Below, one piece after another: positions 1 through 64,000 of a stretch of DNA of 64,000 bases. A program made the translations under genes and the position numbers. The DNA is from Xylanibacter rarus (lineage in GTDB: Bacteria; Bacteroidota; Bacteroidia; Bacteroidales; Bacteroidaceae), in NCBI RefSeq assembly GCF_001275135.1, contig NZ_LFQU01000018.1, forward strand, positions 20,546-84,545. Reading direction: 5' to 3'. The notes beneath the pieces are model-generated. The model searched no databases. It worked only from the letters and a program-made list of their open reading frames with translations, and was not told the DNA's origin. Every line of letters begins with the position of its first letter. The first letter of the stretch is position 1.

Positions 1-73
1 GCAAGGAGAGCAGAATTGCAAAATTAAAATTGAAGTAAAAGAACAAGTCTGAAACTCACAAATTAAAACGATA

Positions 74-499
74 ATGGAAGCTGATTATACTGACTCTTAT
101 ACGGCAATAGTAAAAAATTCTCATAGAATAAATGCTAAAGAATTATTTAACCTAATGTTTGTTCATCACCCTAAACCTATACAATATTTACTCAAGCTGC
201 GCGACCAAATGGTAAAACCTTTTGGTATTAAAAGAAGTGGCGGATTCACAGAGTTAATAAAAGAAGAGGACGAAGATAAACTAATCTTTGGAAAATCCGA
301 CAAACATTTAGACTTTCATGTATTGTTGCAATGCGATACTCCCGATACACTGAAAAACTCTCAACTCATTAGAATAACGACATTTGTAAAATATCATAAT
401 TCTTTAGGCAAAATATATTTCTTTGTCATCCGTCCTTTCCACATCTTTATTTGCAAATGGCTATTGAAACGGGCAACTGCCAGCCTACAAACTACCTGA
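74..499 (+). CDS. DUF2867-like protein, 3' end replaced by traQ-derived sequence
   Basis: The 141-residue ORF resembles DUF2867-type proteins of unknown function. Features are an N-terminal segment with HRINAKELF, a central LLKLRDQMVKPFG block, and a C-terminal RITTFVKYHNSLGKIYFFVIRPFH block. The last dozen residues do not look like the family: the DNA from about 470 onward is a decayed traQ fragment, so the natural end seems to have been lost at a recombination junction. The family call rests on motif memory only. Whether the fused gene still works cannot be judged. Confidence 0.55.
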   Translation: MEADYTDSYTAIVKNSHRINAKELFNLMFVHHPKPIQYLLKLRDQMVKPFGIKRSGGFTELIKEEDEDKLIFGKSDKHLDFHVLLQCDTPDTLKNSQLIRITTFVKYHNSLGKIYFFVIRPFHIFICKWLLKRATASLQTT

Positions 500-692
500 T
501 ACGCTATTTTTTGGCTTACAGCAAAGAAAAACAGGAAATGGATAACGGTACAATGTTCCTACCCAATGACCTGTACCCGCTGGAGAAAGAAACGTTCCGG
601 ATCTACTACACATCGGCATCGACCGACCTGCAAACGATAGACATATATAATATCGACTGTTTCGGGCAGGTACCAACTTTCGTTCTCGTTTA
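466..692 (+). pseudogene. traQ: Decayed fragment of conjugation gene traQ (DUF3872)
   Basis: A stretch in the frame starting at 451 contains MDNG, FLPNDLYPLEKETFR and YYTSASTD. These match the middle and C-terminal part of the intact TraQ at 37400-37858 almost residue for residue. The N-terminal signal and first third are missing. Homology continues past the FGQ motif at DNA level but is out of frame, so the copy is frameshifted. It lies outside the ICE borders proposed here, so it is probably a remnant of an earlier conjugative element rather than part of the present one. Confidence 0.85.
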
Positions 693-818
693 ATAATGAT
701 AACTGTATATGAAGAATAGCATCAAAAAATTCCTAAATGTTTTGTACTTAAGACTCTTTTTTATAACTTCGCAACATCATATAAAATATTAGAAACGTAT
801 TTATTAGATAATTCATGA

Positions 819-1217
819 ATGAAAATAGAATTTGATATATCCGACGATAAAATTGTCAACTTTAGCTTAGGAGCTAGAAATGAACTTGTACATCAATCCC
901 AGCGTATTGTTAGTGATATTGTGGACGAGGCTAGTCGTATAGAAGCTAGTCGGCGTATTTATGATACCAGTTCAGAAGTTACACAATCAAATGTAAAAGA
1001 GGCTGCCAATCAGCCACGAATGATGGTTGTAAAGAAAAAAACATTGTGGACTAAAGTTGTCCAAATAGCATCATTTATATCATCTATAATTATGGGTAGT
1101 TTACTTGATACGGATAAATTTAAAGATACTAACCATGTAACATGGTTCATTATAATGACATTTATTGCTATTGGGACAACTATATATTTGACTTTTAATC
1201 AGGATAATAATGGATAA
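819..1217 (+). CDS. Small membrane protein, first of an overlapping pair
   Basis: This 132-residue ORF is not recognised. It starts MKIEFDISDDKIVNF, has a polar, Ser/Glu-rich N-terminal half, a basic patch (VVKKKTLWTK, about residues 72-81), then two hydrophobic segments (about 83-96 and 108-124) that predict a two-pass membrane protein. A TAACTTCG element near 759 is a weak -7 candidate. The stop overlaps the next start by 8 bases, which implies translational coupling with the gene at 1210. The low GC content suggests acquired DNA. Confidence 0.6.
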   Translation: MKIEFDISDDKIVNFSLGARNELVHQSQRIVSDIVDEASRIEASRRIYDTSSEVTQSNVKEAANQPRMMVVKKKTLWTKVVQIASFISSIIMGSLLDTDKFKDTNHVTWFIIMTFIAIGTTIYLTFNQDNNG

Positions 1218-1941
1218 TATACAGAATAAACTTACAGACGCAGCAAAATCGGCTCTTAATCAGTCTGTGCAAGAAATAACAGAAATGATATTAGAAAAAG
1301 CAAAACAGAATGCTTGTTCTCATAAGACCGAAGATGAAATATCTTTACATGATATATTGAAAGCGAAACAAGAAATATTATCAAATAAACATTCTGAAAT
1401 CACAAAAGAATATCGTAGACGAAGAATATATTTGATGATTTCTATGATGGGAATGGTATATGCCGTTTTTGGTATTATGTTCTATATTTATCAGAACAAC
1501 ACGTATGATATTACCAAAGACATTGGACTTGTAATTGCGGCATTAGGAACATTTATGACTATAATAGGGTTTATCTATGCTCAATTAACAAATACAAAGA
1601 GCCAAGAAATAATTGTCAGAACTGATATAGCAGACAATAATAGTTTGGAATTTGAAATTGTTAGGAAGTGGCGTACTATCGAACAATTAAGTACAACACT
1701 GATGTTAAAAGATGGGATTCCTAGCGACAGAGCAAAGTCTATAAATTTTATAGTGGAATTTCTTTCTCAACAATTGGTTAATGTTATCAACATTCTTGAT
1801 TTAAAAGAGTTGTTAATCGCAAGAAATGCCATTGTTCACAAAGGTAAAACTTTTTCCAAATCAGAATTGGAAGAAAATTTATTAGTTGCTAATAAAATTA
1901 TAATTGAATTAGAGAAAAGAATACATTTAAAGACACTATAA
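1210..1941 (+). CDS. Two-TM membrane protein, partner of upstream gene
   Basis: The 243-residue product is not recognised. An amphipathic, charged N-terminal part (residues 1-75) ends in a basic KEYRRRRIY patch. Two membrane segments follow (about 75-93 and 103-122), then a cytoplasmic-looking C-terminal domain with many Leu, Ile and Glu. Overlap with the upstream membrane-protein gene suggests the two products act together. A strong hairpin with a T-run follows at 1973. Function is unknown; membrane-linked defence or regulation are guesses only. Confidence 0.65.
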   Translation: MDNIQNKLTDAAKSALNQSVQEITEMILEKAKQNACSHKTEDEISLHDILKAKQEILSNKHSEITKEYRRRRIYLMISMMGMVYAVFGIMFYIYQNNTYDITKDIGLVIAALGTFMTIIGFIYAQLTNTKSQEIIVRTDIADNNSLEFEIVRKWRTIEQLSTTLMLKDGIPSDRAKSINFIVEFLSQQLVNVINILDLKELLIARNAIVHKGKTFSKSELEENLLVANKIIIELEKRIHLKTL

Positions 1942-1972
1942 AATATTTTGGACCGTGTCATTTATATGTATT

Positions 1973-2027
1973 AAAAGAACAATAAGTCATATTATTAAAA
2001 GGGGACTTATTGTTCTTTTATTTTCTT
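1973..2027 (+). terminator. Rho-independent terminator after the membrane pair
   Basis: Arms AAAAGAACAATAAGTC and GACTTATTGTTCTTTT are inverted repeats around a short AT-rich loop and are followed by TATTTTCTT. The site lies between converging genes, so it may serve both directions. Confidence 0.8.
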
Positions 2028-2069
2028 AAAGCGTAAAAGATAACTCGGCATTATAGCTATTTTTAATGG

Positions 2070-2345
2070 CTAAATTATCTTTTTTATTATAGCAGATATC
2101 TTATCTGCAACTTCACCTCCATTTTGAATAATTCTTAAAATTGCTTCATTCTTATCTGTCGCATTATTTATTTCCTTTTCTAGTTCATTTATAATATCTT
2201 CACTTACACTAGAATTACGCAACTCGACAATAATATTATCAAATAAAAGTTTACCCATTACTTTTTCTTTTTCTGTGGCAGTCTTAGCGTCTGCAGTTAT
2301 TGCTGCTTTTTTTATCGCTTTTTCCAATTCTTTAATATCTATCAT
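2070..2345 (-). CDS. Small helical protein of unknown function
   Basis: The 91-residue ORF is rich in Lys, Glu, Ala and Ile (MIDIKELEKAIKKAAIT at the start, ADKISAIIKKII at the end) and predicts mostly amphipathic helix. It has no signal peptide or membrane segment. It starts 2 bases after the stop of the lipoprotein gene at 2348-2983, so the two form an operon transcribed leftward with the lipoprotein first. The family is not recognised. It could be a soluble partner or immunity-type protein, but nothing in the sequence decides. Confidence 0.55.
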   Translation of the reverse strand: MIDIKELEKAIKKAAITADAKTATEKEKVMGKLLFDNIIVELRNSSVSEDIINELEKEINNATDKNEAILRIIQNGGEVADKISAIIKKII

Positions 2346-2347
2346 TT

Positions 2348-2983
2348 TTAGTCGTTTTTACTTGTTAAACCATTTACTTTGTCTTCTATTTCTTGAATTC
2401 CATTTTTTATTTTATTTAATTGGATATCTATTTTATTCAAAGACGAACTATTTATAGAATCCAATTTTTCTATAGGCAAGATTTTATCAATAAAATTTCT
2501 ATAATTTTCCTGCAAATCTGAAGCGGATTTGGTATTTTTTAATATTATAGAATTCATTCTCAATGATAAATCATACTGCTGATTGAATGTTTCTATTATA
2601 GAATCCCTTACAGTATGGATTGATTTTAATCCCAAATCCTTTCGTTGTTTATATTCATTTAAACACAAATTTGTTATACTTTGTATTAATCTCATCCTAT
2701 ATTGAAGACTATCAGTTTCAACTGCTTCATTCCAGGCTTTAATAATAATAGAGTCACTAAAAGTTGCTTGTATATGTTGAGGATACCAAACATTATCTAA
2801 ATAATTAATAAAGTTATTCTCTTTCTCTTTGTATACAGTTGTTATAAGGTTATTATTAGCCTCTTTTAATACAGATATTTGATGTTCTAGCAAAATAGAC
2901 ATTTCAGCAGTTTCCTTTGGAATACTGACACATGAAGATACCAAAATAAGACAACAAGAAAATAATACAATTTTAATATTCAT
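2348..2983 (-). CDS. Predicted lipoprotein with long helical domain
   Basis: The 211-residue protein begins with a lipoprotein signal: basic MNIK, a hydrophobic core, and a LVSSC lipobox with the acylated Cys near residue 18. The mature part is charged and helix-rich, with a coiled-coil-like C-terminus (IDIQLNKIKNGIQEIEDKV). It should be anchored in a membrane facing the periplasm. It is the first gene of a two-gene leftward operon with the 91-residue protein. The family is not recognised. Confidence 0.6.
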   Translation of the reverse strand: MNIKIVLFSCCLILVSSCVSIPKETAEMSILLEHQISVLKEANNNLITTVYKEKENNFINYLDNVWYPQHIQATFSDSIIIKAWNEAVETDSLQYRMRLIQSITNLCLNEYKQRKDLGLKSIHTVRDSIIETFNQQYDLSLRMNSIILKNTKSASDLQENYRNFIDKILPIEKLDSINSSSLNKIDIQLNKIKNGIQEIEDKVNGLTSKND

Positions 2984-3136
2984 ACTCTAAATAATAATTG
3001 TGACAACGCTTTTTACTTCTTTATATTGAAATAAGCAAATTCTGTGCCAAAGCAACTCATTGTCATAAAAAAGACAAAAAGAAAGGGATGGATTTTTGCT
3101 ACTTTTTGTGCCGTTTGAAGCTCACTATAAAAAGTA

Positions 3137-3157
3137 GTGGGCGGAAATTCCGCCCAC
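3137..3157 (-). terminator. Hairpin terminator after the broken ORF
   Basis: GTGGGCGGAA and TTCCGCCCAC form a perfect 10-bp stem with a one-base loop. On the minus strand it is followed by TACTTTTTAT. It lies 8 bases past the stop at 3165. Confidence 0.65.
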
Positions 3158-3164
3158 CTTCATT

Positions 3165-3344
3165 CTATAAACTTGAGATATTTAAGAGGTCAGAACTCAT
3201 CGGATTTTCTTCCCCATGTCCAATCGGACTCATACTATCATCTTCTCACCAATATGGGGAGTCAAATACAACTTTTGCGTCCAGAGAATACTTGCAATAT
3301 TCGATTTCCGTGATAGGACTTTTAAACATCATACCGGTGAACAT
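3165..3344 (-). pseudogene. Broken ORF remnant, family unknown
   Basis: Read on the minus strand from an ATG at 3344, the frame gives 32 residues, one in-frame TGA, then 26 more residues to a TAG at 3165. The second part ends SPIGHGEENPMSSDLLN. The reading is coding-like on both sides of the stop and a terminator hairpin follows directly, so this looks like the 3' end of a decayed gene. The rest of 2984-3620 shows nothing else I can support. The parent gene is not recognised. Confidence 0.3.
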
Positions 3345-3620
3345 ACCAATGAAACCTCAATAGTTTCAATGGCCTTATTCTTCAACGATTCGTTTATACA
3401 TTCTATTACATACCTTTTTCTCTACATAATTTTGTCACACATAGGCATAAGCCCAACAAAGTGATTACATTAAACAGACTGCGGAAAACAACTTCCTAAC
3501 CACCTTCATGATGAAGTTGGGCTAATATTCTTTGAAAGTACGGCTAGTGCCGAATTGGTTGCATACAATATAATCATTATATCCACTTTCTGACCAGCCT
3601 AACTTTTCTAAAAACTACAA

Positions 3621-4076
3621 CTATCTACTTTTACTGATTTTTAAGTAGATCATATCTTTTAATTGTTTACCATCTTCAAAAATCGGATGATCATAATTAT
3701 CAATGAAAAAATTGGGTATCCGATGTGAATACACAAATCCGCAATTCTTGTAGAAGGATATGGTTATAGGAGAGTCTCCAGTTCCGACAAGCATTGTATG
3801 ACATTGAGTTTTATAATGTTCAAGAAGAAAGGATATCAACTTCTTTCCATAGCCCTGACGCTGGAATTGTGGATAGACTGCAATGTTTTTAATTTCGTAG
3901 ACACCTGCGCCTTCTTCTGTTATAACGCATGAAGCTTTAACCTCATTGTTATCAGACAATACAAACATATCCCCACGTTCAAGATAGCGATCAATCATGG
4001 ACTCTTGCTCATCAGCAAGGAGCAGCAGATCCAGATATTGCTTTTTATTATGAAAGACTGGATATATATTTATCAT
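3621..4076 (-). CDS. GNAT family N-acetyltransferase
   Basis: The 151-residue protein has the GNAT fold pattern: a beta-strand with IKNIAVYPQFQRQGYGKKLI (about residues 73-92), where QRQGYG is the acetyl-CoA pyrophosphate-binding motif A, then a C-terminal FYKNCGFVYSHR motif B. Length is normal for a single-domain acetyltransferase. The substrate cannot be read from the sequence. The gene stands alone between a decayed ORF and the left ICE border, so before ICE insertion it lay downstream of tRNA-Ser on the same strand. Confidence 0.85.
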   Translation of the reverse strand: MINIYPVFHNKKQYLDLLLLADEQESMIDRYLERGDMFVLSDNNEVKASCVITEEGAGVYEIKNIAVYPQFQRQGYGKKLISFLLEHYKTQCHTMLVGTGDSPITISFYKNCGFVYSHRIPNFFIDNYDHPIFEDGKQLKDMIYLKISKSR

Positions 4077-4122
4077 ATTCAGTTTCTACAATCACGTTAT
4101 ATTTAATACATTGCTAATAATC

Positions 4123-4163
4123 ACAAACAAAAGATGCGAATCACAAATGTGATTCGCATCTTT
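4123..4163 (-). terminator. Original tRNA-Ser terminator, separated by the ICE
   Basis: GATGCGAATCACA and TGTGATTCGCATC form a perfect 13-bp stem, followed on the minus strand by CTTTTGTTTGTG. It lies 8 bases beyond the left copy of the tRNA-Ser end, which is where the terminator of the minus-strand tRNA-Ser would sit if the ICE were removed. Confidence 0.7.
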
Positions 4164-4170
4164 GCAAGTG

Positions 4171-4193
4171 GCGGAGAGAGAGGGTTTTGAACC
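4171..4193. other. attL: left border repeat of tRNA-Ser 3' end
   Basis: GCGGAGAGAGAGGG here is identical to 42472-42485, the end of tRNA-Ser. The next 9 bases match with two differences, giving 21 of 23 identical. This is the pattern expected when an element integrates into a tRNA 3' end and brings its own copy of the target. Confidence 0.7.
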
Positions 4194-4245
4194 TATAACT
4201 CTAACCGCTTATATGTCAGCTACTTTGCTTTCAAAATTTCAAATA

Positions 4246-4279
4246 GGTAACGAAACAGTAACGATTTTTAATCGTTAAG
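4246..4279. repeat. Integrase arm-type sites, left end
   Basis: ATAGGTAACGAAAC is followed by AGTAACGAT and an inverted AATCGTTA. The same GGTAACGA words recur at the right end (40338-40389 and 42299-42350). Direct repeats at both ends and nowhere prominent in between are typical of arm sites for tyrosine integrases. Confidence 0.5.
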
Positions 4280-4379
4280 CCTGTCCAACTTTGACCGTGT
4301 TTGTCTGCCTAACTTTCGGGTTCAAAGATACTGCATTCTTTTGAAACTCGCAAATATCTGATAATAAATATTTTTGGGT

Positions 4380-4430
4380 TAGTGCAAGGTGCAAGCTATA
4401 TATATAAATATATACTTGCACCTTGCACTA
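4380..4430. repeat. Perfect 16-bp inverted repeat near left end
   Basis: TAGTGCAAGGTGCAAG (4380-4395) and its exact reverse complement (4415-4430) enclose an alternating TA loop. A run of A, not T, follows on the plus strand and none follows on the minus strand, so it does not read as a simple terminator. It lies 72 bases upstream of the TetR gene and could be its operator or an ICE-end structure. Confidence 0.6.
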
Positions 4431-4501
4431 AAAAAAAGCACTGGGGTACAAATGGTTAAAACAAAATCCGTATCTTCGTAACCGATTAAAAACAAACGTG
4501 T

Positions 4502-5116
4502 ATGATAATAACTAACCGTGAAGAAGTAATAGATAAAGCATTTGGGGTATTTGTCAGGATGAACTACGAGAAAGCAAGCATCATCACGCTTGCCAAAGCC
4601 TGCGGGGTGACAAAAACGGGTATCGTTTATTATTTTCCGCATAAGCTGGATTTATTCATGGCTGTGGCAGACAAATACGTGCTAAAAATGCACGAACCGG
4701 GAAACAAGTTTGCCACTCCTGCCGATACGTTGGCAGAGTTCATCGGGCAATACGTGGCAGGGGTAGCCGCTTCCATGAAAAGGATTGTTGAACTGATTGG
4801 CGACAATGGCGACCCGCATGATTGTAGCTCCAGCTTCTACTACTTTCATTTCCTGTCACAAGTGCGTACGTACTATCCGGGCATCAGGCAGAAAATCGAA
4901 AGAGTATTTAGCCATGACCATGACCTGTGGGCGAAAGTCGTGCAGAAAGCAAAAGAAAGCGGGGAAATCAGAAGTGACACGGACGTGAAGAAAACGGCTA
5001 CCATGTTCCGGCAAATGTTTTTAGGACTGTCATACGAACAAGCATTCCTGAACGGTTTGAACGTGGACGAACTGGCAGAAAACTTTCGCTATATCTATTC
5101 GCTGCTTAAAGCCTGA
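4502..5116 (+). CDS. TetR/AcrR family transcriptional regulator
   Basis: The 204-residue protein has an N-terminal TetR helix-turn-helix (about residues 5-50: NREEVIDKAFGVFVRMNYEKAS, then TLAKACGVTKTGIVYYFPHK). A helical ligand and dimer domain follows. It is the first gene inside the left ICE end, with a -7-like TATCTTCG at 4471 and the perfect inverted repeat at 4380-4430 upstream. The ligand and targets are unknown. The recombinase gene 98 bases downstream has its own promoter, so they need not be co-transcribed. Confidence 0.9.
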   Translation: MIITNREEVIDKAFGVFVRMNYEKASIITLAKACGVTKTGIVYYFPHKLDLFMAVADKYVLKMHEPGNKFATPADTLAEFIGQYVAGVAASMKRIVELIGDNGDPHDCSSSFYYFHFLSQVRTYYPGIRQKIERVFSHDHDLWAKVVQKAKESGEIRSDTDVKKTATMFRQMFLGLSYEQAFLNGLNVDELAENFRYIYSLLKA

Positions 5117-5181
5117 TACAGTTTTGTTTTTTTAACCTCTATTATTTTTGAACGTATGTTCAAAATGTGGCATTTTTGTTC

Positions 5182-5189
5182 TATCTTTG
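5182..5189 (+). promoter_or_regulatory. -7 promoter element of the recombinase gene
   Basis: TATCTTTG matches TAnnTTTG exactly. Transcription from it would start near 5196, which excludes the earlier in-frame start at 5148 and supports translation from ATG 5214. Confidence 0.7.
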
Positions 5190-5213
5190 GAGCATGAAGC
5201 AAAATTCAGCGAC

Positions 5214-6320
5214 ATGGATAAGGTTCAGAAACAAAGAGGAAGCATCGTGCTGCACAAAGAAACAAGGGACGGTGCAGACTACATACGGATAGAATATGCG
5301 AGCAGTCAGGCTGTCGCCCAACTGCTCGCCCAAGACACAGGCATGGAAATGGCTGGCAACGGCTCTGCATACATAGCGTCAGCCGCTTTCAGCCTGCCGG
5401 ATTTCTACGACCGCTATTCACCCCACGCCTATATTGATTACAGCCGGGTTTACGTGCGGCATCCCAAACCTAAAAGGGAATACACACTGCCGAAAGGCTA
5501 CCTCGAACTGCTGGAACAGAAGCGTTACAGCCCCTCGACCGTCAAAACATACCGTGCCTATTTCAGCGACTTCATGGAATATCACAAGGGACGGAACATC
5601 GACCGCCTGAAAGTGCCGGACATCAACAAGTACATACTCTATCTTGTGAACGAGAAGAAAATCTCGGTGTCGCAACAGAATATGCGCATCAATGCTATCA
5701 AGTTCTATTACGAGCAGGTGAAAGGCGGCAAACGGCAATACTACGGCGGTATCACCCGTGCCAAAGAGTACAAGAGCCTGCCCGAAGTGTTGAGCAAGAA
5801 TGAAATTAAGCGCATCCTTGCACAAATTTCCAACATCAAGCATCACTGCATGATTTCGTTGGTTTACTCTGCCGGACTTAGAAGAAGCGAATTGCTTAAC
5901 CTGACCCCGCAGGACATCAACAGTGAAACAATGTCGGTTCGCATCATGGGCAAGGGGAAGAAATGCCGTTATTCGCTCCTTTCGCCCAAGTTGCTGGAAG
6001 AACTACGGCACTACTTCCGGGAATATCGCCCACAAAAATGGTTGTTTGAGGGCGAAACACCCGGAGAACAATATTCGGCAAGTGCATTGGTGAAAGTGCT
6101 GAAAGAAGCCGCACATCGTGCTGGCATCAAACACCGTGTACACGTACACATGCTGCGCCACTCCTTTGCCACACACTTGCTGGAACAGGGAACAGACCTG
6201 CACACGATACAGGAATTGCTGGGACACAACGACATCAAGACCACAACCATTTATCTTCATGTGTCAAGTGCCCATAAAGCAAAAATCCCTAATCCCCTTG
6301 ATACACTGGATAATCCGTGA
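5214..6320 (+). CDS. Tyrosine recombinase heading the cassette array
   Basis: The 368-residue product has an N-terminal SAM-like core-binding domain (YSPSTVKTYRAYFSDFMEYH) and a C-terminal catalytic domain. Catalytic residues are visible: Arg in GLRRSELLNL, HMLRHSFATHLL (HxxR), LLGHNDIKTT (His) and Tyr in TTIYLH. It resembles XerD and integron-type recombinases more than the ICE integrase at 40970. ATG 5214 was chosen because the promoter at 5182 rules out 5148. The genes that follow are separated by structured repeats, so it probably inserts or excises those cassettes rather than the whole ICE. Confidence 0.9.
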   Translation: MDKVQKQRGSIVLHKETRDGADYIRIEYASSQAVAQLLAQDTGMEMAGNGSAYIASAAFSLPDFYDRYSPHAYIDYSRVYVRHPKPKREYTLPKGYLELLEQKRYSPSTVKTYRAYFSDFMEYHKGRNIDRLKVPDINKYILYLVNEKKISVSQQNMRINAIKFYYEQVKGGKRQYYGGITRAKEYKSLPEVLSKNEIKRILAQISNIKHHCMISLVYSAGLRRSELLNLTPQDINSETMSVRIMGKGKKCRYSLLSPKLLEELRHYFREYRPQKWLFEGETPGEQYSASALVKVLKEAAHRAGIKHRVHVHMLRHSFATHLLEQGTDLHTIQELLGHNDIKTTTIYLHVSSAHKAKIPNPLDTLDNP

Positions 6321-6367
6321 GGTGCAGTTATAGAAGTGTAGGAACGACACCATAAGGTGCGGTTATA
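6321..6367 (+). repeat. Paired GGTGCRGTTATA repeats, possible cassette insertion site
   Basis: GGTGCAGTTATA (6321-6332) and GGTGCGGTTATA (6356-6367) lie directly after the recombinase stop and before the first cassette gene, with GTGT...ACAC arms between. The position is that of an attI-like primary site. This is inference from layout. Confidence 0.4.
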
Positions 6368-6397
6368 AATAAATTATCAACCATAAAACGTAGAAAT

Positions 6398-6988
6398 ATG
6401 TACGAAGAATTTTTAGAAAAAAGCCTCAATAGCAAGAGGCAAGCAGTAGATGATACTTTTATTGCTAAATATGCTGATTTGTCTTATCCCGAACTGAATA
6501 CTTTATGGCAGGAGGTCGGGTTAGGAAGTTTTTGTAATGGGCTGTTTAAGCTCATCAATCCATCCGATTATCAGGATGTGATAAACTCCTGTTTTGAAAA
6601 GGAGGATGACCAATCATTTCTACCATTCATGTGTACGGCTTTCGGCGATCTCTTTGCCTATGTAAAGAATCCGAGACTGAATAATTACGTCGTTTATCTG
6701 AATGTCAGATACGGAACATATTTAATACTTCCTGCCAATCTTCGTGCGATTTTTAATAAGGTAATGGTAAATGAAAGTTTCTTGAAAGGCTGGTTTGATT
6801 TAGAAAATTATCCTATAATACAAGAAAAACTCGGAACTCCAGATTATGACGAGTGTTTTGGATATTCTCTACTTTTGGCTTTGGGAGGAAGTGAAGATAT
6901 TGAAAACATCAAGATAGTCAAGACTATTCCGTACATTGACATTTGTACCCAAACAATCGGCGAATTTGAAATTGCAGATAAATGGTGA
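6398..6988 (+). CDS. GAD-like/DUF1851 protein, Tdi1-type immunity protein
   Basis: The 196-residue protein has a GAD-like N-terminal half (YPELNTLWQEVGLGSF, then GLFKLINPSDYQDV) and a C-terminal DUF1851-type end (FGYSLLLALGGSEDIENIKIVKTIPYIDICTQTIG). This arrangement is known from type VI effector immunity proteins such as Tdi1. No signal peptide or membrane segment is seen, so it should act in the cytoplasm. It is the first cassette after the tyrosine recombinase, the layout of recombinase-associated interbacterial defence clusters in Bacteroidales. The toxin it would neutralise is not encoded nearby, which suits a stolen or orphan immunity gene. Confidence 0.75.
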   Translation: MYEEFLEKSLNSKRQAVDDTFIAKYADLSYPELNTLWQEVGLGSFCNGLFKLINPSDYQDVINSCFEKEDDQSFLPFMCTAFGDLFAYVKNPRLNNYVVYLNVRYGTYLILPANLRAIFNKVMVNESFLKGWFDLENYPIIQEKLGTPDYDECFGYSLLLALGGSEDIENIKIVKTIPYIDICTQTIGEFEIADKW

Positions 6989-6998
6989 ATATAGAATA

Positions 6999-7057
6999 GG
7001 TTGATAACAACGCAGGATAACGGCAAGCCGTTCCCTGCTGAACCATTATGAACAATT
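6999..7057 (+). repeat. Cassette junction site 1, imperfect hairpin
   Basis: The stem GCAGG-AACGGC pairs with GCCGTT-CCTGC (7012-7038) with an AT bulge opposite a single C. Flanks read GATAACAAC on the left and AACCATTATGAACAA on the right. Junctions at 7407, 7886 and 8349 have the same plan with different stem sequences. Confidence 0.65.
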
Positions 7058-7069
7058 AGAGTACACGAT

Positions 7070-7402
7070 ATGAGAAATGAAATTTTACAGTTGAAAGATT
7101 TGGGTCGTATGCCTAATGAAAGCATCAATGATACAGAGAGTATTGATGAATTAGTAAATACTTATGATGCCTTATTAGAACAAATACAACTTCCCATATC
7201 ATTTGATGAAGCTATGGTGTTGGTACAAATCTTTCCTGAAAATGCTTTTTATGATTTGCAGTGGAGTTTATTAAAACTTGTAGAGTCTGTTTGCGTTGAT
7301 GATGAGAATAAGTATATTCAGTTAATAAACTCTTGCCCAAGCCAAGAATGGCGGGACACTCTAAATGCTCGCTATGCAAATTATAAAAGGCACAAGGGGT
7401 AA
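7070..7402 (+). CDS. Small acidic cytoplasmic protein in cassette 2
   Basis: The 110-residue product is acidic and soluble, with no signal or membrane segment. A central QLPISFDEAMVLVQIFPENAFYDLQWSLLKLVE block predicts alpha-helix. It is flanked on both sides by the structured cassette junctions and its AT content differs from the GC-rich ICE backbone. The size, charge and position suit an immunity protein against an interbacterial toxin, but the family is not recognised and no toxin partner is visible. Confidence 0.65.
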   Translation: MRNEILQLKDLGRMPNESINDTESIDELVNTYDALLEQIQLPISFDEAMVLVQIFPENAFYDLQWSLLKLVESVCVDDENKYIQLINSCPSQEWRDTLNARYANYKRHKG

Positions 7403-7406
7403 AGTA

Positions 7407-7467
7407 AGTTCATAACAAGCCGGGATAACGGACTAACGCCGTTCCCCGCCAAGCCATTACTAACAAT
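7407..7467 (+). repeat. Cassette junction site 2, imperfect hairpin
   Basis: GCCGGG-AT-AACGG pairs with CCGTT-C-CCCGCC across a short loop (7419-7450), with one mismatch. The AT-opposite-C internal loop is the same as at site 1. Flanks are CATAACAA and AAGCCATTACTAACAA. Confidence 0.6.
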
Positions 7468-7481
7468 ACGAATAACTCTTT

Positions 7482-7874
7482 ATGACAAAATTCATTTTAG
7501 ATGCGATGTATTATCAGATATTCATATTTAATAGGGATAAATTTATATTGGAAAATCCACATGAGCGGACGATACAGATAATATGTGGAATATTATTTCT
7601 TCCTGTTATAGTATTGACGTATCTACTGATAAAGGAGAATTTCAATTATAAAACCCCTTTTGTGTTTTTTATCATAATCTATGTTTTACTATACAAGACA
7701 TTCTGTTCGTATTATATCAAAAGGAAAAAAGGTATGGAAATTATAAGGAGTAAACCTCTAATATTTAATAGCCAAAAGATTTCTTCCTTCATATCATGGA
7801 TGATTTATCCCATTTTGGTTGTATTACTTTATTTTATAATAACACATCGTCATTGGCTAAAAATTATACAATAA
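7482..7874 (+). CDS. Three-TM membrane protein in cassette 3
   Basis: The 130-residue protein has three hydrophobic segments (about residues 32-50, 58-75 and 105-121) separated by short basic loops such as YIKRKKG. It begins MTKFILDAMYYQ. No known family is recognised. Membrane-embedded immunity proteins against inner-membrane toxins are a known class, and its place between two cassette junctions makes that a reasonable guess. It is very AT-rich, unlike the flanking regulatory genes. Confidence 0.6.
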   Translation: MTKFILDAMYYQIFIFNRDKFILENPHERTIQIICGILFLPVIVLTYLLIKENFNYKTPFVFFIIIYVLLYKTFCSYYIKRKKGMEIIRSKPLIFNSQKISSFISWMIYPILVVLLYFIITHRHWLKIIQ

Positions 7875-7885
7875 AGATTTAATAA

Positions 7886-7940
7886 GTTAGTAACAACGAA
7901 AGATAGCATCTGACGATGCTCCTTTCTAACCAATAGCGTA
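7886..7940 (+). repeat. Cassette junction site 3, imperfect hairpin
   Basis: GAAAG-AT-AGCATC pairs with GATGCT-C-CTTTC (7898-7926). Both stems differ completely from sites 1 and 2, but the AT/C internal loop and the GTAACAAC left flank are kept. Confidence 0.6.
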
Positions 7941-7945
7941 CATAT

Positions 7946-8368
7946 ATGAATAATGTAACAAGAGTAAGAATTGTATATGAATGTAGCATAATAGGTGTTG
8001 TTTTGCTGACATTCTTAAAAGGTATGTTCCCATACATGGGAGCATGGTGGCGAGTAGCCCTTATTACTTCACTTGTAGGATTGTGGTTTTCACTATCTTA
8101 TCTGAAACGGTATAATTATAAATGGGGGTTCAATTACATAGGAAATCATTTATACATTAACCTCTTATTGAAAGTACAGAAGTGGTTTCAGAACGCTACA
8201 ATCATAGCCTTATTGATACCTGTATTCTTAAAAGACCTCTTGTATAATCAATATTGCTTAGTAGCATATATATTGCTTGTAGGTATGTTCTTGGGCGTGA
8301 AGCTGGCTACTTACACAGTAGAGTACGCTATATATAAAAGTAAATTCATTGGTAACAAGGAAAGATAA
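7946..8368 (+). CDS. Four-TM membrane protein in cassette 4
   Basis: The 140-residue product has four hydrophobic stretches (about residues 12-28, 33-51, 68-90 and 102-120) and few charged residues. It starts MNNVTRVRIVYECS. The stop codon lies inside the next junction hairpin, so the cassette is compact. The family is not recognised. It could be a membrane immunity protein, judged only from the setting. Confidence 0.6.
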   Translation: MNNVTRVRIVYECSIIGVVLLTFLKGMFPYMGAWWRVALITSLVGLWFSLSYLKRYNYKWGFNYIGNHLYINLLLKVQKWFQNATIIALLIPVFLKDLLYNQYCLVAYILLVGMFLGVKLATYTVEYAIYKSKFIGNKER

Positions 8369-8401
8369 CCCCTGAACGCTTTCCCTCACCAAACCATTAT
8401 G
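8349..8401 (+). repeat. Cassette junction site 4 overlapping two genes
   Basis: GGAAAG and CTTTCC (8359-8384) form the outer stem, again followed by AT on the left arm. AACCATTATG on the right supplies the start codon of the next gene, and the left arm holds the stop codon of the previous one. The inner stem is weaker than in sites 1-3. Confidence 0.5.
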
Positions 8402-8857
8402 AATAAAGGAATAAAAAAGACAGATAACTATTTTGAACGAGTGAAGCAGCGTGCAAACCGGACGAATTACAGATACTATTTTTTTGACTACCTATATTTC
8501 AAGGGAGAGGTTTGGGGCAAGAAGATAGGACGGATGTCAGGTTTTATACTGCTGTTTTGGTATTGGTGGTGGATAGTAGTTCTGCCCGGTAACTTTCTCC
8601 TGATTAACAATGTACCGCAATGGTCGTCCTTACATCTTGGCTATTTAGGTGCAATGTTTTTGTTTATTTGTGTATTTATTCTTGCACGATACAGGAAAGC
8701 CCGTGTACAGGCATTGTTGAACCGCTACCGCCGCTCTAAGCATATCAGCGCATTACAGGCATATTTTCTGTTCCTGCTGCCCTTTGTACTTTTCTTCTTA
8801 GAAACATGGCTGTTCGATGAATGGGGTTGGACGGATTGCGTGAGGTGGAACAAATGA
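8399..8857 (+). CDS. Membrane protein in cassette 5
   Basis: The 152-residue protein has a basic N-terminal region (MNKGIKKTDNYFERVKQRANRTNYRY) and three hydrophobic segments (about residues 47-68, 80-98 and 120-137) with Trp-rich edges (FWYWWWIVVLPGNF). Its start codon lies inside junction site 4. GC content rises here relative to the earlier cassettes. No family is recognised. It is the last gene before the AraC regulator, and no junction hairpin is visible after it. Confidence 0.6.
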   Translation: MNKGIKKTDNYFERVKQRANRTNYRYYFFDYLYFKGEVWGKKIGRMSGFILLFWYWWWIVVLPGNFLLINNVPQWSSLHLGYLGAMFLFICVFILARYRKARVQALLNRYRRSKHISALQAYFLFLLPFVLFFLETWLFDEWGWTDCVRWNK

Positions 8858-8885
8858 TATGTCATTCATATATAAAACATCAGAT

Positions 8886-9728
8886 ATGGAACAACGGATT
8901 ACATCACTATTGCTGCCCGCTCCCGAAGCGGAACTGGAAGCGTCCTGCAAGGAACTGGACGAAAAGGTAACATGGCTGCTGCACAACAGCCGGAAAATGG
9001 ACAACTACTTGGAACTTGAACCGTTCAGCAAGGACGGGCGGCTGTGCGCCCACGTGTGCGACACGCTCAAAAGCCTGCCGGAAACGCCGACACTGGCGGC
9101 GTACAAGGACTACAAGACAATCATCATTCTGCTGGGTATGTCCACCACACATTACGCCATACTGGACGAACTGGCGGAACAGCACCGCAAGCGGGACGAC
9201 ATACCCGAACTGACCGCCTACTGCGATGCGCTCCACTGGATGCGACCGGGACGGCAGTACCTATGCAACGTGTACAACACGGTATGCCACGCTTTCCACC
9301 TGCTGCGGAGAAACCCGGTAAGGGACAACCGCCTGCTGGTGACGGAAAAGGAGCTGTGCCACGCCGAACGGATGCTGCCGGAACTGGGCAGGCAGACGTT
9401 CACCGAAATGGTACGTCTGAAAGGCTACATGGTCTATGATGCCGAGCAACTGGCGGATAAATGCGGCATGGAATACGGCTCGTTCCGGCGAAAGGTAAAG
9501 AAAATGACCGGGTACACGGCTAAAGAATGGGTGATAAAGGAACGGGTAAAGGACGTGGAACACTACCTGATGAACACAAACCTCACGCTTACCGAAGTGG
9601 CGTTCACCACCGGGTTCGCATCGACATCGAACTTGAACGACTTCTGCAAGGCTTACTTGCTGGACACACCGGGCGAGATACGCAGAAAAGCGCAGGAAAC
9701 AAGAAAATGCACAGTTACAAGAACGTAA
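8886..9728 (+). CDS. AraC-type helix-turn-helix regulator
   Basis: The C-terminal part (about residues 190-265 of 280) is an AraC-family DNA-binding domain: LADKCGMEYGSFRRKVKKMTGYTAKEWV is the first HTH and LTEVAFTTGFASTSNLNDFCKAYLLDTPGEIR the second. The N-terminal domain is helical and not recognised. ATG 8886 is preferred; an in-frame ATG at 8859 would add 9 residues. It precedes an RteC-like gene, and such pairs regulate excision and transfer in Bacteroidales conjugative elements. The target here is not shown. Confidence 0.8.
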   Translation: MEQRITSLLLPAPEAELEASCKELDEKVTWLLHNSRKMDNYLELEPFSKDGRLCAHVCDTLKSLPETPTLAAYKDYKTIIILLGMSTTHYAILDELAEQHRKRDDIPELTAYCDALHWMRPGRQYLCNVYNTVCHAFHLLRRNPVRDNRLLVTEKELCHAERMLPELGRQTFTEMVRLKGYMVYDAEQLADKCGMEYGSFRRKVKKMTGYTAKEWVIKERVKDVEHYLMNTNLTLTEVAFTTGFASTSNLNDFCKAYLLDTPGEIRRKAQETRKCTVTRT

Positions 9729-9801
9729 TGTGAAAAATCAAGAATAAAACAGATTTTTTATGCCCGTAACTTTGTGCTTCATAAAAGATAAGCACAAGGT
9801 T

Positions 9802-10662
9802 ATGGAACATAAGATACCGTTGGAAACATACTTCGCCGGACTGCTTCAAAAAGTGGAATGGCAGATACAGGAATACGAGGACACCGCAGCGGACACGCTG
9901 ACGCTCTGCCGCCTGTGCGTGGACTACCTGCAAGAGATACTGGGCGAACTCAAAACCTTTATAATCTCCTACCCGTTCGCCAGCACGGAAGAAGAAATAC
10001 ACTTCTTCAAGGAACTGAAACCGCTTTTAGCAAGCAAAATCATCTATTACAACACCGTTTACAAGATAGAGGTGCGCTTTCCCAGCGGCAGCGAGGACGT
10101 GCAGCGGGACTACCTGCTGTCGGAAACCGACCGGATTTCAAAGTCGTTCCAGCGGAACTTGGCGTTCTACCAGTACCACCGCACGAAAGCCACCTACTTG
10201 GACAGGCAGTATTTCATGCGTGGGAAGCCTGACATACAAATCATTGTGGACAGTTTCTATTACGAAACAGACCCACAGTTCAGCACCAGTCACGACTTCA
10301 AGGTAGCCAAGATTTTAGCCAACGAACTGCTGGAAATATACCTCACCAACCGACTGCACGAACTGGAACGCCGGGAACAGCGCAAGCGGGTGAAGAACGG
10401 CTTCACAGGAAAGGTGCTACGCTGGACGGGGACGAAAAGGGCGTTGGTGGAGCTTGTCTATGCACTGGACGCCTGCGGCTGTCTGAACAAGGGAACGGTT
10501 GATATTAAGGAGATTGTAGCCTATTTTGAATACGTTTTCGACATCGACCTCGGCGACTTCTACCATACCTACATGGAACTCAAAGCCAAGACCAAAGACC
10601 GCACAGGCTTCCTCTCCACCCTGAAAGACAGGTTGCTGCTGCGCATGAGGGAACAGGATTAG
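9802..10662 (+). CDS. RteC domain protein, ICE regulator
   Basis: The 286-residue protein resembles RteC, the DNA-binding activator of excision in CTnDOT: LCVDYLQEILGELKTFI at the N-terminus, a central YYNTVYKIEVRFP block, and a C-terminal winged-helix-like part (LVELVYALDACGCLNKGTVDIKEIVAYFEYVF). A -7 element TAACTTTG at 9772 places transcription upstream of ATG 9802, so the earlier in-frame start at 9760 is rejected. No rteA/rteB two-component genes or tetQ are present, so control must differ from the tetracycline-inducible elements. Confidence 0.85.
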   Translation: MEHKIPLETYFAGLLQKVEWQIQEYEDTAADTLTLCRLCVDYLQEILGELKTFIISYPFASTEEEIHFFKELKPLLASKIIYYNTVYKIEVRFPSGSEDVQRDYLLSETDRISKSFQRNLAFYQYHRTKATYLDRQYFMRGKPDIQIIVDSFYYETDPQFSTSHDFKVAKILANELLEIYLTNRLHELERREQRKRVKNGFTGKVLRWTGTKRALVELVYALDACGCLNKGTVDIKEIVAYFEYVFDIDLGDFYHTYMELKAKTKDRTGFLSTLKDRLLLRMREQD

Positions 10663-10689
10663 GCAACCGTTCTTTAACAAAATTTATTT

Positions 10690-10725
10690 CGCCACAGGTG
10701 GGTTCGCCTGTGGCGTTTTATTTTT
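10690..10725 (+). terminator. Terminator after the RteC-like gene
   Basis: CGCCACAGG and CCTGTGGCG form a 9-bp stem, followed by TTTTATTTTT. Confidence 0.9.
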
Positions 10726-10766
10726 CAGGACACCCGAACTTTGCGGCAAATCAATTAGTTACCATT

Positions 10767-11126
10767 ATGGAAATAATAACATTCGAGTCCAAAGCCTACA
10801 AGGAACTGGACAACAAAATTACTGCCATTGCCGATTACATATTCAATCATGTAGAAAAGGCAAAACAAAGTGAAGAAGATATGTGGGTGGACAGCTACGA
10901 GGTCTGCACGTTCCTGAAAATAAGCGAAAAGACCCTGCAACGCCTGCGGGTATCGGGGACTATCGCCTATTCCAACATCAGGGGACGTTATTTCTACAAG
11001 GTCAGCGAGATACGCCGGATGCTGGAAGAACGTTTGATTAGGAGCAACAAAGAGAACATCGACAACCTGATAACCAACCACCAACTGTATGCTAAGGAAA
11101 GAGGAAATCTTAGAAAGAACAAGTAA
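10767..11126 (+). CDS. Excisionase-type helix-turn-helix protein
   Basis: The 119-residue protein contains a MerR-like HTH_17 domain: VDSYEVCTFLKISEKTLQRLR, then a wing GRYFYKVSEIRRML. It starts MEIITFESKAYKELD, the usual start of this family in Bacteroidales mobile elements. An earlier in-frame ATG at 10698 lies within the terminator and is rejected. The gene overlaps the primase gene by 38 bases, so they are translated together. It could be a recombination directionality factor or a transfer regulator. Confidence 0.85.
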   Translation: MEIITFESKAYKELDNKITAIADYIFNHVEKAKQSEEDMWVDSYEVCTFLKISEKTLQRLRVSGTIAYSNIRGRYFYKVSEIRRMLEERLIRSNKENIDNLITNHQLYAKERGNLRKNK

Positions 11127-13161
11127 CGGGCTGGCGGTATTCAAACACTACCTGCCCGGAAACTGGCGCATAGGTCGCAACTTCCTTAACCCGCTGTACG
11201 AGGACAGCAAGGCTTCCTGCAACATCTACTTCGACCGCCGGGGCGGTATCTACAAGATGAAAGACTTCGGCAACGACAGTTACAGCGGCGACTGCTTCTT
11301 CCTCGTGGGGCAGTTAAAGGGGCTGGACTGCAACCGGGCGGCTGACTTCGTGGAGATACTGGAAATCATTGACCGGGATTTGGGCTTGGGGCTGGCTTCC
11401 GGCACTCCGGTTTCCGTTCCCCCGGCAACCGTCCGCCGGGCAGAGCCGGACAAACCCGAAGAAAAGCCCGAAAAGCCCGTCAAGCCCTACCAGTTCCGGG
11501 AACAGAAATTTCCGCTTGCCGAACTGGTGTACTGGCAACAGTACGGCATCACGCCCGAACTGCTGGAACATTACAAGGTCTGCTCGCTCCGGGAATACAA
11601 CAGCGAAACGGCAGAGGGCAAACCGTACACCTACACTTCATCGGTGGCAGAACCCATGTACGGCTACAAGGGCAAACAGTACATCAAGCTGCACCGCCCG
11701 TTCTCCACGCCCCGCTTCCTCTATGGCGGCAGCTTCGGCGAAAACTACTGTTTCGGGCTGGAGCAACTGCCCGCCAAAGGCGACACGCTATTCATCACGG
11801 GCGGCGAGAAAGACGTGCTTTCGCTGGCGGCGCATGGTTTTCACGCTATCTGCTTCAACAGCGAAACGGTGACGATACCGCCAACGCTGGTTTATCGGCT
11901 GACGTTCCGCTTCAAGCACATCGTCCTGCTCTTTGACATGGACAAGACGGGCAGGGAAAGCTCACGCAAGCAGGAAAAACTATTGGAAGAATTTGGCGTG
12001 AAACGCCTGCTGCTCCCGCTTCCGGGAACGAAAGAGGAAAAGGACATATCCGACTACTTCAAAGCCGGGAACACCCGTGAAGATTTCCTGAAACTGTTTA
12101 TCGAATTTTTAGACAACCTGTATAGCGACACATTGATTATGCTTAAATCGTGCGAGATAGATTTCAACAACCCGCCCGCCAAAGCGCAAGAGATTATTTC
12201 GGCGGGTGACGTTCCGTTAGGAACACAAGGCAACCTGTTCGGCATCACCGGGGGCGAGGGAACGGGAAAGAGCAATTATGTAGCCGCAATCGTGGCGGGC
12301 TGCATCTGCCCGGCTGGTGCGGACATAGATACGCTGGGCATACAGATAACCGCCAACGGCAGGCACAAGGCGGTCTTGCTATATGACACCGAACAGTCGG
12401 AAGTGCAACTGTTCAAGAATGTAAGCAACCTGCTGGCACGTGCCAAACAGCCGGACAAACCCGATGAGCTGAAAGCGTTCTGCCTGACGGGTATGTCACG
12501 CAAGGAACGCCTGAACGCCATTGTGCAGAGCATGGATAAGTTTTACTACCAGTACGGCGGCATCCAGTTGGTCGTCATTGACGGCATCGCCGACCTTGTT
12601 AAGAGTGCCAACGATGAAGCGGAAAGCGTGGCGGTAATAGATGAACTTTATCGGTTGGCGGGCATCTACAACACCTGTATTCTTTGTGTGCTACACTTTG
12701 TACCGAACGGCTTGAAACTGCGGGGACATTTGGGCAGCGAGTTGCAGCGTAAGGCGGCTACAATCCTTTCGATAGAGAAAGACGAAGAACCCGCCCAGTC
12801 GGTCGTGAAAGCCCTGAAAGTAAGGGACGGAAGCCCGCTGGACGTTCCTCTGATGCTCTTTGCTTGGGACGAGGAAGCCGGGATGCACGTGTACAAGGGC
12901 GAGAAGCCCCGTGAGGAAAAGGAGAAGCGCAAGGAAAGGGAACTGGTGAATGTCGCACGTGACATCTTCGGGCGGCAGACACGCATCACCTACATAGACC
13001 TTTGCGAGCAGTTGCAGCAGGTCTTGGACATCAAGGAACGCACCGCAAAGAGCTATATCCGCTTCATGCGGGAAAGGGACATCATCACCAAAGACACGGC
13101 GAACCAAAGCTGTTTTGTCATCGGTTCATATAATCTTCGATGGAACACAAGTTGTCCATAA
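11089..13161 (+). CDS. Toprim primase fused to RepA/DnaB-like ATPase
   Basis: The 690-residue protein has an N-terminal zinc-free primase-like part (residues 1-115), a linker rich in Pro, Glu and Lys (116-150), and a Toprim domain (ITGGEKDVLSLAAHGF near 235, with LLFDMDKTGRESS after it). A RecA-like ATPase follows, with Walker A GGEGTGKS at 388-395 and Walker B LVVIDGIADL near 490. It probably primes and unwinds ICE DNA after transfer or excision. The C-terminal 70 residues look like a winged-helix domain. It is co-transcribed with the HTH gene. Confidence 0.88.
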   Translation: MLRKEEILERTSNGLAVFKHYLPGNWRIGRNFLNPLYEDSKASCNIYFDRRGGIYKMKDFGNDSYSGDCFFLVGQLKGLDCNRAADFVEILEIIDRDLGLGLASGTPVSVPPATVRRAEPDKPEEKPEKPVKPYQFREQKFPLAELVYWQQYGITPELLEHYKVCSLREYNSETAEGKPYTYTSSVAEPMYGYKGKQYIKLHRPFSTPRFLYGGSFGENYCFGLEQLPAKGDTLFITGGEKDVLSLAAHGFHAICFNSETVTIPPTLVYRLTFRFKHIVLLFDMDKTGRESSRKQEKLLEEFGVKRLLLPLPGTKEEKDISDYFKAGNTREDFLKLFIEFLDNLYSDTLIMLKSCEIDFNNPPAKAQEIISAGDVPLGTQGNLFGITGGEGTGKSNYVAAIVAGCICPAGADIDTLGIQITANGRHKAVLLYDTEQSEVQLFKNVSNLLARAKQPDKPDELKAFCLTGMSRKERLNAIVQSMDKFYYQYGGIQLVVIDGIADLVKSANDEAESVAVIDELYRLAGIYNTCILCVLHFVPNGLKLRGHLGSELQRKAATILSIEKDEEPAQSVVKALKVRDGSPLDVPLMLFAWDEEAGMHVYKGEKPREEKEKRKERELVNVARDIFGRQTRITYIDLCEQLQQVLDIKERTAKSYIRFMRERDIITKDTANQSCFVIGSYNLRWNTSCP

Positions 13162-13198
13162 GCGTATGGATAAAACTTGTGTAATTCATGTGCTTGTG

Positions 13199-13232
13199 TC
13201 CTGCCCTGTTGTGAAACACGGCAGGATTTTTT
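13199..13232 (+). terminator. Terminator after the primase gene
   Basis: TCCTGCC and GGCAGGA form the stem around GTGAAAC, followed by TTTTTT. A second inverted repeat (ACACAAGTT/AACTTGTGT, 13146-13181) overlaps the end of the primase gene just before it. Confidence 0.85.
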
Positions 13233-13362
13233 CTGTTTGCACGTGAAAATTCAGGGTATTTGCTTAACTTTGCAGAAGTTACACGAAAAAAGTAACGGCA
13301 GTTGGACGGCGGTTGCCGGAATATTGCCTTTATATATAACATATACGTTCGCCGAACGTCCC

Positions 13363-13500
13363 AAAGTAGAAAACTGGCACTTTTCAAAATGTGGGGATAT
13401 TCAGCGCAGGATATGCTATGCGTTTGTCATAGCGTGGCTGCACTGTTTCCACATTTGGGTATGCCAGTACCTCTACTTTGAAACAGCGTCATGCCACGCT
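13363..13500. ncRNA. Strongly structured non-coding element upstream of DHFR-like gene
   Basis: Nested arms are AAAGTAG/CTACTTT (13363, 13473), ACTGGCA/TGCCAGT (13373, 13462) and AAATGTGG/CCACATTT (13387, 13449), with an internal GCTATG/CATAGC hairpin (13415, 13428). A further pair, AGCGTGGC...CTGTTT (13431-13448) with AAACAG...GCCACGCT (13481-13500), crosses the first set and would be a pseudoknot or an alternative fold. No ORF is conserved here. It could be a folded RNA, a regulatory leader or a DNA-level site such as a recombination or transfer origin. Confidence 0.45.
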
Positions 13501-13567
13501 TTCTTTTTGGGGTGGCGGCTAACGTGCCAAGACAGTAGGGATTTATATCACTTTAATACCTGACAAT

Positions 13568-14086
13568 ATGGAACAAATCAAAGCGCACATCGCCGTATCG
13601 CTGGACGGGCATACCGCCACGCCGGACTATGAACTGGACTGGTTGCCTGATAAAGTAAAAGCTATCATCGGCAAATACTATTTGGATGCGGATTGCCTGC
13701 TTATGGGGGCGAACACCTATAACTACATCTTTGAACACTGGGGCGGGTGGCCGCACAAAAGCAAGCGGTCTTTTGTGGTGTCACACTACGACACCAACGT
13801 GACGCCGGACTGCGGCGTGGAGTTCCTGACCGAAGAACCGCTGCAAAGGGTCTATGAACTGAAACAGAAAACCGACATATTGGTAGTTGGCGGCGGCAAG
13901 CTGCTTACTTCATTGATTAAAGCCGGATTGCTGGACAGCCTGACTATCTACACCGTCCCAGTCATGGCGGGCAAAGGCATCGGCTTTATCGGGGAAACAT
14001 TCGGCTCACATTGGAAACTCTCGGAAAGCAGGGTGCTGGATAACGGGGTGGTCTGTTCGACCTACCTGTTTGGCGGGAGCGTATAA
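13568..14086 (+). CDS. Dihydrofolate reductase-like (RibD C-terminal) protein
   Basis: The 172-residue protein has the RibD C-terminal/DHFR fold: IKAHIAVSLDGHTA at the start, LLMGANTYNYIF, a central FVVSHYDT strand, the ILVVGGGKLLTSLIKAGLLDSLTIYTVPVMAGKGIGFIG nucleotide-binding part, and a final aromatic strand. Such proteins bind NADPH and a pterin or pyrimidine-like substrate. This subgroup is frequent on Bacteroidales mobile elements, and its true reaction is not known. The structured element at 13363-13500 lies directly upstream and could control it. Confidence 0.88.
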   Translation: MEQIKAHIAVSLDGHTATPDYELDWLPDKVKAIIGKYYLDADCLLMGANTYNYIFEHWGGWPHKSKRSFVVSHYDTNVTPDCGVEFLTEEPLQRVYELKQKTDILVVGGGKLLTSLIKAGLLDSLTIYTVPVMAGKGIGFIGETFGSHWKLSESRVLDNGVVCSTYLFGGSV

Positions 14087-14114
14087 AAAATGCGCCCGGT
14101 TCCCGCCGGGCGCA
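14084..14114 (-). terminator. Terminator of the topB operon
   Basis: TGCGCCCGG and CCGGGCGCA pair around TTCCC, followed on the minus strand by six T. It lies between the converging DHFR-like and topB genes. Confidence 0.85.
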
Positions 14115-14182
14115 ACCACTAAAATTTCAATTATTATAAGTTGTAAAACCTATCACAATGAAATTTCAGTGGCAAAGATAGG

Positions 14183-16270
14183 CTATTTCTTCGGTTTCGC
14201 TTTCTTTTCGGGAAATGAAAAACCGATATTGAACTGTTCGTCCAGCACAAGCGAAGCATCGAAAGCCTTGCCGTTCTTGCCCTTGAAGCCCTTGATTAGC
14301 CCTGTCTTGCGTTTCGTCGCCAGCTCGACAATCTGCTTGTCGGAAAGCTGCTTGTCGCACTTGTTGCGGAATATGGTAAGCGTGCAGTCCACGTTGGAAC
14401 ACTTCGCCACTTTCGGGTAGAACAGGATGCGCCCGTTATTGCATTTGGGGCAGGAACAAGTTTCGCCATTGGCGATAGATAACTGCACCGATAGCAATTC
14501 CGCCGTGATTTGAGCGGCGTACACCTCAATGCCCTTTCGGAACATGTCGGCATCCATGCTGCCCGCTTCTATCTTGGCAAGGGCGGTTTCCCACATGCCC
14601 GTCATTTCGACATCGGCAATCTTCTTGTCCCTGACAATCCTGTAAACGGCAAGCCCCTTGTCGGTGGGTACAAGGTTCTTCTTCTCACGCACGATGTACT
14701 GGCGGGCGAACAGCGTTTCGATAATCGCCGCACGGGTGGCGGGTGTGCCTATCCCGGCATCTTTCAGGCTGGCTTTCAGTTCGGCATCTTCCAGTTCCTT
14801 TCCGGCGTTCTCCATTGCCGCAAGCAGGCTGCTTTCCGTGTGCAGCGGTTTCGGCTTGGTCTGCTTTTCGAGCAGATCCACGCCGGAGAGTGGCAAATAT
14901 TCTCCCTCTTGGAGTGGCGGCAGGCTGGCGGCTTCTTCATCCCCGCCCGTTTCCTGCTCGCCGAACACGGCACGCCACCCGGCTTCTTTCATCACAGACC
15001 CTTTCACCGTGAAGTCGGTATCTCCCCCTGACAGCAAGGCGGTGGTAACGTCTTTCACGCACTTGCCCGAAAAGGCTTCCAGCATACGCCCGGCTACCAG
15101 CTCGTAAACCGCCCGCTCGTCTTTGGAAAGTTCGCCGGGCAGGTTCTCGGTAATGATTAAGGCGTGGTGGTCGGTCACTTTGCTATCGTTCACGCTGCGG
15201 CGGTTCAGTGCCGCACCGTCCAGCCCGGCGGCATACCCGGCAAAGCGGGGGTATTGCCCCAGCAGGGCGACACGTTCCGGCATTTCATCGAAAACGTCCT
15301 CCGGGATATAGCGGCTTCCAGTTCGGGGGTAGGACATCACTTTCTTTTCATACAGGCTTTGCGCTATGGAAAGCGTCTTGTCAGCCGAGAAGTTCAGCTT
15401 CGTGTTCGCTTCCTTTTGCAGCGTGGTAAGGTCGTACAAAAGCGGCGGTTCTTGACAGGCTTCTTTCCTCTCAACGGATTTAACCACAAGTTGCCCGGCA
15501 TCCTTTACCCGTTGCAGGGCGGCTATGGCTTCGGGCTGCTGTTCCCACTTGGCGGTCGATTGGGCGGTGAAACTTATTTCCCCGCTGGCGGTCGCCGCTT
15601 TGAGTTGCCAAAACTTGGCGGGTACGAAATTCTTGTTCTCCAAATAGCGGCTGCATATCATCACGAGCGTGGGTGTCTGCACCCTGCCCAGTGAGAACAC
15701 CCCCTGCCCGGCGGCAACGCTCAACGCTTGGGTGGCGTTTATCCCTATCAGCCAGTCCGCTTCGCTGCGGGACTTGGCAGAAAGGTAGAGGTTATCGTAA
15801 TATTCGCCCGGCTGCAAGTTATCCAGCCCCTCACGGATTGCCTTGTCGGTAAGGCTGCTTATCCACAGACGCACAAATGGTTTCCGACAGTTCAGGTAAT
15901 GGAAGATATAGCGGAAGATTAGCTCACCCTCACGCCCGGCATCGGTGGCGACAATAATCTTGTCGCACTGGTCGAAAACTTCCTTTATCACTTTCAACTG
16001 TTTCAGCACGCCGGGGTCTGCCTTGTAGCCTTTCTCCGCTTTCACCTGACGGGGAATTAGCTGGAAATCGGGCGGCAGTATGGGCAGGCTCTCCCTGCGG
16101 AAGTTCGCCACGCCGTAGGCTTCCGGCATGGCAAGCTGGATTAAGTGGCCGAACGCCCATGTCACCATATACCCGTTGCCGGAAAGATAACCGTCATTAC
16201 GCCCGGTCGCACCGATGATGCGGGCGATGTCCTTTGCCACGCTGGGCTTCTCTGCTATCAATGCAATCAT
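14183..16270 (-). CDS. topB: DNA topoisomerase III (type IA)
   Basis: The 695-residue protein starts with the Toprim domain (MIALIAEKPSVAKDIA, with DAGREGE at residues 110-116) and continues with the type IA core. The catalytic Tyr is residue 314 in SYPRTGSRYIP. A C-terminal CSCPKCNNGR...CSNVDC metal-binding tail follows. Length is normal. It relaxes or decatenates DNA and is carried by many Bacteroidales conjugative elements, where it may help circularisation or replication. It lies 25 bases after the DUF3945 gene and shares its promoter. Confidence 0.95.
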   Translation of the reverse strand: MIALIAEKPSVAKDIARIIGATGRNDGYLSGNGYMVTWAFGHLIQLAMPEAYGVANFRRESLPILPPDFQLIPRQVKAEKGYKADPGVLKQLKVIKEVFDQCDKIIVATDAGREGELIFRYIFHYLNCRKPFVRLWISSLTDKAIREGLDNLQPGEYYDNLYLSAKSRSEADWLIGINATQALSVAAGQGVFSLGRVQTPTLVMICSRYLENKNFVPAKFWQLKAATASGEISFTAQSTAKWEQQPEAIAALQRVKDAGQLVVKSVERKEACQEPPLLYDLTTLQKEANTKLNFSADKTLSIAQSLYEKKVMSYPRTGSRYIPEDVFDEMPERVALLGQYPRFAGYAAGLDGAALNRRSVNDSKVTDHHALIITENLPGELSKDERAVYELVAGRMLEAFSGKCVKDVTTALLSGGDTDFTVKGSVMKEAGWRAVFGEQETGGDEEAASLPPLQEGEYLPLSGVDLLEKQTKPKPLHTESSLLAAMENAGKELEDAELKASLKDAGIGTPATRAAIIETLFARQYIVREKKNLVPTDKGLAVYRIVRDKKIADVEMTGMWETALAKIEAGSMDADMFRKGIEVYAAQITAELLSVQLSIANGETCSCPKCNNGRILFYPKVAKCSNVDCTLTIFRNKCDKQLSDKQIVELATKRKTGLIKGFKGKNGKAFDASLVLDEQFNIGFSFPEKKAKPKK

Positions 16271-16295
16271 AATTCTTTACTTTTTAAGGTGGGTA

Positions 16296-17612
16296 CTACA
16301 TTTTCATTCCTCTGGACTTCTTGGGCTTGTCCGCTTTCAGGCTCTTGTCCTGCGCTTTCTCCTGCTTCTCTTTCTGCTTGGCGGTGGGCTTGTCCTGACC
16401 CTGTTTCAGCGGCTCTTTGCCCTGCTTGGTGGCTTCGTTGGTCTTGCCCCCCGAATTGACCGCTACCTGCGTCCGGCTCTCGGCGGCGGGGGTAACGTCT
16501 TTCGGCTGCACCTTGTCGGGGGATTTGCCCTGTGCGCCGGGCTGTACATGACCGTTGAACTCAACGCCCTTGCCGTCCTTTAGCCCGGCTACCTGCTGCT
16601 CTGCGGGCTGCTGTCCCTGCTGCAAGAACTGGACGGCGGCACGGGGCAGGAACTCCAAGCCACGCTCCACCGCACTGACCTGCAAATAGGCACTGCGCTT
16701 CGTGCCGTCCCTGAATTGCAGGTTTTCCATTTTCACCGCTTGCCCGGCTTCAAAGGCGGCTTTCTGCTCCGGGCTGACTTGCACGTTACAGATTGTATCG
16801 GGGCATTTCCACTTGTCAGCCCGCATATACTCCAGTTCGTGCGTGTACCTGTCCCGGCTGACGAACACGGGGATTTGCTCGCCGCTTTTCGGGTCTTTGA
16901 TTTCAGCGATGCCGCCCAAGTTGCCAGTGCCTTGCAAGTTGCCCTGTTCCTGCTTGGTGAACCCGTGTTCATGGAACGGGCGTTGCAACAGTTTCTCGTC
17001 CTGCTGCACGCCGTGCAGCTTGGGGACTACCGTGCCGTCCTTAGCCTGATAGAAAGAGAGCTTGACATCGGTAGGTTTGAGGTAGAAGCCGCCCACCGTC
17101 CCCGAAACGGTGTAGGTGTTGCGGGACTTGTAGCCACGCATCACCCGGTCGAAGTCCTTCGTGTTTTTCAGGGTGTCGGCGGTGATGCCGACTTTTTTCA
17201 GGTTCTCCCAGTCGATTTTTGACGGGTCGAAGCGGTAGCCCTGCTTGAACTCGTGGAAGTCGGGCTTCGGAACTCGAAGCATTTCAGCCCGCTTGTTGCC
17301 CTCCGGTGTAGGGTTGCGGTGGTTGTCCTCGATTGCCTTTGCGTCCCGCTCCGCTTCGGAAGCCTTGACGCTGAACAGTTCCAGCCCGGAAGTGTCCTGA
17401 TACTTGCGGTAGAAGTTGGAAATGAAGTTGCTGAACACATCGCTGTTCTTGTCCACCTGCATGAACTCGCCGCCGTGTGTCGGCGGCACGGTCTGCAAAT
17501 TGCCCTCCTTGTCGATACCCTTAACGGCACTCACCTTGCCCTGCTGTTTATCCAAGACCAGCAGCACGTCTTTTTCCTGCCCCTCTGCGGGCGGGGTCAT
17601 TCTGTTTGCCAT
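16296..17612 (-). CDS. DUF4099/DUF3945 protein of conjugative elements
   Basis: The 438-residue protein is polar and Gln/Lys-rich. Residues 8-110 look like the N-terminal DUF4099 part (VLLVLDKQQGKVSAVKG, FSNFISNFYRKYQDTSG). The middle has DUF3945-type repeats (FYQAKDGTVVPKLHGVQ and LQGTGNLGGIAEIKDPKSGEQIPVFVS), and the end is a low-complexity Lys/Gln tail. Such genes commonly sit next to topB on these elements; the function is unknown, possibly DNA binding. It is the first gene of the leftward operon, with a clear promoter at 17653 and an upstream GGACA array. Confidence 0.8.
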   Translation of the reverse strand: MANRMTPPAEGQEKDVLLVLDKQQGKVSAVKGIDKEGNLQTVPPTHGGEFMQVDKNSDVFSNFISNFYRKYQDTSGLELFSVKASEAERDAKAIEDNHRNPTPEGNKRAEMLRVPKPDFHEFKQGYRFDPSKIDWENLKKVGITADTLKNTKDFDRVMRGYKSRNTYTVSGTVGGFYLKPTDVKLSFYQAKDGTVVPKLHGVQQDEKLLQRPFHEHGFTKQEQGNLQGTGNLGGIAEIKDPKSGEQIPVFVSRDRYTHELEYMRADKWKCPDTICNVQVSPEQKAAFEAGQAVKMENLQFRDGTKRSAYLQVSAVERGLEFLPRAAVQFLQQGQQPAEQQVAGLKDGKGVEFNGHVQPGAQGKSPDKVQPKDVTPAAESRTQVAVNSGGKTNEATKQGKEPLKQGQDKPTAKQKEKQEKAQDKSLKADKPKKSRGMKM

Positions 17613-17652
17613 AAATAATTGGAATTTTAGTGGTTACGGGAATAGTCCCGCC

Positions 17653-17660
17653 CAAAGGTA
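17653..17660 (-). promoter_or_regulatory. -7 element of the DUF3945-topB operon
   Basis: TACCTTTG on the minus strand matches TAnnTTTG. No TTTG is seen at the -33 position, which suggests the promoter needs an activator. Transcription would start about 5 bases downstream, leaving a 36-base leader containing CCACTAAAATTCCAATTATT. Confidence 0.7.
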
Positions 17661-17698
17661 GCGACTAAATATGCTATATTTGGACGGGCGGCAAGGGC

Positions 17699-17733
17699 TG
17701 TCCGAATTTGTCCTGCGGTGTCCCGATTTGTCC
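17699..17733 (-). promoter_or_regulatory. GGACA array copy 1 (four pentamers, 10-bp spacing)
   Basis: On the minus strand GGACA occurs four times, each starting 10 bases after the last: GGACAAATCGGGACA, the linker CCGCA, then GGACAAATTCGGACA. The proximal edge is 38 bp upstream of the -7 element at 17653-17660. Related arrays lie at 20332, 26442 and 28114. Confidence 0.75.
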
Positions 17734-17818
17734 GGGTGGGATGAAATTCCGCAACCATTGGTTGCAGAATTGAAAAGGGCATAAAAAAAGAGAGTGAATG
17801 ATTTCACTCTCTTTCGAT

Positions 17819-17925
17819 GAACCCTTTGTGAACCCTTTGGTCGTTTTTTGAAATAGCTAAAACTCAAGTAATTTGCATATTTTGCAAAAGAAAATCATTC
17901 GAGTATGAACCATATGTGAACCCTT
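17819..17925. repeat. 11-bp TGAACCCTTTG direct repeats
   Basis: TGAACCCTTTG and TGAACCCTTTG are adjacent at about 17819-17840. TGAACCATATG and TGAACCCTTTA follow at about 17905-17925. The 11-bp period is one helix turn, which suggests a protein-binding iteron. A similar set (GAGCCATTTG) lies at 20443-20550. A direct hairpin around ACCATTGGT (17750-17767) lies between array and repeats in both places. Confidence 0.5.
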
Positions 17926-18224
17926 TAATGGATTAGCGGGGAACACTGTTTAAGCGTCATCGCGCTTCGTTAGTAATCTGTTATTGCACTCGTTTCAAAT
18001 CCCCGATAGATTGGAGTGACATTTCTATGTAGGGAATAGTTTTTAGAATATGGATGTTATCTATTGCTTCTTTACCACCCAATGCCAATGCCGATACAAG
18101 ACATGGAGATTATAGAATAAAAATAATTCATCTTTCTTATTATCAGTCATTTGAATATTTTCTGTTTTTCTCTATTTTTGCCATTTTCTGTTATTCAGTA
18201 CACTTTGAAATATCATTTTCTTTT

Positions 18225-18400
18225 GTACCTTTGCATCCGCAGAAAACAAAAGAAAATCAACTATTTAGTGTAATTACCCGGTTACGGCACCTAAATCGAG
18301 ATAAAACCTCTAAACAATGGCAATGTTAGAAAATAAAACGAAAGAAAACCCCAAGCTGGAGCAAAATAAGCTCTCGGACGGTAGAATAAGCCTTTACTTA
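18225..18400 (+). pseudogene. Promoter and N-terminus of a decayed ICE integrase
   Basis: TACCTTTG at 18227 is followed by an ORF from ATG 18317 with NPKLEQNKLSDGRISLYLEYY, the start of the arm-binding domain common to Bacteroidales integrases. After LEYY the frame (open to 18547) no longer resembles an integrase, and the catalytic domain is missing. This is the end of a second integrated element that has decayed or been truncated. Other sequence in 17930-18225 shows no feature I can support; the ORF at 18054 is not convincing. Confidence 0.55.
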
Positions 18401-18598
18401 GAGTATTATTTCCTCCTCAAATTATTAAAAGTAATACTGTCAAAAAGAAATACCTTTTATTCTTACTCTTTTCGCCAGTACTTATATCTTGCAGTCAACA
18501 GAAAAAAGTTTAGTACGGTTTGGATATATAGACAAAAAACAGACTAAACTCCAAACATGGAAATTCAGATATTTTTTATACATTTCTCTTATATACAA

Positions 18599-19183
18599 AT
18601 GATAGCCGAATTCAATTCATATATGAGTAACATAGACATAGACTTCTTCAAGGAGTTGTGTCTGAAACATGGAGAGTTACGACATTATAAAAAGAATGAG
18701 TTTATTCTCCATGAAGGTGATGCCTGTTCTTTCTTCGGGTTTATCTTATCAGGCGTAGTCAAATACAGTTGCACCAACCGGACAGAAAACAAGCCGTATA
18801 ATGTCGGTTTTTCCTTTCCAAATGAATTTATAGCCGATTATCCCACTTGCTTATATGGCATGAAATCAGAATTGAATATACAGGCGATAATCCCGTGCGA
18901 GATTTACATCTGTTCTTCTACATTCTTACAGCAAAAATTCAAGGAAAATAATGAAAACCAACGGATAGCCCGTATCGCAGCCGAACAGATGTTTTTCCAA
19001 TCATATTCACGTTATTTGGATTTATTCAGATTCACACCGGAAGAGCGTTACCTCCAACTTTTAAAAAAATGCCCTGCAATCCTTCAAATGGTATCACTAA
19101 AAGAAATAGCATCCTACCTTAAAATTACACCCATACACATGAGCCGAATCAGACGCAAGCAAAGTTTTGACAACAAAAAATAA
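18599..19183 (+). CDS. Crp/Fnr family transcriptional regulator
   Basis: The protein has a cyclic-nucleotide-binding-like beta-barrel (LRHYKKNEFILHEGDACSFFGFILSGVVKYSC, about residues 30-62) and a short C-terminal HTH (LKEIASYLKITPIHMSRIRRKQ). Bacteroidales members of this type have lost cAMP-binding residues and sense unknown signals. Starts at 18557, 18599 and 18623 are in frame; 18623 (MSNIDIDFF) would give the usual length. It belongs to an AT-rich insert within the ICE, next to an integrase remnant. Confidence 0.8.
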   Translation: MIAEFNSYMSNIDIDFFKELCLKHGELRHYKKNEFILHEGDACSFFGFILSGVVKYSCTNRTENKPYNVGFSFPNEFIADYPTCLYGMKSELNIQAIIPCEIYICSSTFLQQKFKENNENQRIARIAAEQMFFQSYSRYLDLFRFTPEERYLQLLKKCPAILQMVSLKEIASYLKITPIHMSRIRRKQSFDNKK

Positions 19184-19255
19184 ACATAGGTTTAGAAATT
19201 TACATTCATAACAATATTCCAAGAGTATCTTAATCTGCCAAAGAATTCTTCTTTT

Positions 19256-19263
19256 TATCTTTG
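19256..19263 (+). promoter_or_regulatory. -7 element of the lipoprotein gene
   Basis: TATCTTTG matches TAnnTTTG, 75 bases upstream of ATG 19338; a second TATCTTTG-like word follows at 19267. Confidence 0.55.
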
Positions 19264-19337
19264 TCTTATCTTTGGTTGGTTCAACGAAGAGACAAAATAA
19301 AGATTGAATGAGTTAAACAAGAGATTAAAAAAAGAAT

Positions 19338-19748
19338 ATGAAAACAAAAGAAATTCTTGGAATACTTATGCTATTCCTCTGTACATTCAGCTTTATAAGC
19401 TGCGACGATGATAATGAACAGACAAATGAATTAACCCCCGAAGCACTTTATCAGACTTCATGGCGTGGAACAGGGCATTGTGAGGCTTGGACAGTACAAA
19501 ATATGGGGGTCGGTATGCAATTTGTAGATACTCGGAAAGGGAAAGTAAATTGGGAAGGTTACGATGAAATTGATATTACTTATACAATAGAAGGGAAATA
19601 TATCACATTTAATAGCAATGCTTTATATTTGGGTGGAGCCCCTTGGATTATCAAAAGCTATACCCAAAAACATATAACCATTATACAGAATGAAATTAGT
19701 CCAGATAAAGAGAAAGTAGCTACAATTGAATTAGAGAAAATAGATTAA
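19338..19748 (+). CDS. Small lipoprotein, lipocalin-like beta protein
   Basis: The 136-residue protein starts with a lipoprotein signal (MKTKEILGILMLFLCTFSFISC, Cys at 22) followed by the acidic DDDNEQ stretch that in Bacteroidales favours surface export. The mature part alternates hydrophobic and polar residues (YQTSWRGTGHCEAW, GKVNWEGYDEIDITYTIEGKYITF) and should fold as a small beta-barrel, like many lipocalin-type lipoproteins. Ligand unknown. It may be controlled by the Crp-type gene upstream. Confidence 0.75.
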   Translation: MKTKEILGILMLFLCTFSFISCDDDNEQTNELTPEALYQTSWRGTGHCEAWTVQNMGVGMQFVDTRKGKVNWEGYDEIDITYTIEGKYITFNSNALYLGGAPWIIKSYTQKHITIIQNEISPDKEKVATIELEKID

Positions 19749-20030
19749 ACTGAATCATGGGAACATTAAGTTGCATAAATGTATGCTACAACAGAACAAT
19801 GAGAACCGTGAGATTTGCAAATTGAGCAAAGAAAGTCATAAATACCTTGTAAATAAAGGAAAAAATGCAGATTCATCTAATATTCCTTTATGTGCTATTA
19901 TCGGGCTGGTCTATGGGCTGAAACACAAGGAAAAGAGATTCACCTTGTTCTTTTGTATAGGATTGGTTATTGGGTTAGGATGAGCAATTTATATGCTACT
20001 GCTAATAAGGTCAATGTAAATCAAAGGAAT

Positions 20031-20243
20031 ATGAAACTGAAATATATATTGAATGCTATACTATTTGTTTTGGCATTATCTTTTTTGTCTATGTGTATAT
20101 TTAAGACTACAGAGTTAAGTTTAAAATGTATGCAATTTGCTGTATCTATCTCTTGTATAGGAGCAATGTTTTCTACAAAAAGATATAGATACATATTTGC
20201 ATCTATTGCTTTAATCATTATAGGAATATCTTTTTCACTTTAA
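20031..20243 (+). CDS. Small two- or three-TM membrane protein
   Basis: From ATG 20031 (AAAGGAAT just upstream) the ORF gives 70 residues made almost wholly of hydrophobic segments (MKLKYILNAILFVLALSFL, LKCMQFAVSISCIGAMF, YIFASIALIIIGISFSL). Longer in-frame starts at 19890 and 19980 give a polar, unlikely N-terminus. The family is not recognised. A short ORF at 19771-19983 directly upstream has no clear support. Confidence 0.45.
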   Translation: MKLKYILNAILFVLALSFLSMCIFKTTELSLKCMQFAVSISCIGAMFSTKRYRYIFASIALIIIGISFSL

Positions 20244-20299
20244 ATGTCCATAATAACGATAATGATTTGATTATTGAATGGTATAATAATAGTCCAGTC

Positions 20300-20366
20300 T
20301 ACAGATAGCGACTAAAAACGGGGGCAAGGGATGCCCGAATTTGTCCTGCGGAGCTTGAAATTATCC
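20300..20366 (-). promoter_or_regulatory. GGACA array copy 2 with decayed promoter
   Basis: On the minus strand GGACAAATTCGGGCA (20332-20346) and GGATAATTTCAAGCT (20352-20366) flank CCGCA, the same layout as at 17699. The -7 position reads TATCTGTA (20300-20307), so the promoter no longer fits TAnnTTTG. TAGCGACTAAA is also shared with 17655. This looks like a duplicated and decayed copy of the topB-operon control region. Confidence 0.6.
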
Positions 20367-20442
20367 GGGTGCGGTAAATCTCCAACTGTTGGTTGGAGAT
20401 TTAAAACGGGTACAGACCGAAGTTAATCGCTTGCTTTAAACG

Positions 20443-20550
20443 AGCCATTTGTGAGCCATTTGTATATATTGTTTTCGGCTTATAATCAACAGTTTTACAA
20501 AAATCGCATTATACTTGTGAGCCATTTGTGAAGCGTTTATGAAGCGTATG
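20443..20550. repeat. 11-bp GAGCCATTTGT direct repeats
   Basis: GAGCCATTTGTGAGCCATTT at about 20443 and TGTGAGCCATTTGTGAAGCG near 20517 repeat with an 11-base period, followed by TATGAAGCG. The position relative to array copy 2 mirrors the TGAACCCTTTG set after array copy 1. Confidence 0.5.
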
Positions 20551-20656
20551 GCAAGCCTTTGATTGAGTTTCCGTTATTCTCCTATTATCAGGTGACACGA
20601 CAAAAAGAAAACATCTTCGGCAAAATCTTTGTTATGTTTTTGCAGGTGATTACATA

Positions 20657-20664
20657 ATATACTA
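20657..20664 (+). promoter_or_regulatory. -7 element of the AbiE pair
   Basis: TATCTTTG matches TAnnTTTG, 31 bases upstream of ATG 20695; it rules out the longer in-frame start at 20668. Confidence 0.7.
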
Positions 20665-20694
20665 TCTTTGCATATAGAAACAAAGGACATAAAT

Positions 20695-21396
20695 ATGGCT
20701 TCATTCAGAAAAGAGATACTTGGGCAGATTGAACGGATAGATACCGGGCGTATATTCACGTTCCGGGATTTATCGTTTGAAACGGAAAAGACCGCCAATG
20801 TTGCGGTGCTACTTTCCGAACAGAGCCGCAAAGGGGTACTGGTACGGGTTGAAAAGGGGGCGTACTACCGTCCCAAGAAATCAGTGCTGGGGCTGGGAAA
20901 GCTGCCTGTCTATCAGGATGAACAGTTCCGCTACCTGACTGAAAAACTGAACGGCTATATCACGGGGGCTTACATCTATAACAAAATGGGGCTGACCGAA
21001 CAGGTAGCCACAACCATAACGATAGCCACTCCTAACCCGGTTCGCCGTTTCCGTTTCAAGAACTTGGATATAGAGTGCGTGAAAGCCTACTGCATGGTCT
21101 ATCCGGATGAAAGCCTTGTCCCGTACTTGCGGCTGCTCGATGCGATAAAGGATATGAAGCGCATACCCGGAACAACCGGGCAGGACATCTACAACCGGGT
21201 CAAAAGCCAATATTTCAACGGGTACAGCCTGCCGGAACTGGAAAAAATCGTATCTTTGGCGAAAAGTTACCCGCCACGTGTCAGAAAGGTGGTGGCGGAT
21301 ATACTGGGCGACATCAGACAAACCGTATTGCAAACGGAAATGGCAAAGACCATTCTTCCCACGACACGGTTCAACTTGGATTATAAAACAGCATAG
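20695..21396 (+). CDS. DUF6088/AbiEi-type antitoxin
   Basis: The 233-residue protein has an N-terminal winged-helix segment (FRKEILGQIERIDTGRIFTFRDL, then LLSEQSRKGVLVRVEKGAYYRPKK) and a C-terminal domain that matches DUF6088-type antitoxins. The C-terminal part begins at the TEKLNGYITGAYIYNKMGL block. It lies 9 bases before the AbiEii-type toxin gene. In this type IV system the antitoxin represses its own operon through the wHTH and counters the toxin without stable binding. It probably helps keep the ICE in the host or blocks phage. Confidence 0.85.
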   Translation: MASFRKEILGQIERIDTGRIFTFRDLSFETEKTANVAVLLSEQSRKGVLVRVEKGAYYRPKKSVLGLGKLPVYQDEQFRYLTEKLNGYITGAYIYNKMGLTEQVATTITIATPNPVRRFRFKNLDIECVKAYCMVYPDESLVPYLRLLDAIKDMKRIPGTTGQDIYNRVKSQYFNGYSLPELEKIVSLAKSYPPRVRKVVADILGDIRQTVLQTEMAKTILPTTRFNLDYKTA

Positions 21397-21405
21397 GACA
21401 GAAAT

Positions 21406-22422
21406 ATGAATTTACATTCGGACAAGGAAGCGTTCAAGGAAATCATCGCACTGGCGGCTGACCATTTCGGCTACGAGCAGTCGCACGTGGAAAAGGATTA
21501 CTGGGTATCGAAGATACTGCGGGATATTTCCATGTCCGAATATGCGGATAAGACCTACTTCAAAGGCGGAACTTCACTTTCCAAAGCCTACGGGCTGATA
21601 GAACGTTTCTCGGAAGATTTGGACTTGTTCGTGTTCACGGGTGATAAAGGTGCGTCCAAGCAGGCAGAAAAGACATTGAACAAGAAACTTTCCAAATACA
21701 TAGCCGAACTCAATAGTGACATATACAAGGAAGATTTGTCGGAAACGGGCGGTAATTACCGTAAACTGTATTTCTCGTATGACAATGTATTTCAAGGCGT
21801 GGGACTGAAAGAACATTTGGAAGTAGAGATAAAATCCTGTGACCTGCCGGACAAAAAACTGATGTTCTACCCGGCGGACAAGCGGGTTATCAAACCGATT
21901 GTGACCGCCTTTCTTGAAAGCATCGGGCAAGAGGAACTGATAAGCACCTACGGGCTGGAAAGTTTTGAAACGCAGTGTATCAACCCCCGAAAGACTATCT
22001 GCGACAAGGTTTCAAGGCTGGTAAAGCTGTCTTACAATGAGGATGCAGCCGCACTGTTGGCAAAGCATATCCGTGACGTTTACGACTTGTCGGCACTCTA
22101 CCACAATCAGGAATATAACGATTACCTACATTCGGAAGATTTCTTGGATGCCATGTACCGGGTGACGATAGAGGACGGACTAAATAAAAACTCCCGTTCG
22201 CACTTGTCGCTGGCTGATGCACCGATATTCAAGGATGCCGAAGCGGTCATGGCGTTACCCGAAGTGGCTACGGCGTACACTACCGATTTGAAGAAACTGA
22301 CTTTCGACAAAAGCAAGATGCCGCCGATAGGCAAGGCTGTGGAAGCATTGAAGAACCTGCACGAAATATTAGTGCGTTTTGAAGCCTACCGCACCAAAAA
22401 GCAAAATGAAGAACAACCGTAA
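21406..22422 (+). CDS. AbiEii/AbiGii nucleotidyltransferase toxin
   Basis: The 338-residue protein carries the AbiEii signature: GGTSLSKAYGLIERFSEDLDLFVF, where GGTSLSK is the nucleotide-binding loop and SEDLDL the metal-binding acidic pair (residues 53-78). HVEKDYWVSKIL precedes it, and the C-terminal HIRDVYDLSALY motif is typical. The enzyme transfers nucleotides to tRNA or another RNA and stops growth unless the antitoxin is present. All key motifs are intact. The genes converge with mobC 44 bases downstream. Confidence 0.9.
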   Translation: MNLHSDKEAFKEIIALAADHFGYEQSHVEKDYWVSKILRDISMSEYADKTYFKGGTSLSKAYGLIERFSEDLDLFVFTGDKGASKQAEKTLNKKLSKYIAELNSDIYKEDLSETGGNYRKLYFSYDNVFQGVGLKEHLEVEIKSCDLPDKKLMFYPADKRVIKPIVTAFLESIGQEELISTYGLESFETQCINPRKTICDKVSRLVKLSYNEDAAALLAKHIRDVYDLSALYHNQEYNDYLHSEDFLDAMYRVTIEDGLNKNSRSHLSLADAPIFKDAEAVMALPEVATAYTTDLKKLTFDKSKMPPIGKAVEALKNLHEILVRFEAYRTKKQNEEQP

Positions 22423-22465
22423 AGCTACATCGGCTGTTCTTCACTCCATACATTATTATATATAG

Positions 22466-24475
22466 CTATTCTTCCTCCTTAATCAAGTGGCATAACTCCG
22501 GGTCGTTCTTAATCCGGGTTATCTCGTCCTCGACTATCTGCCTGACTTCCTGACGGATGCGGTCATAGTTGGCTTGTATCTCCTCCTGCATCCGGTCGTT
22601 GCCGTCCTTGTCGGTGAAGTCGATAATCTGCGGCAACTTCACGTAATGGGCGGTTTCCCGCTTCACCTTTTCGTTGTCCACCACGATTTCGCAGTGGAAA
22701 ATCTTCTGCTCTATCCGTTCATCGAAGTTGTCCGCCACAGCACCCACGAACATACCTTGCGTGAGGTTGGATATTTTGCTGGCGGGTATCAGGCTGTCCA
22801 TTTGGGTGCTTATCGAGGTGGATTTTTCCCGTTGGTTTATCGTCATGCTCTGCCGTTTCTGCAACACCTTTCCGAAACGCTCGGAAAGGATTTTCGCCGT
22901 TTCACCGACTACTTGACCGCTGAACACGTTACCCACAGTATTTTGGATAACCCGGCTTTCCTTGTCCCCGTAATCACGGGTAAGCTGGCTGTAATCCTGA
23001 AAGCCTAACAGAACCGCAACCTTGTTGCTTCGGGCGGTGGCAATCAAATTATCCAACCCCCGAAAATATATAGTTGGTAATTCATCTATTATCACCGAAC
23101 TTTTAAGCTGACCTTTCTTGTTTATCAGCTTCACGATACGGGAATTATATAATCCCAGTGCTGCCGAGTAGATATTTTGGCGGTCAGGATTGTTGCCGAC
23201 AACCAGTATTTTAGGCTCTTTCGGGTTGTTGATGTCAAGTGAAAAATCATCGCCCGTCATTACCCAGTAAAGGGCGGGTGAAATCATCCTTGAAAGCGGG
23301 ATTTTTGCACTGGCAATCTGCCCCTGCAACTGTTCAACTGCCGAACTTTCCCAAGCGTCCACGAACGGGGAAAGGTAATTTTCCAGTTCGGGATAACTGC
23401 GCAAAATCGTGAATACATCAGCGTATTTCTTGTTCAACAGTTCTATGGCATGGGGAAACGTGCAATACCTGCCGCCTTGATAGATGCGCAAATACCAAAT
23501 AATGGCTGCAAGCAGGATAATCGGGCTTTCCACGAAGAAGTCGCCCTGCTTGCTTATCCAGCTTCGATTGAGGTTAAGCATAATCGTGTAGCTGGCTTCA
23601 TAAGCATCCGCAATGTCCGACATGAAGCTGGCGTTTATAGGGTTACATCGGTGGCTCTTGCGTGGGTCGTCAAAGTTGATAACGTAAAATTTCGGCTTGA
23701 CCTTGTAGCCGTCCAAGTGGTTAAGCAAATGATTGTAAGCGATTTCCGAAAGGTCAGGAAACTTATAATCATACAGGTAGAGCGCAAAACCTTTCTCGAT
23801 TTGCTGTTTTATGTAATTATTTACTACTGCGTATGACTTCCCGCTGCCCGGCGTTCCTAACACGATGCTCGCACGAAAAACGTTTACAACGTTAATATAG
23901 CCATTGTTCCACTTCTTCTTATAGTAGAACCGGGTAGGCAGATTTACAGAATACTCGTTCTCGATAAGCCTTGTTTCCTGCTGGAAACTTTCGTTCTCGG
24001 TATTAAAGACATCATCCATGAGGTTGTTTTTCAATAACCGGGACATCCACGTACCCGCCATGAGCATACAGATATAGCCCGCCGACAGCGTGGCGATATA
24101 AAACACAGTGTCCGCCGTATGTGGCAGCGGAAGTTCCAGCAGCCACCAGTTCAGGAAAAACAACACGACACCCGCCGCAAGGCTGCAATGTATCTTCGCC
24201 CACGTTATCTTTTCCTCTTTCACGCCCTTAGTGCCGATACACGACAGGGCGAGGAACACCACCGAAAATAGTTTTGTCCATAAGATAGACGAGAACAGCC
24301 CGGTGGTGCGCTGGAAGTTCCACAGTATCTTGTCTATCACCTCAAACGTCACTCCCCATTCTTTCAGGGTGGAGTAACAGAACCAGTACACGTTTATTCC
24401 CACGAATAGAATACTGACAGCCCGCATAAAGTCCATGACCCTTGCAAGCCCTCTCAAATCATCTTCCTGTTGCAT
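22466..24475 (-). CDS. mobC: Type IV coupling protein MobC (VirD4/TraG class)
   Basis: The 669-residue protein has four N-terminal membrane segments (about residues 13-30, 58-80, 95-115 and 122-140) and a large RecA-like ATPase domain. Walker A is GTPGSGKS at 207-214, and VIIDELPTIYFRGLDNLIATAR is the Walker B region. The C-terminal half ends in an acidic tail. It links the relaxase-DNA complex to the Tra channel and drives DNA export at the inner membrane. It is last in a leftward mobA-mobB-mobC operon. Confidence 0.92.
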   Translation of the reverse strand: MQQEDDLRGLARVMDFMRAVSILFVGINVYWFCYSTLKEWGVTFEVIDKILWNFQRTTGLFSSILWTKLFSVVFLALSCIGTKGVKEEKITWAKIHCSLAAGVVLFFLNWWLLELPLPHTADTVFYIATLSAGYICMLMAGTWMSRLLKNNLMDDVFNTENESFQQETRLIENEYSVNLPTRFYYKKKWNNGYINVVNVFRASIVLGTPGSGKSYAVVNNYIKQQIEKGFALYLYDYKFPDLSEIAYNHLLNHLDGYKVKPKFYVINFDDPRKSHRCNPINASFMSDIADAYEASYTIMLNLNRSWISKQGDFFVESPIILLAAIIWYLRIYQGGRYCTFPHAIELLNKKYADVFTILRSYPELENYLSPFVDAWESSAVEQLQGQIASAKIPLSRMISPALYWVMTGDDFSLDINNPKEPKILVVGNNPDRQNIYSAALGLYNSRIVKLINKKGQLKSSVIIDELPTIYFRGLDNLIATARSNKVAVLLGFQDYSQLTRDYGDKESRVIQNTVGNVFSGQVVGETAKILSERFGKVLQKRQSMTINQREKSTSISTQMDSLIPASKISNLTQGMFVGAVADNFDERIEQKIFHCEIVVDNEKVKRETAHYVKLPQIIDFTDKDGNDRMQEEIQANYDRIRQEVRQIVEDEITRIKNDPELCHLIKEEE

Positions 24476-24493
24476 GATTGTAATGTTTTTAAG

Positions 24494-25762
24494 TTAGTTG
24501 ATGCGCCTTGTGCGCTTCTTTTTCTTCTTTCTCTTTTGGCGGTCGGTGTCCTGCGGCTCGTCACCGCCTGATGCACCGCCGCCCAGCAAACCGCCGAAAG
24601 CACCCAGCACGGAAGCCATGCCCGAAACGATGTCGGCTTTCGGCGTGAAGCCCGGCTGTTCCTGATGCGTGGGCTGGTCTTGCTGCGGTGCTGCCACTTC
24701 GGACTGGTGTATCTTTCCGGTTTCGCCCGAAAAACGTTCGTTGAACACGTTCGCCGAATACTCCTTACCCAAGCGTGAACCGTTCAGCACCACCCGGCTG
24801 TCGTGGTCGATGAACGTAACGCCATAGATGCGCCCGTTGTCGTTCTGACGGAATACCACATCAATGCCCTGCTTCTTTAGCTGTCGTTCCAGTTCCTTGC
24901 GGCTGCGGGCGGTCTGCATGGCAGTGGCTACAATCTTCCGGGTGCGCTCTTTCAGTTTCCCGTTCTTAATTGCTTCGCCCGATTTCTCCATTCTGCGCTG
25001 CACCGCTTCATAACCTACCGACTTGCCGATGCGGGAAGCCTTTACCGGGTTGCCCACCTTTTCGCCCTTGTCGTTCATGGCGGAATAGACAATGCCCTGA
25101 TAGGGCTTGCCGTTTATCTCGCCTTTGACTTCCTCGGCGCACACGTTGTAAGCGGCAAGCAAAGCCTTGTACTCCCCGAACGACTGGAAGCGGTAGCCAT
25201 AGCAAGCCGCTTTCACGGTGTTGCCGATTTGGTGCTTCACGTCCCCGGCGGCATAGTCCACCTTTTTAAGTTCGGGGCGTTCGGCACGTTCCTTTCGTTC
25301 TGCCGGGTGCAGGTTGTATTTCTGCTCCAGTTCACGGGTGATTTGCTTGCTGCGCCGATGCTCGAACTTGTCATTCAGCGGCTTGCCGTTCTCGTCCACC
25401 CGCAACCCCACGATGTGGATATGGTGGCGGTCGATGTCGGTATGCTTGTACACCAGATAAGGCTGGTCGCCATAGCCCAACTTCCGCATATACTCTTTGG
25501 CGATGTCGGAAAGCTGCCGGTCGGTCAGCACGTCTTCCGGGTGCGGGTTTATGGAAATATGAAGTATCGGCTTCTTGGTGGATAGCTGGACGGGCATCTG
25601 CATTTCAAAGCTGCGCATACACTCGCCGATAGAGAAATTCCCGTCCTCGCCCAACAGCATCCGGTTGGAGAAAAGCACCTTTGCTTCCCCGCTGTCCACC
25701 TTGTTTTGGTTGTATGCCAGTGCGCCGAACATATTGCCGCCCGTGCTTATTTTGGCAACCAT
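24494..25762 (-). CDS. mobB: Relaxase MobB (MobP-type mobilisation nuclease)
   Basis: The 422-residue protein begins MVAKISTGGNMFGALAYNQNKV. The HUH-type motif is PYLVYKHTDIDRHHIHIVGLRVDENG (about residues 94-120), with the His cluster DRHHIHI that binds the metal. The catalytic Tyr is probably among the N-terminal tyrosines. The end is a basic KKKKKRTRR tail. It nicks oriT and carries the strand to the recipient. ATG 25762 is preferred over 25774. Its start overlaps the end of mobA by 16 bases. Confidence 0.9.
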   Translation of the reverse strand: MVAKISTGGNMFGALAYNQNKVDSGEAKVLFSNRMLLGEDGNFSIGECMRSFEMQMPVQLSTKKPILHISINPHPEDVLTDRQLSDIAKEYMRKLGYGDQPYLVYKHTDIDRHHIHIVGLRVDENGKPLNDKFEHRRSKQITRELEQKYNLHPAERKERAERPELKKVDYAAGDVKHQIGNTVKAACYGYRFQSFGEYKALLAAYNVCAEEVKGEINGKPYQGIVYSAMNDKGEKVGNPVKASRIGKSVGYEAVQRRMEKSGEAIKNGKLKERTRKIVATAMQTARSRKELERQLKKQGIDVVFRQNDNGRIYGVTFIDHDSRVVLNGSRLGKEYSANVFNERFSGETGKIHQSEVAAPQQDQPTHQEQPGFTPKADIVSGMASVLGAFGGLLGGGASGGDEPQDTDRQKRKKKKKRTRRIN

Positions 25763-26169
25763 AGTTCCCTGCACTCGTTTGTCAGGTCGATAACCTGACG
25801 GTTCAACACAGCCAGTTCGGTGGTCGCTTTCTCCAGTTTATAGAGAAAAGCCAGTGCCTTTTTCTCCGAAAAGTTACTATTCAGAGCCTTTACCACTTGG
25901 TTGTAATTGACCGCAACCGCCCGGAACTGGGCATAAAATTCGGTCAGCCGGGCGCAATATTCTACTGCCGATTTGTCCACTTTCACCACCCGGAACGGCT
26001 CGCCGAACAGCCGGGCGGCGATGAAACGGGACTTGCTCGTGACGCCCGACTGCTCCCATTGCGAGAGGAAGCGGGCATTCTCCCGGTCGTTCAGGTAAAG
26101 GACATGGCGATGCTTCGCCGGGTCTGCGAGGGCGGGGCGACCGCCCTTGTTGGTTCTTCTTGTTTCCAT
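25747..26169 (-). CDS. mobA: MobA, relaxosome DNA-binding protein
   Basis: The 140-residue protein begins METRRTNKGGRPALADPAKHR, a ribbon-helix-helix-like basic start seen in MobA/MobC accessory proteins. A C-terminal helical part (AVNYNQVVKALNSNF, LYKLEKATTELAVLNRQVIDL) is typical of mobilisation accessory proteins. It should bind oriT and recruit the relaxase. The gene starts the leftward mob operon, about 220 bases downstream of a weak -7 element (TTACTTTG, 26394-26401, minus strand). Confidence 0.88.
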   Translation of the reverse strand: METRRTNKGGRPALADPAKHRHVLYLNDRENARFLSQWEQSGVTSKSRFIAARLFGEPFRVVKVDKSAVEYCARLTEFYAQFRAVAVNYNQVVKALNSNFSEKKALAFLYKLEKATTELAVLNRQVIDLTNECRELWLPK

Positions 26170-26441
26170 GCTTCTTTGGATTAAAAAATTACGACTTCGG
26201 AGTGATTTTTACCCCCGACAGGGGCAAGGCGTTTTCAGGCACGGAAAACGGTTCTATGTGCCATAGAACACACCTTGCTATTTTCTGACGAAAATCGAAA
26301 TCCGTCACGGACGGATTGGGGTTAGCGTGGAACGGTAAGCCCAGCCATTCACCAGCCCTGTTTTACACCTGCGCCCCCTGCGGTTCGTTACTCCGCTGCA
26401 AAGTAACGGTGATTTATAATGCTGTAAAATAGGTGGTTGGT

Positions 26442-26511
26442 GGACAAAACGGGACAGCGCAGGACAAATCGGGACAAGGTTTTCAGGGGACGTTTTTTCT
26501 CCCTTTTTTTG
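26442..26511 (+). promoter_or_regulatory. GGACA array copy 3 and putative tra operon promoter
   Basis: Four GGACA words start at 26442, 26452, 26462 and 26472 (GGACAAAACGGGACA, linker GCGCA, then GGACAAATCGGGACA). Exactly 27 bases separate the array from TTTTTTTG (26504-26511), a weak -7 element. The layout suggests an activator-dependent start site for the rightward tra operon, between the divergent mob and tra operons. Confidence 0.65.
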
Positions 26512-26517
26512 CATCGG

Positions 26518-26707
26518 ATTTCAATATTGAAAGCAAGATTGAAAGAAATATTCCAATCAGGAAAGAATGATTGAAAGCAGGATTTCAATAAAACATGATT
26601 GCAGGATTTCAATATTTCAAGAAAGAATGAAAGCAGGAAAACAAGATTGAAATAAAACAGTCTTTCAATATTTCAAGATTGCAATATGGAAAGAATGATT
26701 GAAAGCA
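26518..26707. repeat. AT-rich GAAAG/TTTCAA repeat cluster, candidate oriT or partition site
   Basis: GGAAAGAATGATTGAAAGCA occurs twice without change (26560-26579 and 26688-26707) and TTTCAATATTTCAAGA twice (26607-26622 and 26663-26678). Many partial copies of GATTGAAAG and its complement fill the interval. Such a dense repeat block between mobA and a ParA-like traA gene is where a transfer origin or centromere-like site is expected. Which of the two it is cannot be read from sequence. The rest of 26170-26441 shows only the weak mob promoter. Confidence 0.55.
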
Positions 26708-26745
26708 ATAAACAAATCTATCAACCAATAATGAACGGAAGCAAT

Positions 26746-27513
26746 ATGGAAAACGAGAAAACACCCCTTTATGTCGCCTTTTCCACACAAAAGGGCGGGG
26801 TCGGCAAAACCACCTTTACCGTGCTGGCGGCGAGTTACCTATACTACCTCAAAGGCTACAATGTGGCGGTGGTCGATTGCGACTACCCCCAGCACTCCAT
26901 TGCCGGGATGCGCAAGCGGGATGCCGAGCAGGTCGGGGCGGATGAAGATTACAAGCGCATGGCGTATGAACAGTTCACCCGGCTGGGGAAGAAAGCCTAC
27001 CCGGTACTGTGCAGTTCGCCCGAAAAGGCGATTGCAACGGCTGACGGATATATAGCCGCCGGACACGTGCCGGATATAGTGTTTTTCGACCTGCCCGGCA
27101 CGGTGAACAGCGAGGGCGTGATAAACTCCCTTGCGGGCATGGACTACATTTTCACCCCCATTTCAGCCGACAAGGTGGTGCTGGAAAGCAGCCTGTCGTT
27201 CGCAATGGCTATCCAAAAGCTATTAGTGAAGAATGAAGCCTGCCGACTTGCAGGGCTGTACCTCTTTTGGAACATGGTGGACGGTAGGGAGAAAACAGAC
27301 CTTTACACCGCCTACGACAAGACCATTAAGGAACTGGAACTGCCGCTGATGAAAACCTTTATCCCCGATACCAAACGCTACAAAAAGGAACTGGTGGCGG
27401 ATAAAAAGGCGGTGTTCCGCTCCACGCTCTTTCCCGCCAGCCGCCCGTTGGTAAGGGGAAGCAACTTGGAAGAACTGATAACCGAAATAGTGTACTACAT
27501 CAAATTAAAATGA
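26746..27513 (+). CDS. traA: TraA, ParA family ATPase
   Basis: The 255-residue protein has the deviant Walker A box KGGVGKTT at residues 16-23, DYPQHS at the Walker A' position and a DIVFFDLPGTVNSEGV segment as Walker B. It is the first gene of the tra operon. ParA-type TraA proteins are standard in CTnDOT-like elements, and the precise role is not settled. Longer in-frame starts at 26686 and 26731 exist, but 26686 lies inside a 20-bp repeat, so the ATG before ENEKTPLY is preferred. Confidence 0.88.
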   Translation: MENEKTPLYVAFSTQKGGVGKTTFTVLAASYLYYLKGYNVAVVDCDYPQHSIAGMRKRDAEQVGADEDYKRMAYEQFTRLGKKAYPVLCSSPEKAIATADGYIAAGHVPDIVFFDLPGTVNSEGVINSLAGMDYIFTPISADKVVLESSLSFAMAIQKLLVKNEACRLAGLYLFWNMVDGREKTDLYTAYDKTIKELELPLMKTFIPDTKRYKKELVADKKAVFRSTLFPASRPLVRGSNLEELITEIVYYIKLK

Positions 27514-27514
27514 T

Positions 27515-27943
27515 ATGGCAAAGCAAAGCGGCGGGATGCCGAAGATAGACGAGGATTTTATGCGGGAACTTATCTCGCAGGGTGTACCCGCCAAGCGGGA
27601 GAGCCAGCCGGATGATGAACCGCAGCCCGGCAGCGAAACGGAAACCGCCCACGAGGGACGGCAGGCTGAAACAGTGCAAGTAGAGAAACCGACACCCCGC
27701 AAGCGCAAGGGCGGTTCGGGCGACTACCGGGAAACCTACTTTCAGAAAGTGGAACTGGCAGACCGACAGCCCTTGTACGTGAGCCGAACCACGCATGAGA
27801 AGCTGATGCGTATCGTGACGGTGATAGGCGGGCGAAAGGTGACGGTAAGCAGCTACGTGGAAAACATTCTGCTGCGCCACTTCGAGCAGTACCAAGACGA
27901 GATAAACACCCTGTACGAAAGCCACTTCCAAAAGCCTGTCTGA
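27515..27943 (+). CDS. traB: DUF3408 protein (TraB-like)
   Basis: The 142-residue protein has an unstructured, Glu/Gln/Pro-rich N-terminal half and a conserved C-terminal half (YRETYFQKVELADRQPLYVSRTTHEKLMRIVTVIGGRKVTVSSYVENILLRHFEQY). This is the DUF3408 signature, a ribbon-helix-helix-like DNA-binding domain. It follows traA with 1 base between stop and start. A ParA-type ATPase followed by a DNA-binding partner resembles a ParA/ParB-like pair. Confidence 0.85.
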   Translation: MAKQSGGMPKIDEDFMRELISQGVPAKRESQPDDEPQPGSETETAHEGRQAETVQVEKPTPRKRKGGSGDYRETYFQKVELADRQPLYVSRTTHEKLMRIVTVIGGRKVTVSSYVENILLRHFEQYQDEINTLYESHFQKPV

Positions 27944-27945
27944 CT

Positions 27946-28575
27946 ATGGTAATCTATTGCATACTTACCGGGCTTTTGGTGTACTACATCGCCCTGTGGC
28001 TGTGGTATCGCTACACGGACAGCCGGACATCACCGGGCAAAACGGATGATGCGCCGCTTCCACGAAACGGGGTTTCAGGCTACACGCTGATAGGTGAAAG
28101 CCGATACAAGAGCGGACAATTTCAGACAGCGCAGGACAAATCGGGACACCTCCCGCAAGCGGCTGAAAATGATACTATTTTTGCGCCGCAGGCTGACGGA
28201 CTGCCGGAAGAAACGCCCGGTTACGAGAATGACGAACCCGACTACGAGGACGAGGAAATAGCCGGGTACATGGACGGTGACGATGATACCGGGCGGGCTA
28301 CGGGCGTGAGCTTTGACGAACTGGGCGAAGCGGTACGCACGGCGAACGCCGACAACCCCACCGAAACGGAACAGCGGCAAGCCGCCGGGACACTGGCAAG
28401 GATTGAGGGGACGAACCTCTACGATGCGGTGGTGGAGAACATCAACGGCGGGCTGGCAAAGGTGGCGGAACTGCTGGGACGCAACGAAGCGGAACTGGCT
28501 GCGGCTGCTGTCCCTGCCGAAGCTGGCAATAAAAGCAAGGAACACGAAGCGTTCGACATGAACGATTTCCTATAA
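27946..28575 (+). CDS. traD: TraD, membrane-anchored protein with embedded regulatory array
   Basis: The 209-residue protein has one N-terminal membrane segment (VIYCILTGLLVYYIALWLW) and an acidic, probably disordered middle (NDEPDYEDEEIAGYMDGDDD). A helical C-terminal part contains LARIEGTNLYDAVVENINGGLAKVAELLGRNE. By position and length it matches TraD of Bacteroidales elements; the function is not established. Codons for QFQTAQDKSGH overlap GGACA array copy 4, so coding and regulatory constraint coincide there. Confidence 0.75.
   Translation: MVIYCILTGLLVYYIALWLWYRYTDSRTSPGKTDDAPLPRNGVSGYTLIGESRYKSGQFQTAQDKSGHLPQAAENDTIFAPQADGLPEETPGYENDEPDYEDEEIAGYMDGDDDTGRATGVSFDELGEAVRTANADNPTETEQRQAAGTLARIEGTNLYDAVVENINGGLAKVAELLGRNEAELAAAAVPAEAGNKSKEHEAFDMNDFL
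28114..28183 (+). promoter_or_regulatory. GGACA array copy 4 and internal promoter in traD
   Basis: GGACAATTTCAGACA, GCGCA and GGACAAATCGGGACA (28114-28148) repeat the 10-base spacing. TATTTTTG (28176-28183) is an exact TAnnTTTG match, 27 bases downstream, the same distance as at 26442. It could give a second transcript for traE onward. Confidence 0.55.
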
Positions 28576-28745
28576 TATAATAATGTATAAGCCTGACAGC
28601 ATGAAACAGCGTGATTACGGTTGATTGGCAACCTGAAAACCAAACAGACAAACGGGACTATCCCCGACCACTAAAATTTCAAATTATTCACCAGCCGGGA
28701 AAGGCGGACTATCCACCCGCCGCCCGGCATTAAAAACAAATCACA

Positions 28746-29042
28746 ATGAGAAAGAAAATCTTCTTGTCGGCGGCTATACTTGCCGCCGTGGTAAGTGCCT
28801 ACGCACAAGGAAACGGGCAGGCGGGCATCACCGAAGCCACGAACCTAATCACCGGGTATTTCGACCCCGGAACAAAACTGGTGTACGCAATCGGGGCGGT
28901 CTGCGGCTTGATTGGCGGGGTAAAAGTATATAACAAGTTTTCAAGCGGCGACCCCGACACCTCAAAGACCGCCGCCAGTTGGTTCGGGGCGTGCATCTTC
29001 CTGATTGTAGCCGCCACTATCCTGCGCTCGTTCTTCCTCTAA
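28746..29042 (+). CDS. traE: TraE, DUF4134 (VirB2-like pilin candidate)
   Basis: The 98-residue protein has a signal peptide (MRKKIFLSAAILAAVVSAYAQ, likely cut after the Ala) and two membrane segments (KLVYAIGAVCGLIGGVKVY and FGACIFLIVAATILRSFFL). This layout resembles VirB2/TrbC-type pilins, and DUF4134 is the standard third or fourth gene in Bacteroidales tra operons. The upstream 170 bases hold the CCACTAAAATTTCAAATTATT motif also seen near topB and the DUF3945 gene. Confidence 0.9.
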   Translation: MRKKIFLSAAILAAVVSAYAQGNGQAGITEATNLITGYFDPGTKLVYAIGAVCGLIGGVKVYNKFSSGDPDTSKTAASWFGACIFLIVAATILRSFFL

Positions 29043-29052
29043 ACCTGCGGCT

Positions 29053-29415
29053 ATGTCTGACGAGTTGTTGAGGGCTAAGCCCGAAAAATATCAGGTAAAC
29101 AGGGGTATCGGGAAGCCCGTGGAGTTCAAGGGGCTGAAAAGCCAGTACCTCTTTATCTTTTGCGGCGGCTTGCTCGCCGTCTTCGTGGTGTTCATCGTCC
29201 TGTTCATGGCGGGCGTGAACCAGTGGCTATGTATCGGTTTCATCGTGTCGGCTTCGCTGCTGCTCGTGTGGCAGACGTTCCGGCTCAACGCCAAGTACGG
29301 CACGCACGGGCTGATGAAAGCCGCCGCACGCAAACGGCATCCACACTTCATTATCAGCCGAAAGGCGATACCCCGATTATTCACCTACAAAAAAAGAAAG
29401 GAAGAAAGACCATGA
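29053..29415 (+). CDS. traF: TraF, DUF4133 (VirB3-like)
   Basis: The 120-residue protein has a short polar start (VNRGIGKPVEFKGLKSQYLF), two membrane segments (about residues 31-50 and 53-73) and a basic C-terminus. DUF4133 proteins match VirB3 by position and topology and usually precede the VirB4-type ATPase. Its stop overlaps the traG start (ATGA), so the two genes are translated together. Confidence 0.88.
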   Translation: MSDELLRAKPEKYQVNRGIGKPVEFKGLKSQYLFIFCGGLLAVFVVFIVLFMAGVNQWLCIGFIVSASLLLVWQTFRLNAKYGTHGLMKAAARKRHPHFIISRKAIPRLFTYKKRKEERP

Positions 29416-31925
29416 GAAATATGTTAAAGGCTACCACGCTGGAAAGGAAATTCCCCCTTTTGGCGGTGGAGAACGGCTGCATCATTTCAAAGGATGCGGA
29501 CATAACGGTGGCTTTCAGGGTGGAACTGCCCGAACTGTTCACCGTCACCAGTGCCGAGTACGAAGCCATACATTCGGCATGGTACAAGGCAATCAAGGTG
29601 CTGCCCGACTACTCCATAGTACACAAGCAGGACTTCTTCATCAAGGAGAACTACCAGCCCGACACGGAAAGGGACGAGCTTAGTTTTTTAAGCCGCTCCT
29701 TTGAACGGCACTTCAATGAACGCCCGTTCCTGAACCATTACTGCTACCTGTTCCTGACAAAGACGACAAGGGAGAGAAGCCGCCGACAGAGCGACTTCTC
29801 CACCCTATGCCGGGGCAGGATTGTACCGCAGGAGATAGCCGACAAGGAAGCGGCGGCAAAGTTCATCGAAGCGGTCGGGCAGTTTGAAAGGATTATGAAC
29901 GACAGCGGGTTTGTCACCCTTACCCGGCTGGCGGCATCGGAAATCACCGGGCAGGACGGAAAGGCGGGCATCATCGAGAAATACTTCTCGCTATCGCAGA
30001 CAGATACCACCTGCCTGAAAGACATCGGGCTGTACCCGGAAGAAATGCGTGTCGGGGACGACATACTGTGCCTGCACACGCTTTCGGACGTGGAAGATTT
30101 GCCCGGAAAGGTCGGGACGGACACACGGTTTGAGAAGCTGTCCACTGACCGGAGCGACTGCCGACTGTCATTCGCCGCCCCGGTGGGCGTGCTGTTGTCG
30201 TGCAACCACGTCTATAACCAGTTCATCTTCATAGACGACCACGCCGAAAACCTGAAGAACTTCGAGCAGACCGCCCGGAACATGCAATCGCTCTCCCGTT
30301 ATTCCCGTGCCAACCAAGTGAACAAGGAATGGATAGACGAGTACCTGAACGAAGCGCACAGCAAGGGGCTTGTATCGGTGCGCTGCCACTGCAACGTCAT
30401 GGCATGGAGTGACGACCGGGAAGAACTCAAACGCATACGCAACGATGTGGGAAGCCAGCTTGCGCTAATGGAGTGCAAGCCACGCCACAACACGGTCGAT
30501 ACGCCCACGCTCTTTTGGGCGGGCATACCCGGAAACGAAGCGGACTTCCCCGCAGAGGAAAGTTTCTACACGTTCTTGGGGCAGGCTCTCTGCCTGTTCG
30601 TGGAAGAAACGAACTACAAGAGTTCGCTTTCGCCGTTCGGCATCAAAATGGTGGACAGGGTGAGCGGTCGCCCGCTGCATATCGACATATCGGATTTGCC
30701 CATGAAGAAAGGCATCACGACCAACCGCAACAAGTTCATACTTGGGCCGAGCGGGTCGGGTAAGTCTTTCTTTACCAACCACATGGTGCGTCAGTATTAC
30801 GAGCAGGGGGCGCACGTGCTGCTGGTAGATACGGGTAACAGTTACTTGGGGCTGTCCCAGCTTATCCACAACCGCACGCACGGCGAGGACGGGATTTATT
30901 TCACCTACACCAACGAGAACCCGATAGCGTTCAACCCGTTCTATGTCGAGGACGGGGTATTCGACATAGAGAAGAAAGAGAGCATCAAGACCCTTATACT
31001 CACCCTGTGGAAGCGGGATGATGAAGCCCCGAAGCGGTCGGAAGAAGTGGCGTTGTCAAACGCCGTGAGTGCCTATATCGAACTGACAGGCAAAGACCGT
31101 TCGGTAACGCCCTGCTTCAACACGTTCTACGAGTTTGTCCGGGATGATTACCGCCGACAGCTTGAACAGAAGAACGTCAGGGAAAAGGATTTTGACATAA
31201 ACAATTTCCTGAACGTGCTTGAACCGTACTATCGTGGCGGTGAGTACGACTACCTGCTGAACTCCGACAAGGAACTGGATTTGTTGCACAAACGCTTCAT
31301 TGTCTTTGAGTTGGACAACATCAAAGACCACAAGATTTTATTCCCGGTAACGACTATCATCATCATGGAAGCCTTTATAAACAAGATGCGCAAGTTAAAG
31401 GGAATAAGGAAGTTAATACTAATCGAGGAAGCGTGGAAAGCGATTGCATCGGCGAACATGGCGGACTATATCCGCTACCTCTACAAAACCGTCCGAAAAT
31501 ATTTCGGGGAAGCGATTGTAGTCACGCAAGAGATTGAGGATATTATTTCTTCCCCTATCGTGAAAGAGAGTATCATCAATAACTCGGACTGCAAAATCCT
31601 GTTAGACCAAAGAAAATATCTCAACAAGTTTGACAGCATACAGAACCTCTTGGGACTGACCGACAAGGAGCGTTCGCAGATATTGTCTATCAACATGGCG
31701 AACCACCCCGGACGGAAGTACAAGGAAGTTTTCTTCTCGCTGGGCGGCACGCAGTCGGCGGTGTACGCCACAGAAGTTTCATTGGAAGAATATTACACCT
31801 TCACGACAGAGGAAAGCGAGAAAATGGAACTGTTCGCACTTGCCGACAAGCTGGGCGGCAACCTTGAACTGGCTATCAAGAGGCTTGCAGAAAGCAAACG
31901 TAATCCCCAATCATCAACAACTTAA
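29412..31925 (+). CDS. traG: TraG, VirB4-like conjugation ATPase
   Basis: The 837-residue ATPase has Walker A GPSGSGKS at residues 445-452, a Walker B region LILIEEAWKAI near 675, and a preceding domain that matches the VirB4/TraG family (FGIKMVDRVSGRPLHIDISDLPMKKG). Length is usual. It powers assembly of the type IV channel at the inner membrane. An in-frame extension back to 29160 would overlap traF fully and is rejected; ATG 29412 starts MRNMLKATTLERKFPLL. Confidence 0.95.
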   Translation: MRNMLKATTLERKFPLLAVENGCIISKDADITVAFRVELPELFTVTSAEYEAIHSAWYKAIKVLPDYSIVHKQDFFIKENYQPDTERDELSFLSRSFERHFNERPFLNHYCYLFLTKTTRERSRRQSDFSTLCRGRIVPQEIADKEAAAKFIEAVGQFERIMNDSGFVTLTRLAASEITGQDGKAGIIEKYFSLSQTDTTCLKDIGLYPEEMRVGDDILCLHTLSDVEDLPGKVGTDTRFEKLSTDRSDCRLSFAAPVGVLLSCNHVYNQFIFIDDHAENLKNFEQTARNMQSLSRYSRANQVNKEWIDEYLNEAHSKGLVSVRCHCNVMAWSDDREELKRIRNDVGSQLALMECKPRHNTVDTPTLFWAGIPGNEADFPAEESFYTFLGQALCLFVEETNYKSSLSPFGIKMVDRVSGRPLHIDISDLPMKKGITTNRNKFILGPSGSGKSFFTNHMVRQYYEQGAHVLLVDTGNSYLGLSQLIHNRTHGEDGIYFTYTNENPIAFNPFYVEDGVFDIEKKESIKTLILTLWKRDDEAPKRSEEVALSNAVSAYIELTGKDRSVTPCFNTFYEFVRDDYRRQLEQKNVREKDFDINNFLNVLEPYYRGGEYDYLLNSDKELDLLHKRFIVFELDNIKDHKILFPVTTIIIMEAFINKMRKLKGIRKLILIEEAWKAIASANMADYIRYLYKTVRKYFGEAIVVTQEIEDIISSPIVKESIINNSDCKILLDQRKYLNKFDSIQNLLGLTDKERSQILSINMANHPGRKYKEVFFSLGGTQSAVYATEVSLEEYYTFTTEESEKMELFALADKLGGNLELAIKRLAESKRNPQSSTT

Positions 31926-31936
31926 AAATCAGGAAC

Positions 31937-32563
31937 ATGAAAAGAACAATTCTCCTTATGGCGGTATGCCTTTGCTTCATCGGCAACGCATCCGCACAGT
32001 GGGTGGTGTCAGACCCCGGCAATTTGGCACAGGGCATCATCAACACCACCAAGCAGATAGTGCAGACTTCCACCACAGCCAAAAACACGCTGGACGGCTT
32101 CATGGAAGCGCAGAAGATTTTCCAGCAGGGAAAAGTCTATTACGATGCGCTCAAAGCGGTACACGATGTTGTCAAGGGCGGCATCAAGGTGAAGAAGTCC
32201 ATTGAACTGGTGGCGGAAATATCCGAAATCTACGTGCGAAACTACCAGAACATGCTGGCTGACCCGAACTACACGCCGGATGAACTCACCGCCATTTCAG
32301 CCGGGTATGCCAAGCTGCTCTCCGAAAGTGCGGACGTGTTGCAGGACTTGAAGAATGTAGTGAACGTGACGGGTATGTCGCTGACGGATGCCGAAAGGCT
32401 GGCGGTAATCAACAACGCCTACAAAAGCCTGCTCAACTACCGCAACCTCGTGAACTACTACACCCGAAAGAACATATCCGTGTCCTACCTGCGGGCAAAG
32501 AAGAAGAACGACACAGACCGGGTGCTGGCTCTTTACGGCTCGGCGGATGAACGCTACTGGTAA
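31937..32563 (+). CDS. traI: TraI, DUF4141 (VirB5-like position)
   Basis: The 208-residue protein has a cleavable signal (MKRTILLMAVCLCFIGNASAQ). A helix-rich periplasmic part follows (WVVSDPGNLAQGIINTTKQIVQTSTTAKNTLDGF, then YQNMLADPNYTPDELTAISAGYAKLL). Its place between the VirB4- and VirB6-like genes is that of VirB5, which sits at the pilus tip. No homology to VirB5 is visible at this level, so the role is inferred from order. Confidence 0.88.
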   Translation: MKRTILLMAVCLCFIGNASAQWVVSDPGNLAQGIINTTKQIVQTSTTAKNTLDGFMEAQKIFQQGKVYYDALKAVHDVVKGGIKVKKSIELVAEISEIYVRNYQNMLADPNYTPDELTAISAGYAKLLSESADVLQDLKNVVNVTGMSLTDAERLAVINNAYKSLLNYRNLVNYYTRKNISVSYLRAKKKNDTDRVLALYGSADERYW

Positions 32564-32576
32564 CATATAAATCGGT

Positions 32577-33578
32577 ATGCCTATGTTATTAGCAGCGGTG
32601 GATTTTGACAACCTGCACCAAGTGTTGCGGGTGCTGTACGATGAAATGATGCCCTTGTGCAGCAACATGACGGGGGTAGCCAAAGGGATAGCCGGGCTGG
32701 GAGCTTTGTTCTATGTAGCCGCCAAAGTGTGGCAGTCGCTCGCACGTGCCGAACCCATAGACGTGTACCCGCTCCTGCGTCCCTTTGCGCTGGGGCTGTG
32801 CATCATGTTCTTTCCCACGTTCGTGCTGGGGACTATCAACACGGTGCTGTCGCCAGTGGTGAAAGGGTGCAACCAGCTTATGGAAACGCAGACTTTCGAC
32901 ATGAACGAGTACCGGGCGCAGAAAGACCGACTGGAATATGAAGCCCTGATGCGAAGCCCCGAAACGGCTTACCTCGCATCGGACGAGGAATTTGACCGAC
33001 AACTGGAAGAACTGGGCTGGTCGCCCTCCGACATGGTGACCATGACGGGCATGTACATGGACAGGACGGCTTATAATATAAAGAAGTCCGTCCGGGACTG
33101 GTTCAGGGAGTTATTGGAAATGCTCTTTCAGGCGGCGGGGCTGATTATAGACACGCTGCGCACGTTCTTCCTAATCGTGTTAAGCATACTGGGTCCGCTG
33201 GCGTTTGCGATTTCCGTCTATGACGGTTTCCAAAGCACACTGACCCGGTGGATTTCACGCTATATCTCCATTTACCTGTGGCTGCCCGTGTCGGACTTGT
33301 TCAGCAGCGTGCTGGCACGCATACAAACCCTGATGCTCCAAAAAGACATCGAGCAGCTTTCAGACCCGGATTTCATCCCGGACGGGAGCAGCACCGTGTA
33401 TATAATCTTTATGATTATCGGCATCGTGGGCTACTTCACCATTCCAACGGTGGCAAGCTGGATAGTGTCGGCTGGCGGTACGTCTGCCTATAACCGCAAC
33501 GTGGCACGGGCTGGTTCAATCGCCGGGGCTGCGGTCGGTGCGGCAAGCGGGAAAGTAACCGGGAAACTACTCAAATAA
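32577..33578 (+). CDS. traJ: TraJ, VirB6-like polytopic membrane protein
   Basis: The 333-residue protein has several membrane segments (about residues 40-56, 70-95, 185-215, 260-290 and 300-320) and an EYRAQKDRLEYEALMRSPETAYLAS periplasmic loop. Ala/Gly-rich helices at the C-terminus (AGAAVGAASGKVTGKLLK) close it. TraJ is the inner-membrane channel component in Bacteroidales elements, matching VirB6. It follows traI by 13 bases. Confidence 0.9.
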   Translation: MPMLLAAVDFDNLHQVLRVLYDEMMPLCSNMTGVAKGIAGLGALFYVAAKVWQSLARAEPIDVYPLLRPFALGLCIMFFPTFVLGTINTVLSPVVKGCNQLMETQTFDMNEYRAQKDRLEYEALMRSPETAYLASDEEFDRQLEELGWSPSDMVTMTGMYMDRTAYNIKKSVRDWFRELLEMLFQAAGLIIDTLRTFFLIVLSILGPLAFAISVYDGFQSTLTRWISRYISIYLWLPVSDLFSSVLARIQTLMLQKDIEQLSDPDFIPDGSSTVYIIFMIIGIVGYFTIPTVASWIVSAGGTSAYNRNVARAGSIAGAAVGAASGKVTGKLLK

Positions 33579-33598
33579 CCAACATCAATATTTAGTAT

Positions 33599-34222
33599 AT
33601 GGAATTTAAGTCATTAACGAACATCGAAACGAGTTTCCGGCAAATCCGGCTCTTTGCGCTGGTATTCATCTGCCTGTGCGCACTGGTGACGGGCTTTGCC
33701 GTGTGGAACTCGTACAGCTTCGCCGAGAAGCAGCGGCAGAAGATATACGTCCTTGACAACGGCAAAAGCCTGATGCTGGCACTCTCGCAGGACATGGCAC
33801 AGAACAGACCCGTGGAAGCGAAGTCGCATGTGCGGCGTTTCCACGAACTTTTCTTCACCTTATCACCCGAAAAGGGGGCTATCGAAAGCAACATCAAACG
33901 CTCGTTGTTTCTCGCCGACAAGACCGCTTTCAACTATTACAAGGACTTGGCGGAAAAGGGCTACTACAACCGGGTGATTTCCGGAAACGTCACGCAGACG
34001 GTGGAGATTGACAGCGTGAAGTGCGACTTCGACCAGTACCCCTACAAGGTGAACACGTATGCCCGCCAGTTGATTGTCCGGGAAAGCAGCCTGACGGTGC
34101 GAAGCCTTGTCACCTCGTGCCGGTTGCTTAACGCCACACGGAGCGACAACAACCCGCACGGCTTCATCATCGAAGCGTTCACCATTACCGAGAACAAGGA
34201 TTTGCAGACCATTAAAAGATAG
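33599..34222 (+). CDS. traK: TraK, VirB8-like assembly protein
   Basis: The 207-residue protein has a short cytoplasmic start (MEFKSLTNIETSFRQIRLFA), one membrane segment (LVFICLCALVTGFAVW, about residues 22-37) and a periplasmic domain. The topology is that of VirB8, the nucleating factor of type IV systems. It contains a RRFHELFFTLSP block and a C-terminal QLIVRESSLTVRSLVTSCRL strand region, conserved in TraK proteins. Confidence 0.92.
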   Translation: MEFKSLTNIETSFRQIRLFALVFICLCALVTGFAVWNSYSFAEKQRQKIYVLDNGKSLMLALSQDMAQNRPVEAKSHVRRFHELFFTLSPEKGAIESNIKRSLFLADKTAFNYYKDLAEKGYYNRVISGNVTQTVEIDSVKCDFDQYPYKVNTYARQLIVRESSLTVRSLVTSCRLLNATRSDNNPHGFIIEAFTITENKDLQTIKR

Positions 34223-34226
34223 CCTT

Positions 34227-34523
34227 ATGGAGAGAAAACGAAACCACATCGAAAAGGTGCGGGACTGGGCGGACGACCGCCTGCGCCGGATGTGCGGACG
34301 GATTACGCCGGGCAAAAGGCTGGCGGTTATCCTCCTGATGTTCTTCTTTTTCGGCGGCTTGTCTATCTACATCACCGTTTCATCAATCTACAATATCGGG
34401 AAACGGGACGGGCAAAGGCTGCAAATAGAACACATCAGACAACTGCCGTTGCACGGCAATGACACAACCCAAAGTATCAACCCGTTAAACAGACCGCAAT
34501 ATGGAAGAAGTACAGAAGAATGA
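34227..34523 (+). CDS. traL: TraL, DUF3989 small membrane protein
   Basis: From ATG 34227 the ORF encodes 98 residues. A basic start (MERKRNHIEKVRDWADDRLRRMCGRITPGKR) precedes one membrane segment (LAVILLMFFFFGGLSIYITV). DUF3989 TraL proteins lie between traK and traM in this order. The longer in-frame start at 34107 would lie inside traK. It overlaps traM by 23 bases. Confidence 0.88.
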   Translation: MERKRNHIEKVRDWADDRLRRMCGRITPGKRLAVILLMFFFFGGLSIYITVSSIYNIGKRDGQRLQIEHIRQLPLHGNDTTQSINPLNRPQYGRSTEE

Positions 34524-35832
34524 GAACGGCACGACCGCACAGCAGGCGGACGGGAAGCCGAAAAAGGAAAATAAGCCCAAACGGGAACTTACCCCGCAGC
34601 AGGTGCAGCAGCGCAGGAAAATGATAGTCTTCCCGCTGATGTTCCTTGCCTTTGCAGGGTGCATGTACCTGATATTCGCACCCTCCGGCAAAGAGGACGT
34701 GAATGTGGAAAGCGTGGGCGGCTTCAATGCCGACATACCCCTGCCCGCAGAGGACGGGATTATAGCCGACAAGCAAAAGGCTTACGAGCAGGCGGTGACA
34801 AGCCGCAAACAGCAGGACAAGATACAATCCTTGCAGGACTTCGGTTTCACGCTGGATGATGATACGGAAGAACCACAAGAGGAAATCAACCTGCTGCCGG
34901 AAGAAGATCCGAAGCCACAAAGGGGCGGCGGTGCTTCTTCAAGGGCGGCTTACCGGGACATCAACCGCCAGTTAAGCACGTTCTACGAAACGCCCCCTGT
35001 GGACGAGGAAAAAGAGGAATTGAAACGGCAGGTGGCGGAACTGACCGACCGACTGAAACAGCAGCAGAACGCCACGCCTACGGCTGACGACCAAATGGCA
35101 CTCTTGGAAAAGTCCTACGAGCTGGCGGCAAAGTACATGAACGGGCAGGACGGACAAAGGGGGCAGATTGCCCAAATACCGACAGCCGGGCAGAACGGCG
35201 GCGGTATCGGCACTCCGGCTATTCCGGTGCAGGCTATCCGGGAAACGACCGTTTCGGGATTGCAGCAGCCCATGAGCGATGCCGACTTCATCCGGGCTTA
35301 CAGCCAGCCACGAAACTACGGCTTCAACACGGCGGTAGGCACGGGGTACGCTATGGGAAAGAACACGGTAGCCGCCTGCATACACCAAGACCAAACGCTG
35401 GTGGACGGGCAGGCGGTGAAACTGCGGCTGCTCGAACCCATGCAGGCGGGAAATATCGTTGTGCCGAAGAATACCCTTGTGGCGGGGACGGCAAAGGTGC
35501 AGGGCGAACGGCTCGACATACTGGTGTCCTCGATTGAGTACGCTGGCAACATCATCCCGGTGGAACTCGCCGTGTTCGACACGGACGGGCAAAAGGGGCT
35601 TTCCGTCCCGTCCTCTATGGAGCAGGAAGCGTTCAACGAAGCTATGGCGAATATCGGAAGCGGGCTGGGTACAAGCATTTCCTTTGCCCAAAGTGCCGGG
35701 CAGCAGGTGGCTATGGACGTGACAAGGGGATTGCTGCAAGGAACGTCCGGCTACCTCGCCAAGAAGTTCCGAACCGTGAAAGTGAAGCTGAAAGCAGGCT
35801 ATAAAGTCATGCTGTATGCCAAACAACAATAA
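34501..35832 (+). CDS. traM: TraM, VirB10-like envelope-spanning protein
   Basis: The 443-residue protein has a Gln/Lys-rich cytoplasmic start, one membrane segment (MIVFPLMFLAFAGCMYLIFAPSG), a long Glu/Gln-rich linker and a beta-rich C-terminal domain. The C-terminal part (TVAACIHQDQTLVDGQAVKLRLLEPM, VPKNTLVAGTAKVQGERLDILVSSI) is VirB10/TrbI-like. It spans the periplasm and gates the outer-membrane pore. All parts are in frame and full length. Confidence 0.92.
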   Translation: MEEVQKNENGTTAQQADGKPKKENKPKRELTPQQVQQRRKMIVFPLMFLAFAGCMYLIFAPSGKEDVNVESVGGFNADIPLPAEDGIIADKQKAYEQAVTSRKQQDKIQSLQDFGFTLDDDTEEPQEEINLLPEEDPKPQRGGGASSRAAYRDINRQLSTFYETPPVDEEKEELKRQVAELTDRLKQQQNATPTADDQMALLEKSYELAAKYMNGQDGQRGQIAQIPTAGQNGGGIGTPAIPVQAIRETTVSGLQQPMSDADFIRAYSQPRNYGFNTAVGTGYAMGKNTVAACIHQDQTLVDGQAVKLRLLEPMQAGNIVVPKNTLVAGTAKVQGERLDILVSSIEYAGNIIPVELAVFDTDGQKGLSVPSSMEQEAFNEAMANIGSGLGTSISFAQSAGQQVAMDVTRGLLQGTSGYLAKKFRTVKVKLKAGYKVMLYAKQQ

Positions 35833-35865
35833 CCATTTTATCAACCGTTAAAATTTCAATTAGCA

Positions 35866-36801
35866 ATGAAACAGATTTTTGGATTGTTCGCCCTCTTGCT
35901 GGGCGTGTGTGCGGCAAACGCACAAACCGCTGACACCGTGAAGTATGCGGCTGGCAACGACTTGTACCGGGGGATTACCCGGAAACTCCCGTACCGCCAA
36001 ATGGTTACGCCCTACGGCGTGGAAGTGACCTTTGCCAAGACGGTGCATATCATCTTCCCCGCCGCCGTCCGCTATGTCGATTTGGGAAGCAACCACATCA
36101 TAGCGGGCAAGGCGGACGGTGCGGAGAACGTAATCAGGGTGAAAGCCACGACAGAGGGCTTTCCGGGAGAAACGAACTTCTCCGTTATCTGCGAGGACGG
36201 CAGTTTCTTTTCGTTCAACGCCAAGTACGCCCGTGAACCGGAAATGCTCAACATCGAAATGAAGGACTTCTTGGAGAATGAAGATACGTCCGACTTCTCG
36301 CATACCCGGATGAACATCCATTTCCGGGAACTGGGGAATGAAAGCCCGCTGCTGGTGAAGCTGATAATGCAGAGCATCTACAAGAACAATGACCGGAAAG
36401 TGCGCCACTTGGGTAGCAAGCGTTTCGGCATACAGTTCTTAATCAAGGGGATTTACACCTATAACGGGATGCTCTACGTGCACACGCAGACAAAGAACAG
36501 TTCCAACGTGCCTTTCGACACGGACTTCATCAGGTTTAAGATAACCGATAAGAAAGTGCCCAAACGCACGGCTATTCAGGAAACGGTACTGGATGCGGTA
36601 CGCAGCTACAACGAGGTGATAGAGATTGCCGGGAAATCGACCGTGCGCACGGTGTACGCCCTGCCGAAGTTCACCATTCCTGACGACAAGCTGCTGGTCG
36701 TGGAACTCTACGAGAAGAACGGCGGGCGGCATCAGACCATACGGGTGGAAAACGCCGACATCGTGAACGCAGAAGTGATTGACGAACTCAAAATCAAATA
36801 G
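35866..36801 (+). CDS. traN: TraN, DUF4138 (VirB9-like)
   Basis: The 311-residue protein has a signal peptide (MKQIFGLFALLLGVCAANAQ). The mature beta-rich part holds VTFAKTVHIIFPAAVRYVDLGSN and AENVIRVKATTEGFPGETNFSVIC, the conserved TraN blocks. DUF4138 proteins play the VirB9 role, forming the outer-membrane core with TraM and TraO. The leader CGTTAAAATTTCAATTAGC before the ATG resembles the motif at 14116, 17617 and 28671. Confidence 0.92.
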   Translation: MKQIFGLFALLLGVCAANAQTADTVKYAAGNDLYRGITRKLPYRQMVTPYGVEVTFAKTVHIIFPAAVRYVDLGSNHIIAGKADGAENVIRVKATTEGFPGETNFSVICEDGSFFSFNAKYAREPEMLNIEMKDFLENEDTSDFSHTRMNIHFRELGNESPLLVKLIMQSIYKNNDRKVRHLGSKRFGIQFLIKGIYTYNGMLYVHTQTKNSSNVPFDTDFIRFKITDKKVPKRTAIQETVLDAVRSYNEVIEIAGKSTVRTVYALPKFTIPDDKLLVVELYEKNGGRHQTIRVENADIVNAEVIDELKIK

Positions 36802-36804
36802 GGA

Positions 36805-37386
36805 ATGAAAAGACACATCTTTATAATGATGCTCTTTGCGCTGTGCCTGACCTCGTTTCAGGCACACGCACAAAGATACCTGCCGGGCATGAAAGGCTTG
36901 CAGGTCACGGCGGGCATGACTGACGGGGTGCATTGGAACGCTGGCAGTGATTTCGCCTACCACATCGGGGCGGCGTACAGCGTTTACACCAAGAACGCCA
37001 ACCGCTGGGTGATTGGCGGCGAATACCTGCACAAGAAGTATGACTACAAGGATATGCAGATACCCGTAGAACAGTTCACCGCAGAGGGCGGCTATTACCT
37101 GAAATTCCTATCGGACAGACGAAAGACCTTTTTCCTTTCATTGGGCTTGTCGGCTCTCGCCGGGTACGAAACAAGCAACCGAAGCGAAAAGCTGCTGCCG
37201 GACGGCTCTACCTTGCTGGATAAGGACTGCTTCATTTACGGCGGTGCGCTGACGCTGGAACTGGAAACCTACCTGACCGACCGGGTGGCTCTGCTGTTGA
37301 ACGCAAGGGAACGGGCGTTGTTCGGCTCGGACATAGGCAAGTTCCACACGCAGGTATCTTTGGGACTGAAATTCATTATCAACTGA
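36805..37386 (+). CDS. traO: TraO, outer-membrane beta-barrel-like protein
   Basis: The 193-residue protein has a signal peptide (MKRHIFIMMLFALCLTSFQAHAQ) and a beta-rich mature part with alternating residues (LQVTAGMTDGVHWNAGSDF, YHIGAAYSVYTKN) ending in FHTQVSLGLKFIIN, an outer-membrane C-terminal strand. TraO is the standard gene after traN in CTnDOT-like elements and contributes to the outer-membrane part of the channel. The stop of traN and its start are 3 bases apart. Confidence 0.9.
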   Translation: MKRHIFIMMLFALCLTSFQAHAQRYLPGMKGLQVTAGMTDGVHWNAGSDFAYHIGAAYSVYTKNANRWVIGGEYLHKKYDYKDMQIPVEQFTAEGGYYLKFLSDRRKTFFLSLGLSALAGYETSNRSEKLLPDGSTLLDKDCFIYGGALTLELETYLTDRVALLLNARERALFGSDIGKFHTQVSLGLKFIIN

Positions 37387-37399
37387 CCGCTATATAATA

Positions 37400-37858
37400 A
37401 TGTATATGAAGAATGTAATGTATAAAATCATCATGGGCTGTTACATCGTGGCCGCCCTCGTGCTTGTCACCGCCTGTAATGACAACTTGGATATTCAGCA
37501 GGCGTACCCGTTCAGCATCGAAACACTGCCAGTACCCAAAAGGCTGAAAGTCGGGGAAACCGCCGAAATACGCTGCCGACTGGTGCGTGGCGGCTATTAC
37601 CAGCCGACTACCTATCAGATACGGTATTTCCAGCCGGACGGCAAAGGAAAGCTGGAAATGGATAACGGCACGGTGTTCCTGCCCAACGACCTTTACCCGC
37701 TGGAGAAAGAAACGTTCAGGCTCTACTACACCTCGGCATCGACCGACCAGCAGACGATTGACATTTATATCATCGACAGCTTCGGGCAGATGCAGCAACT
37801 TACACTATCATTCAATAATGACAACAGCGAAGAAGGAACGGAAACAATAACCCCCTAA
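37400..37858 (+). CDS. traQ: TraQ, DUF3872 lipoprotein-like conjugation protein
   Basis: The 152-residue protein has an N-terminal signal with a lipobox-like VLVTAC (Cys near residue 26). The DUF3872 domain follows (GETAEIRCRLVRGGYYQPTTYQIRYF, PLEKETFRLYYTSASTD). It would act in the periplasm or outer membrane; its exact role is not known. ATG 37406 is an alternative start. The decayed copy at 466-692 matches its second half. No traP-type primase gene lies between traO and traQ here. Confidence 0.92.
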   Translation: MYMKNVMYKIIMGCYIVAALVLVTACNDNLDIQQAYPFSIETLPVPKRLKVGETAEIRCRLVRGGYYQPTTYQIRYFQPDGKGKLEMDNGTVFLPNDLYPLEKETFRLYYTSASTDQQTIDIYIIDSFGQMQQLTLSFNNDNSEEGTETITP

Positions 37859-37870
37859 TAACAAAACGAC

Positions 37871-38191
37871 ATGGTAAAAATAGAATTGGATATAGAAGGC
37901 ATCTCGTGGTACATAGAAACCACGTTGGAAACAGATACAGTTCCGGCAGTAGGTGACATCATCATTGTGGACAAGGACTGTATTTCCGAACGTGACAGTG
38001 CTGAATTATGGAAAACGCCGTCCAATCAGGTTTTCAAATGGGCGGACGAAGAAGATGATGCGCCCGTAATGGTATGGTTCGATTGCGAAACGGAAATGCT
38101 TGTCACTAAGCGGACATGGAAATATGACATCGAGGAAGAAGAAACCGTGTGCATACTTGGTGTAAAATTTATTCACTATGAGGATTTATAG
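37871..38191 (+). CDS. Small acidic protein after traQ
   Basis: The 106-residue protein is acidic and beta-rich (MVKIELDIEGISWYIETTLETD, VPAVGDIIIVDKDC, TWKYDIEEEETVCILGVKFIHYEDL) with no signal or membrane segment. It is 12 bases after traQ and probably the last gene of the tra operon, since a terminator follows. I do not recognise the family. A cytoplasmic accessory is a guess. Confidence 0.7.
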   Translation: MVKIELDIEGISWYIETTLETDTVPAVGDIIIVDKDCISERDSAELWKTPSNQVFKWADEEDDAPVMVWFDCETEMLVTKRTWKYDIEEEETVCILGVKFIHYEDL

Positions 38192-38265
38192 TTGCGACAT
38201 CCGTTTTTATCATCCTCTTGGGAAACCGGGTATGGAATGATACGCAAAGCGTAAATATCGGGCAG

Positions 38266-38298
38266 ACAGCCCGCCGGGAAGCATCGGCGGGCTGTTTC
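38266..38298 (+). terminator. Terminator of the tra operon
   Basis: ACAGCCCGCCG and CGGCGGGCTGT form an 11-bp stem around GGAAGCAT, followed by TTCC. It is a strong hairpin but the T-run is short. Confidence 0.7.
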
Positions 38299-38367
38299 CA
38301 TGATAGGGAAAACGAAAGGCTTCTTTGTTACTTTCTTCACCCGCTGGCAGGCTCACGGAAGAAAGTA

Positions 38368-38388
38368 ACGGCGGCAAGCAGCCGCCGT
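38368..38388 (-). terminator. Hairpin after the leftward ardA operon
   Basis: ACGGCGGC and GCCGCCGT pair around AAGCA; on the minus strand TACTTTCTTCC follows. It lies just past the stop of the gene at 38395. Confidence 0.55.
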
Positions 38389-38394
38389 CCTCTA

Positions 38395-38877
38395 TCAACT
38401 GGTTTTAAGGCTCTTTATGGACGTGTATTTCTCTAACCACACCTTTACCTGCTCCATGTTATATTCGCCCGTGATGATTGCCGTATGGTCGTCTATGGCT
38501 ACAAACCGGACACTTTCATAGCTGTTTACCCAGCCTTGCAGGGAACAGACGCCCCACGTGTCCACATCTTCAAAAACACTGCGGTCTATCCGGCTGATTG
38601 GCTCGCCGAAAACTACCGTCATTATCTGAAAGTCCGGTTTGTCCTCCAACAGTTGCAAATGGTGCAGCGTGCCGAACTCGTCTATTTTGCGCCCCCACGC
38701 CCACACATCATTATACAAATCATCGCCCCACTGGTGCGGGTGGTCGAAACGGACTTTTACCTCTATGGTGTGTTCGTTTTCTTCTGTGTCCTCGATAACG
38801 CCCGTTACCATTAAGCCCGTAAAAATGCACTCGCAACGCCTGCCGATAAGCTCCTTGTTTACTTCTGTCGTTTTCAT
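38395..38877 (-). CDS. ICE accessory protein of unknown function
   Basis: The 160-residue protein from ATG 38877 starts MKTTEVNKELIGRRCECIFTGLMVTG, a beta-rich part that looks like a small barrel, with VRFDHPHQWGDDLYNDVWAW in the middle and a C-terminal VKVWLEKYTSI. No signal or membrane segment is seen. It is the third gene of the leftward ardA operon, 11 bases after the DUF3873 gene. The family is not recognised. Such genes commonly flank ardA on Bacteroidales ICEs. Confidence 0.7.
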   Translation of the reverse strand: MKTTEVNKELIGRRCECIFTGLMVTGVIEDTEENEHTIEVKVRFDHPHQWGDDLYNDVWAWGRKIDEFGTLHHLQLLEDKPDFQIMTVVFGEPISRIDRSVFEDVDTWGVCSLQGWVNSYESVRFVAIDDHTAIITGEYNMEQVKVWLEKYTSIKSLKTS

Positions 38878-38888
38878 GTCCCTGAAAT

Positions 38889-39110
38889 TTACTTGTTTAT
38901 TACTCCGTTCTTCTTCGCTACCCATTCGTCACGCCTGCGGCGGCACTCGTCCAGCGTTTTGGCTACCGTGCTGAAAAGTTCGCCGTCCGTGTGGCGGTAG
39001 TCATATTGATAATAAATCTGTCCCCTGAAAGCCCCTAAACGGCATTTCACGAACTTTTCTTCTCCCGGTGTTTGGGTGATGCTTACCCCGTTTTTGTTAA
39101 GTGACTGCAT
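38889..39110 (-). CDS. DUF3873-type small protein
   Basis: The 73-residue protein (MQSLNKNGVSITQTPGEEKFVKC at the start, YDYRHTDGELFSTVAKTLDECRRRRDEWV at the end) matches the DUF3873 pattern of small basic proteins on Bacteroidales conjugative elements. It has a beta-hairpin followed by a helix. Function unknown. It is the second gene of the leftward operon starting with ardA, 77 bases downstream of the ardA stop. Confidence 0.8.
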   Translation of the reverse strand: MQSLNKNGVSITQTPGEEKFVKCRLGAFRGQIYYQYDYRHTDGELFSTVAKTLDECRRRRDEWVAKKNGVINK

Positions 39111-39187
39111 GATGTCTTATTTTTTTATGGTTATAAACTTGGTTGTTTTAAGCGGGCAGGGCTTTGACACCCCGCCCGGATTGGTTG

Positions 39188-39721
39188 TTATGCCGCCCGG
39201 AACACAAAGCCGTCATCAAACCAGTAATCGCACATGAACAGGTCACGGGCAAACTGTTTGTAATCGAAATAGGTCTTTGCGAACTCCGGCAGGTCGTAAC
39301 ATTCCTCTACAATTTCATAGGCGAAATCTTCTTCATCGTCATATTCCCCTTGATATTCATCCCGGAAATTCCGTACAAGGTCGTCCGCATCTTCCTCGCC
39401 CAAATCATGGCTTTTATAGTTGCACCACACGAAAAAGGCTTCCTGCTCGGTGTCGCTCAAATCCTCCACCGCATCACGCAGGGCGAAGAAGTTTTCAGAA
39501 ATCCAGCTTTCGTCGATTAAGCCCTCCGGCACGTTCTCCCAGTCCTGAAACATGTATTCCGCATCTTCCTCGTCCTTGTGAAGTTCCCGGCAGGCTTCAT
39601 AAAATTCTTCCTTGTCCGAATAGTCCGAAAGGTCGAGCCATGCGCCGGACAATGAACCGTTGTTGTACTTGGCATAAGTGCCTACATAAACTTTTGCTTC
39701 CGATAATACCTTTGCTTCCAT
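39188..39721 (-). CDS. ardA: ArdA antirestriction protein
   Basis: The 177-residue protein is very acidic (many Asp and Glu, net charge strongly negative), as expected of a DNA mimic. It has the ArdA N-terminal YVGTYAKYNNGSLSGAWLDL and C-terminal YDLPEFAKTYFDYKQFARDLF blocks. ArdA inhibits type I restriction enzymes by imitating bent B-form DNA, which protects the ICE on entry to a new host. It is the first gene of a leftward operon and needs early expression after transfer. Confidence 0.95.
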   Translation of the reverse strand: MEAKVLSEAKVYVGTYAKYNNGSLSGAWLDLSDYSDKEEFYEACRELHKDEEDAEYMFQDWENVPEGLIDESWISENFFALRDAVEDLSDTEQEAFFVWCNYKSHDLGEEDADDLVRNFRDEYQGEYDDEEDFAYEIVEECYDLPEFAKTYFDYKQFARDLFMCDYWFDDGFVFRAA

Positions 39722-39989
39722 ATTGCTGTAATTTTTAAGTTTTTAATTTTATGCGGATTTGAGAGGTGAGGGAGTTGAAGTTTCACTGAACTTTTTTCCT
39801 GTTTCCCGTAAATCCGACTTTTTTTTTATGCGTCTTCCGGTCGGGTCGGTCGTTTTCGTTTCACATAGGCGTAAAAGGGTAGTGTTTAGAGTTTGCAAGG
39901 TTTTGGGCAAAAAATACCTCGCAAGGCAGGGAAGATTTTTTCGCCAAACCGGAACGGCTCGACCTTGCAAAATCGTGAAGAACACGTAA

Positions 39990-40353
39990 CTACCTTTGCC
40001 TATTGAAATGATTAAAACGACTGTCCCGGCTGGGGGACTGCGTAAGAGGAAGATTTACAGATAGGGAAACCGGGGAAAAGTGCCTGTTCTCTTTCATCTT
40101 TTAGGGAACACTCCATGCGGGCGGGAAAGGCAAGGGTGTTGTGAGCTTGCTTGCAATACGCTTGTGCGGGTTTCCAACGGCTCTTTTCACGGAATACAGT
40201 CAGCCATGCCACGCACGGCTGGCGTTTCGGGGAATGTGCCAGTTGGAAAAGGATATAAAAAATGCGGGTAGTCGGTGGACTGCCCGCAAGGTGGAAGAAT
40301 GTACTTCATTGGGATATAGTTTGTTAGTCGGAATTTCGTTACCGAAATCGTTA
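39990..40353 (+). other. Gap: promoter, mini-ORF and folded segment, possible small RNA
   Basis: Within the gene-free stretch 39722-40354, TACCTTTG (39992-39999) is an exact -7 match. It is followed by an 18-codon ORF from ATG 40008 (MIKTTVPAGGLRKRKIYR) and by inverted repeats: TTTCCAAC/GTTGGAAA (40168, 40246), AGCC/GGCT within it, and TGCGGG/CCCGCA (40262-40287). The promoter could drive a small regulatory RNA or the mini-peptide; neither is proven. 39722-39990 shows nothing clear beyond the probable ardA promoter region. Confidence 0.35.
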
Positions 40354-40389
40354 CCTATTCGTTTTTGTCACGGTTATAGGTAACGAAAC
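40338..40389. repeat. Integrase arm-type sites, inner right end
   Basis: CGTTACCGAAATCGTTACC is an inverted copy of the GGTAACGA repeats, followed by ATAGGTAACGAAACC, which is inside the last codons of the ORF6N gene. Confidence 0.45.
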
Positions 40390-40885
40390 CTACCGGACGG
40401 CGTTCTTTCTGTTGTTTCGACTGGCTCAAAAGCTGGGTAAGGGCTTGGTACAGTTCGTTGAACTGCGCATCGGTGCTTACCTCCAGTTCCTCGATGCGTC
40501 TTGACAGTTCCTCGTAACCGATTGCCATTTGGCGCATGAGGACGAAAGCCCGCATGATTGAAATGTTTACTTCTATGGCTACTTTGGAGCGGAGAACCGA
40601 AGAAAGCATGGCTACGCCCTGCTCGGTGAAAGCCATAGGCATAGCAACGCCGAAGTTGTAAGCAGGGGGTATCACATTTTGTGATACCCCTATGGATAAC
40701 AGCAAGTTAGCTTCCTCTTGGGTGAGAACAAACATAAAATCACTTGGAAAACGCTCGATATTGCGCTTGACCGCCTGCTTCAAGGCTCGTGTTTCCACTT
40801 GGTAGAGTTCTGCCAAATGATAATCGAGCATCACCCGGCAACCTCTGACCTCAAAAATCTTGTTTTGGATAATCTGCAAATCCAT
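40355..40885 (-). CDS. ORF6N domain protein
   Basis: The 176-residue protein has the ORF6N domain of phage and mobile-element DNA-binding proteins: KIFEVRGCRVMLDYHLAELYQVETRALKQAVKRNIERFPSDFMF (about residues 7-50) and MAFTEQGVAMLSSVLRS, then a coiled-coil C-terminus (YEELSRRIEELEVSTDAQFNELYQAL). It may be an antirepressor-like regulator. Start ATG 40885 is preferred; an upstream in-frame ATG at 40912 is possible. A perfect 25-base palindrome lies inside the gene, and another lies just upstream. Confidence 0.85.
   Translation of the reverse strand: MDLQIIQNKIFEVRGCRVMLDYHLAELYQVETRALKQAVKRNIERFPSDFMFVLTQEEANLLLSIGVSQNVIPPAYNFGVAMPMAFTEQGVAMLSSVLRSKVAIEVNISIMRAFVLMRQMAIGYEELSRRIEELEVSTDAQFNELYQALTQLLSQSKQQKERRPVGFVTYNRDKNE
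40666..40690. repeat. Perfect palindrome inside the ORF6N gene
   Basis: GGGGTATCACA and TGTGATACCCC (11 bp each) enclose TTT. The core TCACA/TGTGA is shared with the palindrome at 40932-40954, so both may bind the same regulator. Confidence 0.6.
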
Positions 40886-40931
40886 AATAGTATATTTTAG
40901 GAGATTTAGCAATGTTGGAATAATAGTAAGG

Positions 40932-40954
40932 ACTGGTCACAATTTGTGACCAGT
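40932..40954. repeat. Perfect palindrome between integrase and ORF6N genes
   Basis: ACTGGTCACAA and TTGTGACCAGT enclose a single T. It lies between the stop of the integrase gene and the start of the ORF6N gene and could be an operator for the latter or a terminator without a T-run. Confidence 0.65.
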
Positions 40955-40969
40955 TCCCAATAATCAAGA

Positions 40970-42199
40970 TTACATGGCGACTTCCTTGTAAATTTTCTCG
41001 ATGCCGACAAACTTCTTGTCAAGCCCCTGCATATCGCTGCCTATCTTGCTGTTGGTGATGCGGGCGTAGATTTGTGTCGTTTCTATGTTTGTGTGTCCCA
41101 GCATCTTGGACACCGTTTCAATGGGTACGCCCTTTGACAGCGTGGTGGTCGTGGCGAACGTGTGCCGGGCAAGGTGGAATGTCAGGTTCTTTTTAATACC
41201 GCATATATCGGCAATCTCTTTCAGGTAGGCGTTTAGCTTCTGATTGCTGATTACGGGAAGTATCTTCCCGTCCGGTAACTTGCCCTTGTACTTCTTCAAA
41301 ATCATCTTGGGAATATCCAGCAGGGGAACATTCACGTCCGTATTCGTCTTTTGCCGCTTGGTGATTATCCAAAGGTTGCCGTCAAAGGACTTTTGGATAT
41401 TCTCCTGCCGCAAGTTGGCGACATCGCTGTATGCCAAACCGCAGAAACAGGAAAAGACGAACAAATCCCTGACGTGTTCCAGCCGTTCGGAAACCATTTT
41501 CTTTTTAAGGATGATTTTTATCTCGTCCTCTGTCAGATAACCCCTGTCCACTTTTTCCAGCCGGATTTTGTAGCTGGCGAACGGGTCGCCCACCAGTATG
41601 CCGTTGTTACGGGCAATGATGATGATACGCTTGAAGAACTGCATGAACTTGGCGGTGGTGTTGTAGCCGCACTTGCAGGCGGTACGCAAATACAACTCAA
41701 AATCGGTAATGAACATCGGGCTTATCTCCTTTATGGATATGTCCGATACGTTGTACTTGCTTTGGATAAATTCAGCGAGGTGGCGGCGGGTCACTTCATA
41801 CTTGCGGTAGGTCGCTATCGTCTTGGATATGCCCACAAGCTGCTTCACATCGTCATTGTGCTTTTGGAACAATGAAAGGATTGTTTCGTGGCTCTCGCTA
41901 TGACCTAAAAACTCGTTTTTCACTTTCTCGGCGGTCACGTAGTTGTCACGCCGCTGCATTTCGTGGTAAATGGTATTCAGGGAAGAACGTATGTCGTCCA
42001 AAAGGGCGTTTATCCTCCCGGCATCCCTGCCTTTGGCTTTGCCCGCAGCAATGCTCCAGTTGTCGGGCTGGATGCTCTGTTTCGTACTGAACTGGCAAAG
42101 TTTGCCGTCTATGGTGATGCGTGCCATAATCATAACCTCGCCGTTTTTCTTTTCAGAACCTTTCTTCAAATAAAAAAGAACCTTGAATGTCGATTTCAT
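40970..42199 (-). CDS. int: ICE tyrosine integrase
   Basis: The 409-residue protein has an N-terminal arm-binding domain (MKSTFKVLFYLKKG), a SAM-like core-binding domain and a C-terminal catalytic domain with HLARHTFATTTTLSKGVPIETVSKMLGHTNIETTQIYARI, giving HxxR, the late His and the Tyr nucleophile. The first catalytic Arg is absent in the CGLAYSDVANL position, as in the IntDOT-type integrases of Bacteroidales. The gene lies next to tRNA-Ser with repeated GGTAACGA sites at both element ends, so this is the enzyme that integrates the ICE. No separate excisionase gene adjoins it. Confidence 0.93.
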   Translation of the reverse strand: MKSTFKVLFYLKKGSEKKNGEVMIMARITIDGKLCQFSTKQSIQPDNWSIAAGKAKGRDAGRINALLDDIRSSLNTIYHEMQRRDNYVTAEKVKNEFLGHSESHETILSLFQKHNDDVKQLVGISKTIATYRKYEVTRRHLAEFIQSKYNVSDISIKEISPMFITDFELYLRTACKCGYNTTAKFMQFFKRIIIIARNNGILVGDPFASYKIRLEKVDRGYLTEDEIKIILKKKMVSERLEHVRDLFVFSCFCGLAYSDVANLRQENIQKSFDGNLWIITKRQKTNTDVNVPLLDIPKMILKKYKGKLPDGKILPVISNQKLNAYLKEIADICGIKKNLTFHLARHTFATTTTLSKGVPIETVSKMLGHTNIETTQIYARITNSKIGSDMQGLDKKFVGIEKIYKEVAM

Positions 42200-42298
42200 A
42201 ACTCAAAATTTTTAGTTGCAAAATTAGTTTTTACCTCTCGTTTTCGAGTTATGCAGACTATGGACTAATATAGTCATTATCAGGTCATTTATGGACAA

Positions 42299-42350
42299 TT
42301 CGTTACCGTTTTTGTCCGGCAGGGAATAGGTAACGATTTAGTAACGAAAC
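42299..42350. repeat. Integrase arm-type sites, outer right end
   Basis: ATTCGTTACCG, then ATAGGTAACGATTTAGTAACG and GAAAC carry the same words as the left end at 4246 in a related order. Confidence 0.5.
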
Positions 42351-42401
42351 TTTGTCTTTTACCGTACTTTTGAAGTCTTGGAAGCAGGACTTTCGGGCAA
42401 T

Positions 42402-42433
42402 AAAAAAAGCCACAAATCATTGATTTGTAGCTT
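42402..42433 (-). terminator. ICE-supplied terminator for tRNA-Ser
   Basis: AGCCACAAATCA and TGATTTGTAGCT form an imperfect stem, followed on the minus strand by TTTTTTT. It stands 40 bases beyond the tRNA-Ser 3' end on the ICE side. Confidence 0.7.
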
Positions 42434-42471
42434 TTTGTCCGTTTGCTGACCATTTCTGTCCAGCACGTTCA

Positions 42472-42494
42472 GCGGAGAGAGAGGGATTCGAACC
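42472..42494. other. attR: right border within tRNA-Ser
   Basis: GCGGAGAGAGAGGG (42472-42485) repeats the left-border sequence at 4171. It covers the 3' acceptor strand and part of the T-arm of tRNA-Ser. Confidence 0.7.
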
Positions 42495-42557
42495 CCCGGT
42501 GCCTCTCAGCACGACGGTTTTCAAGACCGTTGTAATCGACCACTCTACCATCTCTCC
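42473..42557 (-). tRNA. tRNA-Ser(UGA)
   Basis: On the minus strand GGAGAGA pairs with TCTCTCC, the anticodon loop is CTTGAAA with anticodon TGA, and a long variable arm (GTGCTGAGAGGCAC) is present, as in tRNA-Ser. The 3' CCA is not encoded. The T-loop is GGTTCGAAT. The gene remains intact after the ICE insertion at its 3' end. Confidence 0.95.
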
Positions 42558-42596
42558 TTTGTCGGATCGACAAGCTTTGTGTCTCAAAAGCGAGTG

Positions 42597-42604
42597 CAAA
42601 GGTA
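42597..42604 (-). promoter_or_regulatory. -7 element of tRNA-Ser
   Basis: TACCTTTG on the minus strand, 40 bases upstream of the tRNA 5' end, matches TAnnTTTG. Confidence 0.7.
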
Positions 42605-42749
42605 AGGGGTTTTTATGTAATCTCCAAATTTTTTGGCGACTTTTTTCAAAAAAAGTGTGTTTTTCTTGTTTTCATGGTGATTTCATACGCTTTTGGATGG
42701 CTTAAAAGCATGCGTTGATGCCGGACATGGCGACACGACGAGAAACGAG

Positions 42750-43014
42750 AAAAAGTTTTTGTTAAAAACTCGTCACTCGTCACATCAGGACTTAACACAC
42801 TGACAATCAAAACGTTACAGTGTGACGAGTTTCATTTTCAACTCGTCACACTACTTATCACAACCAGCCGAAACGTGAAGATTTTCGGGCAAAAAAGGGC
42901 AGAAATGGCGGGATGTGATGAGTTGAGAAATCAACTCGTCACGCCTTATAAAGCTGACATTCAACGAGTTAAACCGCATTGTGACGAGTGACGAGTTTTT
43001 AACAAAACTTTTTT
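42750..43014. repeat. Composite repeat A, copy 1, CGTCAC terminal inverted repeats
   Basis: The left end (42750-42784) and the right end (42980-43014) are near-perfect inverted repeats, each holding GTTAAAAACTCG joined to TCACTCGTCACA. The inside carries ACTGACAATCAA and GTGTGACGAGTTTC/AACTCGTCACAC. A second copy with the same plan lies at 63455. No transposase is present, so it looks like a non-autonomous, MITE-like element or a conserved folded intergenic repeat. Confidence 0.7.
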
Positions 43015-43212
43015 AGTATTAGAGTCAACCAATATCAGTAAAAGGATTACCAGAAGTCAACTTCCGGCAGGAATAAGCAAAAAACATATCTACCGAAATC
43101 AGGAAAAGGCGTCAACGGCAATGAATTTATATGCTTTACATACAGAAAAACATGAAAAAGGCAATATGAACGGATATGCACTGTAAACAAAAAACAACAA
43201 CCGAGAAATATT

Positions 43213-43380
43213 AAAAAGACACCTGCGTGCTGCCGAAAGAGCATCTTTCAACATACAAAAGGATACATTTCATACGGCAAAAGGGCACCTTTCAGAAGGC
43301 AAAAGGATGTCTTTTAAGATATAAAAGGGCACATATCATGCTGCGAAAAGACATATTTTAAAACGTAAAACAGACATGAT
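43213..43380. repeat. Composite repeat B, copy 1, degenerate 22-bp units
   Basis: About seven units begin AAAAGG or AAAAGA every 20-23 bases, for example AAAAGGGCACCTTTCAGAAG and AAAAGGATGTCTTTTAAGAT. The pattern is AAAAGGRCAYMTTTCA with variable ends. A second array with the same unit lies at 63823. Units differ too much, and lack unique spacers, for a CRISPR array. Confidence 0.6.
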
Positions 43381-43470
43381 TAAAGCCTGAAGTTTGGCAA
43401 CTCTTATGCTGCGACACGGCGAAAATCAATGCGCCATACATGCGCACGATATAAAGATGTGATGATTTTA

Positions 43471-43502
43471 TTTGGCATTTCAGCAGGGTTGCACTACCTT
43501 TG
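43471..43502 (+). promoter_or_regulatory. mutS2 promoter (-33 TTTG, -7 TACCTTTG)
   Basis: TTTG (43471-43474), 20 bases, then TACCTTTG (43495-43502) fit the Bacteroidota consensus. The ATG at 43507 comes 5 bases after the -7 element, so the transcript would be leaderless or nearly so. Confidence 0.75.
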
Positions 43503-43506
43503 CAGC

Positions 43507-46041
43507 ATGATTTACCCAAAGACGTTTGAAACTAAGATAGGATTCGATGAAATCCGCACGCTTCTGCGCGAGCGCTGCCTCAGTACACTCGGTAAGGAGA
43601 GAATAGACAACATGACATTCTCGAGCGACGCAGAAGTGATAAACGAATGGCTGCAACAGGTGAAAGAGTTCAGACGGCTGCAAGAAGAAGCCGACGACTT
43701 TCCGATGCAATATTTCTTCGACGTGCGCGAGTCGGTGGCACGCCTGCGACTTGAAGGCACTCATCTCGACGAAGGCGAACTGTTTGACCTCAGGCGCTCG
43801 CTCGAGACGATATGCAACATCGTCAACTATCTTAACCGCACGGACGGCAACGACGACGAGGAAGAAAGGACATACCCCTACCCCGCGCTTCACCGCCTGA
43901 CGGCAGACATTATAACATTTCCGCAACTGATACAGCGCATCGACCAGATACTCGACAAGTTCGGAAAGGTGAAAGACAGCGCATCGGTCGAGCTGCAGAA
44001 CATAAGGCGCGAGCTGTCGCGCACCGAAGGCAGCATATCGCGCACGCTATACAGCATACTGCGCTCGGCACAGAGCGAAGGTCTGGTTGACAAGGACGTT
44101 ACGCCTGCCATACGCGACGGCCGACTGGTGATACCCGTAACGCAGGGACTGAAGCGCAAGATTAAAGGTATAGTACACGACGAGTCGGCATCGGGCAAGA
44201 CCGTGTTTATTGAGCCTACCGAGGTGGTTGAAGCCAACAACAAGGTGAGAGAGCTTGAAGCCGAGGAGCGCCGCGAGATAATACGCATACTGACCGATTT
44301 CTCAAAACTTGTACGTCCACACGTAAAGCCCATATTGGAGTCGTACAGGTTTCTGGCAACGATAGACATGATACGCGCCAAGGCCGAACTGGCACGGCTG
44401 ATAAAAGGCATTGAGCCGGAAGTCGGGAAGAAGCCCCACATAGACTGGATTCAGGCACGCCACCCGCTGCTGCAGCTGTCGTTAGAAAAGCAGGACAAGA
44501 AGGTTGTGCCGCTCGACATAATGCTGACCAAAGACAAGCGCATACTGATAATATCGGGTCCTAACGCCGGCGGAAAGTCGGTTTGTCTGAAGACGGCCGG
44601 ACTGCTGCAATACATGCTTCAGTGCGGACTGTCAATCCCCGTAGGCGACCGCTCGCACACAGGAATATTCAAGAACATACTTATCGACATAGGCGACGAG
44701 CAGAGCATAGAGAACGACCTGAGTACATACTCGAGCCACCTCATGAACATGAAGTACATGATGAAGTTTGCCAACAACAGCACGCTGCTGCTCATCGACG
44801 AATTTGGTACGGGCACGGAGCCGCAGATTGGCGGTGCAATAGCCGAAGCCGTGCTGAAGCAGTTCTGCAACAAACAGGCCTACGGCATAATAACCACCCA
44901 CTATCAGAACCTGAAGCACTTTGCCGAAGACCACGAAGGAGTGGTAAACGGAGCCATGCTATACGACCGCCAGCAGATGAAGGCGCTTTTCCAACTCTCG
45001 ATAGGCAACCCCGGAAGCTCGTTTGCAATAGAGATAGCGCGCAAGATTGGACTGCCCGAAGAGGTGATAAAAGACGCGAGCGACATTGTTGGAAGCGACT
45101 ATATACAGAGCGACAAGTATCTGCAGGACATTGTGCGCGACAAACGCTACTGGGAAAACAAGCGACAGAACATTCATCAGCGCGAAAAGACAATGGAGCA
45201 GACCATTGCTAAATATGAAAGCGAGGTGAAGGAACTGGAGCAGAGCCGAAAGGACGTGATACGCAAGGCGAAGGAACAGGCCGAAGAACTGCTGCGCGAG
45301 AGCAACAAGAAGATAGAGAACGCCATAAGGGAAATACGCGAAAGTCAGGCCGAAAAGGCGGAGACTAAGCGCATAAGGGAAGAGCTAAATGCGTTTAAGC
45401 AGGAAATCAACGAGGTTGACACTACTGCCAACGACGAGATGATAGCCCGAAAGATAAAACAGATACAGGAGCGCAAGGAGAGAAAGGAGAAGCGCAAGAA
45501 GGAGAAGGCCGAGAAGAACAAAGACGCGGCTGCCGCACTGAAAGAGGCCACGCTGAAGAAGAAAGAGAAAGACGCACCGCTGGAAGCCGGCGAGACAGTG
45601 CGCATAAAGGGCCTTACATCTGTGGGACGGATAGAAAGCACCGACGGCAAGATGGCCACAGTGATATTCGGCGACATGCGCACCAAGATGCGCGCCGACC
45701 GCCTGGAGCGTGCCGAAATGCCCAAAAAGGAGGAGCCGAAGACCTACGCTTCAGTGGGACGACAAACGCGCGAGACGATAGACAACCGCAAGCTGAACTT
45801 CAAGCAGGACATAGACGTGCGCGGAATGAGGGGCGACGAAGCCATAAACGCCGTTACATATTTTATCGACGATGCCATACTTGTGGGCATGAGCCGCGTG
45901 CGCATTCTGCACGGCACAGGCTCGGGCATACTGCGCCAGCTTATCCGTCAGTATCTGTCAACAGTGCCAAATGTTGTTTCTTACCGCGATGAACACGTGC
46001 AGTTTGGCGGTGCCGGAATAACGGTGGTTGACCTTGAGTAA
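43507..46041 (+). CDS. mutS2: MutS2 endonuclease
   Basis: The 844-residue protein has the MutS2 core: ATPase Walker A GPNAGGKS at residues 351-358, Walker B LLLIDEFG around 427-434 and FGTGTEP after it. A coiled-coil part follows (DKRYWENKRQNIHQREKTMEQTIAKY), then a C-terminal SMR nuclease domain with DVRGMRGDEAI and HGTGSGILR. It suppresses recombination and may act in ribosome rescue. The earlier in-frame start at 43429 is upstream of the promoter and is rejected. Confidence 0.95.
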   Translation: MIYPKTFETKIGFDEIRTLLRERCLSTLGKERIDNMTFSSDAEVINEWLQQVKEFRRLQEEADDFPMQYFFDVRESVARLRLEGTHLDEGELFDLRRSLETICNIVNYLNRTDGNDDEEERTYPYPALHRLTADIITFPQLIQRIDQILDKFGKVKDSASVELQNIRRELSRTEGSISRTLYSILRSAQSEGLVDKDVTPAIRDGRLVIPVTQGLKRKIKGIVHDESASGKTVFIEPTEVVEANNKVRELEAEERREIIRILTDFSKLVRPHVKPILESYRFLATIDMIRAKAELARLIKGIEPEVGKKPHIDWIQARHPLLQLSLEKQDKKVVPLDIMLTKDKRILIISGPNAGGKSVCLKTAGLLQYMLQCGLSIPVGDRSHTGIFKNILIDIGDEQSIENDLSTYSSHLMNMKYMMKFANNSTLLLIDEFGTGTEPQIGGAIAEAVLKQFCNKQAYGIITTHYQNLKHFAEDHEGVVNGAMLYDRQQMKALFQLSIGNPGSSFAIEIARKIGLPEEVIKDASDIVGSDYIQSDKYLQDIVRDKRYWENKRQNIHQREKTMEQTIAKYESEVKELEQSRKDVIRKAKEQAEELLRESNKKIENAIREIRESQAEKAETKRIREELNAFKQEINEVDTTANDEMIARKIKQIQERKERKEKRKKEKAEKNKDAAAALKEATLKKKEKDAPLEAGETVRIKGLTSVGRIESTDGKMATVIFGDMRTKMRADRLERAEMPKKEEPKTYASVGRQTRETIDNRKLNFKQDIDVRGMRGDEAINAVTYFIDDAILVGMSRVRILHGTGSGILRQLIRQYLSTVPNVVSYRDEHVQFGGAGITVVDLE

Positions 46042-46070
46042 ACAGACCGAAAATAATCTTCACAATATAA

Positions 46071-46116
46071 AAATGACTGCTGAGCAAATTATAACATTGC
46101 TCCGCAGTCATTTTTG
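46071..46116 (+). terminator. Terminator of mutS2
   Basis: AATGACTGCTGAGCAA and TTGCTCCGCAGTCATT form a long stem with one mismatch around ATTATAACA, followed by TTTTG. Confidence 0.9.
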
Positions 46117-46265
46117 TTTATTATCGCTTACCGAAAATATAAAAACAGAGATAAACAATATCACAATTCCGGCACGGATACTCAACTACAAAGAAGCATA
46201 ACCACAATGGGCCAACAAGCCGCATCGTGGGTTATTATGGCGTTATACCTATGCCTTCAGCCGCT

Positions 46266-47027
46266 TTATAGGTTTGCGACAAACGCAGGGAAACCGGGTT
46301 TGCTGTCGACCTCGCTGTAAGAGAAGCCTTCAAAATCGAACGACTTCAGCTTGTCGGCATTGTCAATACGGTTTTGAAGCAGATAGCGCGTCATGGCTCC
46401 GCGGCACATCTTGGCATAAATGACAATAGTCTTCAGCCGTCCGCCCTTGCTGACATAGAACTCCGGGCGAACAACATCAACCTCGCGCGCCACCTTGCGC
46501 CAGTTGAACAGTCGCCTCATCTCGCTGCTCGCAAGGTCGACAAGCAGTCCGCCGGAAGCCTTAACCGAATCGATAAGCACATCGGTGAGCAGCGGTTTCC
46601 AATAGTCGAACATACTCACACCATTATCCGGCAGCACCACGTTGCCTTCAAGTCTGTAAGGCTTTATCATGTCGGCGGGGCGCAAAAGGCCATACAAGAA
46701 CGAAGTTATCCACAGATGCTCCTGTGCATAAGTCTGAACTTCTGGCGTAAAGCCCGGCGCATCAAGATATTTATAAACCACGCCCGTATATGCCAAAACA
46801 GCCTGAAGCCTCGGTCCTTCGCCCGCAAAGTGCATATACCTCAGTCGGTTCTGCCGCGCAATGTCTGCGTTGCAGTGAAGCATATCAGCCAGTTCGGCCT
46901 CATCATATCCCGCCATCTGCAATGCGTTGTGCATAGCCTCGCCGGCAAAACGCGGCTCGGTCATAATGCCATAATTGCCGTCATCACTTCCGCGCATATC
47001 CTTCGCGCATCCAATAAGAATCTGCAT
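46266..47027 (-). CDS. yaaA: YaaA family protein (peroxide stress, DUF328)
   Basis: The 253-residue protein has the YaaA signature: MQILIGCAKDMRG at the start, YTGVVYKYLDAP in the middle and a conserved LRPADMIKPYRLEG block. A VDLASSEMRRLFNW motif is near residue 165, with a KTIVIYAKMCRGAMTRYLLQN helix towards the end. In E. coli YaaA limits unincorporated iron and protects DNA from oxidative damage; the family binds DNA. Single gene converging on mutS2. Confidence 0.9.
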   Translation of the reverse strand: MQILIGCAKDMRGSDDGNYGIMTEPRFAGEAMHNALQMAGYDEAELADMLHCNADIARQNRLRYMHFAGEGPRLQAVLAYTGVVYKYLDAPGFTPEVQTYAQEHLWITSFLYGLLRPADMIKPYRLEGNVVLPDNGVSMFDYWKPLLTDVLIDSVKASGGLLVDLASSEMRRLFNWRKVAREVDVVRPEFYVSKGGRLKTIVIYAKMCRGAMTRYLLQNRIDNADKLKSFDFEGFSYSEVDSKPGFPAFVANL

Positions 47028-47131
47028 ATCTGATATTTTATTTAATTCGACATAAAATAATTTATCCGGCGAGAGTCAGACGATAAGCACCGTCCACCGC
47101 ACACTCACGCCACAAGTGCCCAATAAAGCCA

Positions 47132-47500
47132 TTATTCTGTCAGTGACTCATATTCGCGCTGCATCTTTTTAGGCATCTTCTTCACCACCTCTTCAACCGA
47201 ATGAAGTATAAGTTCGCAGATAAGACTGTCGGGCACATCGCTATCGAGAGCCACCGTTATCCAATATTTTCTGTCAGAGTGGCGACCGAAGAATATGCCG
47301 TCATATCGCTCCATGAGTTCAGCCGACCGCTCCGTGCTGCACTTCATGTTGGCGATAAAGCAGCCGTCTTTGGGCTCCAGACCGCAATATGTGAACATCT
47401 TGCCCATAATTTTATACACAAGCACGTCGCTGCCGAAAGGGAAACATTCTTCAACACCCTTCACTGTAAGGCAAAAATCGCGAAACTGTTCTATGTTCAT
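47132..47500 (-). CDS. MmcQ/YjbR family protein
   Basis: The 122-residue protein (MNIEQFRDFCLTVKGVEECFPFG at the start, IMGKMFTYCGLEPKDGCFIANMKC in the middle, KKYWITVALDSDVP-like end) is a YjbR/MmcQ-type double-wing fold, a family with DNA-binding or unknown functions. ATG 47500 is preferred: the longer frame to 47581 crosses a TATATTTG promoter element near 47530. No neighbour suggests a role. Confidence 0.85.
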   Translation of the reverse strand: MNIEQFRDFCLTVKGVEECFPFGSDVLVYKIMGKMFTYCGLEPKDGCFIANMKCSTERSAELMERYDGIFFGRHSDRKYWITVALDSDVPDSLICELILHSVEEVVKKMPKKMQREYESLTE

Positions 47501-47596
47501 ATCTTCAGAGATAATGTTTATGGCGATGCAAATATAACGATTTTGCCGGTTTAATCCAAACCTGGCATGGCGCAATAACAACTATCAAGAAAACAA

Positions 47597-47623
47597 AAGC
47601 CGCAACCTTATTGGCTGCGGCTC
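47597..47623 (-). terminator. Terminator of tRNA-Trp
   Basis: AGCCGCA and TGCGGCT pair around an 11-base loop; on the minus strand TTTGTTTTC follows. Confidence 0.85.
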
Positions 47624-47632
47624 TATATTATT

Positions 47633-47707
47633 GCACGGGAAGAGAGGCTCGAACTCCCGACACTCGGTTTTGGAGACCGATGCTCTACCAACTGAGCTAT
47701 CCCCGTG
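47633..47707 (-). tRNA. tRNA-Trp(CCA)
   Basis: Minus-strand CACGGGG pairs with TCCCGTG. The anticodon loop is CTCCAAA with anticodon CCA, the T-loop is GTTCGAGCC and the D-arm is GCTCAGTTGGTAGAGC. The CCA end is not encoded. TACCTTTG at 47718-47725 is its -7 element and the terminator follows at 47597-47623. Confidence 0.95.
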
Positions 47708-47862
47708 TTTGCGGCTGCAAAGGTAATGTCTGTTTTTTAATTCTGCAAATCTTTGATAAATTTATTTCATTCAAAAGCGCATAATTTATGCCATTTTGTG
47801 CTGCAGACGCCTGCAAAGCGGCATTTTTCAGCCACAGACATACAATATTAATGCTTTTCAGC

Positions 47863-49263
47863 TTACCAGCATTCAAGGTCCTGCTCGATGTCCTTCATGC
47901 TTTCCTTACGGAAGACAGGACTCTTTATGCCCCTTCTCTTCTGATCAAGATAGTCGTCGAGCAGCCTGAAAGCATATTTGCCCAAAAGCAATATTGCCAC
48001 GAGATTGCAGAGAGCCATCAGGGCCATAGTTACGTCGGCAAGGCTCCACACAAGATTAAGACTTGCCAAAGAGCCGAACATGACCATGCCGACAACCAGA
48101 AGACGATAGACAAACACGGGCCACTGGCGCAACGTGAAGAAACGTATGTTGGCCTCGCCGTAATAATAGTTGCCGAGAATGCTGCTGTAGGCGAAGAACA
48201 AAGTGGCTATGGCAACATAGACAGTGCCTATGCCGCCCACCTCGTTGGTGAGCGCAGCCTGAGTAAGCTGTATGCCGTCGAGACTGCTGTCTACGCTGTC
48301 TTTGCTGAACAGAATGATGAAAGCCGTGCACGAACAGATAAGCAATGTGTCGGTGAACACGCCCAACGCCTGTATGAAGCCCTGCTTGGCGGGATGGGTT
48401 ACGTGGGCTGTGGCGGCAGCATTGGGAGCCGAGCCCATGCCCGCCTCGTTGCTGAACAGTCCGCGCTTTATGCCCTGCATAAGTGCCGCGCCCATTCCGC
48501 CGCCCAAAGCCTGATGCCAGCCGAAGGCATTGCCAACAATGAGAGATACGACATCGGGTATGCGGCCAATGTTGGTCAGCACGACAAACAGTGCCAGCAG
48601 TATGTAGCCAACGGCCATTATGGGCACTATGACGCTGCTGAACGCCGCTATGCGGTGGATGCCTCCGAAGATGATAAACAGCGTAAGCACCGATATTACT
48701 GCGCCCGACAGCACAGAGTCAACGGCAAACGCGCTCTGCAGAGCAGCGCTCATGGTGTTGCTCTGCACCGAATTGAACGCAAAGCCGAACGTTATTGTGA
48801 TAAGCACCGCAAAAAGGATGCCCATCCAGCGCTTTTTAAGTCCTTTCTCCATATAGTAAGCCGGTCCGCCTATATACGAGTGCTTGCCCTTTATCTTGAA
48901 CAACTGCGCCAATGACGACTCGACAAATGCGCTGCTCGAACCAAGCAAAGCTATAATCCACATCCAGAACACTGCGCCCGGACCGCCCACAGTGATGGCC
49001 GTTGCCACTCCGGCAAGGTTGCCCGTGCCGACGCGGCTTGCCAGCGACACGGTGAAAGCCTGAAAAGAAGATATGTGCTTCTCGTGTCCGTTTATCTTTG
49101 CCGTAGAGTCGCCCAGCAGGCGTATCATCTCTCCTATCATGCGAAACTGCACAAACTTAGTCTTGATGCTGAACCATACGGCACAGCCCAGCAGCATTAC
49201 TACAAGTATGTAAGTCCAGAGAATGTCGTTGGTCTCGTTGATTATCTGTGTGAATAGTTCCAT
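47863..49263 (-). CDS. Sodium:alanine symporter, AGCS family
   Basis: The 466-residue membrane protein has about ten hydrophobic segments and the AGCS motifs: FQAFTVSLASRVGTGNLAGVATAI (residues 68-91), GGPGAVFWMWIIALLGSSSAFVESSLAQLFK, then MGSAPNAAATAHVTHPAKQGF. It couples Na+ entry to uptake of Ala or Gly. Length is normal. The 375-residue ORF on the opposite strand (47788-48915) is an antisense shadow. Confidence 0.95.
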   Translation of the reverse strand: MELFTQIINETNDILWTYILVVMLLGCAVWFSIKTKFVQFRMIGEMIRLLGDSTAKINGHEKHISSFQAFTVSLASRVGTGNLAGVATAITVGGPGAVFWMWIIALLGSSSAFVESSLAQLFKIKGKHSYIGGPAYYMEKGLKKRWMGILFAVLITITFGFAFNSVQSNTMSAALQSAFAVDSVLSGAVISVLTLFIIFGGIHRIAAFSSVIVPIMAVGYILLALFVVLTNIGRIPDVVSLIVGNAFGWHQALGGGMGAALMQGIKRGLFSNEAGMGSAPNAAATAHVTHPAKQGFIQALGVFTDTLLICSCTAFIILFSKDSVDSSLDGIQLTQAALTNEVGGIGTVYVAIATLFFAYSSILGNYYYGEANIRFFTLRQWPVFVYRLLVVGMVMFGSLASLNLVWSLADVTMALMALCNLVAILLLGKYAFRLLDDYLDQKRRGIKSPVFRKESMKDIEQDLECW

Positions 49264-49268
49264 GACGC

Positions 49269-49907
49269 TTATTGGTTTTGCTTAAGTTTAAAATAAAATA
49301 TATGCTCTCTGAAAACAGTCTCCACCAAGTCGAAACGTATAAAGTCGGCCAAAAGGCTGATTACCTGACGGCGGGGAATATGCGACAGTCTTACACACCG
49401 GTTTAGCGTAAGCTCGCCATACTTCTCCAAAAGGCGCAAGATGCACTGCTCCCGTTCGTTACATCTTATCATCACATCCTTATGGTCATGCCGCCAAATA
49501 TCGAGATGCACCGGACTGGCAAGTATCGTTTCGTCCTTAATGCGAATGTATGCCTTAGGTTTCTTGTCCTCGTCAACGGCGTATACGGGCTTATGCTGAC
49601 TCTCGGCCACACTGACTTCAAGCACATCCTTGCCGTCGACCTTATATATCTGACTGTCGAGAGTAACCGACGGCCTGCAGTATCGCGTTGCGGCAACTTC
49701 TATCATGTATATCTCCTCGGCCGAACGTATGCCGGCGATCTTGCCGTTGTCCTTAACGCCCACAAGCAGCCGCCCTCCCTCGGTGTTTGAAAAGGCAGAA
49801 AGACTGCGTGCTATCTTGCATGCGTCTGTTATGGCAAACTTAAAGTCCTGATGCACATGCTCGCCTTCGGTAACAAGCTGCAAGATATGGTTTCTGTTCA
49901 TTTTCAT
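49269..49907 (-). CDS. AlbA_2/Schlafen-like DNA-binding protein
   Basis: The product (about 212 residues) has an AlbA_2 domain: GEHVHQDFKFAITDACKIARSLSAFSNTEGGRLLVGVKDNGKIAG (about residues 12-56), followed by IYMIEVAATRYCRPSV. A winged-helix C-terminus holds LTLNRCVRLSHIPRRQVISLLADF. Such proteins bind nucleic acid and regulate transcription. TATCTTTG at 49918-49925 (minus) with a -33 TTTG 21 bases upstream places the start at 49907 (ATGAAAATG). The longer ORF to 49940 would cross the promoter. Confidence 0.8.
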   Translation of the reverse strand: MKMNRNHILQLVTEGEHVHQDFKFAITDACKIARSLSAFSNTEGGRLLVGVKDNGKIAGIRSAEEIYMIEVAATRYCRPSVTLDSQIYKVDGKDVLEVSVAESQHKPVYAVDEDKKPKAYIRIKDETILASPVHLDIWRHDHKDVMIRCNEREQCILRLLEKYGELTLNRCVRLSHIPRRQVISLLADFIRFDLVETVFREHIFYFKLKQNQ

Positions 49908-50303
49908 ATTCCAGATGCAAAGATACTGAAAAATAAGCATACTTCACAAACATACGGCATGGTAAATTATGGCCATCGGCCCCGCAGCAATATATTGACA
50001 GACATGAAATAAAGCCGGACGGCAAAGGGCGCAACGGCTGTCGGCATACTGAAAGCGGATTACGCAAAATGCTTTCTTTCTGATTTCAGATGACGTTCCA
50101 CAGCCGCGATATTCTGAAATAAAAATCATCCGGCCGTGAAAACGCCCAAAAATCGTGTGCAAACGTAAGCAGCTATATCACAAAACGTTACGCACGCCGC
50201 ACAGATTTTGTGCAGTTATTTCAGCGTAAAAACAAGCAGAAACCACTGTTTTTGACAGCAAAACTGCCTTATTTTCAGCCACAATATACCTGAAACGACC
50301 ATG

Positions 50304-50352
50304 CAAAAGCATTGCTTTTACAGCATGAAAGCACAACTTTTGCTTCATAACG
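50304..50352. repeat. Possible weak third copy of repeat B units
   Basis: AAAAGCATTGCTTTTACAGC and AAAGCACAACTTTTGCTTCA resemble the 22-bp unit at 43213 and 63823. The match is weak and only two units are seen. 49941-50300 shows no gene I can support. Confidence 0.25.
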
Positions 50353-50490
50353 TAAACATTCTTTATCTGTAAAGGGGATTTTAGTGATTCTGATTTTCTA
50401 TTTTATCCAAAAACAATGACACAGACCAACTATCATAAAGAAACAAAATCTGCGTCATGGCTTTACAAACAACATGCGGAAGCGGCAGCC

Positions 50491-50560
50491 TATATTTGCT
50501 TGACAAAATAATATGAAGTTGGGTATCTTTTATGATAACCACAACTTAATAGTTGTTTAG
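50491..50560 (+). other. Promoter and 15-codon mini-ORF at the island edge
   Basis: TATATTTG (50491-50498) matches TAnnTTTG; ATG 50513 opens MKLGIFYDNHNLIVV, ending at TAG. It lies just before the radical SAM gene in AT-rich DNA. It may be a short peptide, a leader or chance. A second short ORF follows near 50579. Confidence 0.3.
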
Positions 50561-50744
50561 TTGGATTTACATTGATTATGTTAAAGTTTTCATTGTGTAC
50601 TTCGATGAATACTGATAGTTTGAATTAATTTCAAGTGAAATAGATAAAATACTGAATGAATCATATAAATTACGAGGCAAATAACATTATTTCACATTTT
50701 CTAATATTGTATTTGGAAAAAAAATTGCATATTTGTAAAAAAAT

Positions 50745-51756
50745 ATGACCTACGCAATTTTTTAAAATATTAAAACCTACAACAATAACCCTGATATCTA
50801 CTTTTAAATGTACAGCTAAATGTGCAAATTGTTGCTTTGGTTGTAATCCAAGCTTAAATAAGGCTATGACCTATGAAGAGATGAAAAAATACGTAGATTT
50901 ATGCATGAAACAATATCATGATAGTTTAAAGGTTTTGGTAATAACAGGAGGTGAATGCATGATTTATAGAAAAAATGTAGAGAAAATAATTTTTTATGCT
51001 ACTAAGATAGGATTATCCACGAGAATTGTAACAAATGCATTTTGGGCCACTTCATATAAAATTGCTATGGATATAGTAAAAAGATTAGTTGATTGTGGGT
51101 TAAAAGAAATTAATTTTAGTACAGGTGATGAACACCAAAAAAGTGTTCCTTTAAGAAATGTGAGGAATGCGTCTGTTGCATCTGCAAGATTAGGGCTTGT
51201 TCCAATTATCAATATTGAAACACATGATAACTCATCAGAGCACACTCTTAAAAGACTGGTGAAAGATAAAGTTTTTATTGGATTTGTATCAAAAAGCTTA
51301 ATTAAAATAGAAAAAGGCGTGTGGATTTCTTTCAAAGGAAATAAAGAAAATCTGACTTATGAGAGTTGTTTTATGCCACATCGATTTGACAGATGTTTAA
51401 ATTTATTTCAACTTATACCCATTAATCCATATGGTGAGGTCCTTGCGTGTTGTGGTTTAACAAGTGAACAAAATCCATATTTGAGACTAGGAAATATAAA
51501 TAAACAACCAATAAAAGAGATATATGAAACTTCGTTCAAAGATGTTTTGAAAATTTGGTTATATATAGAAGGACCTGCCAAAATTCTTAAATACATAAAA
51601 CAAAGAAAAAATGAAAAGTTTTCATTTTGTGCAAGTCACATATGTGATATCTGTAGAACTTTATTTATGGATAATGAAAATATAACTTTTCTAAAAAAAG
51701 ATTACGAAAATTACATAAGTAATCTCATATTAAAATATTCAATATTAAATCAGTGA
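50745..51756 (+). CDS. Radical SAM/SPASM-like enzyme, apparent frameshift at T6 run
   Basis: The open frame from 50749 holds the radical SAM Cys motif CTAKCANC at 50809-50832 (CxxxCxxC), then ITGGECM (GGE) and a C-terminal Cys-rich part (NPYGEVLACCG, CASHICDIC) like a SPASM or twitch domain. The first in-frame ATG, 50866, lies after this motif and would remove it. ATG 50745 begins MTYAIF in another frame and joins only if one T is dropped from the TTTTTT run at 50758-50763. CATATTTG at 50728-50735 is a promoter 10 bases upstream. It probably modifies the protein encoded next. Confidence 0.8.
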
Positions 51757-51761
51757 TATTT

Positions 51762-52685
51762 ATGAAAGAACGTTTTATCAAATTATTTTCAGGTTTTCTT
51801 TCGGGTACGATTCTTTTGGAATCATGTACAAATGGGTATTATATGGATTTCCCTGCTGACGAAATAAATCGTCAAATTGCAGGAAAAATAGATAGCAATA
51901 ATTCAATAGCAATACCTGTTCAGATTAAAATATCAGAAAATGATACTGAATACATTTTCTTTCTACAGAGATTGGCAACAGATATTGTCAATCATCCGGA
52001 AATCGCAGAGGAATTCATAAATAATCCTAATCAATATATTGAAGAAAAAGGATTTAATAGTAAACATATTGTTGTTGATTCAAAATTGACTAAGATAATT
52101 CTTGCATTAGCAGATAAAAATATTTGTTCTGCAATAGAACAAGGAAATATAGGCGAATATTTATCTCTGTTAAAAGAACGCGGATTAATGGAAAAGATAT
52201 CAATAAACGATATTGACTCCATCTCAAAGTCACAAATTGAAATTCAAAAAATATTAACTCGTAATTCAGCAATAACAAATCTTGAAACACAAGCCAGTGC
52301 GGTCGCTTTTGCCGTAGCAGTAATAGTAGGTGCCGTAGCAGTAGTTTGGGCTGTTGTTGTAGAACATTTTGGAGTAGCTAATGCTGTTGGAGCTGTAACG
52401 GCTTTAGCCTGGAAAGTCGCAGCGACAACAAGCGGAAATAAGAGGAGAAAAAATGGAGCACTTGTGGAAAATCTTATGACCTCTAATACAATAGAGGTAT
52501 GGAATATCAAATCACAAAATAAAGAAATGGCTTATATTGTAGCAGATGAATTTACAAATGAAACAGTAAATTCACTTATGCAATATATTAAAAAGAATTT
52601 TCCTGAGGAATACTCAAAATATAATGAAGATGTTTTACGTAATGCTATTTTGATAAATTTGCAAAATGCCAATTTTGAAGAATAA
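51762..52685 (+). CDS. Lipoprotein-like possible substrate of the radical SAM enzyme
   Basis: The 307-residue protein has a lipobox-like signal (SGTILLESC, Cys about residue 21). Next comes a leader-like helix pair, FLQRLATDIVNHPEIAEEFI, NNPNQYIEEKGF and LTKIILALADKNICSAIEQ, faintly like the nitrile-hydratase-type leaders of proteusin peptides. A very Ala/Val-rich stretch follows (ASAVAFAVAVIVGAVAVVWA, then VTALAWKVAATTSG, about residues 180-228) and a polar end. The stretch could be a membrane helix or a peptide core changed by the enzyme. ATG 51762 follows the radical SAM stop by 5 bases. Confidence 0.6.
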   Translation: MKERFIKLFSGFLSGTILLESCTNGYYMDFPADEINRQIAGKIDSNNSIAIPVQIKISENDTEYIFFLQRLATDIVNHPEIAEEFINNPNQYIEEKGFNSKHIVVDSKLTKIILALADKNICSAIEQGNIGEYLSLLKERGLMEKISINDIDSISKSQIEIQKILTRNSAITNLETQASAVAFAVAVIVGAVAVVWAVVVEHFGVANAVGAVTALAWKVAATTSGNKRRKNGALVENLMTSNTIEVWNIKSQNKEMAYIVADEFTNETVNSLMQYIKKNFPEEYSKYNEDVLRNAILINLQNANFEE

Positions 52686-53106
52686 TACAGCTTTGCTGAC
52701 AATCTTGTTGGTTGTTGTGCAAATTGGACTTTGTGTTGTGGTCATAATGACGCGGCAATACGTGCCTACGCACTGGAACATACACGGAGTTGCAGATGAA
52801 TATGGAAGCCCTTTTTACACTTTGATACTACCGCTTATAAGTGTTTTAATTTATTTTTTTATGACATTTTTCGAGAAGCATCCACATTATTGCAACTGGC
52901 CACAGAAATTTAAAGATAGGCAAAAAGGCTACAGTTTGATAGCAAAACTGGTAGCGTGGTTGAAATTGTTGATCATGATGTTTCTTGCTTTTGTGACTTA
53001 TGAAGTTTATTGCGGTGGCAGTTTTAACTATTTAATTGCCCTTTTAATTCTGATTACCTCATTTATTGTCATCATTGTATATGCCATCAAGTTGCGTCGG
53101 GTATGA
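52666..53106 (+). CDS. DUF1648 membrane protein
   Basis: The 146-residue protein has four hydrophobic segments (about residues 9-28, 48-66, 93-110 and 119-138). Between the first two lies PTHWNIHGVADEYGS, the DUF1648 signature. Such proteins occur as regulators or partners of membrane systems. It overlaps the upstream gene by 20 bases, so translation is probably coupled and it may help export or protect against the product of the island. Confidence 0.75.
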   Translation: MPILKNNTALLTILLVVVQIGLCVVVIMTRQYVPTHWNIHGVADEYGSPFYTLILPLISVLIYFFMTFFEKHPHYCNWPQKFKDRQKGYSLIAKLVAWLKLLIMMFLAFVTYEVYCGGSFNYLIALLILITSFIVIIVYAIKLRRV

Positions 53107-53145
53107 TGCCAATGCATGGGACGTGGTTATAGGCGTTCTTGAGTA

Positions 53146-53325
53146 ACTTATAACCAAGTGTGAAGACATCAATGTCAGCATGAGGCTTATCGGTTCAGTG
53201 GATATGGGCTTGTCGGAGAAGCATTTGTTCCCGTTCGTGCAGGAAGTGGTGGCAGCCGCCAAGGCCACACTGCATAAGGCCAGACATAAAAAAACGGCAA
53301 ACACCCTAACAGGTATCTGCCTTTG
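53146..53325 (+). pseudogene. Possible gene remnant overlapping a terminator
   Basis: The frame through 53175-53325 reads MRLIGSVDMGLSEKHLF, then PFVQEVVAAAKATLHKARHK with no stop until TGA at about 53325, which looks coding. No start or upstream domain is found. It may be the tail of a displaced gene. The parent family is not recognised. Confidence 0.25.
53287..53321 (-). terminator. Terminator of the SRP RNA-tRNA-Thr unit
   Basis: GGCAGATACC and GGTGTTTGCC pair with one bulge around TGTTAG, followed on the minus strand by TTTTTTT. Confidence 0.7.
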
Positions 53326-53343
53326 ATCGTTCAAATTCTTTTG

Positions 53344-53417
53344 AGCCTCTTGTCGGATTCGAACCAACGACCCCGAGATTACAAATCACGTGCTCTGGCC
53401 AACTGAGCTAAAGAGGC
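53344..53417 (-). tRNA. tRNA-Thr(UGU)
   Basis: GCCTCTT pairs with AAGAGGC. The anticodon loop is TTTGTAA with anticodon TGT and the T-loop is GGTTCGAATCC. The anticodon stem has one T-T mismatch. It is downstream of the SRP RNA on the same transcript. Confidence 0.93.
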
Positions 53418-53426
53418 GGGTGGGCA

Positions 53427-53515
53427 AGCTACTTGTATCGCGCCGCTACAACCAACTACCTTTGCTACGTTCCCGTCCTGGAGGATTCGAAGGGAGCTGG
53501 CCGTACAAGACTTAC
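53427..53515 (-). ncRNA. ffs: Signal recognition particle RNA (small bacterial type)
   Basis: On the minus strand CTTGTA pairs with TACAAG (53504-53509 with 53432-53437), then CCAGCT with AGTTGG, and the apex carries the SRP core AGGACGGGAACGTAGCAAAG. This is the 4.5S-like hairpin that binds Ffh. It is followed by tRNA-Thr and a shared terminator. Exact ends are approximate. Confidence 0.85.
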
Positions 53516-53530
53516 CCGTCTTTGCGGCTG

Positions 53531-53538
53531 CAAAGGTA
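53531..53538 (-). promoter_or_regulatory. -7 element of the SRP RNA-tRNA-Thr unit
   Basis: TACCTTTG on the minus strand. The adjacent TTTGCGGCTGCAAAGGTAAT is identical to the region upstream of tRNA-Trp at 47708. Confidence 0.7.
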
Positions 53539-53768
53539 ATAATAAAGTTTAACAACAAAGCATTTTTGCATCGTCTTTCGTGCTATTTTAACTTATTTTT
53601 TGAAATCAGCGATATCTTGCAGCATGCGGAATCGGCACAGGCGACATGCACAATGGCTATATATAAAGGCGGCACGAGGTTTACGGCATAACGCACGCCG
53701 ACGGCACATCTTTCACATAAAAAAACAAAAAAACTCATACAGCTAATAATTATATGGTGAAAAATAAG

Positions 53769-53776
53769 TAATTTTG
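53769..53776 (+). promoter_or_regulatory. -7 element of the DUF4199-GT2 operon
   Basis: TAATTTTG matches TAnnTTTG, about 115 bases before ATG 53891. The leader holds a GGGTGT/ACACCC hairpin (53816-53835). The rest of 53540-53890 shows no gene. Confidence 0.55.
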
Positions 53777-53890
53777 CACCCGATTATGTTCTCGTGAGGC
53801 GTATGGCGCCGGGTGTCAAAGCTGATGCAACACCCCATAAGACACCACGCTTCAGACAGACAAACGAAAAAAATCAATTAATCCCCAATA

Positions 53891-54436
53891 ATGACTACAC
53901 GCGAGGAATACGAACAAATAAAAGCTTACGCGCGCATCGACGGCGCCATAATGGGCGGAATGTGGATATTGAGCTTTGCCTGCTTCATCGGACAGTTTTA
54001 TGAGCCCGTGCTGAACATGGCATCGATGGTTCTTGGCATATCAGCCATTGTAGTATCGGCAATACGCCTAAAGAACTTCCGCGACAATATTCTTGACGGA
54101 GTGATATCTTACTGGAAAGCATACGGCTACAGCCTGCTGACATACTTTTACGCATCGCTGCTGATGGCTGCTGCGCAATATATCTACTTTCAGTTTATCG
54201 ACCACGGCTTCATGCTCGCCCAGTACACGGCCATGACATCAAGCCCTGAGTTTAAGTCGCTCATGACGCTTTACGGGATAAAGGCCGATGAAATGAAGAT
54301 GACAATGGACACAATAGCAACGCTCCGCCCTATCGACATAGCGCTGCAGTTTCTTACAACCAACCTGTTTCTGGGAATTGTGATAAGCTGGCCGATAGCC
54401 GCGCTGCTGAAATCAAAATATAAACGTAAATTCTAA
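53891..54436 (+). CDS. DUF4199 membrane protein
   Basis: The 181-residue protein has four membrane segments (about residues 20-38, 43-60, 75-97 and 155-175), with YGIKADEMKMTMDTIATLRPIDIALQFLTTNLFLGIVISWPIAAL at the C-terminal end, the DUF4199 pattern. Function unknown. It lies 12 bases before the glycosyltransferase gene, a pairing known in Bacteroidales, so it may work in lipid-linked sugar metabolism. Confidence 0.88.
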   Translation: MTTREEYEQIKAYARIDGAIMGGMWILSFACFIGQFYEPVLNMASMVLGISAIVVSAIRLKNFRDNILDGVISYWKAYGYSLLTYFYASLLMAAAQYIYFQFIDHGFMLAQYTAMTSSPEFKSLMTLYGIKADEMKMTMDTIATLRPIDIALQFLTTNLFLGIVISWPIAALLKSKYKRKF

Positions 54437-54448
54437 AACACAGATAAG

Positions 54449-55420
54449 ATGGACATATCAGTCGTAATACCATTATACAACGAGGAAGAATCACTGCCCG
54501 AACTCTACGCATGGATTGAGCGCGTGATGAAGGAAAACAATTTCTCTTATGAAGTAATATTCATCAACGACGGCTCTACCGACGGTTCATGGAAGGTGAT
54601 AAGCCGGCTGAGCGAGGAGCACGAATGCGTAAAGGGCATAAAGTTCCGCCGCAACTACGGAAAAAGTCCTGCCCTGTTCTGCGGATTCAAGGAGGCACAG
54701 GGCGACGTGGTGATAACAATGGATGCCGACCTGCAGGACTCTCCCGACGAGATACCGGAACTTTACAGAATGATAACCGAAGACGGCTACGACCTCGTTT
54801 CGGGATATAAGCAGAAACGCTACGACCCGCTCTCGAAGACAATCCCCACAAAGCTGTTTAACGCAACGGCGCGCAAAATAAGCGGTATAAAGAACCTGCA
54901 CGACTTCAACTGCGGCCTTAAAGCATACCGCAAGGACGTGGTAAAGAACATCGAGGTGTACGGCGAGATGCACCGCTATATCCCGTATCTGGCAAAGAAT
55001 GCCGGATTCGACAGGATTGGCGAAAAAGTGGTTCATCACCAGTCGCGCAAATACGGCAAGTCGAAATTCGGCCTCAACCGCTTCTTCAACGGCTATCTCG
55101 ACCTTATAACATTGTGGTTCCTGAGCAGCTTCGGGCGCAAGCCGATGCATGTGTTCGGCTTCCTCGGCACAATAATGTTCTTCATAGGCTTCATTGCAGC
55201 AGCCATTATCGGCATAGACAAGCTGGTGGCAGTGTCAAACGGTCAGCAGATGCGCCTCGTAACCGATACGCCTTACTTCTATATATCGCTGACAATGATG
55301 ATTATAGGCACACAACTGTTTCTTGCCGGATTCCTCGGCGACCTCATCAGCCGCAACTCTTCAGACAGGAACGACTATCAGATATCTGAAGAAATAAGAT
55401 GTGGCGGAAACAGAAAATAA
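54449..55420 (+). CDS. GT2 glycosyltransferase, polyisoprenyl-phosphate type
   Basis: The 323-residue protein starts MDISVVIPLYNEEESLPELY (GT-A fold), has DADLQDSP (metal-binding DxD, near residue 91), a GYKQKRYDP region and DFNCGLKAYR. Two C-terminal membrane segments follow (about 235-255 and 270-295). This is the layout of DPM/GtrB-type enzymes that put a sugar on undecaprenyl or dolichyl phosphate. The donor and acceptor cannot be read from the sequence. Confidence 0.92.
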   Translation: MDISVVIPLYNEEESLPELYAWIERVMKENNFSYEVIFINDGSTDGSWKVISRLSEEHECVKGIKFRRNYGKSPALFCGFKEAQGDVVITMDADLQDSPDEIPELYRMITEDGYDLVSGYKQKRYDPLSKTIPTKLFNATARKISGIKNLHDFNCGLKAYRKDVVKNIEVYGEMHRYIPYLAKNAGFDRIGEKVVHHQSRKYGKSKFGLNRFFNGYLDLITLWFLSSFGRKPMHVFGFLGTIMFFIGFIAAAIIGIDKLVAVSNGQQMRLVTDTPYFYISLTMMIIGTQLFLAGFLGDLISRNSSDRNDYQISEEIRCGGNRK

Positions 55421-55471
55421 CACATAGAAAACAACAACGCCACATAAAGCTGCTACAAGAACAAGCATGCC

Positions 55472-56044
55472 ATGACAGGAATTAAGATAAAAACGATAAA
55501 GTCGGTCACGACAAAGGCAAGCCGCAAGGCACGCAGACTATTGCGTCCCTCACTGGCAGCACTGCCGCTATACTTCATAACGCTGCTGATAACCACCTCA
55601 GCGTGTTCGTCTATCGACTGCCCGCTCAACAGCCTTGTCTACACACAATATCAGCTGATGACGCCCGACGGCAAGGTTGACACACTGGCAGACACGCTCA
55701 CGATATTCACAAACCGTGTTGACGGCAACGACTCTGTGCTGATAAACCGCAGCGTAAAGACCACCGAATTCTCGCTGCCGATAAGCTATGCGCAGAACCA
55801 GGACGTGTTTTTCATCGAAACGAAGGACACTTTATACAAGACTACAAAACTTGACACAGTGACCATAGAGAAAGAGAACAAGCCCCACTTCGAGTCGGTT
55901 GACTGCGCACCGGCATTCTTCCACAAGATAACATCCGTAAGCTGCACGCACAACGCCATCGACTCGATAACAATAAACAATCAGGACGTGAACTATGACA
56001 CATCGAAGAAACATTTTTTCATATATTTCAAGCATAGCAATTAG
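55472..56044 (+). CDS. DUF6452 lipoprotein
   Basis: The 190-residue protein has a basic N-terminus, a hydrophobic stretch (LYFITLLITTSACSS) with a lipobox-like ITTSAC, and a beta-rich mature part (CPLNSLVYTQYQLMTPDGKVDTLADTLTIF). It matches DUF6452 lipoproteins of Bacteroidales, which occur directly before DUF6048 outer-membrane proteins, as here. Its stop overlaps the next start by 50 bases. Function unknown. Confidence 0.8.
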   Translation: MTGIKIKTIKSVTTKASRKARRLLRPSLAALPLYFITLLITTSACSSIDCPLNSLVYTQYQLMTPDGKVDTLADTLTIFTNRVDGNDSVLINRSVKTTEFSLPISYAQNQDVFFIETKDTLYKTTKLDTVTIEKENKPHFESVDCAPAFFHKITSVSCTHNAIDSITINNQDVNYDTSKKHFFIYFKHSN

Positions 56045-56678
56045 CCTGATGCTCCTACTGGCCTCAACGGCCAACGCGCAGGAAAAGAACGTGGAGAAGA
56101 AAGACAGCGTGCCCCTGTTAAGGGGCTTTGCCGTATCAGTAGACCTGGTCGGACCGGCACAGATGTTTCTTGGCGACTACGGACAGTATGAAGCCGCGCT
56201 GCGAATAAACCTGCGCGACAAATACTTCCCTGTGTTTGAGCTTGGTCTCGGCAAGGCAGACCACGACAACGACGTCACCAAAATATCATACAAGACGAGC
56301 GCACCATACGCAAAAATCGGTATCGACTTCAACCTGCTAAAGAACAAGCACGACATATACAGGCTTTATGCCGGCGCAAGATACGCTTTCACTTCGTTTA
56401 AATACGACCTGTCGCATCCAGATATCACCGACCCCGTATGGGGAAGCACTGCCGTATATTCAGCGAAAGGCGTGAAATGCAATTACCACTGGATTGAAGC
56501 AGTAATAGGAGTAGACGCCAAGATATGGGGACCTCTGCATCTTGGATGGAGCGTAAGATACAAGAGCAGAATAGCCTACGATGACGGCGAACTGGGCAAC
56601 TCATGGTATGTGCCCGGATTCGGAAAGACCGGAGGATCTAACATCGGAGGCACATTCAACGTATCGATAGACATATAA
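55995..56678 (+). CDS. DUF6048 outer-membrane beta-barrel protein
   Basis: The 227-residue protein has a signal peptide (SIAISLMLLLASTANAQ) and amphipathic strands (GFAVSVDLVGPAQMFLGDYGQYEAALRINL, PLHLGWSVRYKSRIAY) ending GGTFNVSIDI. The DUF6048 call rests on this pattern and on the DUF6452 neighbour. It is probably an eight-stranded barrel in the outer membrane. Expression is coupled with the upstream gene by overlap. Confidence 0.85.
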   Translation: MTHRRNIFSYISSIAISLMLLLASTANAQEKNVEKKDSVPLLRGFAVSVDLVGPAQMFLGDYGQYEAALRINLRDKYFPVFELGLGKADHDNDVTKISYKTSAPYAKIGIDFNLLKNKHDIYRLYAGARYAFTSFKYDLSHPDITDPVWGSTAVYSAKGVKCNYHWIEAVIGVDAKIWGPLHLGWSVRYKSRIAYDDGELGNSWYVPGFGKTGGSNIGGTFNVSIDI

Positions 56679-56714
56679 ACTTCTGAAAGACAATAGACTA
56701 AAACAAAAACAGCG

Positions 56715-57743
56715 ATGAACAGAGAAAAAAGCAAGAAGAAACTGGCCCTGCAGCTGGCTTTTCTCATATTTCTAATCATAGGGACAATAATCATTGTGCG
56801 GCAGCAGCGCACAATGCCTTATCAGCACAACACAGGATTCATATTCGGTACGGTGTACAACATCACATACCAAAGCGACAAGAACCTGCAGAAAGAAATT
56901 GAAGCAGAGCTGCAGAAGGTTGACGCATCGCTGTCTCCGTTCAACAAAAGTTCAATAATATCAAAAGTAAACCGCAACGAGAAGGTTGAAGTGAACAGCA
57001 TGTTCACAGACGTGTTTAACCTTGCACAAAAAATATCAGAAGAAACAGGCGGAGCCTTCGACATAACAGTGGCTCCACTGGTAAACGCATGGGGCTTCGG
57101 ATTCAAAAACGACACTAAGCCCACGCCAGCGGCAATAGACAGTCTGAAACAGATTATAGGCTACAAGAAAGTAAGGCTTGACGGGAAACAAATAGTAAAG
57201 AACGACAAGCGCATAATGCTCGACTGCAGCGCCATTGCCAAAGGCTACGGAAGCGACGCCGTGGCCCGACTGCTGAGGAGCAAAGGCATAGAAAACTTTA
57301 TGGTAGAAATAGGCGGAGAGATTGTTACACGCGGCATCAACGAGAAAAGACTGCCCTGGAAAATAGGCGTCACCAAGCCCGTTGACGACTCGCTAAACAC
57401 AAATCAGGAAATACAGACCATACTGAACGTAACCAACAAAGCAATGGCTACAAGCGGAAACTACCGCAACTTCTACTACAAAGACGGCAAGAAATATGCC
57501 CACACCATCGACCCCATAACAGGCTATCCTGTACAGCACAACATATTGTCGGCAACTGTTTTGGCCGACAACTGCGCCACGGCCGACGCCTATGCCACAG
57601 CCTTCATGGTGATGGGACTTGAAAAGGCAAAAGCCATTCTTGACAGGCATCCCGAACTGATGGTATATTTTATCTATTCAGACAAAAACGGCAAAAATGC
57701 CGTATGGTATTCGCCGTCGCTAAAAAACAAGATTGCAGAATAA
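56715..57743 (+). CDS. apbE: FAD:protein FMN transferase
   Basis: The 342-residue ApbE protein has an N-terminal membrane anchor (ALQLAFLIFLIIGTIIIV), the flavin-binding region GTVYNITYQSD, a DCSAIAKGYGSDAVARLL motif, a VEIGGEI motif and a C-terminal AMATSGNYRNFYYKDGKKYAHTIDPITGYP with the metal-binding DP. It attaches FMN to threonine of exported proteins such as Rnf and Nqr subunits. Promoter lies in the 36-base gap upstream or further back. Confidence 0.95.
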   Translation: MNREKSKKKLALQLAFLIFLIIGTIIIVRQQRTMPYQHNTGFIFGTVYNITYQSDKNLQKEIEAELQKVDASLSPFNKSSIISKVNRNEKVEVNSMFTDVFNLAQKISEETGGAFDITVAPLVNAWGFGFKNDTKPTPAAIDSLKQIIGYKKVRLDGKQIVKNDKRIMLDCSAIAKGYGSDAVARLLRSKGIENFMVEIGGEIVTRGINEKRLPWKIGVTKPVDDSLNTNQEIQTILNVTNKAMATSGNYRNFYYKDGKKYAHTIDPITGYPVQHNILSATVLADNCATADAYATAFMVMGLEKAKAILDRHPELMVYFIYSDKNGKNAVWYSPSLKNKIAE

Positions 57744-57758
57744 CAACAGCGCATACAC

Positions 57759-58427
57759 ATGCACACGGAGCTACAAGAACACCTGCTTGAACTTCCGCTC
57801 TTTCAGGGCATGAGCCGGAACGACCTGGAGCAGATACTCTCGGAAACGAAATTCAGGCAACTGTCGTTCGCAAGAGGAAAAGTAATTGTGCATGAAGGCG
57901 AAACCTGCAACAAACTCTTTTTTCTGGTTAAAGGTCAGATAACAACCACATGCCATTCGGACGACAAGAGCTACTCGATAACCGAAACACTCGCAGCCCC
58001 CAACATACTTCAGCCCGAAAGGATTTTCGGACTGATGCAGCGCTATACAAGAACGTTTGCGGCAAAGACAAACTGCGACCTGATATGCCTGGGAAAGAAA
58101 GAAGTGATGCTCATGTCTGACAATTACGAAATATTCAGACTAAACCTGCTTAACATCATCTGCACGCTGTCGCAACGCTCAGACAGACAGATGTGGAAAC
58201 TACGTCCGAAAGGCATAAGGCAAAAGATAGCCAGATTCATCGAAGAGAGAAGCCTGAGACCTGCCGGAGAGAAGATTGTAAACATAAAGATGGAGCGGCT
58301 CGCTGAAGAGATCAGCGAGAGCCGCCTTAACGTATCGAAAGCTCTGAAAGCCATGAACGACGAAGGAATTATATCGCTCAGAAGGGGTGAATTCTGCGTT
58401 CATGCTTTCGAAAGAATGCTCATGTAG
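57759..58427 (+). CDS. Crp/Fnr family transcriptional regulator
   Basis: The 222-residue protein has a cyclic-nucleotide-binding-like barrel (LFQGMSRNDLEQILSETKFRQLSFARGKVIVHEGETCNKLFFLVKGQ, about residues 13-59) and a C-terminal winged HTH (LAEEISESRLNVSKALKAMNDEGIISLRRGEFCVH). It follows apbE by 15 bases and may be co-transcribed. The effector is not known; cAMP-contact residues are not conserved. Confidence 0.9.
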   Translation: MHTELQEHLLELPLFQGMSRNDLEQILSETKFRQLSFARGKVIVHEGETCNKLFFLVKGQITTTCHSDDKSYSITETLAAPNILQPERIFGLMQRYTRTFAAKTNCDLICLGKKEVMLMSDNYEIFRLNLLNIICTLSQRSDRQMWKLRPKGIRQKIARFIEERSLRPAGEKIVNIKMERLAEEISESRLNVSKALKAMNDEGIISLRRGEFCVHAFERMLM

Positions 58428-58568
58428 GAAGCTTATCAGCCAATTTGATATACAAGCGGCAGACAAAAGCCGACATATAACAAATATTAGCTAAATTTTT
58501 CTTCCGTATTATTATTCAGAAGAAAGAAAATTACTACCTTTGTCAACAAAAATTAGGGAAACGTGAGT

Positions 58569-60659
58569 ATGAATGAAGAGAGAATAGAAGAGCAACGCAA
58601 AAATCCTTTTTTTGAACAATATAACACGCCGCACGACACCGTGCCATTCGAGAAAATACGCCTTGAAGACTTTGAGGAGGCCTTCATGGAGGGCATACGC
58701 CGTGACGACGAACAGATTGAGAAGACTATAAACAATCCTGACAAGCCTACTTTTGACAACACGATAATCAACGTGGACGAAGACAAGGACGGATATTACG
58801 ACTTGCTGTCGCGCGTGTCAACCGTGTTTTTCAATCTTCTCAGTGCTGAGACCAACGACGAGATGGACGCGCTGGCGCAGAAGCTGCAGCCCATACTGAC
58901 AAAGCATGCCAACGACGTAAGGCTCAACAAACGCCTGTTTGAGCGCATAAAGGCCGTGCACATGCATCACCGCAAGCTCACGCCTGAAGAAAAGAGACTG
59001 CTCGACAACTGCTACGACGGATTTGTACGCAGTGGAGCACTGCTCGACGACGAGGGCAAGGAGAAGCTGCGCAAGCTTACCGAGGAGGCAAGCATGCTGT
59101 CGCTGCAGTTCTCTCAGAATCTGCTCAAAGAGAACAAGGCATATACGCTGCACATAACTGACGAGCAACAGCTCGACGGACTGCCCGACACGGCACGCGA
59201 GGCTGCTGCCGTTGCTGCAAAGGAGCGCAATCTTGAAGGCTGGGTGTTTACGCTCGACTTTCCAAGCTACAGTCCGTTCATGACATATTCTACATGCCGC
59301 GAACTGCGCAAGCAGATGTATATGGCACGCAACACGGTGTGTACACACGAGAATACAGAAAACAATCTTGAAATATGCAAGCGTCTGGTTAATCTGAGAC
59401 GCGAGATAGCACAGCTGCTCGGCTTCAAGACATACGCCGAATACGTGCTTAAGAACCGCATGGCAGGAAACGCACGCAACGTGTATAAGCTGCTCGACGA
59501 CCTCATAGACGCTTACAAGCCTACAGCCGTAAAGGAAGTGAGCGACATAGAGAAACTGGCAAAGAAGACTGAAGGCAAAGACTTCAAGGTGATGCCGTGG
59601 GACTTCAGCTATTATTCTCACAAGCTGCAGCTCAAGAAGTTCAACATCGACTCAGAGATGCTTCGCCCGTATTTCGAACTGTCAAAGGTCATTCAGGGCG
59701 TGTTCGGACTTGCCAACAGGCTCTACGGCATAACATTCAAGGAGAACAAGGACATACAGGTTTACCATCCCGACGTGAAAGCCTACGAGGTGTTCGACAA
59801 GGACGGCTCTTATCTTGCCGTGTTCTACGCCGACTTCCATCCGCGCAAGGGCAAACAGGGCGGTGCATGGATGACAGAATATCAGGGACAATGGATCGAC
59901 CGCAAGGGCGAAAATGTAAGGCCTCATGTAAGCGTAGTGATGAACCTGACGAAGCCTACCGACGAAAAGCCGGCACTGCTGACACTGGGCGAAGTTGAAA
60001 CATTCCTGCATGAGTTCGGCCACTCGCTCCACGGCATGTTTGCAAACACAAGATTCGAGAGCCTTTCAGGCACCAATGTATGGTGGGACTTCGTAGAGTT
60101 GCCGTCACAGTTTATGGAAAACTTCTCTGTTGAGAAAGAATTTCTGCGCACGTTCGCCTTCCACTATCAGACAGGCGAGCCTCTGCCCGACGAGCTGATT
60201 GACCGCATTGTGAAGAGCCGCAACTTCATGGCAGCATACGCATGTCTGCGCCAGGTAAGTTTCGGACTTCTCGACATGGCCTACTATACAAAGAAAGAGA
60301 CGTTCGACGAAGACATCATACCGTTTGAAAAGAAAGCATGGAAGAAAGCCATGGTTACCGAACAGCTGCCCGACACCTGCATGACTGTGCAGTTCAGCCA
60401 CATCATGGCTGGCGGATACGCTGCCGGCTACTACAGCTACAAATGGGCCGAAGTGCTCGACGCAGACGCCTTCAGCGTGTTCAAGAAGCACGGAATATTC
60501 AATCAGGAGACAGCGCAAAGCTTCCGCGACAACATTCTTTCAAAGGGCGGCACCGAACACCCGATGACTCTCTACAAGCGCTTTAAGGGCAGCGAACCCA
60601 CAATAGACGCCCTGCTGAAGCGCAACGGCATAAAAAAGCCTTCGAACAAGAAAAAGTAA
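58569..60659 (+). CDS. M3 family metallopeptidase (Dcp/OpdA-like)
   Basis: The 696-residue protein has the zinc motif HEFGHSLH at residues 481-488 and the downstream WWDFVELPSQFMENFS segment with its third ligand Glu. The N-terminal half is helical (FEEAFMEGIRRDDEQIEKTINN), as in oligopeptidase A and peptidyl-dipeptidase Dcp. Length fits the family. It has no signal peptide and should act in the cytoplasm on short peptides. TACCTTTG near 58534 is its promoter; GTG 58563 is an alternative start. Confidence 0.95.
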   Translation: MNEERIEEQRKNPFFEQYNTPHDTVPFEKIRLEDFEEAFMEGIRRDDEQIEKTINNPDKPTFDNTIINVDEDKDGYYDLLSRVSTVFFNLLSAETNDEMDALAQKLQPILTKHANDVRLNKRLFERIKAVHMHHRKLTPEEKRLLDNCYDGFVRSGALLDDEGKEKLRKLTEEASMLSLQFSQNLLKENKAYTLHITDEQQLDGLPDTAREAAAVAAKERNLEGWVFTLDFPSYSPFMTYSTCRELRKQMYMARNTVCTHENTENNLEICKRLVNLRREIAQLLGFKTYAEYVLKNRMAGNARNVYKLLDDLIDAYKPTAVKEVSDIEKLAKKTEGKDFKVMPWDFSYYSHKLQLKKFNIDSEMLRPYFELSKVIQGVFGLANRLYGITFKENKDIQVYHPDVKAYEVFDKDGSYLAVFYADFHPRKGKQGGAWMTEYQGQWIDRKGENVRPHVSVVMNLTKPTDEKPALLTLGEVETFLHEFGHSLHGMFANTRFESLSGTNVWWDFVELPSQFMENFSVEKEFLRTFAFHYQTGEPLPDELIDRIVKSRNFMAAYACLRQVSFGLLDMAYYTKKETFDEDIIPFEKKAWKKAMVTEQLPDTCMTVQFSHIMAGGYAAGYYSYKWAEVLDADAFSVFKKHGIFNQETAQSFRDNILSKGGTEHPMTLYKRFKGSEPTIDALLKRNGIKKPSNKKK

Positions 60660-60691
60660 GAGAAATAACCTATTCTTCACATATAAGCACA

Positions 60692-61135
60692 ATGAACAAA
60701 GAAGAAAAACAGCGTCTGCTTGACCTGAGATACCTGCGCATGGCACGCATCTGGGCAGAAAACAGCTACTGCCAGCGCCGCAAGGTAGGAGCCCTGGTGG
60801 TTAAGGACAAAATGATTATCAGCGACGGCTATAACGGTACGCCGAGCGGCTTTGAGAATGTCTGCGAAGACGACAACAACGTTACAAAGCCCTACGTGCT
60901 GCACGCAGAGGCAAACGCCATAACAAAACTGGCGCGAAGCTCCAACAACAGCGACGGATCAACGCTATACGTAACAGCTGCTCCATGCATAGAATGCTCA
61001 AAACTGATAATTCAGGCCGGCATTAAGCGTGTAGTATATGGCGAAAGATACAGACTTGAAGACGGCATAAATCTTCTTAAAAGAGCTGACATTGAAGTTA
61101 TATATCTAAATCCTGACGAACATGAATCCGAATAA
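60692..61135 (+). CDS. comEB: dCMP deaminase
   Basis: The 147-residue protein has the cytidine deaminase metal site: HAEANAI (zinc His and catalytic Glu) and APCIECSKLI (PCxxC). The N-terminal part is RMARIWAENSYCQRRKVGALVVKDKMIISDGYNGTP. It makes dUMP from dCMP for dTMP synthesis and overlaps the S41 protease start by 14 bases. It begins 32 bases after the M3 peptidase, so the genes up to 63364 may form one operon. Confidence 0.95.
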   Translation: MNKEEKQRLLDLRYLRMARIWAENSYCQRRKVGALVVKDKMIISDGYNGTPSGFENVCEDDNNVTKPYVLHAEANAITKLARSSNNSDGSTLYVTAAPCIECSKLIIQAGIKRVVYGERYRLEDGINLLKRADIEVIYLNPDEHESE

Positions 61136-62831
61136 ATCAAACCGCATGATGCCGTTGCTGATGGCTCTTTGTGTGATTATCGGCATCATAATAGGTACGT
61201 TCTACGCTAACCACTTTTCAGGCAACCGCCTGAACATAATAAACTCGGGCAGCAACCGCCTGAACAATCTGCTGCACATCATAGACGACCAGTATGTTGA
61301 CGCGGTTAACATCGACTCGCTTGTCGACAAGGCCATACCTCAGATTCTGTCTGACCTCGACCCCCACTCTGTCTACATCAGTGCGAAGGACGTACAGCAG
61401 GCCACCGACGACCTGAAAGGCTCGTTCTCGGGCGTGGGCATTGAGTTTGTCATAAGAAACGACACCATACACGTGCAGGGCGTAATAAAGAACGGCCCGG
61501 CTGAACAGGCAGGCATCCTTGCCGGCGACAAGATCGTGAGCGTGGACGGAAAGCCTTTCGTGGGCAAGGTCGTAACTAACGAGGAAGCCATGCGACGCCT
61601 CAAAGGACCTAAAGACACCAAGGTGAAAATAGGCGTGCAGCGCTACGGACAAAAGAGCATAAAATATTACACTATAACCCGAGGCGACATTCCGCAGAAG
61701 AGCGTCAGTGCAACATACATGCTCGACGATAACACGGGCTACATCAAGATAAAGAACTTCGGCGAGAACACTTATCCCGAACTTCTCATCGCCCTGGCAC
61801 AGCTCTCTCAGGAAGGCTTCAGCAACCTGATAATCGACCTGCGCGACAACACAGGCGGATACCTGAAGTCGGCCGTTCAGATGGCCAACGAGTTCCTGCC
61901 CAAGAACCGCCTCATCGTATATACAGAAGGCCGCAAGTCGCCAAGACAAGACTACAAGAGCGACGGGCGCGGAAGCTATCAGAACATCCCGCTGGTAGTG
62001 CTGATAAACGAGACATCGGCATCGGCTTCAGAGATTTTTGCCGGAGCCATGCAGGACAACGACAGGGCAACAATCATAGGCCGCCGCTCGTTCGGCAAGG
62101 GTCTCGTACAGCAGCAGATCGGTTTCCCCGACGGCTCAATGATACGCTTGACCGTGGCACGCTATTACACACCGTCAGGACGATGCATACAGAAGCCATA
62201 CGTGATGGGCGACGACAAAGACTACGAGGAAGACCTGCTGGTAAGATATCAGCATGGTGAGTTCTTCTCACAGGACAGCATCAAGCACACCGGACCGGCT
62301 TATCACACAAGCATTGGCCGCACAGTGTACGGCGGAGGAGGCATAACGCCTGACATCTTCGTTCCGGAAGACACCTTAGGCATAACTTCATACTTCAAGG
62401 AGGCAAGCATGAGCGGACTAATACTGCAGTTTGCATTCGTCTATACCGACGACAACCGCCTTAAGCTCAACAACTTCACCGAAATGATGGAGCTTGCCGA
62501 CTATCTTGTAAAGCAGAACACCGTAGACAAGTTTGCCACCTATGCCGACAAGCACGGACTGCAGCGCCGCAACCTGATGATAAAGAAATCGCACAACCTG
62601 CTCGAAAGATACATCAACAGCCGGATTATATACAACATCATGGACGAGGAAGACTGGATTGAATATCTCAATCTTGACGACAACGTGATAAAGGCTGCGC
62701 TGAATGTGTTTAAGAACAATGCGGCATTCCCCAAAAAGCCGGAGCCAAAAGACAAGAAAAAGGACGGCAAGACGGCCATGACGGGAACAACAGTGCCATA
62801 CGTTGACATGAAGATGAATCTAAAAGCATAA
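61122..62831 (+). CDS. S41 family C-terminal processing peptidase with PDZ domain
   Basis: The 569-residue protein has an N-terminal membrane anchor (MMPLLMALCVIIGIIIGTFYA), a PDZ domain (FSGVGIEFVIRNDTIHVQGVIKNGPAEQAGI, about residues 107-180) and the peptidase S41 core. Catalytic Ser lies in NETSASASEIF (residues 296-306) and the Lys in GRRSFGKGLVQ (near 325). It degrades envelope proteins or trims C-termini in the periplasm. The C-terminal 150 residues are helical and extra to the core. Confidence 0.95.
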   Translation: MNPNKSNRMMPLLMALCVIIGIIIGTFYANHFSGNRLNIINSGSNRLNNLLHIIDDQYVDAVNIDSLVDKAIPQILSDLDPHSVYISAKDVQQATDDLKGSFSGVGIEFVIRNDTIHVQGVIKNGPAEQAGILAGDKIVSVDGKPFVGKVVTNEEAMRRLKGPKDTKVKIGVQRYGQKSIKYYTITRGDIPQKSVSATYMLDDNTGYIKIKNFGENTYPELLIALAQLSQEGFSNLIIDLRDNTGGYLKSAVQMANEFLPKNRLIVYTEGRKSPRQDYKSDGRGSYQNIPLVVLINETSASASEIFAGAMQDNDRATIIGRRSFGKGLVQQQIGFPDGSMIRLTVARYYTPSGRCIQKPYVMGDDKDYEEDLLVRYQHGEFFSQDSIKHTGPAYHTSIGRTVYGGGGITPDIFVPEDTLGITSYFKEASMSGLILQFAFVYTDDNRLKLNNFTEMMELADYLVKQNTVDKFATYADKHGLQRRNLMIKKSHNLLERYINSRIIYNIMDEEDWIEYLNLDDNVIKAALNVFKNNAAFPKKPEPKDKKKDGKTAMTGTTVPYVDMKMNLKA

Positions 62832-62833
62832 CC

Positions 62834-63364
62834 ATGGAAAAAAAGGAACTGCGAAAACTCATACGCGAGAGGAAACGGCAATTCACCGGGAAGCAACTGG
62901 AAGAATTGTCGCTTCCGATCATGAACAGGCTGCTCGGCATGAGCGAGGTGGCTAATGCCGACACTATATTAATGTATTACTCGCTGCCTGACGAAGTGTT
63001 CACTCACGACACAGTGGAACTGCTGGCACGGCAAGGCAAGACAGTGCTGCTGCCAAAGGTAATTGACGGCGAGAACATGGAAATAAGGGTGTATGAAAGC
63101 AAGGAAGACCTGGCCGAGGGCAGCTACGGCATAATGGAGCCCAACGGAAAACTCTTCACCGACTACGCCAAGATTACTACTGCTGTTGTGCCCGGCATGA
63201 GCTTCGACTCAGACAACAACCGGCTGGGACGCGGAAAGGGGTATTACGACAGATTTCTGAAGAATATTCCACAGGCCTACAAGATAGGCGTATGCTTCGA
63301 CTTTCAGAAAGAGAAAGAAATTCCTCATGAGGAAAACGACATAAAGATGGACACCGTTATCTGA
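62834..63364 (+). CDS. 5-formyltetrahydrofolate cyclo-ligase
   Basis: The 176-residue protein has the family features: MEKKELRKLIRERKRQF start, ILMYYSLPDEVFT, YGIMEPNGKLF and the ATP-binding GRGKGYYDRFL near the C-terminus. It turns 5-formyl-THF into 5,10-methenyl-THF. It lies 2 bases after the protease gene and is the last of the operon starting at 58569. Start ATG 62834 is the usual one. Confidence 0.92.
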   Translation: MEKKELRKLIRERKRQFTGKQLEELSLPIMNRLLGMSEVANADTILMYYSLPDEVFTHDTVELLARQGKTVLLPKVIDGENMEIRVYESKEDLAEGSYGIMEPNGKLFTDYAKITTAVVPGMSFDSDNNRLGRGKGYYDRFLKNIPQAYKIGVCFDFQKEKEIPHEENDIKMDTVI

Positions 63365-63454
63365 GAATAACGGTGTCTTTCTTTTTATATAGCAACGCAG
63401 AAAATGCATAAAGGCATATTGCTGCCCATAACACAAAACGATGCGGACAAACCG

Positions 63455-63669
63455 GAAAAAGTTTTTTTGCAGAAACTCGTCACTCGTCACATCTACACAT
63501 AACAAACTGACAATCAACGATTTAAAGTGTGACGAGTTATGATTTTAAAACGTCACACATGATTATCCGTGACGAGTCGGGATTTCAACTCATCACACTC
63601 TAACCACTTCATTATCAGGCAGATGGAAAGGAATGTGACGAGTGACGAGTTTCTGCAAAAAATATTTTC
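63455..63669. repeat. Composite repeat A, copy 2, CGTCAC terminal inverted repeats
   Basis: The ends (63455-63491 and 63634-63669) are inverted repeats with TTGCAGAAACTCGTCACTCG. Compared with copy 1 at 42750, both arms differ in the same way (TTGCAGAAA in place of GTTAAAAA), so arm pairing is kept. The inside keeps ACTGACAATCAA and GTGTGACGAGTT. Confidence 0.7.
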
Positions 63670-63822
63670 GTGTATTCTCATTCCTCTCCTTCCTGATTTT
63701 GGTTGACTTCAAACAGCCGTTTTACTGATTTTAGATGACACAAGCATGCTGCATTTATGGTAAAAGTTGTCTCACCTACAGACATATGCTATAATCAGTT
63801 GCCTGAACCCCATTATACCCGA

Positions 63823-63960
63823 GAAAGGATATGCCTGCATATAAATCACAAAAGAAGGCATATCATAACGCAAAAGGGCACATATCACGATATAAAAGGA
63901 CACATATTACAACGCAAAAGCATGCCTTTCGCAGATCAAAAGGCATGCTAATGCTAACAT
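63823..63960. repeat. Composite repeat B, copy 2, 22-bp units
   Basis: About five units begin AAAAGG or AAAAGC or AAAAGAA with 22-base spacing, for example AAAAGGGCACATATCACGAT, AAAAGGACACATATTACAAC and AAAAGCATGCCTTTCGCAGA. The spacing is more regular than at 43213. The array lies 150 bases after repeat A copy 2, as B copy 1 lies after A copy 1. 63365-63454 and 63670-63822 show no gene. Confidence 0.6.
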
Positions 63961-64000
63961 GAAGAATAAAAATAATGTTATAAAAATCTATAAACCTTAT

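Follow-up and report, generated by a model that had tools for sequence, protein, structure and literature searches.

Helically phased nG(A/C)CA word arrays at promoters and ends of a Bacteroidales ICE: probable regulatory sites and a candidate excisionase-type reader

The 64-kb window, by which we mean the whole stretch of DNA analysed here, carries an ICE that seems to extend from about 4171 to about 42481. A first-pass annotation had reported four loci in it that share an array of GGACA words set exactly 10 bp apart, raising the question of whether these arrays control the neighbouring genes and which protein reads them.

Word arrays in the element and at its ends

The layout resembles that of CTnDOT, whose gene names we use, with RteC (9760-10662, +), an HTH_17 excisionase-like protein (10767-11126, +), a topoisomerase gene topB (14183-16270, -) that we take to be exc-like, and a DUF4099/DUF3945 protein (16296-17612, -), presumably orf3-like. 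In the mob/tra part, a MobA-like gene (PF19514 MobC_2; 25747-26169, -) is divergent to traA, encoding a ParA-like ATPase (26746-27513, +), followed by traB (DUF3408; 27515-27943, +), RHH-like by inspection of sequence only, and traC (27946-28575, +), named by position and matching no Pfam family. A tyrosine integrase with an Arm-DNA-bind_5 domain (40970-42199, -) lies near the tRNA-Ser gene (42472-42557, -) at the attachment site.

Array D (17699-17733, -), upstream of the DUF3945 gene and topB, and array I (26442-26476, +), in the mob-tra intergenic region, each consist of four GGACA words in 10-bp steps with 0 mismatches, and array C (28114-28148, +), within the coding region of traC, has the same steps with one mismatch (AGACA). 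The exact 10-bp spacing is borne out for these three loci by the mismatch count and by a de novo search across the 64 kb for any 5-bp word of three or more letters repeated four times with at least 18 of 20 matches, in which arrays D, I and C were the sole period-10 matches; the control periods gave three matches at 9, one each at 12 and 13, and none at the rest of 7-14. Across the whole assembly, GGACA-N5-GGACA-N5-GGACA occurred as four overlapping matches, all in arrays D and I, and the pattern read backwards did not occur. The fourth locus (20332-20366, -) has 6 mismatches and a single exact GGACA, and aligns as a degenerate duplicate of the whole 17699 promoter region, array included, so that the first-pass claim holds for three loci and the idea of four equal arrays is rejected.

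Downstream of each intact array lies a -7-like box at the distance first proposed: TACCTTTG (17653-17660, -) 38 bp after array D, the imperfect TTTTTTTG (26504-26511, +) 27 bp after array I, and, within traC, TATTTTTG (28176-28183, +) 27 bp after array C. The -7 consensus of Bacteroides-type promoters is TAnnTTTG, from which the traA box, mostly TTTATTTG in relatives, is one letter off. The two gaps differ by about one helix turn.

Word arrays also occur at the ends of the ICE, an observation absent from the first-pass annotation. The left end carries AGACA, GGTCA and GGACA in steps of 10 and 10 (4282-4306, -), the right end, beside the att core, GGACA, GGTCA and GGACA in steps of 10 and 11 (42436-42461, -), and the region upstream of int GGACT, AGTCA, GGTCA and GGACA in steps of 10, 11 and 10 (42262-42297, +). 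Counting at att sites with T also permitted at word position 3, we found perfect three-word chains upstream of int with spacing (10,11) in 12 of 16 regions and (11,10) in 11 of 16, other spacings of 7-14 giving at most 1, and the word class was present in all four left ends examined.

Conservation of word, spacing and place in relatives

In related ICEs the words diverge to nG(A/C)CA, a class that was set after inspecting clade A together with L074 and L075 and then applied to all sequences, these included, and spacing, strand and place are unchanged. Four-word arrays were found upstream of traA in 58/86 non-redundant regions, upstream of DUF3945-topB in 30/35 and inside traC in 31/48, counts that refer to related sequences rather than independent trials. 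Other periods gave 0-4 arrays, the antisense strand none (a control at periods 9-11 only) and shuffled sequences at most 2. Regions that were too short or more than 95% identical to one already kept had been dropped, leaving 86 mob-tra regions for periods and 83 for gaps; in one traC comparison, of array C with its -7 box, only identical strings were removed.

The distance from array to box recurs as well. At array scores of at least 14, the gap was 27 in 42 of the 83 mob-tra regions and 38 in 10, with 27 regions lacking such an array at any gap from 15 to 60, eight of them without a reachable -7-like box. Upstream of DUF3945, a gap of 38 was found at scores of at least 13 in 27/35 regions, with 28 rather than 38 fitting best in three (L144, L146, L158), and in traC, at the same score, a gap of 27 was found in 29/48, persisting down to 21% TraC identity. 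Judged from sequence, such a fixed array-to-box distance fits a promoter of the Bacteroides type, and TATTTTTG is presumed to be an internal promoter within traC for traE onward.

Inside traC the words dictate codon choice, even in lineages whose TraC is 21-33% identical. Within array C, glycine is encoded by GGA in 43/45 codons (17% in the remainder of traC), threonine by ACA in 21/22 (21%), proline by CCA in 7/7 (16%), arginine by AGA in 10/10 (9%) and aspartate by GAC in 28/28 (49%). The first-pass annotation had held that the pattern should be dismissed if related ICEs kept neither its spacing nor its place; because relatives keep both, its proposal of a control element for DUF3945/topB, traA and, from within traC, traE onward gains support, and the helically phased array is probably regulatory at these three positions.

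Candidate readers of the words

A like word class thus marks att sites and promoters that are probably regulated, suggesting a single reader of both. Because one word code appears at att sites and at promoters of transfer and excision genes, we favour the HTH_17 protein, assigning a probability of roughly 55% to the reading that the arrays are cooperative sites for this excisionase-type protein, which would activate the promoters and direct excision. Its assignment as excisionase-type is by sequence family only (PF12728), with a match among PHROGs to phrog_66, 'excisionase and transcriptional regulator' (E 4e-8), no match in NCBIfam and, as for TraB, no meaningful match among sequences of solved structures; a scan of viral contigs with HTH_17 returned one locus. 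Each of the 15 other array-bearing genomes contains homologues (E<=1e-8), and those examined there keep the helix LKIS[ED][KR]TLQR[LF]R, the partial match L291 being the exception. Presence alone is nevertheless weak evidence, because HTH_17 proteins are abundant in these genomes. For this reader speaks that the array occurs where DUF3945-topB is separated from xis: in L276 and L271, which group xis-like genes with DUF3945 and topB, no array of at least 14 was found on the genes' own strand between or before them, from HTH_17 to DUF3945 (best 12 and 13), and none of at least 15 on either strand. Against it count the changed helix in more distant array-bearing ICEs (VSKRTMQRMR in L213, VSTRTLQRMR in L214) and the att steps, mostly 10/11, compared with 10/10/10 at promoters. 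Xis2d of CTnDOT is moreover said to bind a dyad, not direct repeats.

In the mechanism that we propose, the HTH_17 protein, similar to Xis2c/Xis2d and presumably a winged-HTH recombination directionality factor, would place one protomer on each nG(A/C)CA word, head-to-tail, one per helical turn, along a single face of the DNA. The arrays at the ICE ends (mostly steps 10/11) would assemble the excisive complex, whereas the promoter arrays (steps 10/10/10), 27 or 38 bp upstream of the -7 box, would activate the DUF3945-topB (orf3-exc) operon from array D, the traA operon from array I and, from array C, the internal traC promoter, raising expression of traE and the genes after it. A single protein reading a single DNA code would thereby turn on both excision and transfer. 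We infer which protein binds, that it activates instead of repressing, and that the promoters are active. The fullest form of this model, with a filament of four protomers on nG(A/C)CA that drives excision at the ends and, from upstream, activates tra, orf3-exc and the hidden traC promoter, the 27/38 bp gaps setting its face towards RNA polymerase, is tentative and in our estimate falls a little short of even odds.

The strongest competitor, although improbable, is the tyrosine integrase, for which the words would be arm-type sites, with Int on att and promoter arrays linking transfer expression to its own level. In the att arms of lambda, the arm-type sites of Int are repeated directly at intervals of about 10 bp and share a GTCA core, resembling the arrays described here. 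Since arm-type sites can take this form, Int may be what binds the att arrays; word arrays are found on both att arms, next to int and at the opposite end of the element, and the integrase has an N-terminal arm-binding domain. However, we know of no case of Int activating tra promoters or of lambda arm-type sites serving as promoter arrays. The promoter arrays persist in CTnDOT-type ICEs, where the integrases examined are only 44-45% identical and the att regions examined contain no perfect three-word chain, the latter also weighing against the HTH_17 reading. Transfer gene activation in CTnDOT is ascribed to excisionases (PMC9956884).

Somewhat less probable still is binding by TraB (DUF3408, probably RHH) with the ParA-like TraA, a type of partner that the first-pass annotation had suggested, in partition, VirC1/VirC2-like relaxosome recruitment or autoregulation. 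RHH centromere proteins typically sit on direct repeats of about 10-11 bp, and, as here, type Ib partition systems and VirC1/VirC2 combine a ParA-like ATPase, an adjacent RHH-like protein and short direct repeats; traA-traB lies directly downstream of array I and the C-terminus of TraB resembles RHH by inspection, with no match for TraB in PHROGs or NCBIfam. Unlike in those systems, the arrays follow promoters, also in their polarity, and att sites, a like word class lying also beside integrase L237, on a stretch whose 39 kb (L271, L274) yielded no TraB. Because the word class occurs at att and the presumed DNA-contacting strand of TraB varies (YVSR, YITR, TTITR, YISK, others) with the words constant, a DUF3408/ParA binder is not favoured.

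Direct activation of the three promoters by RteC bound to the arrays is unlikely. An RteC homologue adjoins HTH_17 in 17/20 loci examined, a point that also counts against the HTH_17 reading, yet CTnDOT RteC binds inverted repeats that precede xis2c, the full-score arrays of the window all lie away from xis, and RteC is only about 40% identical in G202, which has the same promoter words, although HTH_17, too, is only 65% identical there. An operator for the AraC protein that the ICE encodes was rejected as unlikely: seven array-bearing genomes, mostly drafts (G202, G232, G041, G036, G071, G002, G009), contain no AraC homologue at E<=1e-15, a threshold reached in 7/23 genomes, in two of these at only 31% identity. 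Chance, coding constraint or common ancestry without function is by far the least probable account, since the period, strand, shuffle and codon controls and the 27-bp gap kept in strongly diverged traC contradict it, even though sequences within a clade are not independent of one another and 9/20 positive genomes carry the bare three-word GGACA pattern in other contexts too (one locus each by tblastn, L019 giving a weak primase-like match).

Known systems and implications

The element of lambda Xis holds three protomers. For the favoured HTH_17 protein, a close parallel by description only is RdfS of ICEMlSym-R7A, a winged-HTH excisionase acting on attP and promoters, which, according to PMC11963761, binds 40 bp as a tetramer, head-to-tail with one protomer per 10 bp, and lacks a consensus motif, in contrast to the recurring word consensus found here. 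The same paper describes head-to-tail winged-HTH protomers for lambda Xis and Streptomyces BldC, in BldC one DNA turn apart; unlike the role proposed for HTH_17, BldC is not a mobile-element factor. Binding head-to-tail with one protomer per turn agrees with the array geometry. In Bacteroides, Xis2c/Xis2d of CTnDOT control both excision and the tra operon. CTnDOT excisionases also work as transcription factors according to PMC9956884, which cites Hopp 2015. The ICE studied here differs in its phased nG(A/C)CA array with the 27/38 bp gap, in a putative promoter within traC and in a separate one, likewise putative, for orf3-exc. In the open-licence literature, we found no description of such an array.

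Gut Bacteroidales exchange genes by way of such ICEs, and a readable control code would let their regulated promoters and excision sites be located by sequence alone. From the array code, traC is predicted to contain an unannotated promoter, and the idea of an excisionase as transcription activator becomes testable by point changes in the words. If the binder is confirmed, a winged-HTH excisionase would be at hand whose target, unlike that of RdfS, has a clear consensus.

Period-10 word arrays in the ICE and its relatives

The ICE, which we infer to span about 4171 to about 42481 and which is integrated at tRNA-Ser, carries rteC (9760) and the HTH_17 gene (10767) in its left part and int (40970-42199, minus strand) at its right end. 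The mob genes (24494-26169, minus) are divergent from the tra operon (from 26746 onward, plus), both named here after CTnDOT usage, and DUF3945 and topB (17612-14183, minus) form a unit of their own. The first-pass annotation had placed one array design at four loci, three of which stood: at 17699 (minus, upstream of DUF3945) and 26442 (plus, between mob and tra) GGACA occurs four times at steps of exactly 10 bp, and at 28114 (plus, inside traC) four words follow at 10-bp steps, one being AGACA instead of GGACA. In the whole 64 kb, a de novo scan with no preset word returned no period-10 array besides these three, and exact GGACA-N5-GGACA-N5-GGACA was found nowhere else in the assembly. The fourth locus, 20332 (minus), was discarded: it retains a single exact GGACA and aligns with the entire 17699 promoter region as its decayed duplicate. 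Between the 17699 array and the mob genes lies what is presumably an AbiEi/AbiEii-like gene pair (20668-22422).

The exact three-word pattern occurred in 20 of 301 family genomes (own included; backwards control, 1), among them all 11 genomes with TraA of at least 79% identity; in the other nine it sits in different contexts, and the three-word pattern alone is therefore not diagnostic. One many-contig genome (G084) holds 50 GGACA triples, several of the matches listed being paired in inverted orientation some 55 bp apart, on several contigs; tblastn beside its locus L022 found no ICE gene, and these triples form an unexplained repeat family. Another locus (L018 of genome G193) has seven GGACA words in 10-bp phase at 1501-1565, with no ICE gene detected in its 3 kb.

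Comparison of 40 regions from genomes and 80 loci (Bacteroides, Parabacteroides, Phocaeicola, Dysgonomonas, Paludibacter and others) showed that with TraA divergence the words shift from GGACA to AGCCA, TGCCA or CGCCA, frequently mixed in one array, while the core nG(A/C)CA, the 10-bp step, strand and place stay constant. Scored against this core, an array of period 10 reaching 14 or more of 16 lies in 58 of 86 mob-tra regions, in 30 of 35 regions upstream of DUF3945 and in 31 of 48 traC starts; all are kin sequences and hence not independent trials. At the same score, control periods 7-9 and 11-14 gave 0-4 arrays, the antisense strand none at periods 9-11, and 20 dinucleotide shuffles a mean of 0.4 (mob-tra), 0 (DUF3945) and 0 (traC). 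The expectation that related ICEs would keep the pattern was thus borne out for spacing, strand and place, and we put at about 95% the probability that this is a genuine regulatory element, deeply conserved; it is likely an activator array.

Distance to the -7-like box and the copy inside traC

In 42 of 83 non-redundant mob-tra regions, exactly 27 bp separate the end of an array scoring at least 14 from a T[AT]nnTTTG box, mostly TTTATTTG, and in ten the gap is exactly 38 bp. Counts at 17 (22), 37 (15) and 47 bp (1) are mostly one-word shifts of these same arrays, all remaining gaps within 15-60 bp occur in at most two regions each, and 27 regions had no array at any gap of 15-60 bp, eight of them having no box in reach. 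Upstream of DUF3945, where the box is TACCTTTG or TACTTTTA, arrays scoring at least 13 lie at 38 bp in 27 of 35 regions and at 28 bp in 29, the latter mostly one-word shifts, 28 bp being the best fit in three (L144, L146 and L158). At traC, the same score is reached at 27 bp in 29 of 48 starts, with shifts at 17 (29) and 37 bp (24). The two distances noted earlier in this ICE recur in relatives, and their difference of 11 bp, about one helix turn, keeps the array on the same side of the promoter. By inspection, two mob-tra regions (L115 and L122) have only two of the four words left with the 27-bp gap intact, apparently through a 20-bp loss; linkers 1 and 3 are similar in many arrays, suggesting a 20-bp unit.

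The codon phase of the traC array is identical in all distinct sequences (31 of 31), and amino-acid changes within the array mostly preserve the word class (Thr to Pro, Asp to Ala, Gly to Arg or Ser). Pooled over these 31 related sequences, glycine is GGA in 43 of 45 codons (17% in the remaining traC), threonine ACA in 21 of 22 (21%), proline CCA in 7 of 7 (16%), arginine AGA in 10 of 10 (9%) and aspartate GAC in 28 of 28 (49%), a bias that shows forced synonymous choice. Since array and 27-bp gap are retained even at TraC identities of 21-33%, it is apparently the DNA that is under selection, and we read array and box as a putative internal promoter that would serve traE onward.

Arrays at the element's ends

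At the right end, a near-core att array (42436-42461, minus) and an array upstream of int (42262-42297, plus) match the arrangement in relatives, where a three-word array adjoins the tRNA core and a second, on the other strand, lies upstream of int. In 16 int-upstream regions (integrase at least 56% identical; T also permitted at word position 3), perfect three-word chains were spaced (10,11) in 12 and (11,10) in 11, and at any other spacing of 7-14 in at most one. The left-end array (4282-4306, minus; steps 10/10) recurs in all three relatives read, two of them alike, with steps 11/10. No perfect three-word chain was found in att regions of ICEs with 44-45% integrase identity, presumably CTnDOT-type judging by their core; locus L252 has a weaker chain, AGCCA-ATCCA-AGCCA-AGACG (steps 10/11/10).

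The att region also holds a dyad, CGTTACC..GGTAACG (42301-42335), identical in loci L221-L223 and L228, GTACCCCC..GGGGGTAC in L224, L231 and L236 and CGTCTACC..GGTAGACG in L229, the palindrome being retained though letters differ. A hairpin that resembles a terminator, complete with T run (42401-42436), abuts the near-core array, as in most relatives compared.

Candidate binders of the array

For the att arrays, the strongest rival to an excisionase is the integrase arm domain; a binder active at att and at the tra and orf3-exc promoters fits an excisionase (recombination directionality factor). RteC is a possible binder on co-occurrence, adjoining HTH_17 in 17 of 20 loci read. An AraC-like protein, also proposed at first, was judged unlikely.

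The HTH_17 protein (10767-11126) matches phrog_66, 'excisionase and transcriptional regulator', and has homologues in 27 of 27 genomes of the first search (paralogues were many, and the match in G071 covers only 51 residues). A later search of array-bearing genomes found homologues in a further 15 of 15. Among those read from these 15, overall identity falls to about 44% with the helix LKIS[ED][KR]TLQR[LF]R still conserved, the one exception being a partial match (L291); in the most distant ICEs it is altered (VSKRTMQRMR in L213, VSTRTLQRMR in L214). The presumed strand of TraB, the DUF3408 protein, is more variable over unchanged words (YVSR, YITR, TTITR, YISK). In L276 a single strand carries two HTH_17 genes side by side with DUF3945 and topB, the xis2c-xis2d-orf3-exc order of CTnDOT, and L271 has such a cluster with one HTH_17 gene, DUF3945 and topB; neither cluster has an array scoring at least 14, and the array shows up where DUF3945-topB stands separate from xis. 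The ICE's own excisionase-type HTH_17 protein as binder is the best single explanation, at slightly better than even odds.

For CTnDOT, the reported Xis2d site is a dyad lying between mob and tra, to which the head-to-tail array here has no obvious match. Xis2c and Xis2d reportedly bind and activate Ptra (Keeton 2013). According to PMC9956884, which cites Hopp 2015, the CTnDOT excisionases have a moonlighting role as transcription factors. RdfS, the ICE excisionase of ICEMlSym-R7A, forms a head-to-tail oligomer, sits on a 40-bp attP site as a tetramer with one protomer per 10 bp and also binds promoters, with no consensus motif reported (PMC11963761). Against this tetramer model, four words in 35 bp are a close geometric fit. 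Claimed as a class member only as far as tested, the array may by analogy work like a wHTH excisionase filament site.
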